A stretch of 64,000 nucleotides of DNA from Membranipora membranacea (lineage: Eukaryota > Bryozoa > Gymnolaemata > Cheilostomatida > Membraniporidae): positions 3,038,001-3,102,000 of the forward strand of contig OU612073.1 of the NCBI GenBank assembly GCA_914767715.1, given 5' to 3'. How positions within the stretch are numbered: position 1 is the first letter of the stretch; each line of letters begins with the position of its first letter. The position numbers and the translations under genes are program-made. Below, in pieces: positions 1 through 64,000 of the stretch. Below the pieces are notes generated by a model. It ran no database searches. It saw nothing but the letters and a program-made list of their open reading frames with translations, and was not told the origin of the DNA.

Positions 1-207
1 AACCTTGATCAGCATACAGGTTGTTCCTTGTTATATACTGAGATCAGCACCTTAGCAAGGAGAGAGCAAATCACTAACACTGAATCGCCAAAACCTAATT
101 CTGTTTATACCCAATTGTAGAAGTTTATATTCATATGGAACTTAGTGGACAAAGATATTATAAACACTTAATTTATTAATTATTTATTAATTACAATAAT
201 AACTAAC

Positions 208-3200
208 CTGGTGACCGACTGTTATCTGTTGATCGTCCTCATGTGACTCCATGACTGAGAGAAGCTGCTGAGATTCAGCAGATACATTGACAGCATTCTC
301 ACCTACGGCAGCACCTGATGACGTTACGTCACCCTCAATAAGCATGTCTGTCGTGATCGGAGTGGGGAATGTGGATTGATCTACAATACATATTAATTTT
401 TTTCAAAGAGCAATTCAATTACCAATCTTTATTTGATTTATCTGCTACATGCCTATTTTTATTATGTTACTTTTGATTTTATTATATTACTCATGTACAA
501 TGCTTAGCAATCATATTTTTAACAATTTTACGAAGCATTTTATGGATCAACTTCATTATCATTATTAAAACTTCTTTATGATTTCTTTCAATTTTAAAGT
601 TCTAAAAACTGGTTGGCCGTAGCATAGACATCGATAAATCGATGCCTAATCAGTTTTTGAGGTTTTCGTTATTACTGGTTGACGAAAATCAGTGGTAGGG
701 ATTTATAGCTTGATGAATTTGAATGTCTGGAAAAAGCCTGTTACCCCCAGATAGTAGGCAGGATACGTGGGCTATTTTTTCAGCTAGCCCATTAAGTTCA
801 CTCTTGAACAAATCCCTACCACTTATTTCTTATATACAGGAGATTCACGAATAGTGGAACGACTCCCAAGAGCGACTTAGGTTTCTATTGGCTCGATTTC
901 TATGGCCGTATGACAGGACATCAATGCAAGCCCAGTTGTGGGCCTTTCAATTAAAAACAGCCAAAAATGCAATCTGATCTCATTGATGGAACTTCATACA
1001 TTCTGAGCGAGCGATTTAAGAGCGATTTTGTCTAATTGAAAGAACAAGTGAGTGAACATTTTGAGCAACGTGATAGTGATAATTTGCTTAAGTAAAGAAT
1101 CGCTCATTTTAATTGAAAGACACCTGGGTCGATACGTACCTGATTTATCTGTGGTGATCTCCACACTCTGAGATGATGTATCATCTTCTATCACAGTGTT
1201 ATTAGCCTGAGGCTGCTTCATAATCACCTCCTGTATCTTATTATCCTTCCCCACTATATATGTTTTTGTTACCGGGATCAAATTCCTGTTATCAATAAGA
1301 AAACGGATGCATCTATACGATGTTACAGAGTTTTAGGTCCCTGACTTAGCCTCAATCAAGCATGATCTAATTTACCTGCAGTTAGGTATGGAGCCGCCGC
1401 CGGCTCACCAGTAGAACGGGAATGAGCGGACTGCTGGCAATTTGGATCATACTTGATCTAGACTTGGCATGTATGTCCGGACAGACTGTTGGGCCTGTGT
1501 CTTTACAGATGTGGCAAATCTATGATTCTCAGGCGGTCATTGAAAGTTTCAATACGATACAATTTCAAATACTTTTTTTTGTTCTTGAGCCGGGCTTTTC
1601 TACGCTTACCAGGGGATGAATCACTGCAAACCAAAATTCAAGACTACTTTCAAAATGTCTTGAAAACTTGAAAAAAACATAATTCAAACTATCCGAAGCT
1701 TTACATCACCAGTGACTCAACCTCCTCGCTTACAGCTGGTGGTCTATATTGTCTTACATGGTTTGCTCGTCCTGTGTTTTAGGACTGGTCAGTCTGACTG
1801 TAGTAGTGACAGTATTTTTAGGTAAGCTTATCTCTGTTATATTAGGTGTTTTCTTTGCTCCTGTATATCAAATAGAAACCAACACTAAACTTTTCAATAT
1901 AGCATAATATGGGAAGTATGGTTTCTTCTTTCATTTCTCAGCTAACTTAGAAAATGGGCATGGTGAACATAGGAAATTAACGATGGAGAACCAATACTTA
2001 CTGTTTAAAGACGGCCAGAAACATAATATATATATGTATTCAAATGTCTACGTTTATATGTATTTATATGTTTATGAAGCCAGTTCATATAGTTGGGGGG
2101 GTTACCCACCTACGACCTCAGTCTGTGGGAGGACAACTCTGTGCTGTAATATTTTCTTAGCCTCAGCAGTCTGACTGAGCTTCAGAGCTACATTCTCTCG
2201 TGTTATCACCATCGGTTGCTGAGAAATAAAAAATCAGAGACTGTTGAGGAAACCTCTCTACTACACACAGTCTTACCAAGCACAAAAAATGATGAATTGT
2301 TTCATACCCACTCCAGGATAGCAAACATTGGTAAGAACCGATTGATGGTACCAAACCAGATAGTAGCAACAGTGTAGAGGTACCTTCTGAGATGCACAAA
2401 GAGTTTATCAAATCTTAAATATTGAATAATATTAGAATGATCTTATCCATTGCTATTGTCTTTCAGCAATTGAAATGAAGGCTTCAGATTTTTTTTTTAA
2501 ATCTAGAATGACCTGGTTGAGTATGTTATCCTGTCATGATGTTAATATTTTAAGATTTTAGTTCACCCCTGAATTGTTTTACTCACTTTTGGAGCGCCCG
2601 GAGGTCTACTCTTAGGAAACTTGACCTTAACTGGACTTGCCTCGACAAACGGACAAACCTGAAACAAAAGCACATGTGACCGTTATGTGTGACTTAAAAT
2701 TAAAGATTAAATAGCGGACTCAACCAAAGAAATGTGAGGCATGAAAGTACACCTCACTGCTGATGCATGACAATAACTCCATGGGTAATCGAGTGTTGAT
2801 ATAATAATATAGCAAAGTTAGATTCTAAAACAATTACAGAGAACACAACTGCAGCTTTTGATGTTTCAGACAGAAAATTCAGCTCTCGTTTGATAATAGC
2901 TTAGATTATGGCTACTGACAGCCATCATAGCAAATCTAAATTGCACTGAGTGTTTTAAAATAACTTCAAAGGGTTAGTGTCGTTTGTCCTTTAACTCGTC
3001 CTTACTACACCTTTAACTCGCCCTTACTACACCTTTAACTCGCCCTTACTACACCTTTAACTCGCCCTTACTACACCTTTAACTCGCCCTTACTACACCT
3101 TTAACTTGCCCTTACTACACCTTTAACTTGCCCTTACTACACCTTTAACTCGCCCTTACTACACCTTTAACTCGCCCTTACTACACCTTTAACTCGCCCT

Positions 3201-5945
3201 TACTACACCTTTAACTTGCCCTTACTACACCTTTAACTCGCCCTTACTACACCTTTAACTCACCTCCTCTCCCTGTAGAGTAAGTATATCCTCCTCACTA
3301 AGTATATGAGTGGATGAGGCGGGTATCATAGAAGTGTCCCGTCTAGGATCCAGTTCTGGGAGAGTTACACAGTCACTACTCGGGTCCATCAATGTAATCT
3401 CATCTGTTTGCTGGTAAAACGCATCAGATAAATGTCTGACATTGAAATAATATGCTGGTCGAGGCACAGAAGTCGAGATGTATGGATTGATATCATTGAT
3501 TCATGCCCGCAGTATTTGCATCAAATATGGGAATGATTTTATATCAACAAATATCAAGTAAAAATGCATGGTTGAGTTCAGAAAAAATAATTCCTGGTGC
3601 AGGGTTGATCATTCGGACCTTTTTTTATGGTGTAATTTTGAGGCTAGCTTATTTTAGACAATCTCTCACAACGTTTAAAAAAAGGTGCTATCACATCTCT
3701 AAGTATGCAGCGATACCTTGTCATTGATGACGATGGTCTGAGTCATAGCAGACGACTCATCACTTTCGTCAGGGTCAGCTATAGACAGTATGACCTCATC
3801 TCCAGGTGCCTCCTCCACCTCCTCTACTGTGATACCCGTTATATCCGGGTCTCCTAGTATAAGCTGTGAGGACTCTATTACTTCAGAGGGCTCCACTACC
3901 CCGATATCCTGAAAGGAAGTAAGAATCGGCATATATCCAATTAACAAGTCCATGGTAGATATAATAACACAGTTTGGCTGTTAGCAACCATACAAAAATT
4001 GTCAAATGCTTGTTCAAGGTCAGACATGTTCCCCGACCCATGTATATATCAGCGGTATCACTTTGCTGAACACAATGTGACACACTCTAATTGATTCACA
4101 GTGGCAAGTTTATGACTTATCAAGTGTAATTATTATGTGATTTCAAAATGATCAAGAGATTGCAAAACTTCATGTAGAAAAAACTTCCACAGACAACATC
4201 CATAAAAAAACCATGTCACGTAACTCACTAAGCACTTGGTCAATCACTTGCCCTTGTACACCTTTTGCCTCAAACTTACCGTATGCTGCTCAACAGTAGC
4301 GGTAGCAGGTTCTACAACCTGGTGTGTTTCCTCATTATCTCTCATAACAGTCTGATCTTCTGCATCCGCAGCAGCTTCCATCTCGGCAGTAGCAGCTTCT
4401 ACATCAGCCGTCTTTTCAGCGCTGACAGCACCATCTTGGCTTATCTCAGCATCTTCAACAACCTCCTCCTGAAGGCTCTCATCAGCAGCAGTCCCTGATT
4501 CAAGCACCACCGATTCTTCTATCACTGGGAACTCTTCCACCACCGGTGTCTCCTCTGTGTTTGCGTTCAACTCAACCTCAGCCTCGATTACAGCTTCTTC
4601 CATCGGCTCTGCAACTGAAACTTGTTCTGATAGCTCTTCTGCGGGCTCTTCTGCGGGTTTTTCTGCTGGCTCTTCTGCGGGAGTTTCATCTTGAACTTTA
4701 CGAGGTCTGCCTCTCTTTGGAGGGCTGACAGCTTCCGAATCTTTAGGCGATACTTCTGCCTTTTTGGCAGCAACTCTCTAAAATGGCATACAATCAGTTC
4801 AAGTATTGACTATAGTGTAAAGATTAACAGATTGATGAATCTTTGAATTCCAGATTCTGTTATATGAACTATTTACCAAGCCTAAGCATTTAGTATTATT
4901 CAGCGAACTCTCAGTTAAAGTAAAGCCGGAGACCTTATGCAAGTTTTCATCATGTTAGGTCGTTTCGACTATAGTACAAAGTAAAAGGCTTACCCTCGAT
5001 GTCCTTGATGACTTTACTTCCACCTGACGAAGTACAACTCGAGGAGTTGGTTTAGGACTCGGTTTAGGACTAAAAAAGCACAATGATTGCAAGTCATGAA
5101 AGTGGTGGTCTGAGTACAAACAATCGGAGGGGTTCATAGAACTTACACCGAAAGAGCACAAGACATTAAATTCTTTGCATGTTTACACATCCATAAACTA
5201 CAACATTAACTCAAGCTAAGCAAATTTTAGTCATATGTTAACTACCCATAACCCTCTACAGTTGTTGTATGAAACTTACGTAGACTCCGCAGGAGTAGAC
5301 TGCTTTCTTGTCTTCTTTGCTGGTTGAGGCTCTGGTGTTGCAACTAAAAATATACCGCGATATAGAAAACACCTAGTTTGATTGCTTCAACTTAAACTTG
5401 ATTGTTAACAACAATATGAAACACATCAGCATACTTTGAGACACTACCTATAGGGGCCTACCTGTTTGTGACTGTTTTCTTGCTTTCTTAGCTGGTTGGG
5501 ATTCTGGTGTTGTACCTAAAAATTACAATGGGTTACATTTAAATAGTTGTTCATCAGGACTACGTCAGGTAGCTGAGCAATTATCAGGTAATGTGGTCGG
5601 ACAAAAAGACTTAGATGAATACTGGCATAAGGGATTCTGTTGCATGCTGTAAACCATCACATTTCTTGTCTTGACATAAGTACAAGTTGTAGCAGGGCGG
5701 AAAATATTTGGTTACATGGCTCACACATCTTGATTAAATTGCTCTGCTGAATGATACATTTAGCTCACCCAAAAAGGGTGGGGCACTGGTGGGTTGGCCA
5801 AACACCATTCTAACAGGGAGTTCTAAGTTTACCTACCCTTCTCATTAGCTGCTGAGGGGGATTTGCTTGGAGCTTTGGGAGGAGTTTTTCCAAGCATCTC
5901 CGCAGCGGTCCTCCGCTTACATGACCGCTTAGGTCTGCCCGACAT
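208..5945 (-). CDS. AT-hook protein with basic N-terminus and long acidic tail (3' end outside window)
   Basis: Exons, in order of transcription: 5945-5837, 5515-5462, 5343-5280, 5069-4994, 4777-4280, 3908-3717, 3410-3264, 2658-2587, 2218-2110, 1797-1758, 1285-1140, 380-208. All have AG/GT borders and phases agree throughout (1,680 nt, 560 codons). The start is ATG at 5945 (MSGRPKRSCKRRTAAEML), preceded by a CTTCTAG acceptor, so a 5' non-coding exon is likely. Residues 1-100 are basic, with two copies of a TPExQPAKKxRKQS module. A canonical AT-hook core, PPKRGRPRKVQDE, sits near residues 120-132. From about residue 133 the protein is strongly acidic (PAEEP-type repeats, then Glu/Asp/Val-rich exons). 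AT-hooks bind the minor groove of AT-rich DNA, so a nuclear chromatin or transcription role is inferred. No zinc finger or other domain is visible; one may lie beyond the left edge. The family is not recognised. Confidence 0.75.
381..1139. other. Last visible intron of the AT-hook gene
   Basis: Contains repeat family A at 603-915 and AT-rich sequence. No further exon with good borders and phase was seen. Bases 1-207 beyond the last exon likewise show no exon. Confidence 0.5.
603..915 (+). repeat. Interspersed repeat, family A copy 1
   Basis: About 310 bp that match, on the opposite strand, 61969-62272. Shared blocks include GCATAGACATCGATA near the left end, CAGTGGTAGGG, and GACTCCCAAGAGCG near the right end. 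It lies in an intron of the AT-hook gene. No coding potential is visible. Probably a non-autonomous transposable element. Confidence 0.7.
1354..1460. repeat. Short inverted-repeat element, ATCAAG...CTTGAT family
   Basis: The element runs from ATCAAGCATGATC to GGATCATACTTGATCTAG, so its ends are inverted copies. Related copies occur at about 13788-13870 and, as a tighter palindrome, at 21658-21749. It lies in an intron of the AT-hook gene. Likely a small MITE. Confidence 0.6.
2989..3260. repeat. 22-bp intronic minisatellite next to a splice donor
   Basis: About twelve head-to-tail copies of a 22-bp unit (CTTTAACTCGCCCTTACTAC plus AC), nearly identical apart from C/T changes at one or two positions. 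The array begins immediately downstream (minus strand) of the GTGAGT donor of the exon ending at 3264. The donor itself, read as GGTGAGTTAAAGG, resembles the repeat unit GGCGAGTTAAAGG, so the array seems to have grown from or into the 5' splice site. Confidence 0.9.
5280..5515 (-). repeat. Duplicated exon pair in the AT-hook gene
   Basis: Exon 2 (5515-5462) encodes GTTPESQPAKKARKQSQT and exon 3 (5343-5280) encodes VATPEPQPAKKTRKQSTPAE. Both start in the same phase and share the order TPE-QPAKK-RKQS. They look like a tandem exon duplication that doubles a basic AKK-x-RKQ motif. Exon 2 ends in phase 1, so removing it would keep the reading frame, whereas exon 3 ends in phase 2. Confidence 0.75.
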
Positions 5946-5953
5946 CTTGGCAC

Positions 5954-8870
5954 CTAGAAGACAATTAATAAATCATATGATGACAGGTGTTAGGAACAAC
6001 AGGTAGATCTCAAACTATATCATATCAAGAAGTTTAAGACCAATTCTTGACAATATCAAGGGGACAGGTTTTCAATGATTGTATTAATAAAAAGACAACA
6101 TCAGTGGTGCGCATACCACTACTCAACACACAGATCTTCAGCTAGGTGCCATGAGTCACGCGCTTTTTCTAGTTGAATCTCATCATGGGGGGTCTCAGCA
6201 GCATGAAGCCAAACCTGTGTGTTGATGAGCATCTCAATCCAACATTTCTATCCCTCAGTGCAAATTTGTCAGTGTCAGTATTTTGACATAATCGATGTGT
6301 TTTCGCTGTTGCGAAGCCAGGAAGGCTGCCAAATCTTCATTTTTCACTGCAATACACTGCATACACTCTAAGCCAAACCAGCGCAGGGAGGTTTGCTTTC
6401 CATCCACTCGTTATCATCGGCGCAAAGTCGCTATCGTCAAGGCACCCGCAACTCATGCCACATTTCACTTCTCAAATTCACCACATTGAGCATCGCACAT
6501 CTCATACTCAAGTCAGAGAGCTAACTTTTTTGCGCTACGGCGTGTGGGCTAACTTTGACTTCCTATCATGCTCTGCCTGCAATTAATGCGAAAGCCAAGT
6601 TTTTGAGCCTATGTTTGCTATGCTTTAGATCTTACCTCAGACCCATTTTGCTTCTGCACCCTCAAAGTTTTGACTACTTTAATTTGAGTATTAAAGACAC
6701 AATCCCTACCCAGCCTACTGCCCCTAGTAGTTTGCTGATCATCAGTAATTAACTGAGGGATGATGAAGGATTAACTCTCGGTGTAACAATGGATGGAACA
6801 TATAAACAACTTTTCTGTAAGTCAATCAGCCACAGATGTACTAATTATGATGATGTGCTACCAGCTAGAAAAGATGAGACAGATAGACCAGTCTGTCCAA
6901 ACTATATATATATATATATTACATGACAAAGAATGGATGGAGGCTGTTTTTTGTAAAGTCTAGTAAGCTGAGATAGATAGAATTAGATAGAACAGGTTCT
7001 CCCTGGATAGAAGTATTATATATACTTTCACAATCAACTTTGTTCTTACCATTATCCAATTATAATTTAATTAGTTGTTGAAAACCATGATGATGTGTAT
7101 TGCTGTAGTCAAGTATGTATATATGCATGGCTAAGCAACCAGTTGAAATTATTGGTGAAGTGAATTACCATCAATCAACATTCAAATCAGAAGTTGGGAT
7201 TCTCCCATTCTTATCTAGCATTCAATGTTCATGGTACATCAAGGAATGGGTTTCTCATACTAAACTTGACATGGTGAGTTCAAGAACCAAGTTCAGTTTC
7301 ATTTTCAAAAAGGGGGCTGACTTGAATTGGTTTTCCATTTTCAATTTTTTCTCTTTTTCATTTTCAATAGAAAATAAAGAGAAAAAATGGAGAACCATGT
7401 AGAAATAGAAGCAGATGTACAAGTCTTTGAACAACATGAGGACATAAAAACATCTTTATACATACTTACAGCTAAACTTGAGTACCTCAACTGTGATTGT
7501 AGTGTAGAATATGGGGTAAAATGAGCAGTTTTCAGTGTAGATTTCAAAAATGAGATGAATTACAAGGACAGCGATTCTAGTACCGCCATTTTGTGCGCCT
7601 TAAAGTGACCGGTAGAGGGAGCTGTTCTCTGTGTAATACGTCATCAATATTTGTGTACTAATGACTTTGTAAACATTGACTCATGATCATAATAGAGGAA
7701 AGAGAGTGATTCTGAATCAGCAGTTCCTTTTTGACTCAGTAAAAATCTTGTTATACTGTTTTTAAAACAGAGTTACAACCACTGTGACAGAGCATTGTCT
7801 GAGGTTTCATATTTGTTTTTGCTAGAACCATAACATAGTGACAGTGAGTAGAAGAACAGAGAATAGATAGATACCTTGCTTGCTGCCCGAAACTGAGTGT
7901 GAACTTTTCAGGAAGAAGGAGAACCAAACCTGTTGGCGTTGCAGAAGTGCCATAAAGGTGTGAACAATCAAAGAGGTAAGAGCAGTTATAAACTAATGAA
8001 GCTGTATGTCTGGAATCTGGTTGTGTGACACAGTTAAGTTTGTGATACAAAAAGTGTACTAGCACTAGCAGCTTAACACACTCACTGACAACTGACATTT
8101 GCAGTCCATTTACCTCTCCCTTTAGACCAACCAACCAGCACCAACTTTCAACTCTGACTTGAGGAATTCAATTCAAAGATTCTAGCCGAAAAACTGTTCA
8201 TCACAAAACATGGCCACCTACTACACAATTCTATGTCATTATATAAATATATTTGCCTGCATTCACCATCATCCACAGATGTCCTCTTTACTTTCGACTC
8301 GATCCAAAGCATCCACCTCACAGGGCACACATGAATAACTATACCTTCAGTGTGTCATCGTGGTTTGGTTTGTAGATCATATTTTGTAGTTTTGCTGTGG
8401 GTTAATTGCTGCGTACTAATGAGAATATATATATAAATATATGGGGGGGGGGGGGTGTACACGCAGGCACAGTTAGGATTGAAAAGATGGTGTGGCTTGA
8501 TTTCAGTATGTGGATATAAAACATAGGAGAAACTTTTCCCAGGCGCTGGTTTACCAAACTTGAAGATTTTATGCTAACGCTATGTCCATTTTTAAGTATA
8601 TGGGCACCGATAACTAGGTCTAGCAGCAGCAGCAGTATGTTGCCAGTCGGTCCTGAAAACAGATTGAATTAATTTGAAGAGATTGCCTACTCATAATAGC
8701 TGATACAGCTTCCATCTTACTACATAAATTTAATGTTTCTTTTTGCTTGGATTTCTAAATGTACTACTTTAATTGATTGTAGGTGAATTGTTACCAGCAA
8801 AGACTATCACCGCTTGGGAAGGATCACAATTAAAAGACGCTAAGTCAGAGTCACACAGAAGGAGCTCAAT
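5954..8870. other. Intergenic region between the divergent AT-hook gene and CHMP1
   Basis: AT-rich sequence with a short TA microsatellite near 6905 and a G-run near 8446. All open frames are short, have no splice support and resemble nothing known. Promoters of both flanking genes, which are transcribed away from each other, should lie here, but no specific element could be called. Confidence 0.5.
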
Positions 8871-11589
8871 ATGCCTAATATAGAGAGTGAGTAGCCTGCA
8901 GTGAATGGGCAATTGCTGGCACCGCCTAATTCACAAAACACTTTATCCTTTCTGCTTCCGCTGGATTTGCATATCATCTTCCAGGATGTTGACACACAAA
9001 GCCTTTCGGCTGCCATAGTTCACCACTGTCTGCTCATACTTACTTTGTTCACCTATGGTCGATGTTGCATTGTGGAATGCCAAGCAAAGATGTTTCTCCA
9101 ATGGCCAAAAATATTTTGTGAATGTTAATTCAATTTGTAAAAGGCTCGTTGTGTATGAGGATCAGCCAATCACAGGAATTTAAAAGGGTATTTCACTTGT
9201 GACATGTCAGGTGGTGATACATCTGTGTTTATGTATCAACAGAGAACCCTGACACCAAGTATTATTCAAATTTCCGTTGTCTGGCTTTTGAACACATATT
9301 TTATTATCTAAGTGAAAAGAAGAGAGGGACTATCAAGACAGACATCGCTTTCTTGAAAAATTACTTCTTCATCCATCTATTTTATCGTTTGCAGAGGAAT
9401 TATTTAACTTAAAGTTTGCGGCTAAAGACTTGGAAAGAAATGCCAAGAAATCAGAAAAGTCTGAGAGAGAAGAAAAGGGAAAGCTGAAAAAGGTAAAACT
9501 TGAGTAGCTGTACCTGTCGGTTCTCAGGGTGCGACCCGCACTGATCACCTGATAGGCTACACTATTGCATGTATATCTCTGATCGATAGAGAGAGCATTT
9601 ATTCACTTAGCTTGAGTACCTCGGAAGGAGTTTGGTGTGAACGCCAAGGTCAATTTCATCAATTAGGTTCTGTTCTACTAAATCAATTCTAAAAATTAGA
9701 GACGCAGATGCTAATAGTGTAGTCTCGATGTCAGGCAGGCAGATCAGGGAATGATGACCGTGTCGTGTTGTGATACCCATATACACTTTCAGCAATTTGA
9801 TGCTTGTGATAAGGAGAAAGGTCTATTCCCACAGATCATGTAGTCCTACCATTTACTTCTTTAGATCAACGTTAACGTAATGCTTCCTAGAATGAATGTA
9901 TTTATATCCTAATATAAAGTCTATATCTGACTGTCAATTGTGTATATTAATGGTTCATAATTTTTCTATGGTTAGTCATTGAGACTGTCATTGTGTCTTT
10001 AAGAAGTTATCAGCTAGATTCTGCCATGACAATTTGTTATTTTGCAGGAAGGGTAGGCTTTGAAACTTTTATTTTATTCATTTTATATGATATTTTTTAG
10101 GCTATGGCAAAGGGAAATATGGAAGGAGCAAAAATTCATGCAGAAAATGCCATCAGACAGAAAAACCAGGCGCTAAACTACAGAAGGATGAGTGCTAGGA
10201 TCGACGCTGTAGCATCACGAGTACAAACTGCTGTCACCACTAAACAAGTCACTAAGTCTATGGGTGGTGTGGTCAAGAGTATGGAGTCAGCCATGAGATC
10301 TATGAACTTAGAGTCGGTATGTCGTCTATCTCTAAAGTACATAGCCCTAGTTTCATTTAGTCGAACTGATGCTGAGATTGTTCTAAAATATATAAATGAA
10401 GTAGATAGTTTTATTAAGAATACTGAGATTAGCTCTGAAATATTCGAACTGTGTTATTGACGTGATTTTATCTTACACTGTCAACGTGCCGTTTCCTCCA
10501 ACTTACTGGGAACATGCATGCATGATATTAACCTTTAACAACTTGGGTGGAAACAAATCCATCACTCTATTGATGGTTAGGCATTGCACTGGGTTTGCTC
10601 TAGTAGTACATTAATCAATTATTTAAAGTCACAGTTTGAGCCTACAACTGATAACTGTCAGAGATCAGTGGTACTTAATTGTTTTCTCATTTGACAATAC
10701 TATCTAATTAACAATCATCCTTCCTACCTAATTAAATCTCCATTATTTACTGGGTTACAGATATCAAACCTGATGGATAGATTTGAGACACAGTTTGAGA
10801 ACTTGGACGTTCAGTCTCAAGTCATGGAGAATACTATGATGGCCTCCTCTACCCTCACAACACCACAAGGAGAAGTCGATTCTCTCATGTCTGAGGCGGC
10901 TGATGAAGCAGGGTACGTATCATAGAGTGATAACAGCAGCTTAGACTTGAGGGTAAATCAAGTCCTAACTTCATTTAATTGAATTGTTACTTGATTTAAA
11001 GTTATTCTCCCACTTATTCAAGTTATTAAGACCTGAGAATAAGTCAGCCACAGTCAATTCAGTTAAGTTGTAAGTCATGACTTGATTAAGTCGAGCTTGT
11101 TTCTTAGCCTATTTTTGGAGTTGTCCCATCTTGATTAGTTTGAATTCTCTTTACATAGGAAAGTAACACAATATAATCTCTATAAAATTATGCTCTTTCA
11201 GCTAATTATCCACATTACTGATGCTTTCGCTATCACTAAGATTGGGGTTATCATGATGGTGGTGATGCAAGACTTCTTTTTAAACCCTAGACTAAACAAC
11301 TCACTTATGTACACTTGTGGTTTTACCAGGGAGTTTGGGACATACGTCCCTTGTTATACACCTACAAGCTGTCACGTATTGTGAGTTGTTCCATCTTAAA
11401 TAGTGTGGTATATTGTAGATATGAACAAAAATTATCACCGTGTATTTATGATGTTACATACTTTTGTATTGTAGTATCGAGTTGAATATGGAGTTGCCTT
11501 CTAGTGGAACAGCTACAGTCGGAGCCAGCGCACAGTCTCAAGAACAAGACGAACTGTCGCAAAGACTACAAAAACTTAGAAATGTATAA
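8871..11589 (+). CDS. CHMP1: ESCRT-III subunit CHMP1 (charged multivesicular body protein 1)
   Basis: Five exons: 8871-8886, 9395-9492, 10101-10316, 10761-10912, 11475-11589; 597 nt, 198 aa plus stop, the usual length of CHMP1A/B. Exon 1 is 16 nt (MPNIE, with the next codon split) and ends at GTGAGT. The sequence follows CHMP1 throughout: KELFNLKFAAKDLERNAKK (helix 1), AENAIRQKNQALNYRRMSAR, VDAVASRVQTAVT-like core, ISNLMDRFETQFENLDVQ, and STLTTPQGEVDSL. The C-terminus DELSQRLQKLR fits the MIM1 consensus that binds MIT domains of VPS4, spastin and related proteins. Known role: recruits VPS4 and remodels endosomal, midbody and nuclear-envelope membranes in the cytoplasm. Transcribed away from the AT-hook gene about 2.9 kb upstream. 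One CHMP1 gene is seen, so an A or B label is not justified. Confidence 0.96.
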
Positions 11590-12040
11590 AAGTTTCAGCT
11601 TTTTTGTAATCAGATCAAAGGATTTTTTTATTTCCATTTTCGGCACAGCATGTTTCATACCTTGGAGATTGGCCATAGAGCTTTTAAAACATACTGTTTT
11701 GCATACCAAGAGGTTCAACACTTGAAACCACACAATGGCTGCAGTCTTTCATATATCCTTTGATTAGTTTAGTGAAACCCTACCTTATTGGGTTGATGCA
11801 TAGTGAATGTAAAAGTTAAACGATTCACTCGTGCTTATTATAAATGGTATCATGGGATGCGTATGTTGCTTCAATAGAATCACAACCCAACAAACTATGT
11901 TATATTTTTAGCTCGTAAATAGACATTCGGAAATATTATGTTTCCAAACTTAGTATTGTGGAGCATTTTCAGTTTCAGCAATTATATTTTTTGTTATTTT
12001 GGTCATGGTATTAATAAAATAAGGATAATATGTACAATGA
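11590..12040 (+). other. CHMP1 3' untranslated region
   Basis: AT-rich sequence follows the TAA stop; an AATAAA signal lies at 12013-12018 (within TTAATAAAATAAGG). It is the first good polyadenylation signal downstream. No other feature is seen here. Confidence 0.55.
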
Positions 12041-12109
12041 TATTATTGTCTTTACTCCATTTGTCTCCTTGTCCACTCCACTTGTATTTATTTGATTAGA
12101 TTAATTCTG

Positions 12110-12300
12110 CAGCCATCCAGTTGGTGAGTACTAATGAATGCAACACCCACAATACACATTGAGCAGTGCTAGAAGTAGTATATTTCTTTACAATCAATTA
12201 TCACTATTTTGTGCTTCAATGTTTGCAAACAGTAAAGCAGTCAGCCGCACACATTCAAGAAACTTTTTAAAAATTCAATTTACAAAGCCAAAGCAATTTA
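12110..12300 (+). repeat. 5' marker of the duplicated locus, copy 1
   Basis: The block starting ATTCTGCAGCCATCCAGTTG and running to about 12296 recurs at 16622-16815 with only scattered changes. It marks the left boundary of the segmental duplication that contains the small membrane-protein gene. In copy 1 it is separated from the gene by the TA-flanked foldback at 12500-13226; copy 2 lacks that foldback. Confidence 0.8.
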
Positions 12301-12499
12301 TTTAGAATGATGTTTTGCCAGATAAATACGCTATAATAAACAATCATTATAAGAAACTAGAGTCTACGCTTTGTGACATTGTTAAATTTCTGGCTGCTCC
12401 CACTGACAAGAAAATTCTGCCCAAAACAATCTAGCAGAAAAATCTAATATGCAGTATTAATGCAGCTTTATATACAACAACTACAACAAACTAACAATA

Positions 12500-13226
12500 G
12501 ACAGTTTTCTGAGCTCTGATTTAGGCCTAAATTTGGAGTTGTCCTCTCTCCAGTTTGGTACTTTTAACAGACGCCGTATAGGAAAAACGTGCTGAAAAGA
12601 GGGTTATCTTGAAAACCGCTTATAGTAGGAAAAAAATTATTTTTGATTCAGAATCTGCAACATTGAAAACTCATACGAACATAGTTTGGGAAATAATTTT
12701 AGAATTTGGATAGTCAATTATAACATTTTCCGCCGGTTTTGCGGACAATTCGGCAGAGTCTTTCATGAGTTTCGTCACTAAAAATAAGATGTATCAACAT
12801 TCAAGCCTCCAATGATTAGGAAACCCTGGAAAACCGCTTATGTTAGGATAAAAATGATTTTTGATTCAGAGTATGCACCATTGAAAACCCTGTGAGACAG
12901 GGTTTCCAAATCATTGGAGGCTTGAATGTTGATAAATCTTAATTTTAGTGACGAGACTCGTGAAAAATTCTGCCAAATTGTCCGCACAACAGGCAGAAAA
13001 TGCTATAATTGAGTATCCAAATACAAAAATTATTTCCCAAACTATGTCCACATGAGTTTTCAATGTTGCAGATTCTGAAACAAAAATAATTTTTATCGTC
13101 TTATAAGCGGTTTTCAAGATAACCCTCTTTTCAGCACGTTTTTCCTATGCGGTGCGGGTTAAAAGTACCAAACTGGAGAGAGGACAACTCCGAATTGAGG
13201 CCTAAATCAGAGCTCAGAAAACTGTC
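12500..13226. mobile_element. Foldback MITE, TA target site, copy 1
   Basis: 727 bp with inverted ends GACAGTTTTCTGAGCTCTGA and its complement, flanked by TA on both sides (12498-12499 and 13227-13228). Inverted homology continues far inside, so most of the element is a palindrome. A related 471-bp copy is at 56301-56771. It is absent from the equivalent place in the second copy of the duplicated locus, so it inserted after the duplication. TA duplication suggests mobilisation by a Tc1/mariner-class transposase. No ORF of its own. Confidence 0.85.
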
Positions 13227-13400
13227 TATAATGAATCAAAGTACAGCTATCCGAGGGTTTAAATAATGCTTTTCATTTGAACATTAGTGGTCCAGGCAAG
13301 CACAATATTAACTTTGCTTAATTTTGCATACTGCCTCTTGCTCTTGCTCCCATATATACAGCCCTACAAATCATATCAATTTTATCAATTTATCAATTCT

Positions 13401-13470
13401 GTAACGACAAGCCTTGTCGTTACGGACTTGTTACATATTATGTAACAAGTCTGTAACGACAAGGCTTCTC
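13401..13470. other. Strong hairpin upstream of copy-1 membrane-protein gene
   Basis: The arm GTAACGACAAGCCTTGTCGT and following bases pair with GTCTGTAACGACAAGGCTT across a short TTACATATTATGTAA centre. In the second gene copy (about 16975-17005) only the right arm remains. The hairpin ends about 65 bp before the start codon, so it lies in the promoter or 5' UTR. Confidence 0.75.
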
Positions 13471-13534
13471 TTGGCAGGACTTCCTCGTACATTTTTACAT
13501 CTAACAGCCAGCAAGAGAAGACGTCATAATAATT

Positions 13535-14249
13535 ATGCTGAGATCTGCTTTTATCAAAAGTTACCTTCTGCTTATGATACTGCTTCAGGCTGGCACAGGT
13601 AAAGTAATATATCATCTACCGTAAGATAGAATTATTCATGTTCGCTGTAAGCAGGTTATTTGTAAGTCCAGTAGCCCTCTAGTCATTCATGTCTTGCTGC
13701 TTGCTTTTTTTTCATAACTAGAAACACCAAAGATTGATTTTCCCAGGAACAAACTCATCGACCACTCAGCATGTACTGCCAATGTAGATCAAGCATGATC
13801 CAATTTGTCTGCATTTCGGCGGCTCACCGGTAGAATTGGAATGTCCGGACTGCTGGCAATTTGGATCAAAATTCTACTGCCAATGTCTTTCAGTTGCTGA
13901 TATATGTGTGTATATTATATATAAATATGTATGCAGCTGAATATCCAATGACCACTCCTTCCTTTGGCCTTTTAGCGATTGTAAAAGGACGCTTGCGAGG
14001 ATCCTTTTTTAACGCTATTAAATTGTCATGGTCCCGACATGTTCCTTTTGCTGTAACTGTATTTGAACGAAGATTCGAATCTCCAAAGAAGCATTTCAGC
14101 CCATAACCTGAGTTTGTTTTGCTTTAGGTAATGGCTTCACATGGAGGCCATTCACCCTCCCAGTGACTACAGACGCTGGTTTTGGTCTGTATGATCAGAC
14201 CACCGAAGCCACAATCGGATCGGAGCAGGCGCCGGTGCTGCAGCCCTAA
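13535..14249 (+). pseudogene. Truncated copy of the small signal-peptide/TM protein gene
   Basis: Exon 1 (13535-13598) encodes the same signal peptide as the intact copy (MLRSAFIKSYLLLMILLQAG) and ends at GTAAAG. Exon 2 starts at 14128 after GCTTTAG. Relative to the copy at 17625-17878 there is a 28-bp deletion after the ACAATCG near 14215, which shifts the frame and removes the start of the membrane segment; translation ends at TAA 14247-14249. The predicted product is 61 aa: a signal peptide plus about 39 residues ending in EQAPVLQP, with no transmembrane helix. Further small deletions lie in the old Cys-rich region. It is either a pseudogene or a gene converted to a small secreted peptide; the sequence cannot decide. 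Confidence 0.8.
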
Positions 14250-14749
14250 TACTGATCGGGTGTATCTGCTGGTGCTGCTGTTGTAAGAAGTCTCAACCAG
14301 CTCCTAGACCCAGAGTGAACAGAACAAGAGTTTGGGTAATAGAAGAGGCTTAGACCAGCTGGTGGGTCAAGCGGAAATGCGAGGCCAAAATCATGGAGAC
14401 GTGGTTCGCTGCCAATAGGGTGATATTTTTTTTATTTTTGTATATTGTTGTGAATGACATGGTCAGATACCCAGTGAATCAACTTTGTAAAATAGTCAAA
14501 ATCAGCCGAGAGACAAAGCTGATACTGCCATATTTTTTTCTCGCCCTAAATTTTTCTGATTTATAATGTGTAACGAATACCTTTTTTTTAACAGAATTGT
14601 TTTGTATGTTTAATGTTGGCCCTATGGCTTCACCCTCCCTGTCTTCAGCTTGCCACTGGTCTGTGCTCATTGCTGATGTCACGTTTCTCATCGCACAATA
14701 AACACTCAAGTCTGCCCACAATCAAGGCTTTTTCAAATCTGACAATTCA

Positions 14750-16420
14750 TTTTTAAAATCAGGATCGATACTGCAAGACTTCCTGTTGGACCAGCTGGGA
14801 ACATATTTCAAGAACATAGACTTGTGAATTAGTTACAGCCACCGCTATTGATCTCAATTAATCACAATGCATAGAAATAATATAACGCACAATCAGTTGA
14901 TATAAATGAACTAAATTAAATTAATTTAATTTTCAAATAAAGTAAAAGCAAAAAGGTGATTGAAGGTTGATTAGCAAAGAACATGTTCTATTCTGTTCTC
15001 AGAACAAGTAAACCAGCTCCATACAAATTGATACATTATAAGCGGCTAGAGGAGAGAGGTTGTGATTGTAACATCGGAGGAAGGCACCGCATCTCAAAAT
15101 AATATAATTATATGAACTTTGGTCAGCCACGAGAGATCAAGATTCAAGGGCCGGTTCCAGCCTCGGTCCTTTTGTGTACCTGTACCTGTACCTGTACCTC
15201 TGTGCTCAAGGTAGATCAGCATTCAACTTACATGATACCAGGAAGTAAAATCCAAAGATCTCTGACATATACAGACGCTAGACTAGAGATAACCTTCATG
15301 TTGTTTTATAAGAGAATCAATATAAGCGAATTTGTGAAATAGCTAGCTTCTGGCTATTAAAGGAGACTGATAGAGGGAGTTATCATGACTTAGGCACATG
15401 TGAACACAAGTCTAAAGTGGAGGTGAAACCATACACAAAAAATGGGCTTACCCTTCATATAAGAGGAAGCAAACTTGTTCTAAGAAAAAAACCTTCATAT
15501 TTCATTATTCCATCTTTCCTTCTACTCCACACAATAACAGATTTCATAATTTTTGAGCTTAAAGATTTTGTATTTCAGGGGCAGCACATAGCAATAGTTA
15601 GTCTTTATCTTCCATATTTCATCTTTTATTTATAGGCCTACTATTGTTTTGTTTTGGCACATTCATTTTAATGTTGTTTTCAAATTGTGGTACTTCCTCA
15701 TTTACTGTTGCTTTGTGATAGCAATAGGGAAGTATTTGATGGTCGGACGATGGGGATCTAAACAAAATCCTAAATCCTAAATCCACTAAATCCTGTTGGG
15801 GCAGCTGGAAACATTTCCAATGGAACACAGACTGGTGAAAAAATTACAGCCTTTGAGGAAAAAGCCTCCTTTCCCACAGACTGCTATAGAAAAGGTCTCT
15901 TGAAATCCTCCCGAGATATTGAATATTTTTGTCTTGTATTATCTCTATCGTTGCAGCATATATGAACTTATCTAAATGCATGACAATCGGATAAAAATAT
16001 ATTGCACAATCAGTTAATGCAGCGCCAGCTGTTATTTTAAATGTACCAACTAAATAAAATTCATCTAAGGTTCGTACACAGTATGAGCGAAAAACTTCAA
16101 GACTATAAATCAGAGTAAATTTATATACATCTAAATATGTAGAGAGTCAGCAGCCGTAACAGTTTAAGCAGGAGGGGGCAGCCTTAACCCCTCAACCCCT
16201 CTATGAACAAGGTAGAAAAATCGTTTTCATTCGACCAGGGGAAGTGAATCCACACGTACACACAAAAATACAATATCCCTCCACCACCTCCAGAGGGAAC
16301 AAAATTTGTTCTTAGAAAAACCTTCAAGTCACAGTTCTTTCCTTCCTTTGTTGTCCAAACAATGTGTTATTTTTTATACGTTTTGCATTTCAGGGGTCAG
16401 TTATGGCAATAACAGGAAAT
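14750..16420 (+). repeat. Diverged tandem duplication downstream of copy 1
   Basis: 14755-15600 and 15785-16410 share ordered blocks: a TCCTGTTGG...CAGCTGG segment, a GCACAATCAGTT segment, a TTGTTCTAAG...CCTTCA segment and a TTTGCATTTCAGGGG-like segment. Divergence is high. No exon could be supported, although each copy ends in an acceptor-like TTTCAGGGG. These blocks may be remnants of further units of the same locus. Confidence 0.55.
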
Positions 16421-16621
16421 GGCGCTTGCGATCATTGACAGTTTCATTTGTAAAAGAACAGTGAACTGCTTGAACGTCATCAGTTTTTGTTGATCTCATT
16501 GAAGGTGACAATTATAGTTTCCGCCTAATATTATGATAATCTGCCATATATATAGAATGATATTTACCAGTATAAATATAAAGAGTTTGGATATATATAT
16601 ATAATATATAATAAATATATA

Positions 16622-16815
16622 TAATTCTGCAGCCATCCAGTTGGTGAGTACTAATGAATGCAACACCCACAATACACATTGAGCAGTGCTAGAAGTAGTA
16701 TATTTCTTTTCAATCAATTATCACTAATTTGTGCTTTCAATGTTTTCAAACAGTAAAGCAGTCAGCCGCACACATTCAAGAAACTTTTTAAAAATTCAAT
16801 TTACAAAGCCAAAGC
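16622..16815 (+). repeat. 5' marker of the duplicated locus, copy 2
   Basis: Partner of 12110-12300. It is followed directly by the copy-2 upstream region of the membrane-protein gene without the foldback found in copy 1. Confidence 0.8.
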
Positions 16816-17066
16816 AAAAGTATAATAATAAAACAAAGTACAGCTATCCGAGGGTTTAAATAATGCTTTTCATTTGAGCGCCCTGAAACAATAGTGGTCC
16901 AGGTAAACACAATATTAACACTTGCTCTTGCCCCCATATATACAGCCCTACAAATCATATCAATTTTACATATCTAACAAGTCCGTAACGACAAGGCTTC
17001 TCTCGGCAGGATTTCCTTGTACATTTTTACATCTAACAGCCAGCAAGAGAAGACGTCATAATAATT

Positions 17067-17878
17067 ATGCTGAGATCTGCATTTATCAAAAGTTACCTTC
17101 TGCTTATGATACTGCTTCAGGCTGGCACAGGTAAAGTAATATATCGTCTACCATAAGATAGAATTATTCATGTTCGCTGTACGCAGGTTATTTGTAAGTC
17201 CAGTTGCCCTCTAGTCATTCATGTCTTGCTGCTTGCTCTTATTTCCAAACTAGAAACACCAAAGATTTATTTTCCCAGCAACAAACTCATCGACCACTTA
17301 GCATGTACTGCCAATTGGAATGTCCGAACTGCTGTCAATTTGGATCAAAATTCTACTGCCAATGTCTTACTCTCTTAAAGACTGTTTCAGTTGCTGATAT
17401 ATGTGTGTATATTATATATAGATATGTATGCAGCTGAATATCCAATGACCACCCCTTCCTTTGGCCTTTTAGCGATTGTAAAAGGACCCTTGCGAGGATC
17501 CTTTTTTAACGCTATTAAATTATCATGGTCGCGGCATGTTCCTTTTGCTGTAACTGTATTTGAACGAAGATTGGAATCTCCAAAGAAGCATTTCAGCCCG
17601 TAACCTGAGTTTGTTTTGCTTTAGGTAATGGCTTCACATTCACACCCCCAGTGACTACAGAGGCTGGTTTTGGTCTGTATGATCAGACCACCGAACCCAC
17701 AATCGGGGGTTTCACTTTATTGGAAATCATAGGGATCGGAGCAGGCGCCGGTGCTGCAGCCCTAATACTGATCTGCGGGTGTATCTGCTGGTGCTGCTGT
17801 GGCTGTTGTAAGAAGTCTCAACCAGCTCCTAGACCCAGAGTGAACAGAACAAGAGTTTGGGTAATACAAGAGGCTTAG
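17067..17878 (+). CDS. Small type I membrane protein, signal peptide plus Cys-rich TM region
   Basis: Two exons, 17067-17130 and 17625-17878, 105 aa. Exon 1 is a signal peptide (MLRSAFIKSYLLLMILLQAG) and ends in phase 1 at GTAAAG; exon 2 follows CTTTAG. The short ectodomain reads NGFTFTPPVTTEAGFGLYDQ. Next is a hydrophobic stretch with GIGAGAGAAALILICG and a cluster of six cysteines (CGCICWCCCGCC), then a basic cytosolic tail (KKSQPAPRPRVNRTRV) and the stop. The juxtamembrane cysteines are typical palmitoylation candidates. The open frame from about 17391 to 17603 lies in the intron and is not coding. The family is not recognised; function unknown. The left-hand copy at 13535-14249 has lost its anchor. 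Confidence 0.75.
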
Positions 17879-18715
17879 ACCAGCTAATGGGTCAAGCGGA
17901 AATGCGAGGCCAAAATTATGGAGACATGGTTCGCTGCCAATAGGGTCATATTTTTTTTATTTTTTGTGTATTGTTGTGAATGATATGGTGAGATATTCAG
18001 TGAATCAACTTCTCAGTTATTTAAAGTCAAAAATGCTCAGCTGTAGTTATCTCCTCCTTACTTTTCCAAAAGCTATCTCCTTCCTACAGTTATTAATTCA
18101 GAATAACCACATTTGGTCACCTGGATCGTTAGTCAATCAGCTAACTATTCATTTATATTTTTCTGCAAAAACCTTTTTTTGGAGCATCAGTTCATCACAT
18201 TATCTAAATGTGCTTTTGAGGACATGTTCGAAATATTTTTTTAACTTATTTAAAATTGCGATTTACTTTTTTCATTACAGTGTTTATTTCATCCATCAGT
18301 GCAGTGGCAATGTTGCGCAAGGCAGTGCGAAGAGCCTATATATTTGTAGTTTCTATGCCATTGTGTACAGTTTCAAACACATTTTAATTGCCTTTTATCA
18401 AAGGAGTGGAGCAATTTACAAATGACAATGGAGATGCTATACTGAACTTAAACAAAAGAATATTTCTGTTGATTGATATAAGTTTTCAGTATAGATTGTG
18501 GTGACCCATCAGACACCCATCAAATTCTATCAGAATGACGATATACCTCAAAATAATTAATCGTCATCATTCTACATACATATTCAGAAATTTCCAGAAT
18601 CTATATCTGATTCGATACTCTGTTTGTCTTGTAGTATTGCACTTTTATCCAGTCAGATCTGCACTTTTACCTCGATAGAATTTTTGATTTATATATGCAG
18701 CGTTAGGTATCTTGG

Positions 18716-20625
18716 AATTCCTGCTCAGACCAAATATACTTTCCAACCAGTATTCCAAGCCCGAAACCCCAGTTCTGATACAAAAATTGGCCCACATTGA
18801 GTGTGCCCCGTTTTTTATACCAATTATATTGCATCTAAGATATCATCTCATATTATGTTGAATCAATAGGCTCTAGTGGCTGGCTGCTCATTAACTTACA
18901 TTTTTGAAATCGACCATGAAACCTTGTCGACATTCAATTATCCACACTCTCTTTACTCAACAAAACCATGGTCCATGCTTCTAAAAAAGTGATACAAGGT
19001 TGCGATCACTTCACTCTTGGCTAGCCGGGTAAACCTTCTTCCGGGAGTTATTGCACAATCAAGTAGACGGTGCTCGGGGGAGAGGTGTTTATGCTATACC
19101 ATCCTCACTTCGTATGTTTCTATATTCCGAAACATGGTTTGGATTTGGCTTTTTCAGTGGATACTGCTCAATGATAGCATTTTCAAAATACACCCCAACG
19201 TTTGAGCTTAAATTTTACACGAATATCATCCCAATATTTTTATTATTGAAAAACACTAATGCAATTATGCTGGATTCGATAGGATTATGATAACTGTGTG
19301 TCTGGAGGGCTCACCCCTAATAACACACATAATATTCTTTGTGAAATATTCTGCAGCATTTTCAGTGAGCTGGTATCTGTATCGTCGACCTTGGTGTATT
19401 TATCACCATTTAGGAATTGCAGTCCTGAAATAACCATTGACAGCATTCATGTTACGGTTGAACTTGTACATGTTTTTAAAAATCGTGCCCTTGGACTGCA
19501 ACCATACTGCAACAAGTTATAATGTTGTTACTTTTGAGGATTCGGTTAGCCAAACAGGTGGGCTGCCTCAAGAAACAACAAATCTGAGATGGCCTCCAAA
19601 CAAAATTGGAAGCAATTCTTCACGCAGTGCATTGAAACGATCCAAGTACAATTGAGACCTAAGCCGGATCAATGAAGGGAGTTCATTGGCTGGATGAAGA
19701 TATCAGTTAGAGCAATTACAGACATTGTTTTCTCAGAGTAAATTGTCTATTCCCTCAAGAAAATCTTATTTGGAAACAACCAGTTGTATTGCAGGCAGGT
19801 CGGAGCACACCTGGGTGCCTACCAAAGCCCAGTGCTAGATAATTTGTAATTCCTGCTCAGTCCAAATGTATTTTCCAACCAGTATTCCAAGCCCGAAACC
19901 CCAGTTCTGATACAAAAAATTTAGCCCATATTGAGTGCCCTGTTTTTTTATATCAATGTTATTGCATCTAAAATATCATATCATATTATGTTGAATCAAT
20001 AGGCTCCAGTGGCTGGCTACTCATATATTAACATTTTTGCAATCGACCATGACACCTTGTCGACATTCAATTATCCACACTCTCTTTACTCAACAAAAAC
20101 ATGGTCCATGCTTCTAAAAAGTTATACAAGGTTGCGATCACTTCACTCTTGGCTAGCTGGGTAAACCTTCTTCCGAAAGTTATTGCAAAATCAAGTAGAG
20201 GGTGCCCTGGGACTGCATCTAAACTGCAACAAGCTATAATGTTGTTACTATTGAGGATTCGGTAAGCCAAACAGGTGGGCTGCCTCAATAAACAACAAAT
20301 CTGAGATGGCCTCCAAACAAAGTTGAAAGCAATTCTCCACGCGGTGCATTGAAACGATCCAAGTACAATATTGAGACCTAAGCTGGATGGAGATATCAGT
20401 TAGAGCAATTACAGATATTGTTTTCTCAGAGTAAATTTTCTTATCCTTCAATAAAATCTTATTTGTAAACAACCAGTTGTATTGCAGTCTCTGTGTTTCA
20501 TTACAAGGAAAGAATTTGTTACTGTTGTGCCTTGTTTATCTTTTCCAAAGGATTTAAAGGCAATGTAATATTTGTAATGTTTGCAGGCAGGTCGGAGGAC
20601 ACCTGGGTGCCAACCAAAGCCCAGT
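18716..20625 (+). repeat. Diverged non-coding tandem duplication
   Basis: Copy 1 (about 18716-19834) and copy 2 (about 19850-20625) share TTCCTGCTCAG...CAAGCCCGAAACCCC, the TATTGCATCTAA block, the GCGATCACTTCACTCTTGG block, the GAGGATTCGGT block and a terminal CAGGCAGGTCGGAG block. Copy 2 lacks about 400 bp present in copy 1 (about 19085-19487) and has about 100 extra bases before its end. No reading frame is conserved between the copies, so it is treated as non-coding. The terminal block is shared with SINE-like sequence at 51000-51060 and 54570-54610. Confidence 0.7.
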
Positions 20626-20639
20626 AGACGATGGACCGC

Positions 20640-22691
20640 AGATACATTTGATATGAGGCCCTTTAGATAAACTTAAGGTTCAATGATCGCACAGACCAAG
20701 GGTACATTGTGGCAGCATCATCATTCAAGGATTGTATTAGTTATTACTATTGTAAAAACTGCCACAATAATGCCTTCCTAGCTATACCCACCGTACCAAT
20801 TTAGCTAAGGTAGTTAGGTGTAATTTAAGCATAAAACATCAAGTCTAATTGTGGAGTAAGGCTGTACAAAGAGAAATAATTTTTACGGGAGAGCCTGCAT
20901 ATTCTGTTTTTTACTGTAATCGAAAACTTTGAATTCAGTTCATTCTCCAGAACCTTATAATTGTGACAAATAGATGAAAGGAGTTTTTGGCATCAAGCTT
21001 CCCATAACTTTCCCCTTGACACAAAGCTTGTAGGTATCTTGACCAAGGAGTAAAAAACTCTTTCCTTGACTATTGTTAAAAAATTTACTCTGAATCCCTT
21101 TACTCTGTGAAGCAGTCAATCCACATGCTTGAAACTAAAATGTTTTACACAGATAGGTAGATGAGGGGCATTCCATCAACAACAACAACCCAAACACAGC
21201 AGTTGGATTGCTGTTAACAACGGAATTTTGCCACCAGCATTTTAGGTAGAGTTCAAGGTTACATCAAGCGATCAAACACCTTGCGATTTTGAATCGGACC
21301 TCAGGCATATATCCCAGATCCATGTGAGGGAGGAACATGCAAATATCCCATCTGGAATGATTTCAATTGAAAGATCACCCTGCTCTGCCAGATGTCATGT
21401 TGCCATTTTATTTGTTACTTGGTGAAACGCATCAATGAATTAAAAGAATACGAGATGAAAAATTTAATCACAACAATAACTCGCGTTTGGCCTGGTTGGG
21501 CCTGTGTATCATGGCTACGCTCATGCTTATGAAAGGCAGCTGCATCATACCCACACAGGAAACCTTTTTTCCGATTTACAGTGAGAGTAAACACTGTATT
21601 CTATCAACACAAAAACATGCTGTCGTAAAATAAATATAGGAAAACTGTACTTAAACCTAGATCAAGTTCGATCCATTCGCCTGTGTTCGGAGTTGCCCCT
21701 TCTACTGGTAGAAGGGGACAACTCTGGCAAATGGATCAAACTTGATCTAACATAGTCTAGACATATATGCTGTGATAGAGTTCAGTGACCTACACTACTA
21801 TGACCAAATACCGATATATATAACTCAGCTAAACCGTATAATAAAGATACTTGATGTACCCACATGCTAGATCTAGGCAGAAATACCTGTTTTTTGATTA
21901 TATTTTCCTGCATAAAAATATGCTCTCGACTGATGACAATGAACATATTTGATAACAGAGTAAGGATATACGGAGTTGACACACACTTCAATGATGGTAA
22001 TAGTGTCTGCGGTTCTTGATTCACTTGGGGAAAATCATACACAGATTGATGCCAAAAAATCATTATCTCTTTATGTAACAACTGCATTTTTCTTGCAGAC
22101 TTACGTACCTATGGTGGGCCACAATTCATTCTGTATTTAACCAAATTATTAATTTCATACTTTTTTTGAAATGTCCAACCATTTTGTCTATATGTCCAAC
22201 CTTCAAGATATACACGATATTGTACATCGGTACATCGATACGCCAGTACTTCGTACATCGGTACATCGGTAACATGAGGCCTGACATGCAGTTTACTGTA
22301 GGCTGTAACCCACCACGTTGGGGGCTCTTTGCAAAAGGTATTTTTGAATATTATTTGTTATGAACAGTGAACATATTAGATTACTTTGTTCAACAGATTT
22401 CATGCTTAGACAGAGCAACTTAAAATTGCCCTTAGGATAAATGACTAATGGCTATAGAATTTTTTATTCCATTTCATGCAGGTCATTGACTTTGAGATAA
22501 CATTAACGTCAGTTATGAACAATACCCTATCAGCTAGTTTTCTCCCTCTATGACGTACAATAATCTGTGTTTACAGTGGGCTGTCAGGTATGGATGAAAT
22601 TTTGTTTTCTCCAACTGGGTGGCAGTAGGTGGTAAGGAATTATTCTTATTTGGCTTTAACCTACTTTCTCTAAAAAAATTATGATTTGTTT
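20640..22691. other. Non-coding stretch
   Basis: No supported gene. Contains the palindromic element at 21658-21749 and short TACATCGG repeats near 22228-22270. Several open frames of up to 101 codons were examined; none has splice support, compositional bias or recognisable motifs. Confidence 0.5.
21658..21749. mobile_element. Palindromic MITE, TAGATCAAG ends
   Basis: 92 bp. Ends are TAGATCAAGTTCGATCCATT and its near-exact complement; inside, GTTGCCCCTTCTAC pairs with GTAGAAGGGGACAAC around a TGG centre. Related to the elements at 1354-1460 and 13788-13870. Confidence 0.75.
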
Positions 22692-22695
22692 TTAA

Positions 22696-25230
22696 GGTAG
22701 AGACACGGGGGTGAGCAAATGTTGACTTTCTATACACCGTTGGAAAGCTACCGAGCTACTGATGCTTAATATTTCAACAGAAATTTGATTAGATGACGTT
22801 GCGTTGTTTTATCAAAGAAATGACGCCAAAAAGGCTGTTTTAAGTAAAATGGCTGGCACAGCCAAATTGACTGCAAGAAATTTCCAAACAGGTCAACAGG
22901 TCAACCAATTATCTAGGGCAGCCAAAGATGTTGTAGCTAAAACTTTTTCTAGTTTCATCTGGAGTGCTCTTTAAATGACAAACGAACAGAATTTTAGCAT
23001 TATGGGTAATGTATCAAGATAAGGACCGACCATCAAAAGTAGATACATTTTGTGTAATTTTCAAATGATGCCAAATATGCTGTCAAAAGGACCATTACTG
23101 AGGTCACCAAAAATTTTTTTGGAAGTTTTCTCATACGAAGCCGCTTTGTTTAAAGAAGGGGTACGGGTCAGATTCACTTTCTCCCATCCCTATCCAGGTT
23201 GAAAGATCACCTTATTCTGATGATGTACATGTGCTCCAATTTGGCGCCAAATACATCATAACAATTTGTTTACATTTATAAGCAAGAATATGATGTCATA
23301 CGTAGGACTCTCATAAACAATGCCCGATCAATCAATAATGATTGATTTACATTTAGCAATTTTTCTCAGTAAATAATTATTATTTTTGAAAATCGTTATA
23401 GCTACACATTCCTCAACTATATTTGACTCTGCTGATGGATTTTTTCTTAAAAGAAAATTAGATATGAAAAAGTGTGAGAATACAATAATTTTGAGTTCAG
23501 TTTTTAGTTGAATGACAGGGTCACAATGTGTGCCACAGCAGGTGCACAGCAAATATTGATTTTTCTAGTGAATTATAAATCAATAGATCATTAATCATCA
23601 TGCTTTACGCTATTAAATATGACTCAATGCAGCCTGTCTTGACAAGGCATGCCATGCTCCATGTAATTAACATGATGTCAAAAGTTTTTAGGATATAAAT
23701 TTGAGCATAGCAAATCAGTAAAAGTAAGTCTTTTAAAAAAATTTTGTCCATATTATTAATCCCAGAACAAGTAAAACCCCTGTAGATGGACTACCATGTC
23801 TCAACAATTTATGCTGGATCTGAATTACAGTCCATCTTTAAAGTGCCTCGACCGGTATATAAGGGCCAGTCAATGTAAAGCGATCACCCAGCCATATCAG
23901 ATTCAAATGGGGTTAGCAGCATTCAAATTCCTCCTGCTTTTTCGGAATTAAGAGGAGAAGCAGTGAATTATTTTTAATGGGAATCAGACAAGCTGATGCG
24001 GAATTGTGTGATACACATGCCCAATAAATTTTTATTCCAATAATGGCATTGGAAAGTGGTGAAAATATGACTGATGTCATACGAAATTGCCCAATTCCGA
24101 TGATTTCAAATCATCCGCTTCAAAATATACGAGCTCTTATTGGTCAATTTTGACGTTATGATTTATGGTTTTAGAGGTTGCCTAGATACCGTTGTCAAGA
24201 TTGAAATTGACCGTTGTAATTAAACCCTATAATCCCAAGTGTGATGAGCCAACACAACAATAGCTATATCATAGCTTCTATTCAACTTTATTTATGGGTG
24301 TCTGCGAATCACAATTTCTTATATAACACACTTGACCACTTGAGAACGCAACGTGGACTGGCTGTTAGAGGCGGAGACCAAGGCCATTCTCCGCCTCTAA
24401 TTACATTGATCAGCCAATGGTCTTGCCTGTCACTTCACATGATTAATCCCCGTGCACCCCCTTCGATTCCTACCTCTTTAAGCATAATACATACAAGAAA
24501 TGCCAACACAATTCGGCACTGCTTTTCAATTTTCCTCGAATTGCGCACCACAGAATGCCCTTATAAACACTGTGTTCTGTGGTGCGCTATTGTAGGAAAA
24601 CTGATACGCAGTGCCAAAGTCTGTTGTCATTTCCTGTATGCACCATGCTTGATCAAAGCGGCTTCGTATGTGAGAACTTCCAAAAAAAAATTGTGTGGCG
24701 ACCATAGTGGGCATTTCAATGCTATGTTTGATTTTCTGTAAAATTGACACCAAACCTATATACCTTTTAATATCCGTGTTGATCTTGATACATTAGTTAT
24801 ACTGCTGAAAGTTGGAGTGTGTGTGTCATTTAAAGAGCACTTCAGAAGAAAATCTTGACCACAACATTTTTATCTGCCCCAAATTGGTGCTTAAAATTTC
24901 ACATTTTATCATCAGATTTAAAAATCAGGCACATTTTTGCGTGAGGAAAAAATCATATTAGGCTCTTTATTTATTATTTTAAGCCATAAAATATGATGAG
25001 CTATACTAAACCTCTAAGAATGACATAAGTATAACCGGCTTAGAAATTTCATGCAATCAATTTGTCTCGGCCATCCGCTTTTCTAAAAACAATTTTTTGG
25101 CCTCATTTTCATGATAAAATGATGCAACGTCATCCAATGTAATTTTTGATGAGCTATTTGGCATCAGTAGCTCAGCAGCTTTCCAACGGTGTATAGAAAG
25201 TCTATATTTGCTGACCCCCGTGTCTCTACC
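22696..25230. mobile_element. Long foldback element, TTAA-flanked, copy 1 (interrupted)
   Basis: Begins GGTAGAGACACGGGGGTGAG and ends with the near-exact complement, flanked by TTAA at 22692-22695 and 25231-25234. The arms pair over most of their length (for example ACCGTTGGAAAGCTACCGAG against CTCAGCAGCTTTCCAACGGT, and CATACGAAGCCGCTTTG against CAAAGCGGCTTCGTATG). The fold centre is a hairpin near 24543-24590. The left arm is interrupted at 23154-24477 by a second insertion. The element is related to 26971-28331. TTAA duplication suggests mobilisation by a piggyBac-class transposase. The 166-codon open frame at 24241-24741 spans insertion and arm and is not a gene. Confidence 0.85.
23154..24477. 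mobile_element. Nested TTAA-flanked insertion inside the foldback
   Basis: 1,324 bp between TTAA at 23150-23153 and TTAA at 24478-24481. Removing the insertion and one TTAA restores the left arm so that it matches the right arm (CCGCTTTG-TTTAAGCAT-ACATACAAGAAATG) and the uninterrupted second foldback. Its ends (AGAAGGGGTACGGG and CGATTCCTACCTCT) show at most weak inverted similarity. No transposase ORF. It includes a small hairpin, AGAGGCGGAGA...TCTCCGCCTCT, at about 24367-24402. Confidence 0.75.
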
Positions 25231-25349
25231 TTAAGCCACCAGTGCGTCATAAGCTATGAGTTCCAAGCTACATTCCATGTCCTTAGTGGCTTAGTTCCTT
25301 CTCTGATGAAAATAATCTGTGTAATTAGGACACTCAGCTTTGACTGAAT

Positions 25350-25610
25350 CACTATGTTTCCATGGGAGTTTTGAGTTTGAACTGAGGCTAATTAGCCTTA
25401 GCTTCGAGCTATGGAACTGCCTCCAAGATCGGCCTGAGCTCCAAGGTTTGGCTCGCACATATCAGCTGTCGTGGCCGAGCGACGGCAGTTTGTTTTGATG
25501 TTTTTTTCTCAGCTCTAACATGGGAATGCCTGCACATTTCGAGATCGAGCCAAGAGGTGACCACTCAGCTAGATTTTGGCCGATCTCGAAACTTACATGG
25601 AAACATAGTG
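25350..25610. mobile_element. MITE with CACTATGTTTCCATG inverted ends
   Basis: 261 bp, starting CACTATGTTTCCATG and ending CATGGAAACATAGTG, with further internal complementarity (CGAGATCGAGCC, GGCCGATCTCG). No clear target-site duplication, so the superfamily is not assigned. Confidence 0.7.
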
Positions 25611-26430
25611 AAAGTAATGGCGATGAATTAGCGCTTGAACCATGATGTTTGACAAAACAGAAAACGGATGAATATCCAGATCCCGAGGGATCCTTCAATC
25701 TCTTGTTAATAAAAGGTATTCCGATAGTGTTTACTCCTTTGGTGGTAGGAAAATACCCTGAATGCATGCACGGGCAGTCAGCGAAATACATAGGTTTTAT
25801 ACTATAATCATAATTATTCAATAGTTAATACACCATGATCAGGCTTGCTATTGTCTGAATAATACAGAGTTAGTACTGTATTTAGTTCATCGAAAATAGG
25901 AAGAATACATTGCTTTCACAATTTTTGATGTATTTTATTCCAATTCCAGCTCAGCTCATATATCTGCAACATCTTTTCTTTGATAATATTGCTTGTAGCG
26001 AACGCAGGTTCTTGTGTACCTTATTAGGGATACGTTTTCTCAACAGTGAAAGTACCAAATAACTTCATGAGTCGAGCTTCGATATTTGGTTGTCAAATGC
26101 TCAAAATGAGCTTTCTCTCCAATGAAAGCATGAGATGGTGAAAGGAAGCCTATTCGCTGCACCTCCACTTTTGTATTTTTTTTTTTCAAGTATATGCAGT
26201 CGGTGTAAGAAAAAGGTGCCAAAGGATACATAAAACGCTGTGTTCAAGGCGCTGCGTCAGACACCTGACATTTGCAAAGGCGTCACTAAAGAGAACAAGC
26301 TTGTTCTAAGTCAATGTGCAGTAAACTTAGACATTTCATGACAAAAATTTATTATTTTACAGAATTCGAAAATTACAGACTTTATGCAAATAAAAAAATA
26401 TTTTATAATAAGACAACTTCATGTTTCCCT
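25611..26430. other. Non-coding stretch left of the 261-aa gene
   Basis: No supported gene. A 119-codon minus-strand frame (25462-25821) runs through the neighbouring MITE and has no recognisable motif. Confidence 0.45.
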
Positions 26431-26434
26431 ATGT

Positions 26435-26486
26435 CTCGCCGGGGGGCCGTCGGGCGAGGGGCAAAAGTCTGGGGGGCTCAGACTAG
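26435..26486 (+). repeat. GC-rich hairpin repeat, copy 1
   Basis: CTCGCCGGGGGGCCGTCGGG CGAG forms a GC-rich stem, followed by a conserved AAAAGTCTGGGGGGCTCAGACTAG segment. Nearly identical at 41802-41858; diverged copies at 42458-42515 and 57128-57182. Here it lies in the 3' untranslated side of the 261-aa gene. Confidence 0.7.
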
Positions 26487-26491
26487 TTTCC

Positions 26492-29400
26492 CTACAATGT
26501 TGTGTGATTTTTCTCCAAAGTGGCGTCATCGTGATTGCAATGAGGATTGCTTCGGGTTAAAAATGGGGGCATTCCTCTCATTTGCAGTGGTAGACTGGAT
26601 ACTTGCGCTGGACTAGGGAAGTAGAAACCACGCCCGTTCTGTTTTCTGATACTGGACTGCGGTGCTGAGTCTGTGAGTGTGATGATTGGGGGCGGAGTTA
26701 TCACTTTGAGACGGGAGAGTAAATCCTCACATTGTACAAATCGCTTATCTGTTGCTAGGAGGTTACGCGACATGTATTTAGTACCTCTATACCTGAAAAT
26801 AGACATCATTATACACAATCAGTGTCATTATCACGGTCAATTAAACCCTTAGTTGGTTGATCTCTCCAAGTACCCTAGATGATTAAGTCAGTATGATTAA
26901 GTTAGTATGATTAAGTAAGTATGATTAAGTAAGTATGTTTAAGTAAGTATGATTAAGAAAGTATGATTAAGATAATGTCAAAGACCGATCCGAATATCAA
27001 CATATCATATACCGTTGGAAAGCTGCCGAGCTACTGAAAATGAATACCTGAACAAAAAACTTGATTCGATGACGTTGTGTCATTTTAGGGAGGAAATGAG
27101 GCAGGAAACGCTCTTTTTGTCAATGCAGATTGAGCAGTAAAATTAATTGCAAAAAAAATTCAAAACCAGTGGAACGTATACTTAGAGATTGCGTTCATCT
27201 TAAAATTTGATTTTCTCTTATATATGACTAGTCTAAATTGACTTTTTACGTCACGCCATACAGCGCATGTTTTTTGTGAAGCCGTGAAAATATGTGAAAT
27301 TTCAATCATTAATTCATAACAGATCATAGGCTCGAATCAAAATTGATTATGATTTTCTCTTAGAGTACTCTTCAAATTTCATACACATTGACTTTCAAAA
27401 AATTAGCTTGCATATTGCAATGACAGTAGACTCTCGAATACGGCTAATGTTTTCGCCGCCTTTGCATAACGCCAAACATGCTGTCCAAATAACCATTATT
27501 GTGGCCAAACAAAGTTTTTTTGAAAGTTCTCACATACGAAGCCGCTTTCATTAACCATGGTGCACACAAGAAATGCCAACATAATTTTTCATTGCATCTT
27601 CATTTTTCTTGAATTTAACGCAAAAGAATGCCAAAAAAGACCTCAAAAGTCCCTCCAAATAGCTGTTTTTTGGCATTCTTTTGCGTTAAATTCAAGAAAA
27701 ATGAAGATACAATGAAAAATTATGTTGGCATTTCCTGTGTGCACCGTGGTTAATGAAAGCGGCTTCGTATGTGAGAACTTTCAAAAAAACTTTGTTTGGC
27801 CACAATAATGGTTATTTGGACAGCATGTTTGGCGTTATGCAAAGGTGGCGAAAATATTAGCCGTATTCGAGAGTCTACTGTCATTGCAATATGCAAGCTA
27901 ATTTTTTGAAAGTCAATGTGTATGACATTTGAAGAGTACTCTAAGAGAAAATCATAACTAATTTTGATTTGAGCCTATGATCTGTTGTGAATTAATGATT
28001 GAAATTTCACATATTTTCATGGCTTCACAAAAAACGTGCGCTGTATGGCGTGACGTAAAAAGTCAATTTAGACTAGTCATATATCAAAGAAAATCAAATT
28101 TTATGATGATCGCAATCTCTAAGTATACATTCCACCTGATTTGAAATTTCTTGCAATTAATTTTACTGCTCAATCTGCATTGACAAAAAGAGCGTTTCCT
28201 GCCTCATTTCCTCCCTAAAATGACACAACGTCATCGAATCAAGTTTTTTTTCAGGTATTCATTTTTAGTAGCTCGGCAGCTTTCCAACGGTATATGATAT
28301 GTTGATATTCGGATCCGTCTTTGACATTACCTTAAGTAAGAATGATTTAGTAAGTTTGATTGAGTAAGTATGAGTAAGTAAGTATGATTGAGTAAGTATG
28401 ATTAAGTAAGTATGATTAAGTAAGTATGATTAAGTAAGTACGAGTAAGTATTTGCAGGATGAAAAGTTAACGATTTCACATAGGCTTGACTGCATCATTG
28501 CTTCATTTTAAACACAATCTTTCTGGCAAAGATTCGTCCTAGCTAATGTTAAGTTGCCACAAACAACATAAACTAAACACTAGCTTATTATTTACTTCTC
28601 TAGAGTGATTGTGGACCAAAGTTTCTCTCTGTGTAAGAGGAGACAATTCTGTGATTAGGTGTTGCTGTTGTCAACTGATTACAATACACTTAATCAGCTG
28701 CTGCCGATCAGTTTTGAATCATTTACAGAACCGATCTAATTAACATGGCTCACCTATCATATTTTCTTAGAGTAGCTGTGCTGAGACGAACTTCAGAAGG
28801 TAACTTTGTTACTGCTATTTTCTCGCGGTGACTTATAATCTCTGTTTTTTCTCTTCGTATGCCCATCACCCTCTTCAGTGGTACATGAATCTGTAGACAG
28901 ATCACAGTCAGTCAGTCGAAGGCTCTAATACAAAAGTCAGTTGATCAGTCAAAATTCAAGTATCAAAAGACTGTATAGGAAAAACGCTAGTTGACAAGTT
29001 CATTAGACTTGTTCATTTTTTTGATATTTTTATTGTCAATCTACAATCATCTTCAGTAATGTTTTTCATTCATAAAGTTCATAAAGGCAGCTGGCTGCGG
29101 CCATTGTCATATTGAATAACCATTGGTCCTGTGCACATTTTACATAGAGGAAAAGATGGAACACGTTTTCCCATTTCTGGTAAAGTAAATCTCGTGAACA
29201 CATTCTTACCAGAAAAACAAGATGGAGAAAATAAGAATAAAACACTTTTAAGATAGTTATGAATATCATTACCAGTGAAACAATGCAGAACAAAACCAAT
29301 TTAACAAATTGATATGAGAGTGTGAATGAGAACTTGTGGGATCATACTTACAGAGCTGTCTTAATTTTTTTATGAATTGCTTAAATTTACAGTAGGTAGA

Positions 29401-32400
29401 TCCAGCTAAACAGATGCTAAATTGTACAGTTTGATATTGAGAGTTTCAAGCAAGATCTGCAAGGCTTAAAGTACAATCAAGAAATATTTTTGCAAGCCAA
29501 GACAACCTTTAGATAAAGTTGATAGGATCTAGCTTCTCCCAGGGCCAAATAATTTCATATCACAACTTCATTTACAAAAATGTAGTTGATCGCCCCAGCC
29601 CAATACATTTTTGATGTCATATAATTTAGTTTTTTTTCAAATCAAAAAGTAGCTGAGCAGTTTCCAGAAATGTCGATAAAACTACAAATTTTTATTTATG
29701 TCCGGATTATTTTCTGCGTACCTGCTGTTGAGGATCTCCAGAGTTGTAATCCGGGGAGCTGTAGAGGACTTTCATACTGGGAGGTCTAACCACTGTGTTA
29801 TCTATATGTATGGATGGTAAGTTCAAACAGTTAATTCTAACATCATCTTCCCTCTTCCATTTACCTGAAACAGTGACAGAAACATGACAGAAGCAAGACA
29901 AAACACTGACAAATACGCGACAAAAACATGACAACACAGAGACAGAAAAATGATGGTAACATATACAGGGACAGATACTTGACAGAAACAAGACAATACA
30001 GTGACAGAAATATGACAGCTACATGACAACACAATATAGAAAAACAAGACAATACAGAGAAAGAAAGACAATGGGGCACGACGATACAGAGACAGAAATA
30101 TGAAAGTAACATGAAAGATCACGAAATTAAAAGGTTGAAGCGGATTCCTTCAAGTTGAAAATGACAAAATGGTTATCTGATTCCTAAGGAGCTATAATAT
30201 AATTTGGAAAGTGACACCATGCAACAAACTATTGGTATTTTAGTGCACGTGCTCAACTTTAAGTATGAGTTTGTTTTTTACTGCAAGTGAATGTTTGTGG
30301 CATTACATTATCAAACATTGTAACACTAAGCCACAAACGTGCAATTGCAGTTGTTTTAGAAAAGCCTAAGCCCTAAAGGGAAGAGGATGATGTTAAATTT
30401 CATGCCCATAGCCTTGAAAAGTGTGTGTACTTGCGAAGGTAAACATAATTTGACTCTCAGATGGATGTCTTCATGTACAGTTCGGTGGTAATCAATAGAA
30501 ACGATCACGTAACAAATTCTGCGCAAATATCTCGGATATCCTCAGTTGACAACAAAGGGCTCACTATATCCAATGAGTTAAAGACTTGCTATAAAATTGT
30601 GCCTTTTTTTTATTTGCCCTATGTTATGATAAGGGAGCTATTTACACACGCTATATATACATGTCCTATAGCGAATTGGAGTAAAACTTAAAAATAAACT
30701 ATTTAGCTAGGCTACATGTTGCAGCAGACTAAGCCAAACTTTAATGTTATAAAAGAAAACCTTGTGCTACAACAGCAGATTCATATAACAACTGACAAAC
30801 AGCATGGACTTTTTCGCAGTTAAACAACATTGAAACCTTCTATGTTATTTGGGGTTTCGACCAGCAAAAGATCCTCAATAACAATTAATGAATCTGATAA
30901 AATAATTATAAGTTTTTCTATTCGCAACAAGCATAAAACACAATGCTATTATGTGAGGCAAGACAGCAGGTCAGTCCCTAAGGCAAAGTAGGACAAGAAG
31001 TCGCCTTTTTCGACCGCTAGCTATAGCGTGCGTGATAAACCCATAAAAACACCCAGTGCCGGCCATTCTTATGTGAGTTACCTCTTTTCCTGACTTGCGT
31101 AGACATAAACGACTTCTTAGTTCGATCAACCAGCAGTCTCTCCCTGTTAGCTCGCCGGTCTAAGATCTGTTTCTTAGAGGCTAACAGTCTGTCCTGACTT
31201 GTGTTATCATGAAGGATTGTGTGCGAAATCTAGAGAGAAAACAAGTAAAAAAACTAATTCCTTCAAACTACTAGACAAGTTAGTATTCCCTGGAATTGAA
31301 CTCCTTGACTGTATCATATTGTATAGAAGACATTTGAGCAATTTCACATGAAGAGAAAAAAATGTTGCTCTTCAACTTTCAAGTAGCAAACCTGAACATT
31401 TTCAATTACTTGATGTATTTTATTAACATTATATAAAATTGAGAGTTCATAAAACATCAACCATTGACGGTTCAACAACATCATATTTTACAATTGCATG
31501 TAGTCCGAAGTCACTGTATTCAATTAAGTCTCAGATGGTTATTGTTGGTGGATTGTGTTTAAAATTTTGAAAAATATGGCAACAACATTTTGAGCACTCA
31601 TATGACAAATGTTGGAGAAATTAGCCAAAAACTGATGTGCAAAAAGGCATGTTAAAATAGTCCCTGTGATTTAAGTCTGGGATTTCCAGAGAGATCAGGT
31701 CCAAATCTCATACAGCATCAATTTATTTTCAACATCAGTCCCATGGTCCCATCTACTATTCTACTTGCTGATAGTTTGTGCATTTAACGTTCCCTCCCTG
31801 AGCAATATAGCTTGAGGACTCAATCTATAGACACATACCTTAGTTTTAGGTAGCAGGTGCTTGACACTAAGATGATCATCGTTTCCTTTCTTAGTACCTA
31901 AGGGTAGAGTGTCCTCTCTGAGCATAGCTTGATTACCTGTCACTGCGGCAAAATCTATTATTGTCAACCTGCCAAAAAGAAAAATGATAACAACACTATT
32001 GACTACTTTGGAGTGAGTAATTATTTTGGGACGAGCCGAGGGTCATGAAGCTTTAACTTTGGGATTTAACAGAAGTTCCAAGTCTTATCAAAATGTATAT
32101 TCGATGTTGTATCATGCACTAAAATCAGCATGCCTAGATCTATCAGTATGATGTACGTAGGGTGTTATCAAAATGTATTAGTGTGCAGACGTACTATTCA
32201 TGAGAGCAAAAAAAGTACCTGATAAGAGAAAAGTATACACAAAAAATATTCACCTATCGGTTCATGCTTGAAATAGTGAAATTGTTTGCTAACTAAAAAA
32301 TACTCACCCTCTTTGCTTTGTATTAGGTTCCACCTTTGGCTGGCTAGAATTGGCGCAAGCTAACATAAAGACACCCCCAAACTAGCTAAACTAAACTTTA

Positions 32401-32495
32401 ACTGTATTTACTCCTTTAGGTATGTAGTACATACAGTGTGTACATTTATGGTAATCATATAATTATGTAGGTTAAACTTACTCTTTATCCACCAT
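26492..32495 (-). CDS. Uncharacterised 261-aa protein, six exons
   Basis: Exons in order: 32495-32482 (ATG GTG GAT AAA GA), 31968-31839, 31229-31082, 29864-29722, 28803-28754, 26792-26492; 786 nt. Phases agree at every junction and the last exon ends in TAG. The protein starts MVDKELTIIDFAAVTGNQAM. Residues about 50-100 are highly basic and probably helical (LLASKKQILDRRANRERLLV, DRTKKSFMSTQVRKRGKWKR). The rest is polar and mostly disordered, with KVITPPPIITLTDSAP in the last exon. No signal peptide, TM segment, zinc ligands or known catalytic motif is visible. The 50-nt exon at 28754-28803 is the least certain; it is required to connect the phases of its neighbours. The last intron holds the 1.36-kb palindrome at 26971-28331. 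Function unknown. Confidence 0.65.
26884..28452. repeat. 14-bp minisatellite split by the palindrome
   Basis: Units of TATGATTAAGTAAG occur at 26884-26970 and again at 28332-28452. The two halves were one array before the foldback inserted at a TTAA supplied by the unit itself. Confidence 0.85.
26971..28331. mobile_element. Near-perfect 1.36-kb palindrome, TTAA-flanked foldback, copy 2
   Basis: Arms 26971-27638 and 27666-28331 are inverted copies with few mismatches around a 27-nt loop (27639-27665). Ends are GATAATGTCAAAGACCGATC and, on the other strand, GGTAATGTCAAAGACGGATC. TTAA lies on both sides (26967-26970, 28332-28335). It is inserted in a 14-bp tandem repeat. Homologous to 22696-25230, including the ACCGTTGGAAAGCT(G/A)CCGAGC and GAAGCCGCTTT blocks. 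No ORF. It lies in the last intron of the minus-strand 261-aa gene, so the pre-mRNA would contain a stem of about 660 bp. Confidence 0.92.
29866..30112. repeat. Degenerate GACAGAAACATGACA-type tandem repeat
   Basis: Irregular 12-20 bp units rich in ACAGAAA-ATGACA, in an intron of the 261-aa gene directly upstream (in its sense) of the exon starting at 29864. Overlapping minus-strand open frames here are products of the repeat. Confidence 0.7.
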
Positions 32496-34539
32496 ATTTG
32501 ATGCTGTAGGTAGGTCTGCAGTCACAGTTTATTCAAAACAAAAGACCAGTACAACTAAAATAAAAAGTTATAGTTCAACTTCAGCTGAAAACCTTATGGA
32601 AAACGTGAGCAATATCAATAGTTTCGGATACAATGAGGTCGAGGTAAAAAACTGAGGGATATCTGAATGATAAAAAGCGAGAGTTATCTTGATTATGCCA
32701 AAGACAGCATATAAATGTTGTTTTAGAGTAGGTCTGCAGTTGCCAATTATGCGAAATAAAATCTGTATAACTGAGTAAAAATGTAATTGTACAACACTTT
32801 TGCGAGCGATGTTCACATTAGAGTACACAAGGTAGGTTAAGCTGTAATACTGAATAGACGTGAGACATGTTCACTTACCAGACAACAGTGACGAACTAAC
32901 TAGCCAACTAACAATTCAGGGATGACCACTGTGACACATACAAGAAAATAAAAGGATAACAATTTTTGATGATATCTTCTTGAAAGAATAGTAAATTCCA
33001 AAAAACACACCTTAGCTGTCGGAAAACTTGTTTGCTGCAGTCAGGGAAATTAGCACCAACCAAATTTGTGAATATTAGCATCTAACTGCTTCACAAATAG
33101 GCTTCAAATCCCAGTCTCTATTCAGAGGTGTTTATTGAGTACATATTTAATCCCACAAAGTTTGATCTGTTTCCAATCATGTTAACTCCTCTGTTGATCG
33201 AGGTTTTATTTTGGTTCGTAAGCTTGCCAGTGACAAACATACGTGTTCCTAAATAAACATTAAAATGGTGACATTCTGTATAAGCTTAGTCTATGAATAA
33301 AATTATTCATGAAGTCACAAACGCATAAGTGTTTTGGTAATAGAGCTGATTTGAATACCTAAGTGCCCTACTAAATCCAAGTTTAATCTTCAAAGGACAA
33401 TGGATTTCAAAGTTCGTCATCAGCGCAACCCCTTCTAGCAGCATAATTTTACTTATGAACTATTTAACAGCCTCGGAAACACAATTATTAAAGACCGGTA
33501 TTCATAAAAAGCAATTACGTTGTTGTATTTAAGCTTTTCATCACTATCAACAGAAAAACAAAGCTGCGATTTTATAAGGAAGCAACAGGTCATGTCTTAA
33601 TCAATGCGCTCGGATCAGAATGTAAGATTTAGTCATAAACAATGTTGGAATCGCAAATAAACTACTAGACTTAAGACCAGATTTGAATGAGCAAGGTTCT
33701 ATGTACTGTTTTTAGTAATCATATTCACCATTATTCCAAATTATTGAAGGCAAGTCTTTGAAATGTAAGGAAATGAAACCATTCCACCCTCAGATCAATG
33801 AGAGGGAGTTCATTAGTCTGATTATATGAGCTAGAGCAGGGTGTTTGTTACAAACTCCCTGGCTAGAGGGCCACTGTACAATATTAGAATGGTAGTAAGA
33901 ATTGTCTCCTCAATGCATGGCTTGTAGCGTGACAGGGCAACTCCAAACAATTGGTAATGACTGTATTTGTATTCAGGGAACAAACACCTCACACTGACTA
34001 GATACATATTAAGGACATCATACACAATCAGCCTTTGCTTTTAATTAATCATATTTACATCCTGCCCACTCTCTCTATTTTATACACAGACCCTCACCTC
34101 ACATTATCTAAGTTCCTGCTTTAGCTAGCGAATATATGAACACCCTCAAACTTGCAACACCCAAACTCTAGCTGACTTTTATTCTGAAGGAAACCAGTGA
34201 AAAGGTCAGAATTATTGCATCTGACTCTCACCACGACTTTGAGTATAAACCCACATGGTAGGTACTAAACAACATATTGTTAGACTGTAAACATCTATGA
34301 AAAAAACACAGTTGGATATTCTTTGATCTTTATTTACAGAGCAAACTATATTACATGTTTTACAAAATGTATCAAACTTTCTGCTTGACTTTACAAACAG
34401 TCTTTGCTGGCTGCCTCGGTTCACCTTTGGCATGGCTTGCTCAAACCTTTCAGCTTAGTGGTATAAACAGGTACAGTTTAGAGTTATAATTGTTTTGTCT
34501 CTGACAGGCTGTGGATAGGAATGTGAGTCACCATATGTT
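32496..34539. other. Intergenic region between the 261-aa gene and SNRPE
   Basis: AT-rich. No exon, RNA gene or repeat was supported. The right part (about 34320-34539) probably holds the SNRPE 3' UTR, with a minus-strand AATAAA near 34327-34332. Confidence 0.45.
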
Positions 34540-36042
34540 CTAACTTCCCACTCCGTCTACAGCTTGCAGTAAGGTGATATTGTCTCCTTTCAAAAGTATA
34601 CGACCTGCAAATAACATTAGTCCACATTTGTAATAATTCAACTTCTCAACCATGTAAGTTTAGGTGAATTGAATACAAAAAGTACTAAACCTATGATAAT
34701 CATATTTATTTGACTTGGTGATTGCAAATAATGGTGCAATAAGATCATGCAGAAATATTATTTTCGATATTACTAAATACGTCTGTTAGCTAAGGCATAC
34801 GATTCACCTTAGTGACATCAGTTGGAATAAAAACAGCTGAACCTGCATCCCCTAATAAAAATCTGACTTGGTGTAGAGCATTTCACAAAAACCAATTTGT
34901 ATGACTCAATGACTCAAAACCACCATGGTTTCCTCAACTTGAAACCACAAAGACAGAAGAAAAATGGCATAATATTCTATTCCACAATGTTCTTGTAATT
35001 GTTACACTATTCTGTTTACTAATAGCTTTATCTCCCGACTCTTAAACGGTCCAAGTATGACGTCAGCAAAACCTAGTTGCCATATATATATATTCAAATT
35101 TTGATAAACAAATAACCTGTTCAACTTTATATCATAATACACAGAAGTTTATTTTAATACGGGCCTTGGCAAAGTTCATCGGCATGTCAGTCAAATAAAC
35201 CCATCTTTATGGTGCAAAGCCTTACAGTTTTTTTATTTCATGTTCAGTGGCAATATCATTATCAACTCTGTTATGTTAATATCTTCGAAAAATAATTAAT
35301 CAATTGCCTAAAGGAAACTGAAACTAGTCATCACTTACCGAGAGTTTTCCTGTTTTTCGTCTTCTGATGGTATTCTTCAGCGTCATCCATTACGACGTTC
35401 ATGTACTCGTCGAATCCGACAATGATTCCTTCGATCCTCAGGTTCACATTCTCATAGAGCCACACTGAAATCCTGCTGCGGTTTTGCAGATACCGAAATA
35501 TCAGGTTCTGATATTGCCAAGTCAAGGAAAGTTTACAGTGAGTTATTATCAATACAACAATGCAATGAATTATGAACTATATATATGGTTCTAGGCTAAG
35601 TTAGCATTGTGAGTAATGAAGCTTCTTTCTTCCTTGAGAACAGAGTCTTTCACTACAACAATCATTCATATAATGAAACTGGATAAGACCACTCTACTGG
35701 CTGAGTCCACTGCTGCAGCTTGCCTCATGAATTTTCTTCTCTCATCATCATGGAACATACCATAGCATGTAGAAAGCATCACCTAAAATTGGTGCTAGGA
35801 CTAAGTAAGTAATAGTAATGTCTAAAGTCTTTTCTCTGATTAAATATTAGTTAAGTTAGGTTTCATATTTTTTTTCAATTATTATTAATTAATTGTCACT
35901 GTGAGTGACTGAGTGTAGATAAAATTGACCTTCAGTCAGTTCACAAATAATCCCATCTCATGGAATTGGCTGATCGATTGGTGTAAAAGGATACAATAGG
36001 TTGAACCATAACCTTCTGAACTTTCTGTGGTTTGTAAGCCAT
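34540..36042 (-). CDS. SNRPE: Small nuclear ribonucleoprotein E (SmE)
   Basis: Three exons: 36042-35995, 35507-35339, 34604-34540; 282 nt, 93 aa, against 92 in human. Exon 1 encodes [16 protein letters not shown]; exon 2 starts [20 protein letters not shown] and covers the Sm1 motif, with [15 protein letters not shown] (the conserved Sm1 end); exon 3 gives the Sm2 motif [15 protein letters not shown] and the stop. SmE joins SmF and SmG in the heptameric ring assembled on snRNAs U1, U2, U4 and U5 for pre-mRNA splicing. Intron 2 holds a 458-bp repeat also present in PARP4 intron 3. The gene is divergent from PARP4, whose proposed start is about 470 bp away. Confidence 0.97.
34632..35090 (+). 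repeat. Interspersed repeat, family B copy 1
   Basis: From TAATAATTCAACTTCTCAAC to CAGCAAAACCTAGTTGCCAT. More than 90% identical by eye to 38848-39278. This copy has about 26 extra bases near 34890. It lies in SNRPE intron 2, opposite to the gene's direction. No terminal inverted repeats found. Confidence 0.88.
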
Positions 36043-36515
36043 TGCTGAGGTGTAACCTTAGCCCAATACTGTCACTAAAAAATGGACAAAATATGAATGA
36101 ATGAAAAATCCGACTTCAAACGTTGAAGATGGCGAATTTGGTGAGGGGTATTCTTGCATTCTGATTGGTCTGTTTATGCCTTCTAGCTACTCAATCTTGA
36201 TACAATTCTTTAGCTCAGAGAAAATTTCTATTAAAGCTCCCTTCTATCAATCGGCAAAGTTGTATTATGTCCTATCTCAAATAAAACAATATGGGCGGAG
36301 CTAACAACAACCCATAGCCAATCAAATAACAATTACCTGCATAAACATGAGTAAATGTTTTGATATTCACAACAGGGAAATAAAATGTCATAATATGATG
36401 GAGACAAGTTTCACTACTTCGACTAAGTTTATTGCAATACAAGACAGTAACTAAAGGAGTTTCCTCTCACATACAAGCATATTTGCATACATTAAGCACC
36501 ATCCATGATTGCAAA
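36043..36515. promoter_or_regulatory. Divergent SNRPE/PARP4 promoter interval (inferred)
   Basis: Lies between the SNRPE start codon (minus) and the proposed PARP4 start codon (plus). No TATA box or factor site is called; the assignment rests on gene orientation only. The 36101-36304 open frame has no support as a gene. Confidence 0.35.
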
Positions 36516-39500
36516 ATGAAATCAGGTATGTTTTTGCATTCCTCTCTGTGCAGCTACTTACATTTACAAGTCAATTATTTCTATAAATAAGTCAGTTGTG
36601 AGTTGAGTTAGTTTACCTTCCACCTTTCTGATCATTTTACTTCACCAAAGGGTCCTCGTTTTTACAAAGTGATACATGACAAAAAAACCTGGAGCTTCAT
36701 GTATCCTCTAAGCCGCTTGTTGTCTGGTCAACTGTATTGCAAGTTAGGATGTCATCTTGTATAGGTCACAGGTGTGTTGGACTGTTAGTGTTGGTGCAGT
36801 TTTGTTTTGCAACCTGATGCTCCAAGGTCTTTCTGTTTACATGAATGTCCCAAACACAGTATTTCCTCAGCTCCCTACCTCCCAAGACATACCGTATCGA
36901 TATACCGTTCGATCATGACTTTCTACTTCTACATCCTGTGCTGTACTGCGAGCCCGAAATGAAATTGTGCGACCGACCCAAAAGGGATTGGCCGAGACCC
37001 CATTTTGGTCATTACACGTATATATATCCTTGATTGAATTAACTTTGACTTTGAAATGGACAGGCTGTATCTGAGTGCTGATACAGAGTGGCATAGCACG
37101 CATTTCACCTCAACTACTCAACAGTGGGCCATTATATTACAATCCTCTCATTGCGCTTAGCTACCACAATCTTATCAATGTGTACAATCTGTATTGAATA
37201 TTATTTGCCATTTATATATACATATCTTATTATCTTAACTTCATTGCAGATATTTTACTTGGTTCTCGCCTCACATCCAATATAAAAAGCCATCTAACAG
37301 ATGACCTAAAGTTATCGAGCCTAAAACTAGGAGCGCCACCAAATAAACTCCTCAAACTCACCAAGGCTACATTCGATACCTCACTGAAAGGATCATCAGC
37401 ACTCCTGAGTGGCCTCAAGCAGCAGTCAAAGACTCAATATGGAGGTAGGCTGATTTCTAATTGGTTCGCGGTAGCCAATGTGTTGGCTCTGATTGGTGGA
37501 TGGGGGGGGGGGGGGAAACCCACCCATCAATCAGAGCCAACACATTGCCTAGGTTCGTGGATATACATACATTGTAATTTTGTCTTTTAGTTATACAGTA
37601 CCTTTACCTGTGATCTCCAAGGCCTACAGCGCTATTGCATCTCTTTCCTTTTCGTTGAGCGTATTTCTGCCTTGAACTATGGAAATCATTGGAGTAAATA
37701 GCTTATTTTACTGTGCGGTGACTCCATAGAGTTATTATATACTATAAATAGCATATATAAGAGTATATATATAGAGTATATAATGACTATATGGGTGACT
37801 CTAATGTTATTAAGATTGGTGAACTCTTTGGTAAGCCTATTATGGACGGAAAGGGACAATAATAAAGCCTGATGTGTGTTTAATAGTTTGGTTGGATCAT
37901 ACAGGTAAGCCCTTGACTTCAGCATTTGCTACACCGTCAGTGAGTATAGATGAAAGTTGGTTTGACAATAAACCATCTCAGGAGCCGAAACCACAGATAT
38001 TCGCTGATAAAATTTATGTGGTGGAGTTCATCTCCCGCGTGAGCTTCAAGGAAAAGTCACAGCTGAAGGAAAAAATCAAAAGCCATGGAGGAACAATTTC
38101 TCATATCCTCAATAAAAAGGTAGGAAGCTACATCAATTTTCCTGTTCTGGTTGGCTAACTGACTGACCTGATTGTTATTCCCTGTTACTAAAAGTTTTGT
38201 ATGGGAAAATGGCATTCAGTCATCCCACTAATGTCAAGTTGATTGGACAGAGTGAGTAATCAAAGTGGTATCAACTTAAACTTATATTTCAGGTGTCCGC
38301 TGTAATCATATCTGATCAGGAATGTGTAGAGTCATATAAATGTAGAAAGGCTCTGGAGTTGTCTATCCCTGTACTGTCTGCTGGTTATATACACGAATGT
38401 GTGATCGAGGGGTCTCTGAAGGATCACGATGAGTTTATTGCAGCTGGGCTGAGCAGAACTGGACAGCTTGGCTCTGGAAAAATATCAGGTTTGTTTGCAA
38501 CTAAAAAAACAGAAGTCGTATTTTGTAATATATAAACAGCAGGAAAAAAACGATTCAAGATGGTAAGGGCCGCAAAGTTGTTTAGTTTGAGCAATGTGAC
38601 CATATAGCATGTGTACCTATCTCTTACTACTAGCGGCTAATAATAAACAATGGTAGAACTTGTGACTTTAGATCGTAGTCTATTAATTCCTTGTTCCTGT
38701 TGGTACGATTCGTAGTCTGCCAATAAATCAGTAATAATATAGTTTCTGAGAATGTCCACATTACATTCTCTATTGAGTTGCCGATAAGAAAAACAGTTCA
38801 TGAACAAAGTTGTTTTTTTGATGACCTTGTTGTTGCATCACATATTGTAATAATTCAACTTCTCAACCATGTAAGTTTAGGTGAATTGAATACAAAATGT
38901 ACTAAACCTATGATAATACTATTTATTCGACTTGGTGATTGCAAATAATGGTGCAATAAGCTCATGCAGCAATATTATTTTCGATATTACTAAAGACGTG
39001 TGTTAGCTAAGGCATACGATTCACCTTGGTGACATCAGTTGGAATAAAAACAGCTGAACCTGCATCCCCTACTAAGAATCTGACTTGGTGTAGAGCATTT
39101 CACAAAAACCACCATGGTTTCCTCAACTTGAAACCGCAAAGACAAGAAAAATGGCATAATATTCTACTCCACAACGTTCTAGTAATTGTTACACTATTCT
39201 GTTTACTTATATCTTTATCTCCCGACTCTTAAACGGTCCAAGTATGACGTCAGCAAAACCTAGTTGCCATATATATATGTGATGTTAAAAACCTGCAAAA
39301 AAATACGATCTAAATAATTATAATTCTATTTAGTGCCTAAACAGCTGCATATAAAATGTTGCGGAATCACACTTCTAAAAGTAGTCTTTAGTAATGAAAT
39401 GCCTCTATGTCTTGCCAGGGAAGTTTTGCTGGGGAAAAACACTACCCTTCCTGTCACTCTTATGGAAATGTTTTTTCTCCGGTCACACAATCTTCATAGA

Positions 39501-42500
39501 TGAATTTTAAATTTATTGCAAAAAAAGTGTGAGTGTTTCTAAATTTTCCTCGAATTTTCAATGAAGTCTCATGTAATTCAGTGATTTCATTTCATTTTGA
39601 TTTCTTGTTTTTTTCCATTCATTTCTTAAATTAAATGGTTATTCAACCCCCAAGCCTGGACATTAAATTACAGTTAATATTAAATGCTTTTGATATCAAA
39701 TTTTTAAAATGTAGTGGGAGATAACAAGGAAACCATTTAAGTCACTGAGTATGTTCTTATTTATCGAGAGCCTGCCAATGACAAAAGTATCTCGACATTC
39801 ATAGATAATACATTGTATTTGTAGATTCAGCCAATAAGAAGCCGCAGAGGAATATCCCATCTAGCGCTGATTGGAAGAGATATGAATGTCTACCCGCGTC
39901 AGCGATGCACTATGTCATGGACGATTACTCCGTTCCTAAATGGGCATTTCTCTCAAAGGCAGTAAGTTTTGAGGATTATCTTCGATTGATTGATTGATTT
40001 ATTTATTAGCTATCACAAACATTAAAAGTTGCGAAAAATGGATACTTATACATTGTCATAATAAGAGCTTGCTACTAGTGCATGGAGCTATGGACATGTT
40101 TCAGTGCATGTTTCAATACAGTGGCTAAATTTGTTTCACCAAAGCACAAAGGTTAAGCATCGGTAGAAATGAGACACCCTTTTTGCTACAAAGAATGGCT
40201 TATATTATATTATTTTAAGGATTATCTTCAGCGCTTGTTTTGATGGTGTAGCTAAGTTTTTTCCATTAGAGCGCAAAAAAGTTAAGCAGATCAGTAGAAA
40301 TGAGACACCGTTTCTGCTACAAAGGATGGCTTATATTATATTATAATAGCTTATATTGAAATAGCTTATAAAGAATTAAAATATAATTAGAATAGAAATT
40401 TGAGGATAAACATAAAATAGAATAGATATAAAAATCCTCATAATCATCGCCATGTCAAAGCAGGGGATACGCTAGAAAGGTCAAACCATAGATAGACGTA
40501 AATAATAATAAAACTATAAATGGCTATTTGTCAGACAGGCAGTATTTGTTTTATGATAATATGTTACGTAATCCATCTTATTAAGATATCTAGGTTAAAC
40601 AGAATCAGTAACCAATCATTCAAAGTTATTACTGACAGAGATTTCATGACAACAGTGTATAGGTAGATGAAGTTTGATAGAGTCTGCCTGCGTATGGCAG
40701 AGGGTCAGCAGAGTGGAGCAACTCTGAGTGCAAGAGAAATAGATAAGATGTTTTTTTTTGTTTTTTTCACTGATTTGAAAGCCCTATATCTGACATAACT
40801 TGATCACTGCCTGACTATAACATGCATTGGTCTTCGGGAGGTCTTGAAGCTCGAGGCTTGTGTGGGGTAGCGATCCTATACCCGTGTCTGCCGGAATCGG
40901 CTACTTTTTTTTTTAAGAGGTTGGGGGGATTTTTATATTGTGTACAAGCGCACAGAGGATCTGCTGTATATATGGTCCTGATACAAACAGACCTGTGTAA
41001 GATGAATGGCTCGCCAGTGCCAAATCATGGATGACATCCGGTGCTGGGAATCAAATCTGGATAATTCGATCACAAGTCCGAACCCTTAAATGTCAGACTT
41101 CTCCTGACTCCTTGATCTAGTGTATAGCCAGCCCATAACCAAAATAACAGGATTTTAGATCTCAGATTTAGCGGAATTGTACATACAGTGTAAGCTGGTT
41201 AATACAGACTTTGTCATTCAGATCTCCTGTTAATTCAAACAAGGAAAATCGGTACATTCAGCCAGATGATCTCAATGCATGCTAATGTCACTTAATTCAG
41301 ACATTTTTTTTTACCCCAGTGACAGTCCTACTAGGCCATGTTTGGTATGGTTTTAAAGATATCAGACTGAAAAGTCATTAGGGCAAATGAAATAAAACAG
41401 CCTGTGAACCTAATTGCAGTAAACTGCTGCAAAGTCTGAAAATTGGGATCTTAGTAGTCTACGCACTTTGCAGGATTTGCTTGGATTTTTTCTCTCATTA
41501 CTTCTACATAAATCTTACTTTATATAGCCTAGGGTCCAATAATACACATTGTATGACCTTTTGTCAATGTCATGATTGACCGCCCTTATTCAAAATGAAA
41601 GAAATTCTGGCTGACATTTTCTTCACTACTTGGCAGTGAATATCTCTGCTCATGGGTATTGCCCAAACATGAGGCTACTTTTCCCAGAGTCTGACTGGAA
41701 AACTCTCATACCTGGAGCAATATCGTAGGTGGCATGAATAGATCAACTTATAACACTCAAGAGCAGACAACTCCAGCAAGATCCTGCATTGTTCTCAGAC
41801 TTTCTCTCGCCCGGGGGGCCGTCGGGCGAGGGACAAAAGTCTGGGGGGCTCAGACTAGGATCTTAGTGGATCATAGTGATTTATTGCCTCCTCCTGACCA
41901 CTATGATCCACTATGATCCTTGCTGAAATATTAAAAAAAAACTAATTGCTATTTTCCACAATTTTTATTTTTTATTATTTTAAATTTGCCTTATGAACTC
42001 ACAATATTCGATTTACTGGGGTAATAAATGCACTTTTCTAATAGGACTGACCCTTTGTTTATGATAAGGGACGTTTGTGTTTTAGGAAAAGTTGATCGTC
42101 CTTGAAGTCCATATTAATCATGTTCATAGAGACTCTGATGGAAACAAGGAGTCAGATGGAAATAAGAAATACCTCGTGTTCTCCATTCATTATGGTGTAC
42201 AGGTAAGTCAATTGCTGCAAAATCACAACCCCACCAATCTATCCGTAATATTGGGTCTTTTTCAATCAAGTAACCTTTATTAAAATTGAAATTCTCTATG
42301 CTTGTTCACCACAAAAAACCCTGAAAATAGAATCCAGTTGCATTTACCATTGGCCATGTATTTACTGTTGCTGCGTGTTATGTAATTTCTCATATTTCAA
42401 TGGGCTCCTCATGGTGAAACTAGGCACTAAAATGTAACTAACATGTGCCTGGTGCTTGGGGCCGTCAGGCGGGGGATTGGGGGGGGGGGGTTGCTCAAGA

Positions 42501-45500
42501 GTCTGGATGCTAAGTCCAGGGGCTAGAAAGTTATTGATAAGCTATTTTGTGCCTTCACTTTTGGTAAGAAAAGACATTATTATTTACAGGGTAAGCCAAT
42601 CAGGGAGTTGCGGGAGGTGGAGGATGCTCTTCACGCTGAACTCTTGTTTGCCAGCCTTCACACACACTATCAGACTATTCTCAAGTACAGGAAACTTAAC
42701 ACTGTGCCATTCCAGAAAGGCTCAGATAAACTACAGCAGGTAACTGTTATATACTTTGCAACATTTATTATGTTTCTTGATTGATCATTGTTGCATTTGG
42801 TTGCTCTATCCATAGTTGATATTTAAGAAGTTAGATGAATGAACAAATTTATGACGTCTAACATGTTAGCCTAGTATATATTCTCTGAATCTTCTTTTCA
42901 CTTCTTTTTTTTCTTTTTTAAATGTTCTCCAATTTTTTAAGTGTCATAGTCGTGCCCTCATTGCCACAAAGGAGATAATTCCATTGTATTGCATATACTG
43001 AGTTTCCTTGTTTGGGTCTGATTAACTTTTGTTGTTGATTTCTCTTACTAGAACTTTCCAGAGTACCTTGTGATTGCTATCAATTAGTTAAATACAGAGT
43101 ATCGATGTCAAGTATGGCAGAACCTTTTAGTAACTGAGATGCCAGTATTTTACCAATTTTTTCATCTTCATTTTGAAAGTTTGATCACAGCACCCTATAC
43201 AAATATTTCTCAGGGAATGAGACTAAAACCAAACATACATACATTTTGTTCGTCCTATATCTGTAGGAGTTATATTCTCGTTTTTATATGTTGTATACCT
43301 GTAGGCATGCAGGTAAAAGAACCCTCCTGTATGGTATAGCTCTATACAGGAGGACGCTGTCACCAACCACTGCAGCTCGGGCCTTGTAGCTCTATGCTGG
43401 GTTAAGGCTGTCAGTAGTTGAAGAATTTAAAACTAAGTCGTCACTATACAACCTTTTCCTAAGCACTGCACCTCAGTGCAGTCATCGTCTTTATAGGCAG
43501 ACAGCCATTATTATAGTTATGTATTATATGTGTAGGCGTTGTTCTCGTGGGCGTTAGATGACATCACACTATCACCAGCTGTCAGCTCATTAGTCGATAA
43601 GATCTGGAGTGAGGCTGTCGGCGAGATTGAGAGGAATCTGAGTATATCTGTATCCTCATTATCGAGATCCAGCGTAGAGGAGGCTGAAGGTAAGATCAAG
43701 GTTGAAGTTTCCAAGTACTTCCGGAATGATTTGACCAGAGTGTGACAAAAGAGATTTATTTTATGTCCAAACAAACATCCCTATAGGGTTCCGGTGATAC
43801 TAGCATAAATCTGAGTAGATATATATTGTTTATTCAGTCTGAAGAGAACTATTTCCACCCATTTATCCAGAGATCATCAAAGTAGCGACGATAGAAAATA
43901 TCTCGTTATTAAGAAATTTAGGCAGGGAGATTAATAAAAGGTCGATTGAAACAAAAAATGAAAGAAAGTAGTTTCAATTTTTATTACAACTATGATTTGA
44001 TGACTAGTTTGAAAACACTCTGTGAGCAGGTGTTACGTGGGTAAAATAACATTTCTCTAGCAATACCCTTGGCCAGAGAACCTAGGAATTTGAATAGTAG
44101 CTATACTCTATAACATGCCCTATTGTGAATAAGATTTCATGTATGCCTCCCTTTTTTCATCTCATTTCAGGAATCTTGGTTGAGTTGAAGGGCTTGTTGA
44201 CAAAAGAACGTAACCGTAACGAGGAGGTATCGATGAATCAGCTGAAAAATGACTTCAATAACACTCTACCATTCAAGAGTCATAAGGACATCCGATCAAT
44301 GAGTGATGTCACGAAGTACCTAAATGTTATTCAGGTGAGTGACTATAGATCACTTTGAGTTAGAATCGTTTGATTTTACATTTAAATTTTCTACAATCTA
44401 GCTGGCACGCCATTTATTTCAGGCAGGTCCTTGTGGAACAGGACTGAAAATTCTATGTATACACACCCCATATGCAGTTAAAAGTCCCCCCCCCCCCCCT
44501 TTCCCCTCTGCATCTTATAAATAAAAAGTAGCCCGATTTCCAGCCAGCAAGATTATAGATTATAGGGCGTCTACCTGTAATCTAGAGGGGATAACCCTCA
44601 CCACATTGAAGACTGAAGATGCACTTACGCTACAGATTTTCCCATCAGATTAGTTAGTCAGGTTTTACTTTTATATTGTTATATTAGCTATCATTTAGAG
44701 AGCAACCCAAAATTTGCATTCTGTAGCATTGGCACAAAACACAGATTTTTTAGTTGCTCCCAATAATAAACTTATATGTAAGCAATTATGCTGACCAAAT
44801 AATCTAGTGTAAAAGCACCTTTCAACCTAGATCACCGAGATGAGGTCTTACCAGCTTACGCACATGATAACATGCATCTTATTTCGGATATTAATTGATT
44901 ATTTTTGACAGCTGATGTATGACATGCTGAGTGTTGGCGAAGCTACAGATTGGACACTGAAAGCCACAACAAAGAACAAGCTTCGCTCGCTCAACTGTCA
45001 CATCGAGCTGATGTCACCTGACAACATGTACAATTATCACAATACAGTCGAGCACTGCAGGTTTGTAAAACTCAACCACTTCTGACCTCACCAGTGGGGA
45101 AATCAAAAATCATTTTTTATTTTAGTATTTATTATAATTACGTTGTTTTTACAAGTGCTTATTCTCTTAAATTTCAAGAAGAATTAGGTTTTTAAAAAGT
45201 GACTAAAATATACAAAGCGGCTTATCAGATAGTTCGAAACTAGAGATATGACAGCTCGTTCAGCACTCTGAGTCCCCGACAGCGGAGAGTGCTGCCAAGG
45301 GAACAGAAGGCAAACAATCAACTTCCATCTAGCTCCCACAGGCGAGCCGCCAATGTATACACGTATACACCAGAAGACTGATAATCATTGCTCATTTGTT
45401 TTGACATGACCTTGACAGATCTGGAAACCCCTAACTGGATCGACATCTTTCTATTAAATACTGTAATTCCAAATTGAGACATTTATCCCTGGCCGCAGCC

Positions 45501-48500
45501 ACAATCAAAGACCATTAAGTCATTTATTCATCCAGATATCTAAAATAAATCTCCCGCACATTAAAGACTATTTAGAATTAATGACTGAGTTACTGGAAAT
45601 ATGCTGTGGAAGGGAACGACTGAACCCCTTGTTTAGCAATGTCACAATGTTGGCGATTGAATTCATTATTGATCATGGTAATATTAATGGGTGATGATCT
45701 GTAAACTTGTCTTATGCAAAAGTGCCATAATTCATCTACAGGGAGGAAGCTGATGATATTGAAGTATTGAATATCTATCAAGTGACTAGACCATCTGAGA
45801 GTCGATTTAAGGAAGGATGGAATCACCTCTTCCATGCTTCCAGGCCAGAGAACTATCTTGGCATCCTTTCCAGGTAGGAAAAAAGATAGGCCATTCACAA
45901 CGTCTTTACAACATCTTCACAACGCCTTCACAGCGTGTTCACAACGTTCCCGCATATAGAAAAACTCACATTCATTTTCGTTTCATTTATAGCCTTGCTA
46001 CCCTGTGATACCTTGTGAGAACCCTTGATGTTACTCGTTTTGTTATTCTCTATCAGTACAGGTCTACCAAAGTTTTGTCAGATTTGCATAGTAAAAATTT
46101 CAAAGCTCTACTCGGCTTGAATTATTGATGGTAGGAAGAGTGCCTTTTATAATATAAGGGAATGTAACGCTCATTCTCTGCACCATGATGTCACTGTCTC
46201 CCAGAAGTGCTTGTTTCTTGTATTGCACATCCTTTAGACTGTGACATCATAGTGCAGAGAGTGAGTTACCTCATAAGTAATTGCCTGACTATAACATGCT
46301 TTGGTGTTTGGGTAGTCTTAGACTGGCAATGCGGATGAGGCGTGCACAGTTAGCGAGTATACCTTAAGCTCTCGCCTATCTCATCTTCAATCTGTGATTT
46401 TCTTATTCCGTGTAATTAGAGGTTTGATGATGCCTAAGCATGTGGTCGATGATTTGGGTGGGAAGAGAACTGATGCTGGAAATCTTGGAGCCGGAATCTA
46501 CTTTGCTGACAAGTTTAGGTATGTGGTATTTTGAAGACAGAAGTGTTTTTTTCTCGGAGTTGGTGATTATGGCTTTCACTCCTGTAACCACAGTCACAGT
46601 TATTAGAATAACGTCACAGTAACTTGTATAAACTTTAATATAGCAGGAATTCTAGGTCAGAAACAGTTACAGGCATATGGAAGTTGCTATAATGTAAAAC
46701 TTTTTGCATAGTCTTTGATCCTTATTTATTTTTTCACAGCACAAGCAATGGCTACACAAAGCCGTTCTCAGATAACACACGGCTGATGCTGCACTGTGAA
46801 GTGGTGACCGGTGCTGAATATGAGACCAGAGTAAGAATGCCTGACCTTACAGTGCCCCCTAGTGGGTACGACAGCGTGAGGGCAAAAGGCTCAACTGCTG
46901 ACATGGCTAGCGAGTTTGAGGTAAATGATCATTAATCAGCATTTTGCCTAACATTAGGAGATTGTCTTGACAATCTGATTGCTAACCTGTTTCCTTGCTT
47001 TATGTAACAGTCAACGAGTAAAATACGCCATAGCATCAACAAGGAGTTTGTTGTAGTCACTCGTATATATATATTTATTTTTTTTGTATCTAGCTATAAA
47101 GAAACATTGTAGATCAAGAGTAATAATTGTTCAAAATGAAGTAAATAAAAGCATGGGTCAGCCAGATAGCCTGTGACTAGAGTGGCGGCATACCCTCCAA
47201 CTTATTACAACAAAAAATCAGACAAACATCATGAAGAGCCCACACACATCATAAAAACGATTATATTCGCGATTGTCTAACAATACTGAGCTTTTTGTTG
47301 ACTTACATCCATGATTTCATCCCCCGCCCCCTCCTGCCTGCTGAAAAGTGAGCAAGTCTCTAAGTTAAACTTCCAATCTTTTTACAGAATAATGAGGATT
47401 GTGTGTATTCTACTGATGCGCAGCGTATAAGATATATCATAGAGTACACAACCGCTGGGGACAGAGCTAGAGGAGTTATCCCTCCTCTCCTGACGACGCT
47501 TCCTGAGGAAAGTGAAACTGAACCTGCCAACAATCACAAGTCAGCTCCTATAACAGGTGAGCTGCGCTGTCATTATTATTTATTAATATGTTAACACCAT
47601 AGTATACACCCATAAACATATAAATATTTATATGTTTATGTATACATCTTATAATAATTATATTAGTAGTAGTTATTTTCAAGACGGTTGACACTCAATT
47701 CCATATTGGATAAATAGATGGTTGAGTGTCTTGATTGTAGGTAAAGGCCCTATGGAAAAAAAATTAAATTTTTGATACTTTGTTCACTGTGGTTGCAAAT
47801 TCTTTTAGGTTTTATTGTAAATACGTTCTGCCAGCTGGCACTTGTATCTTGTATATGGAGCCAAACATGTCAAAGCCCATTGTTATTAGGTTATAACAAC
47901 TCTTGACAGCGAATGTTTCGACACAAAATACCTCACATAAATCCATCTCTATGTTTCTTTCTTGCATAGATGACATTAGTGGAAGGAAGGATGCCCTGTT
48001 GGACATCTTACCAGGATTACAGGCTGATGGGGATAAGCCCGTACCACTTAAGAGTATCAATGTTATAGCTAGTCTTGTGGACTTGGCGGCAGAGGTATGA
48101 GTGATGTAGTAGTATAGGTGAACTTAAATATATGCAAACCTAAATATATGTGATTTTAACAGTATGTGGACATTTTTACTTGTGAGCTTTTATATATGAA
48201 CCGTCCATTAGTTCAGCTTCCTTTTTGAGTGATCTGGCCTGTATCACTTCATTGAAGGACAAAGCTTTTGTCTGTAGCTGCAATCAAATATATCAAAATC
48301 AAATTAACTTATTCATTTTGAAGGTGACGGTACTGCAGGAGTATTTTAATAGCAGTGATGAGGCGATCGAAGCTAAGTTTGTATTCCCCCTCACTGAGAT
48401 GGCCGCTGTGTGTGGATTTGAGGCTTATATCAATGACAAACACATCGTTGGTCAGGTTAGCAATAAGTTACAAACATGGACACAATAATATATTTCTGAT

Positions 48501-51500
48501 TATTCAGTATCAATAATACTAATGTATGCCAAGATAAAACCGATTTAAATTTCAAAAGGCTCGAAAATATCACGCGAGTATAATTTCACATGATGACATG
48601 CACAAGATTTGGCCATAAAAGACCCAATTTTTAGTTTGCGAGCACGTCCTCTCGCTTAAGTTAAGTTGATTAATCATAGTCTGCTCATAATCAGTTTTTT
48701 TGGGAATTTTTGGTTTTACGCTTAGAAAATGTATCATTCATAACATATTCTTTGCTTTCCATGTGCCACATGTCACACATGTCACATCTATCACATATGT
48801 CACATATGTCACAATCTGTTCATTAATTCAGGTGAAGGAGAAAGAGACTGCACACAGAGAATACAGAGAGGCTGTCAGTAAAGGTCATGGTGCTTACCTA
48901 ATGGATCAGGACAAGGAAAGACCTGTAAGCTATTGTCAAATGATTAGTGTCCCATACTGTATCTTATATCGAATTGTGCCATAATACATCTGGCTGAAAA
49001 TTGTCCCCTAATATACCTTCTTTAGAATTGTCCTATAATGCAGCTAGTCTAGAATGATCACATAATGCTCCATATACAGTTTTCCCAAAATGCACATTGT
49101 CTAGACTTGGCCCACAGCACACCTAATCTAGAATGGTCACATAATGCTCAATATATAGATTTGCCCCATGATTCACCTAATGTAAATTTTTCCCATGATG
49201 GCATAATGCATGGTTAATAAAATATCCGATTCATCTCACATCAGCACGTCAGAACATATAAAAATATGATATCAGTTATCTGAACAGCAAACAAAACAAA
49301 ATCAGATCCCTCTTTAATTTTGGATAAGTCAAAACTTGATTTTGTACCAGTAACCTTCTGTAGATTGTGATTCTGACTTTGCTTTACTCATAAGTTCCCT
49401 TCATTCTTCTTAACTCTGTGTATTTTTATTATAGGATGTATTTACAGTGAGTGTTGGCAACCTACCGCCCCGCTCTCGATGTGTCATAAAGATCATCTAT
49501 GTTTGCGAATTAGCAGTGGAAGATGAGAAGTTGGTGTTTGAACTTCCCACCAACATCGCTCCGTGGAATGCCACACAGGCGCTGGCCCAAAGCACACAGG
49601 TATTGCTGAATATTAACTAGATCCTTTTGTGTCTGAGTATAATGTACCAAAGCTGGTTATAGTGCGTCTTTGGTCTGTTTTTTTGTGTGTCGGGTTCAGT
49701 CAAATGCGGGCGCTTATGATGAATACAATATGTTTTCTTAATGTAAATGAATGTGTGGTCGGAAACACATCAACACGCTCGGCAGCTTTAGTTGAAGTCA
49801 TCAAAAGAGTTTCCAGTCATTGTGAAAAAAAAAGGATGCAGATGTGTCTCGTTGGTATAGAGCCCCTCTCAACCACCACTATCCTGCCTAACTTGCTGTC
49901 TGGGCATTTAGACTAGCTGTATGGGCAGATATACTAGCTGTATAAGCTGATAGACTAGCTATCTGGGCGTGTAGTGTAGCTGTCTGGGCATGTAGTCTGG
50001 CTTTTGTCGTGTTATTTTTGATGCGGGTCATGACCAATCTTATGTGGTCTTGCTCGGTCTGAGGACATGCTTTTTACTTATTTTTGTATCAAAATTATGA
50101 GTGTTGTCGCTTACATTACAGACGACGGTCGGTGAGGTCAAGATGGATCACGACACAGTGAACAAAGTCATATGTGGTATGGTTTTGTCCGTACAAATGC
50201 CGTTTGATATTAGAGAGATCAACTGCCTTACCCACAAGACTGATATAAAGGTTGGTTTTTTACTGAATTGCCACCTTTACTGGATGCCCTGTTATAGATT
50301 CTTTCAGGAAAGAGCCATACAGAAGAAAACACTAGCCAGGTCTTGGTATGGTTAAAATAATTTATATTTAGAAACAATTATAACAACAAAACTAGCTGCA
50401 TGGCAAAGATAACTTATGTGTATAATTTATCTTAAATTTTGAATACAAAGGTGCAGAGGTTCCAACTTCAAATAGTTTGTTAACACGATTTATTGCTATA
50501 CTGTATGTAGAAAACAGCCACACAAGCCATGGTGAAGATGAGAGATGATCAATCATTGGACAGTGGGTTTACACTGACCATGACCTTAGCTGAGATCCAC
50601 GTACCGAGAATGATCAGAGAAAACCACCCAGATGGAACAGGCCTGCAGGTAATATATAACTATTTCATTTGTAGGCAAATCCAAATCACTCGGAGTAGGA
50701 GGTGGCTCAGTTGGTTAGAGCGCCGGTCTTCAGTGTAGTGTATTCAACTTACATGAGATATGCTGAGGTGTCCAGTATTGGTGCAACTTCTTTGTCTTCT
50801 ATCTTTCTCTTCTCCTCTCTAAGACAGCGTGATTATTAATGCCTCTTTCCCGGATGTAGCCTGAGTTCTTATGCAGCACTCTTATCTCTCTTTCCCTATT
50901 TACTACCTGCAGTCTATTATACCTTGCACTACATTCAGCACGCAAGTGTTGAAGGTTGTCGGTTCGATTCCCGCTGCAGTCCACTGACTACTGGGGATTG
51001 TTGCTCCGACCTGCCAACAAACTGAGAGCAATTTGGCGCTGACATTGCGGCCTAGCCCTTTAAGGCACCCCCATCTCGCCGCCCATTCTTCGGGATGCGG
51101 TGAGAAATGAAACCTTGTGATAATAACCAACGATTTTAACCAACATTGCTTGGTCTGACCTCATGATATACTCTTAAATTTATGGCTTGTTAGAGCATAA
51201 AACAAATCATGTAGCCTGGTATCTTCAATAGGAATTCGGTGTGAAAACCTGAGCTCAGATCAGAGGGGCAAGCACATGTTAGGTATTTAGCCCAAGTTGA
51301 CTCAGAGATACAAATCCTAATAGTGTAGTCTCTATGTCAGTTAATTCATATCTGCAATGAGTTTGCATAAAAAAAACTCCATCATGTTCTATTGCTTTCT
51401 TGTCTTAGCACATTGTTGATTATGTTTGAGTTGCTAGTTAGCTGGAAACCAACTTTTTTCCAAATGCAGGTGAGTCAGGCTTTCAATTTTGGAACTCAAA

Positions 51501-54500
51501 ACACTGCATCAATTCGATGGCTCCTGGGAGAAGTTAACCGACCTGTATTGAAAGGTGCGAGACGCAAAGTATTGTATATGTGCACGTTTATTTTTAGGCA
51601 TGTATGCTGACATTCTATCCAGAGTTTGACTGTGAAAGTCAGAATAATTATGAGATGATTATTCTTCTGGACATGAGTAACTCTATGTCTACAGATGACG
51701 TCATCAGTGTTAAGAAGATAGCCCTAGTTCTGCTCAACTCCATCAGCTCTATGGCTTCTTTTAATCTGATCATTTATGGCTCAAGTAAGTCAAAGTCTTC
51801 GCCTAATGTTAATCTGTACATAAAAGTCTCACACAGGTGTCCCACTCCCAAGCTAAATGGTTGATTGCATATTTAAAAAATGTATAATAAAATTGTCTGC
51901 ATGTTTTAGGTGTTCAGTCATGATCAAGTATGATCATCACACATAAACAATTGGCAAAATTTAAGGCAATGCCAAGCCCCATTTTTACCAGAATTTTTGT
52001 GCTGACATATAATCTTTGTTTTCAGCATATACCGAGCTGTTTCCAAAGTCTTTAATCGCAACTAAGAGTAGAATCAAGCTGGCCCAGTCGTTCATCCAGG
52101 TAAGTTCTAGCCGCAGAATAGAAATGAATAATGGACTGTCAAAAACTTTAAATTTTGAGAATTCTTTGAGATTGGATCTCTCTTTTGTTGTAATTGAGCT
52201 CTGAGTATGTTGCTATATTATAAGATATATCTCAGGAACACTGCTCATAAACAACAACGCTGAGATTCATGATAAAAAGTTTTATTGAAAAACAACAGAA
52301 ACAAGTTTTACACTGCAAAATATTTCAATGTTCGATTTGACCAACTTAGAATGTGTTTGTAGGACTGCGTCCCGAAACAGGGAAATACCAACCTACTGAC
52401 ACCTTTACAGAACCTGTCGCTGCTGTCAGACCAGTGTCGACATCGTAACATTGTCGTTATATCGGATGGTCACATGACCCATTCACAGTCTACATTACAG
52501 GCTGTCAGTGACATGTCGGGTACTGTCAGATTATTCACTCTGGCTGTCAGGTGAGTCATGTCACAGTCAGCTTATCTTGGTTACAATTCAATAGCAAGTT
52601 GTTGTCTCAGCGCTACTAATGATCTGAAATGTCGACGTCAGGTCATGATGTGCTCATAGGTCACGTCAGTTTTGAGTTGATTGTTCATATTTGTGTATTC
52701 GTATACTTTAGTGAATTTAACAGTCAATACTCGCTCAACACTTCTTGTGAAACATATAGGCTATATACACAATGCCAGCGCTATGATCATGCAGATCTTG
52801 AGTAGCTCTTTTTGACAGATGGTTCTAGCATCACTCTTTAAAATATCTTGGTCTGTGACATAGTTTGGGACTAATTGTAGTGCTGATGCCAACAGATATG
52901 CCATGAGGGAATTGGCGAGACTCGGCTCTGGAGTATCCGAGTATTTCAACCCAAAAGCTAAATCCAAGTGGTCGAAACAGGTACAAGTGCTCTTTAAACC
53001 CTAGAGTATTTGTATTCAGCAATATTCTAACAACGTTATTTTCAAACCTGGAAAGAAAATGAGATTTTTGGTGTTAAGCCATGAGTAGGCTGTGGTTGTG
53101 ATCATCAACTCCATTTGGTGTTGCTGGTCTCACTGTTTTCCAATAAAACAACAATAATCTTAGGAAGATTATTGCTCATAGTATCAATTCAACTTCTGCG
53201 GCTATTTTTCTGATATTCTGAGTGTGAATATTTTTAAGTGATAGAAAGTGACAGAAACAGGTTTTTGGTATCATTTAGGAGTTCTCAGCCTATTTTAGAC
53301 TGGGTACTTTAGAATGTTACCAGAAATCTGATTCTGTCACAATAGCTTTAATTATTTAAAATCGCTACTTTTACTGTGCAAGTGATTTGTATGTTTCCAG
53401 ATCAAAGGAATCGTTGAGAAAGCCGGGCAACCATTGTTGTCGCAAGTCAAAGTTATATGGCAAGAGCAGGACACCGATTTCCCTGATCCAATACAAGCTC
53501 CAGTCTGTGTTCCTTCGCTGTACAATGGTAACAGGGTTGTGGTGTATGGATTCACCTCCGATAACTGCTTCATGGTGAGAAATGTAGAATTAAGGCTAAG
53601 TCGATCCTTTAAACTACCCTAGAGGAATAAACATAAGCTGGTGCTTAGTTTATCTACTGTGGGAGTGAATGAGTTTTACGATTGCAGTGATAAATATGAT
53701 GTATTATGTAACTCTTACCTCTATCTCATTGAAAACACATCCCTGAATTATAACAATCATTGTGTAGATATATGTAGTCTCGTTTCTTCCTTGTAGGCCA
53801 CATTGAAGGCTGTTATTGATGGACAAGAGGTGTCTACTGTGGTGTATGCCTCCCCTCTCTCAGCCAGTACAGGGCTCACAGTTCACAGGCTTGCAGCTAG
53901 GGCTGTGATTCAAGACTGGGAACATGGCTGCTTATCTGCTGATCCCATTGAACATGTGGTAAGATTTGATTTATACATGAGATGACAATGTGACATTACA
54001 GTATGACATGACTTTGTGATTTAACATTGTGACATGAAATTGTGACATGACATTATGACAAGACATTGTGACAGCAAATTGTGACATGACATTGTGACAG
54101 CAAATTATGTCAACATGTTGTGATACAACATTGTGACATTACACTGTGACATGACATATATATTGACATGATATTGTGACAAAACATTGTGAAATGACAG
54201 TGTGACATGACGTTGTGATATGTATATGTCTCAGTGATATTCCTCGTGTTTCAGACAAAGAAGAAAGCCTCTAAGAGAGCTATAATAGAGATGAGTAAGG
54301 AATACTCTATAGTGACTCAGTTCACCAGCTTCGTAGCTATTGAGGAACGGGACGAAGAGGAGAAGATGAAACTAGCACAAGGACCAGACAGCACAGGTAG
54401 TTTGAGCTTCCTATTAATAAAACAAAAATCATGAAAGTTAAGACTAACTTATCCCCACCATGCAAAAAAAAGAAAAAAAAAAGAAAATGTGGGTTAAACT

Positions 54501-57500
54501 GCAAGTTTTTGTCTCTGTCCAAAGACTGAGAAATAAAGGTGCCTTAAGTTCGCAGCTGCCAAATTCGGCGCCAAGTTGCTCTCAGTTTGCAGGCAGGTCG
54601 GAGCACACCTGGGGCGTCAATTGCGCCAAGTTTTAAATCTAGCCGATCTCCTATAATTTATTGTCGATATGATTCCAGGTTGAAGTTGCGTTCTGGGAAT
54701 TTTGTGTTGATGAGATGTCATTGGGGTATTAAATCAACATTCAGACATGGCCTTAAATTAGCCATGCATGGGTTGATTTAAGACCAGAGGTTGTCCTACC
54801 TATCAGTGAGTAGGGTGGTGATATCAAAGTAGTCAATGTTATGCTTCATGTTAGTGATTGTTGCCTAATATCAGTAAGGATATCCCATAACTTCTCATGG
54901 CCTTCAATATCAGAAATATACCCACTCACAGATGATTGGGCTTAAACGATCCTTGAAAAAATACTCTTGGTGTTATACCCTTACCTTCCTCTATTTGCAC
55001 TGTGTTTTTAATTTCCTTTAGGGCCAACAGTTGAAAGCCTCCTGGATAAACATACAACAGATTTGCTGCCTTACATGGCATATGGAGCTTCGGGTGGTAA
55101 GTGCTTTGTATCATCAGACTTATATCGATAAATATATATCTGGATGGGTCAGGTGGGCCAAAGGTTAAACGTGCGTACTTGGGATACATGATGTCTTAGT
55201 TCAATCCCCGAGCCAGCAGACATACTCAACTTGGTACTGGTACAGTGTTCATTGCTGCCAGGTCTCTGCAGAATGGGGCTTAAAGTACCCAAGGTCCACT
55301 GTACGTTTGCATATCCTGCATATAGAAGAAAGATCCCCCTCTGCCTCTTCATTATAAAAAGTAGCATGGCTTGAGAACTATGTGTCTTAACACCTGTACT
55401 CTAGAGGGGATAACTCTTCCCGCAGCGAAAACTTTGAATTATATTATTATTTAACAACTACTCATACACGCTTAGAATTTAGCACGATTACGCGGCGACA
55501 GATAGACATCCAACTTACTCTCAGCAATTGATAACTTTGGTTATGAAATAACAACTTAACCTTTGGAACATTCTGATCTCAACTAAAATTTGTAGCTTTT
55601 GATATTCACAAGACAACAAGACAAGTTTAATTTTTCCTCTTTAAAGCCTGGTACCCATCAACTGTATAACTGTCCCAAGAACTCATCTGCGATCATGCAC
55701 TACTACTTGTGCATTGCTGTGATTGATGGGTACAAAATACACAGAGATCGTGCGTTTACAAATACCTTCGCACGAAAGTAGAATTGATTCTACTTTCGTG
55801 CGACATGTTGTGCGATATGTTGTGCTGCATTTTGTGGAACCCACAAGTTCTTTAATGATTGCCAGTGCAAAATCTTAGAAATTCCTGAGATTAAAAAAGC
55901 ACATTGGTGGGTACAAGGCTTAATGATTCTATATTGTCTACATTTTCAGCAACAGGCACTATAGAAATCAAAATCAGAACTTTGACTGGTAGAACTTTCC
56001 CTGTCCTGGTAACAGCAAATATGACCGTGGAACAACTCAAATCGCAAGTGATGGAAATGGAAGGGATTCCAAATGATCAACAGAGATTAGTATTCGGCGG
56101 AAACCAGGTTAAGAAAATAATTTAGCTAAAATGACATGTTTTGGCTAACCATATAACATGGTTGAAAAATAAAAATTTTGATTGCATTGTGTCATCTGTA
56201 ATAAAGTTAGAAGAATTGGGTATTTGTAGGGACAACACCACTTTTCCAGCGTATTTATCCTCGTAGTGATTTGAAATTTGGACTCGCACATTATAAAATA
56301 GACAGGTTTCTGAGCTCTGATTTAGGCCTCAATTTGGAATTGTCCTCTCTCCGGTGCTGAAAAGAGGGTTATCTTGAAAACCGCTTTTAATAGGATAAAA
56401 ATTATTTTTGATTCAGAATCTGCAACATTGAAAACTTATAAGGACATAGTTTGGGTAATAATTTCAGTATTTGGATAGTAAATTATAGCATTTTCCGCCT
56501 GTTTTCCGGACAATTTGGCAGAATCTTTCATGAGTTAATCACTTAAATTAAGATTTATCAACATTAAAGCCTCCAATGATTTGGAAACCCTGTCTCACAA
56601 GGTTTTCAATGGTGCAGACTCTGAATCAAAAATCGTTTTTATCCTAACATTAGCGGTCTTCAAGATAACCCTCTTTCAGCAGGTTTTTCCTATGCGGCGT
56701 GGGTTAAAAGTACCAAACTGGAGAGAGGACAACTACGAATTGAGGCATAAATAAGAGCTCAGAAAACTGTCTATAGCATGGAGAATCCACATGTTAGGTT
56801 TTAGAAACTCACAGAGCTCTGTTGCCCTACCAAAAACATTTTTCATCCCTCCCCTTCCCATCAAAAGTTTTGATTTTTTTTAAATGTGGGTTTTTAGTGT
56901 GAGTATATAATGTGAGTATATATTAATATATATCTGCATATTACTACAGATTAATGATATATGTATAGGGTAATCACAAATATTATTAATTAACAGCTAG
57001 AAGATTCTCGTGAGCTGGGAGAGTACGGAGTTAAGAATGATAACTCCCTACATTTGGTGTTACGTCTGCGCGGTGGTGAAGGACCAAGTGAGTCCTTTAT
57101 TCCTTATTCAGGGCTGGAAGTCAAGCGGGGGCCGGGCTGTCGGGTAGGGGGGCAAGATCTTGGGGAGGGGGCTCAGACTACATTGGAAGCATTAGGATCT
57201 TAGATTGACGATATCGGTTGCAAATCAAATTGTTACACATGGTATGTTATATACGGTTAATACACTGCCATAGCTAAGTGTATTTATCTGGATATTATTG
57301 TGCATTTTTCGCGCTACCCATGCATTTTCGTGCATTTTTTTTCAATACTCTTTTTCCTTCCTGTTAGGATATTTTTGTTGATAATGTCTCATAATGCATA
57401 TACCTAGGAGGAGTTAAGTATTTGCAGGATAAATGGCTCAAAACCGTGAAACTTCTGGCTTGCTAAAATATCATCAACCTCTTAACTTTGTAGAAACTGC

Positions 57501-60500
57501 GACCTTAGCATGCAAATATTTGTGTGAGCTGATATTAAGCCACACCTGAACAACTGACCTATGGCCAATATTCACTAGTTTAGGATAATCAGAATATGTC
57601 AATGGACGTTCAAAGGACACAACTCGTTTAGTTAAATTGAGAAGATGGTACCCAGGTAAACTCCTTTCAAAGTTTCGATTTGTTCAAGCTGTTGACTGTG
57701 TGATTTGTTTTATATCTCTAGGCCCGGCTGTTCGCGCAAGTTCGAGTTCAGGTTCAAGGTCAAGGTCAAGTGAATCTGATGGTACTACATATGATGGTGC
57801 CTTTTTTGATGATTCAGATGACTGTGATGAGTCAGATGAATGGGATGATTCAGATGAGTGTGATGATACGGCTCCAAAAGTCAGTTGATAAATTTTCCAA
57901 TAATTCATTCATCATTATTATCATAGAACACTTAAGATTTTGTGACAGAACAAGACACTCAAATTCATACGAAAACTAATAATGCCTCATGGACAAAATA
58001 AGCAAAAGTGTTCGCTATGCTATTGCTATTTTTTGCAGCCACTTCAGCTCAGTGGAAGATAGGGTGTCCCGAAACAACTGGCCTTTGACTAATATGATTT
58101 AGTCGGAGCTGAATCTTCAAATATGCTATCAAATGTAGCTCCTACAGCGTTTTAATATTAATTTTTAATTTATATAATATTTAATTTTGATATCTAGTCA
58201 GATTTATATCCGACATTAAAATGTTACCCCTTGACCATTGTATTTTTTTTACTTAACTCCTATTTTTAATTTTTAGGAGGAAGAAGCAAAGATAACGAAT
58301 TTCAAATGTTCGGCTGTTGATCTATTTGGTGAGATCATACCGGACGACGAAGGCTTTGACCTGGAGACTAGAAAGTCAGCACCAGCAACAGGAGCGGTGG
58401 TAAGTTCGGTTCCAAAAATGTTCCATGGACATTATTAGCAAACTTTACGGCCGAATATATTATCATCTCAAATGTGAAGAGCTTTGTGAAAATATATCGT
58501 AACGGTTATTAGCCAAGTGATTAATCTTACATTCATTATTTATTATCTTATTATTATATTATATATTATTATAATCACAATTGTTAACAATCATTTATTG
58601 TTGAAGAGCTTTGTTAAAAAAATACCATCACAATTATTTTACTTGGTTATAGCTTAATCTTTTTCCATTCAGTGTTCCCGTTTGCTTACCTGGTATTTAT
58701 TAAGAGGCAGATACAGTTTCTTATTGGTACATTGTGTTCTTTTTGCGTATATGGGTGTTTCTCATTTGGAATAGGGCGGCTCCATATCTGATGACTCGGA
58801 AGATGACGAAGGCTTTGATTTTTTTTCCGCTCCGAGAGCTGCTGCAAAATTTGTTCCCCTTTCTCAGTCTATATCTGATGACTCGGACGACGACGAAGGT
58901 TTTGACCTGGATTCTGCTCCGAGAGCTGCTGCAAAACTTGTTCCCCTTTCTCAGTCTATATCTGATGACTCGGACGACGACCTCGAAAGTTATGACCTGG
59001 ATTCTGCTCCGAGAGCTGCTGCAAAACTTGTTCCCCTTTCTCAGTCTATATCTGATGACTATGACGACGGCTATGTCATGGATTCCATTCCGGTAAGAGC
59101 TAAGAGGGTATTATGTTCTTCAAAGTTTTCAAGTTTTAGTTTTTTATTCTAAATTTGAATGGATGTGAGTTATTTTCTCCATGGTGTTGACAAGAGTTAA
59201 TGCTTACAGTGCATGATAAAAAATGACTCAAAGAGGATATTATTAAAATGTGATGTAAAATGATGGTTTTGAACTTACATAGCCCCGGTTTAAGAATATT
59301 GTTGCAGCGAGATATGGGGTCTACTATGATTTCTGAAAATACAATGATAAGAGAATGTGTTGGATCATCAGCTATTTTCTCTTGCTTGTGTTCATTGAAA
59401 GGAGTATTAGCTGGAAATTCAGCTAGGTGAACAAGAGAAATGGCCACAACCTCTCAAAGTAGAACATAAGTGTTATAAATATGATTGCATGAAGCATATC
59501 ATTGTATCACAAACTAGTATGTATATTTTAGTCTCATATCAGCGTTTTCTCTTCATAGGTCGCAACATGTAGTGTGCTCAGAAAGGAAGAACCAAGAGAA
59601 GAGGCCAGAAAATCACCACCAGCAACAGGAGCGGTAAGTTCAGTACCAGAAAATATTCCATTGACAGCTTTATCAATCAAACTTTGCTGCCGAATAAACT
59701 ATCATCACAAATGTGAAGAGCTTTGTGAAAATATATCGTAACGGTTATTAGCCAAGTGATTAATCTTACATTCATTATTTATTATCTTATTATTATATTA
59801 TATGTTATTATAATCACAATTGTTAACAATCATTTATTGTTGAAGAGCTTTGTTAAAAAAATACCATCACAATTATTTTACTTGGTTATAGCTTAATCTT
59901 TTTCCATTCAGTGTTCCCGTTTGCTTACCTGGTATTTATTAAGAGGCAGATACACGGACGACGACAAAGGTTTTGACCTGGATTCTGCTCCGAGAGCTGC
60001 TGCAAAACTTGTTCCCCTTTCTCAGTCTATATCTGATGACTCGGACGACCTCGAAGGTTATGACCTGGATTCTGCTCCGAGAGCTGCTGCAAAACTTGTT
60101 CCCCTTTCTCAGTCTATATCTGATGACTCGGACGACGACGAAGGTTTTGACCTGGATTCTGCTCCGAGAGCTGCTGCAAAACTTGTTCCCCTTTCTCAGT
60201 CTATATCTGATGACTCGGACGACCTCGAAGGTTATGACCTGGATTCTGCTCCGAGAGCTGCTGCAAAACTTGTTCCCCTTTCTCAGTCTATATCTGATGA
60301 CTATGACGACGGCTATGTCATGGATTCCATTCCGGTAAGAGCTAAGAGGGTATTATGTTCTTCAAAGTTTTCAAGTTTTAGTTTTTTATTCTAAATTTGA
60401 ATGGATGTGAGATATTTTCTCCATGGTGTTGACAAGAGTTAATGCTTACAGTGCATGATAAAAAATGACTCAAAGAGGATATTATTAAAATGTGATGTAA

Positions 60501-63500
60501 AATGATGGTTTTAAACTTACATAGCCCCGGTTTAAGAATATTGTTGCAGCGAGATATGGGGTCCACTATGATTTCTGAAAATACAATGATAAGAGAATGT
60601 GTTGGATCATCAGCTATTTTCTCTTGCTTGTGTTCATTGAAAGGAGTATTAGCTGGAAATTCAGCTAGGTGAACAAGAGAAATGGCCACAACCTCTCAAA
60701 GTAGAACATAAGTGTTATAAATATGATTGCATGAAGCATATCATTGTATCACAAACTAGTATGTATATTTTAGTCTCATTCAGCGTTTTCTCTTCATAGG
60801 TCACAACATGTAGTGTGCTCAGAAAGGAAGAACCAAGAGAAGAGGCCAGAAAATCACCACCAGCAACAGGAGCGGTAAGTTCAGTACCAGAAAATATTCC
60901 ATTGACAGCTTTATCAATCAAACTTTGCTGCCGAATAAACTATCATCACAAATGTGAAGAGCTTTGTGAAAATATACCATCGCAATGGTTATTAGCCAAG
61001 TGATTTATCTTACTTCATTCATTTTAATAATATGTAATGTAATTATAAAATATTTTATGATATTCATTATATTATCTTATTATTATCATATATATATTAT
61101 TATTTTTAGGTGTCTATCTAATTGATATTTTATTATTATTTTAACTTACTATTATATATATAGTATTATTGTTAGGTGTCTATCTAATCGTTATTATATT
61201 AACTTATTATTTTATTATATATTATTACTGTTATCTGTCCATCTAGAATAATTTTTTTTTCTTTACTTCAGATGACACAACACAGCGCTAGTAGAGTACG
61301 CGCAGTAAATTTTTCCGGAACTTTGGATGAGGAGCTCTATGATGATGGGGAGCTCTATGATGATGGGGAGCTCTGTGATTATGAGGAGCTCAGTGATTAT
61401 GAGGTGCCCGAGCCTACATATGAAAGGACAAGCTTATCTTTTTCTGCGGATTCCTCAGCACCTAAGGTAAATCACTATGTATCATTCAACAAACTATATT
61501 CATGCGCATTTGTCTGTTTGTACAAGCCTTAAATTTTGGTGCTGGGAGATATTGCTAGTGAATACAATGTATTGGTGGCAAATTAGACTGATACTGACCA
61601 TTGTTAGAACTGGAGCTATCACATTTCGATATTGTATGATTCAACACAGGCAGGTTTATATCAGAGAAATCGATCGATAAATTCCTGTTAATATAGTAGT
61701 TGTCTTTCCGTTCAACAGGGTAGACAACTAGGATACAAAAAAGGTCCGATAACATAAGGTCTCACGGGTTGTTTTGTAATATATTATCGGTATCCTAAAA
61801 GAGAAACAGCCCTTGTGTGAATCTGCTCACCGATATCCTGACCATATCCCAGAAACTACTATCAAATTCAGCTTAAATATGGCCTATATCGACCCTCTGA
61901 TATCAACCCATATTGATCAATGTCGTTAGATCGTGAATCACTTTTAAACCTGCTTATACTAACAACACTGTGAACCATAGAAATAGAGCTAAGTGGAAAC
62001 CTAGACCGCTCTTGGGAGTCGTCCCACTTTTTGCCAATCACCTGTATATAAGAAATCAGTGGTAGGGTTTCTTTCAAAAATGAAATTAGATGCACTTGCT
62101 GAGATACTAACCCACTATCCTTACTACTATCTGGGTGTAACAGGAATTTTTTTCTGGACATTGAAATTCATCAAGATAACAGGCTGTCCCTACCAATGAT
62201 TGTGGTTAACCAGTAATAACAAAAACCGCAAATACTGGTTAGGCATCTATGTATCGATGTCTATGCTGTGAACACATCTTGTATTTTAGCAGCAGCGGCA
62301 GCAGCAAGTGCTGAAGGAGAGCACATCCTCTGTAGAAGTGAGACCGAAAATGGGCCAAAAGACAAGTATTAATCCGAATGTAAGTCTATGGTGAATTTTC
62401 TTGTGTTTCCCCAAAATAAAAGTCTCCCTCAACAGGGCTTAGTTCTCCACCACCGTGACTGCTATATGTCAACCTCCGCATTGATTCATTTATTTGAATT
62501 CTTCGGTTTGTCAATATACAGTGGAAGCTGGTTAATTCAAACTTTATAATTCAAAACTCCTGTTAATTCAGACAAGGAAATTTGGTCCCTTCAACCAGAT
62601 CTCAATGCATTCTGATGTCACTTAATTCAGACATTGCTTAATTAGAACAAATTTTTGTGGTCCCGAATGGTTTAAATTAAGTGGACTTCACTAAATCTTG
62701 GAATAGTGGATATCCATCTTGGGGACTGTAACCTTGCTACAGACAATCTTTAACCTGCTTTCACTATCGCTCTCTGAGGAAGTTTTATTTCTTCTATACC
62801 TCAGCTAACAACTCGTAAAGGTGTCGTCACTGAAAACCTACTGGAAAAACTAACTAACTCGATGAAGGACCGAGGGATCACCTGTGCTCCTTCTCTGACA
62901 GAACAATCTGAAACACTATCAGCTTACTCACCAACATCCCCTTCATACTCACCAACATCCCCTTCATACGCCCCAACGTCTCCATCATACTCCCCAATGC
63001 AAACAATGCAGAAAAAGAAAAGAAAACCGATGAGTGGGAAAGCAGAGGGATTTAGTACTGCATTAGTGGGTGATGCACAGTTCGGATCTGCACAAGTTCA
63101 ATCGCAATCAGCAGCAGCACCGACACCAGGTGCTGGTTTTGGTTTTGGATCTGCACCAATGGGTGGTGCACTCTTCGGATCTGCACAAGTTGAGTCGCAA
63201 TCAGCAGCAGCACCGACAGCGGCTGCTGGTTTTAGTTTTGGATCTGCACCAATGGGTGGTGCACTGTTTGGATCTGCACAAGTTGAGTCGCAATCAGCAG
63301 CAGCACCGACAGCAGCTGCTGGTTTTGGTTTTGGATCTGCACCAATGGGTGGTGCACTGTTTGGATCTGCACAAGTTAAGTCGCAATCAGCAGCAGCACC
63401 GACAACAGGTGCTGGTTTTGGTTTTGGATCTGCACCAACGGGTGGAGCACTGTTCGGATCTGCGCAACAAGTTCAATCGCAATCAGCAGCAGCACCGACA

Positions 63501-64000
63501 CCAGGGGCTGGTGTTGGATCTGCACCAATGGGTAGTGCACTATTTGGATCTGCACAAGTTGAGCCACTATCAGCTGCAGCAGAACGGCCACCAGGACCTG
63601 GCTATGGAGGGGGAGCTGCCTCGTTTGGTTCTGCACAACTTCTGCAACAACGGGAGGTTATGGGAGGTATTCAGCAGATGAATGGATCTAGAGTTCAAGA
63701 AAGTTCTACGTTAATATCACAAGAATTTTTGGCGACAAATACCAAACCATTATCACGTGGTCCGACCTCTGGTTTCGAAGAAACCTACCAAAGATCAATA
63801 TCACATGCCTTGACAGACATGACTGGAGTACCACCTCAATCACATCCACCACCTCCCCCATATCTTGCCCATAAAGTTGGTCAAGTCCCAGGTCGAGAAA
63901 ATATACCCAATAGATTCATGGTCATACCACCACCACCACCTCAAAGAGTTGTACAGCAAGGTATACCACCCCCAACTGGTGAACATGAACATCCCCAACC
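36516..64000 (+). CDS. PARP4: PARP4 (vault PARP) with internal ubiquitin domain and repeat-rich tail; 3' end outside window
   Basis: Exons: 36516-36525 (proposed), 37250-37444, 37905-38119, 38293-38488, 39825-39961, 42086-42202, 42590-42739, 43536-43689, 44171-44334, 44912-45060, 45742-45873, 46420-46518, 46740-46920, 47388-47556, 47970-48094, 48324-48455, 48832-48924, 49435-49599, 50122-50250, 50511-50648, 51598-51784, 52026-52099, 52363-52550, 52881-52980, 53401-53574, 53797-53958, 54255-54396, 55022-55096, 55950-56107, 56997-57087, 57722-57879, 58277-58399, 58775-59092, 59559-59633, 59912-60334, 60800-60874, 61272-61466, 62290-62379, 62805-end. About 2,285 codons, all in phase. Domains (residues): BRCT about 90-190, WGR-like about 250-310, PARP helical domain about 340-470, ART catalytic domain about 490-660 with the H-Y-E triad (LFHAS, GAGIYFAD, NNEDCVYS), VIT about 690-880, vWA about 950-1130 with intact MIDAS (DMSNS, GNTN, SDGH), ubiquitin 1322-1397, acidic repeats about 1400-1855, CTD-like heptads, FG repeats, Pro-rich tail. 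Known PARP4 is a mono-ADP-ribosyltransferase of the vault particle. The start ATG is tentative. Confidence 0.93.
37460..37558. other. Intronic inverted repeat around a 14-G run
   Basis: CCAATGTGTTGGCTCTGATT and the following GGTGGATGGG pair with CCCACCCATCAATCAGAGCC and AACACATTG across a poly-G run. PARP4 intron between the exons ending at 37444 and starting at 37905. Probably a small foldback or an inverted duplication. Confidence 0.75.
37905..38488 (+). other. PARP4 BRCT domain exons
   Basis: The two exons read FADKIYVVEFISRVSFKEKS, KIKSHGGTISHILNKK, SAVIISDQECVESYKCRKAL and VLSAGYIHECVIEGSL. The Gly-Gly after the first helix and the aromatic Y..ECV near the end fit a BRCT fold, as at the N-terminus of human PARP4. 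Here about 85 residues precede it, whereas in human PARP4 the BRCT is at the extreme N-terminus. The extra segment is basic and Leu/Ser-rich, with no domain recognised. Confidence 0.8.
38848..39278 (+). repeat. Interspersed repeat, family B copy 2
   Basis: Partner of 34632-35090; lies in a PARP4 intron and in the same genomic orientation. Lacks the 26-bp segment of copy 1. Each copy is followed by an AT dinucleotide run. Confidence 0.88.
39962..42085 (+). other. Large PARP4 intron with several repeats
   Basis: Contains: a diverged tandem duplication sharing GTAGAAATGAGACACC (about 40070-40215 and 40225-40340); a GCCTGACTATAACATGC repeat at about 40808 that recurs at 46282; a pogo/Tigger-like fragment at 41185-41310; and the GC-rich hairpin repeat at 41802-41858. 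No exon was seen. Confidence 0.6.
41802..41858 (+). repeat. GC-rich hairpin repeat, copy 2
   Basis: CTCTCGCCCGGGGGGCCGTC followed by GGGCGAG, then AAAAGTCTGGGGGGCTCAGA. Best match to 26435-26486. It lies in PARP4 intronic sequence. Confidence 0.7.
44455..44640 (+). repeat. SINE-like repeat, tail family
   Basis: Shares CCTCTGC-TCTT, ATAAAAAGTAGC, CACCTGTA-TCTAGAGGGGAT and AACTC-like blocks with 55330-55430. A C-run of about 13 lies near 44486. Intronic in PARP4. Confidence 0.6.
50698..51125 (+). mobile_element. tRNA-derived SINE, interrupted
   Basis: Starts GGAGGTGGCTCAGTTGGTTA GAGCG (box A TGGCTCAGTTGG). Box B GGTTCGATTCC lies at 50961-50971, about 250 bp away rather than the usual 30-40 bp, so roughly 190 bp (about 50738-50930) interrupts the tRNA-like head. 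The tail carries GACCTGCCAACAAACTGAGA and CGCCGCCCATTCTTCGGGAT, parts of which recur at 54570-54610 and in the 18.7-20.6 kb duplication. Lies in a PARP4 intron. It is not a functional tRNA. Confidence 0.75.
53985..54235 (+). repeat. Irregular TGTGACATGACAT minisatellite
   Basis: About fifteen degenerate copies of a 12-16 bp ATTGTGACATGAC unit in a PARP4 intron. A shorter CACATATGTCACA array occurs at 48766-48815 in another intron. Confidence 0.8.
54545..54612 (-). repeat. SINE tail fragment
   Basis: CGCCAAGTTGCTCTCAGTTT and GCAGGCAGGTCGGAGCACACC are the complement of the tail of the 50698-51125 SINE and match the ends of the 18.7-20.6 kb duplication. Confidence 0.65.
55148..55440 (+). mobile_element. 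tRNA-derived SINE, second family
   Basis: The tRNA-like head has a box A-like TGGGTCAGGTGGGCC and a box B-like AGTTCAATCCCCGAG at about 55199-55213. The tail matches 44455-44640 (ATAAAAAGTAGC, CTCTAGAGGGGATAAC). Intronic in PARP4. Confidence 0.65.
55645..55920. mobile_element. PIF/Harbinger-like MITE before the ubiquitin exon
   Basis: 276 bp with inverted ends AGCCTGGTACCCATCAA and, on the other strand, AGCCTTGTACCCACCAA, flanked by TAA on both sides (55642-55644, 55921-55923). A 3-bp TAA duplication is typical of PIF/Harbinger MITEs. It contains a perfect 34-nt palindrome (CGCACGAAAGTAGAAT and complement) at 55769-55802. It ends 30 bp before the exon that starts the ubiquitin domain. Confidence 0.85.
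55961..57077 (+). other. Ubiquitin domain inside PARP4 (two exons)
   Basis: Coding parts 55961-56107 and 56997-57077 encode 76 residues collinear with ubiquitin: it starts IEIKIRTLTGRTF, contains EGIPNDQQRLVFGGNQLEDS, and ends SLHLVLRLRGG, followed by EGPS. Retained: L8, R42, V70, H68, R72, R74, G75, G76; I44 is V. Lysines: K6R, K11R, K27 kept, K29Q, K33M, K48N, K63N. Residue 1 is Ile because the domain is internal. In phase on both sides. Confidence 0.95.
56301..56771. mobile_element. Foldback MITE, TA target site, copy 2
   Basis: 471 bp with ends GACAGGTTTCTGAGCTCTGA and ...CAGAAAACTGTC, flanked by TA (56299-56300, 56772-56773). Shares the internal blocks AAAGAGGGTTATCTTGAAAA and GTACCAAACTGGAGAGAGGA with 12500-13226. 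It lies in the intron that splits the ubiquitin domain. Confidence 0.85.
58460..60960 (+). repeat. Recent 1.24-kb tandem duplication spanning PARP4 exons
   Basis: The block containing exons 58775-59092 and 59559-59633 is repeated as 59912-60334 and 60800-60874, with introns nearly identical (for example CATATCATTGTATCACAAAC in both). The encoded unit is about 29 residues: SISDDSDDDEGFDLDSAPRA followed by AAKLVPLSQ; copy 1 has three units, copy 2 four, each closed by DDYDDGYVMDSIP. Copy 2 has lost the original exon acceptor by a deletion joining AGGCAGATACA to CGGACGACGAC. Confidence 0.92.
61969..62272 (-). repeat. Interspersed repeat, family A copy 2
   Basis: Reverse-complement partner of 603-915. 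It ends in GATGTCTATGCTGTGAACAC. It lies in the PARP4 intron before the Gln-rich exon at 62290. Confidence 0.7.
62519..62690 (+). mobile_element. pogo/Tigger-like MITE
   Basis: Starts CAGTGGAAGCTGGTTAATTC and ends AATTAAGTGGACTTCACTA, an imperfect inverted repeat, with the CTCCTGTTAATTCAGACAAG motif common in pogo/Tigger-type ends. A partial copy is at 41185-41310. PARP4 intron. Confidence 0.65.
62925..62999 (+). other. RNA polymerase II CTD-like heptads in PARP4
   Basis: In the PARP4 frame the codons read YSPTSPS, YSPTSPS, YAPTSPS, then YSPM. Two are perfect consensus Pol II CTD heptads and the third has one change. They are followed by QTMQKKKRKPMSGK, whose KKKRK is a good monopartite NLS candidate (about 63010-63027). 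Confidence 0.93.
63070..63650 (+). other. FG-repeat region of PARP4
   Basis: Tandem units of about 33 residues: GAGFGFGSAPMGGALFGSAQ followed by VESQSAAAPT, five to six copies. The FG dipeptides in Ala/Ser/Gly/Gln-rich spacers resemble nucleoporin FG repeats. Human PARP4 also has FGxxP-type C-terminal sequence before its MVP-binding end. The 203-codon frame at 63070-63681 in another phase is a shadow kept open by the repeat. After it comes a Pro-rich stretch (SHPPPPPYLA, MVIPPPPPQR) that stays open to the window end. Confidence 0.9.

Follow-up and report, generated by a model that had tools for sequence, protein, structure and literature searches.

The PARP4 locus

The window (the whole stretch of 64,000 nucleotides that was analysed) contains on its forward strand a gene of the bryozoan Membranipora membranacea which, judged from its alignment to the human protein and from its domain order, is the orthologue of PARP4. 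Its exons were called by eye and checked by script. Within the window, 30 exons form one open frame, which gives a model of 1450 residues; when the model is continued beyond the window with further downstream genomic sequence, the hand-called exons number 41, all GT-AG, and join into a single open frame of 2613 residues that ends at a stop, with AG at the 41 acceptors and GT at the 40 donors. The model begins at position 37250, the first coding exon or exons lying upstream and outside of it. The end of exon 30 was shifted from 57883 to 57879, which keeps the frame open, and exon 34 was given a start (59912) that likewise holds the frame open; this exon, which lies in a duplicated stretch, is the least certain call. 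Elsewhere in the window are found a Snf7-domain exon (PF03357; 10101-10460, forward strand), which we take to be CHMP1-like, an LSM-domain exon (PF01423; 35340-35540, reverse strand), presumably of SNRPE, and two copies of a dispersed repeat (34623-35091 and 38839-39278), 90% identical over 470 aligned bases.

Exons 1-27 (37250-55096, GT-AG throughout and in open frame) encode the core of the enzyme. The Pfam matches of the 1450-residue model are BRCT, PARP, VIT and VWA, together with ubiquitin at residues 1320-1391, and the order of BRCT, ART, VIT and vWA is that of PARP4; the helical domain (PARP_reg) scored 20.1 bits with a cut-off of 26.8, and no WGR family is among these matches. Human full-length PARP4 (PDB chain 11jf_P) aligns with model residues 96-1309 at E = 3.8e-197, so the core is alignable nearly throughout. 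The catalytic triad of the human enzyme is given as H438/Y477/E547 (PMC10711553), and these numbers, placed on the alignment by counting, fall on His523, Tyr563 and Glu632 of the model (45833-47396, with codons starting at 45833, 46499 and 47394, respectively); the H-Y-E and the threonine at human position 484 are thus retained. In the 339,339,785-base assembly (18 contigs), where the window is bases 3038001-3102000 of contig 9, a search with the VIT-vWA region returned 14 listed matches, all of them from this locus, so that one copy of PARP4 was seen, and no relative was found when bacterial and archaeal genome contigs were scanned with the VIT region. Common to the bryozoan gene and PARP4/vault PARP (clade 5) as known are the BRCT, the H-Y-E, VIT and vWA, a long linker and a probable C-terminal MVP-interacting domain; human PARP4, however, has no ubiquitin domain at the place discussed below, and the bryozoan tail differs in its acidic, CTD-like and FG repeats.

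The ubiquitin module

The sequence-only reading had placed a complete ubiquitin domain with an intact LRLRGG inside PARP4, on two exons. Both of these, exon 28 (55950-56107) and exon 29 (56997-57087), are present with AG/GT borders, and their frame is continuous with that of the PARP4 exons on both sides, those downstream (EGPS...) as well as those upstream, the last of which, exon 27 (55022-55096), encodes the end of the ITIH-like region (LLPYMAYGASG) and has a phase-1 donor. Completeness holds for length, since all 76 residues are there, and fails for identity, as only 39 of the 76 match the species' own polyubiquitin; the LRLRGG is indeed intact, the last ten residues, LHLVLRLRGG, being unchanged. 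Ubiquitin residues 1-76 correspond to model residues 1318-1393 (codons 55961-57077), with residues 1-49 on exon 28 and 50-76 on exon 29, where E-G-P and a phase-1 donor follow; the intron between them (56108-56996) is in phase 0 and separates Q49 from L50. Chance similarity is excluded, because PF00240 is matched over 1-72 of its 72 positions at E = 1.7e-20 and the PDB matches (the best 60 of 404) are all ubiquitin or ubiquitin-derived chains by name, Affilin being a ubiquitin-derived protein. As predicted from the gene model, an in-frame, spliced and diverged ubiquitin module is thus encoded within the bryozoan PARP4 gene, and its place is the linker that joins the core, catalytic and ITIH-like, to the long repetitive tail.

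That human PARP4 lacks such a domain, as had been supposed, is borne out at the corresponding place. When residues 900-1422 served as the query, the alignment with the human protein reached no further than residue 1310 (human 1212) and stopped seven residues short of the ubiquitin domain, and the human C-terminus (1193-1724) matched no ubiquitin chain in the PDB at E up to 0.001, its only match being chain 11jf_P, from which the sequence used differs at 5 residues.

A symmetric-phase exon unit is the usual mark of exon shuffling. Both outer introns of the module are in phase 1, making it a symmetric 1-1 unit, and the pair of exons (158 and 91 nt, 249 nt together) can for that reason be gained or skipped without a change of frame. 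Its origin may accordingly be pictured as an old ubiquitin copy that would have been shuffled as exons into a phase-1 intron. The same symmetry and length would also permit a clean removal, and it is possible, although unlikely, that the exons behave as an in-frame cassette that is skipped in most transcripts, the main form of PARP4 then being devoid of ubiquitin. In leave-one-out splice scores the acceptors of exons 28 and 29 rank 18 and 27 of 41 and their donors 37 and 25 of 40, and it is the weak donor of exon 28 (GTTAAG) that speaks for such skipping, whereas the exons contain neither frameshift nor stop, and a protein conserved over changed codons, as described below, argues that the domain is or was translated.

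Several other origins were considered and rejected or disfavoured. A separate or stand-alone ubiquitin gene, or a retrocopy, does not fit an exon-28 frame that has no Met before the domain, is spliced in phase, stays open into exon 30 and runs into the tail. A recent copy of polyubiquitin is contradicted by the best DNA match to the module, 41 bp at 78%, and by the differing intron positions: in the species' own polyubiquitin and UBA52 types the coding sequence breaks near codon 34-35 (as seen at L011, L033 and L034), and the RPS27A-type exon starts there. The intron of its NEDD8 genes (L036 and L054) interrupts codon 50 and is two bases away from the 49/50 break of the PARP4 module. An origin from NEDD8 is nevertheless disfavoured, as position 72 is Arg and not Ala, and as, where ubiquitin and human NEDD8 differ, the domain has the ubiquitin residue at 11 sites and the NEDD8 residue at 4. 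Rad23 was the sole NCBIfam match, at 34.2 bits against a cut-off of 207.3. Finally, the palindromic repeat in the inner intron (about 56298-56774) proves nothing about a transposon-carried capture, as another copy lies in the same window at 12496-13230; a further copy of this family follows the polyubiquitin gene (L011, 3221-3761).

The 37 changes relative to the species' own ubiquitin are unevenly spread, with identities of 8/21 in residues 1-21, 4/13 in 22-34, 14/18 in 35-52, 3/14 in 53-66 and 10/10 in 67-76. Under a uniform model, which takes no account of residues fixed by the fold, the absence of any change from the last ten residues has P = 6.7e-4, and from the last six (71-76) alone P = 0.015. 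At the DNA level, 6-8 of the last ten codons differ from each of seven complete polyubiquitin repeats, and the peptide LHLVLRLRGG has therefore been kept while its silent sites changed, although part of this silent change may predate the fusion of ubiquitin with PARP4. The extent of divergence (37 of 76 residues) could be taken to mean that the module is a non-functional insertion in decay; this we regard as very improbable, since few of the changes fall in residues 35-52 and none in 67-76, the frame and splice sites are intact, and all 14 positions of the ubiquitin core that were examined are still hydrophobic.

Six of the seven chain-forming lysines of the domain are lost, including K48 and K63 (both to Asn), with K27 kept (one-sided P = 0.046), and the lysines now present are at 4, 27 and 62, of which K4 and K62 are at new places. 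In the hydrophobic patch L8, H68 and V70 are kept while I44 has become Val, alongside the K48N change; the I36 patch (L8, I36, L71, L73) is retained, as are R42, R72 and the LRLRGG with which the fold ends, and Gly76 is directly followed by Glu77, not by Pro. Mutational scanning of yeast ubiquitin names R42, I44, K48, G75 and G76 as the sensitive sites (PMC4862753), and of these R42, G75 and G76 are kept in the PARP4 domain, I44 is Val and K48 is lost. For ten mutation-sensitive sites drawn from that paper, 8 of 10 are kept as compared with 31 of the 66 others, a difference that is not significant (P = 0.052) and reaches 0.017 with K48 set aside post hoc.

For comparison, PF00240 was matched at least 28 times in the species' own genome. 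Seventeen of these comprise the exon in PARP4, polyubiquitin-type repeats or ubiquitin exons, and matches of the RPS27A, UBA52, NEDD8 and FUBI types; the other 11 are other ubiquitin-like domains, which are named here by their sequence. The ends were read exon by exon, so that an intron near the end of a domain could mislead, and the frame was readable past the match in 9 of the 11 (L038, L039, L043, L045, L046, L047, L049, L051 and L052), L048 and L053, where it was unreadable, being left out of the comparison. RGG is kept in one of these nine integral domains, L051, presumably ZFAND4-like, which reads AMRGG and then Pro, whereas the precursor types (polyubiquitin, UBA52, RPS27A, FUBI, NEDD8) keep the GG. 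LRLRGG with a residue other than Pro after it thus occurs, among these own-genome matches, in no internal domain but that of PARP4. The same search brought up a partial ubiquitin exon (L050, G000:C4:2495637) some 3 kb ahead of the polyubiquitin array, which stops after GKQLED and adjoins a second copy of the polyubiquitin first exon (L041); L050 is a truncated duplicate.

The tail and the probable vault tether

The tail that follows Gly76 comprises 1220 residues and begins with Glu-Gly-Pro-Ser; it continues with a stretch rich in Ser, then with acidic repeats, heptads of the CTD type and FG repeats (15 FG pairs). Exons 30-37 (57722-62379) encode the Ser-rich and acidic linker with its repeats, which is partly duplicated: a tandem duplication of about 1.2-1.5 kb of tail exons and introns relates 58364-59816 to 59601-61066, at 92% over 1478 aligned bases, and the duplicated stretch (58364-61066) encodes acidic SISDDSDDDEGFDLDSAPRAAAKLVPLSQ repeats. 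The second duplicate lacks the acceptor that precedes the acidic-repeat exon in the first copy and seems to use another. Exon 38 (62805-64000, continuing past the window to the window-equivalent position 64443) is Pro-rich and carries three heptads like those of the RNA polymerase II CTD (YSPTSPS, YSPTSPS and YAPTSPS, at 62925-63000), with the FG repeats later in the same exon.

Beyond the window (64875-66344, locus L009), the last exons resemble the human MVP-interacting domain, with which they share RLELGxDW; BLAST aligned 29 residues at E = 1e-5 as a single comparison, and the score of 63 was reached in 0 of 2000 shuffles, the maximum among which was 53. Searches of this C-terminal end against Pfam and, with E limits of 1 and 10, against the PDB gave no matches. 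The bryozoan tail probably ends in an MVP-interacting domain. The Arg of the motif corresponds to human Arg1689, when counted on the human C-terminus, and Arg1689 is described as the centre of a conserved patch of that domain (PMC10450202). The same source suggests that, in the linker ahead of the MVP-interacting domain, a fast-evolving stretch under positive selection could in some species be a site of viral cleavage or modification that alters the association with vaults (PMC10450202). With the ubiquitin domain located in the linker ahead of the probable tether, a cut after Gly76 would part the enzyme from it, and cleavage would gain a plausible purpose, as the tail set free would carry the probable vault-binding domain at its end.

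Models for the function of the internal ubiquitin

In the model that we put forward tentatively, and to which we would give somewhat less than an even chance, the ubiquitin domain of PARP4 serves as a hinge cleavable by deubiquitinases. The C-terminus would tether intact PARP4 to the vault, and a USP/UCH-type enzyme would cut after Gly76, at the putative scissile bond between the Gly76 and Glu77 codons (57075-57077 and 57078-57080). This would free the ADP-ribosyltransferase core, now ending in a ubiquitin whose diglycine is free and which could not be extended through K48 or K63. The products predicted by the sequence-only reading, a PARP4 core with a free diglycine and a released tail, do follow from the sequence, and its description of the arrangement as the reverse of UBA52 is apt, as the ubiquitin would end the upstream product. 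UBA52, RPS27A and polyubiquitin likewise have LRLRGG followed by a non-proline residue and a downstream extension, but the PARP4 domain differs from these precursors in the 1300-residue enzyme on its N-terminus, in its identity of 39/76 and in that it is the upstream product that would carry the ubiquitin.

Integral ubiquitin-like domains commonly serve as docking modules, and a second model, which we rate a little below the first and as distinctly possible, holds that the domain stays uncut and acts as a built-in monoubiquitin, whose patch docks ubiquitin-binding partners such as the proteasome, p97, ESCRT or autophagy receptors, the scarcity of chain lysines keeping the signal unextended. 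Consistent with that, L8, R42, H68, V70 and the I36 patch are retained, I44V is conservative, and the loss of lysines fits a signal that must stay single, although those at the new places, K4 and K62, could still be modified. Docking, however, has no need of G75-G76, which are absent from 8 of the 9 other readable integral domains of the genome, and the residue after Gly76 is Glu, not Pro. Pro after the diglycine blocks deubiquitinases. The cleavable hinge is favoured slightly over the uncut monoubiquitin because G75-G76 and their non-proline neighbour have been kept while about half of the domain changed. It has to be noted that residues 67-70 also serve the fold and the hydrophobic patch, and the argument from the conserved end rests for this reason mainly on 71-76. 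Furthermore, the ZFAND4-type domain, also integral and with an RGG, ends in AMRGG instead of LRLRGG and precedes a Pro, which shows that an RGG may be kept where its context is not cleavable, a point against the hinge. Both I44 and K48 lie near the face gripped by deubiquitinases, and with I44V and K48N among the roughly half of the residues changed, recognition by these enzymes may be weakened.

Arg72 steers a ubiquitin fold to the ubiquitin E1 rather than to that of NEDD8, and the species' own NEDD8 (L036/L054), with the same fold, a GG and an intron near codon 50, differs from the PARP4 domain in having A72 in place of R72. In a further and unlikely extension of the hinge model, PARP4 freed by a deubiquitinase would be a self-made modifier of the ubiquitin fold, and UBA1 with an E2/E3 would attach the whole ADP-ribosyltransferase covalently to target proteins or to the vault. 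Were this the case, PARP4 would be a writer in one piece that is itself a conjugated tag, not extendable via K48 or K63.

The link between clade-5 PARPs and ubiquitin is not in itself new, since there is a partial precedent in two clade-5 PARPs of Acanthamoeba castellanii, reported to contain ubiquitin-related domains (Perina 2014, PMC4245714). These belong to an amoeba, not to an animal, and the likeness is drawn from the text description, which names neither the type of domain nor a processable LRLRGG. For animals, no PARP4 with a ubiquitin domain was found among the titles and abstracts listed by the literature searches, one of which covered the best 10 of 366 hits, and a scan of viral contigs with exon 28 found no relative. 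If these readings are correct, the bryozoan PARP4 would be an example from nature of a protein that combines ADP-ribosylation with ubiquitin, and its internal ubiquitin would be unusual in that its end is ready for conjugation while most of its chain lysines are gone. If the domain is processable, ubiquitin placed exactly between the enzyme and its tether would constitute a concrete and testable switch for the release of PARP4 from the vault.
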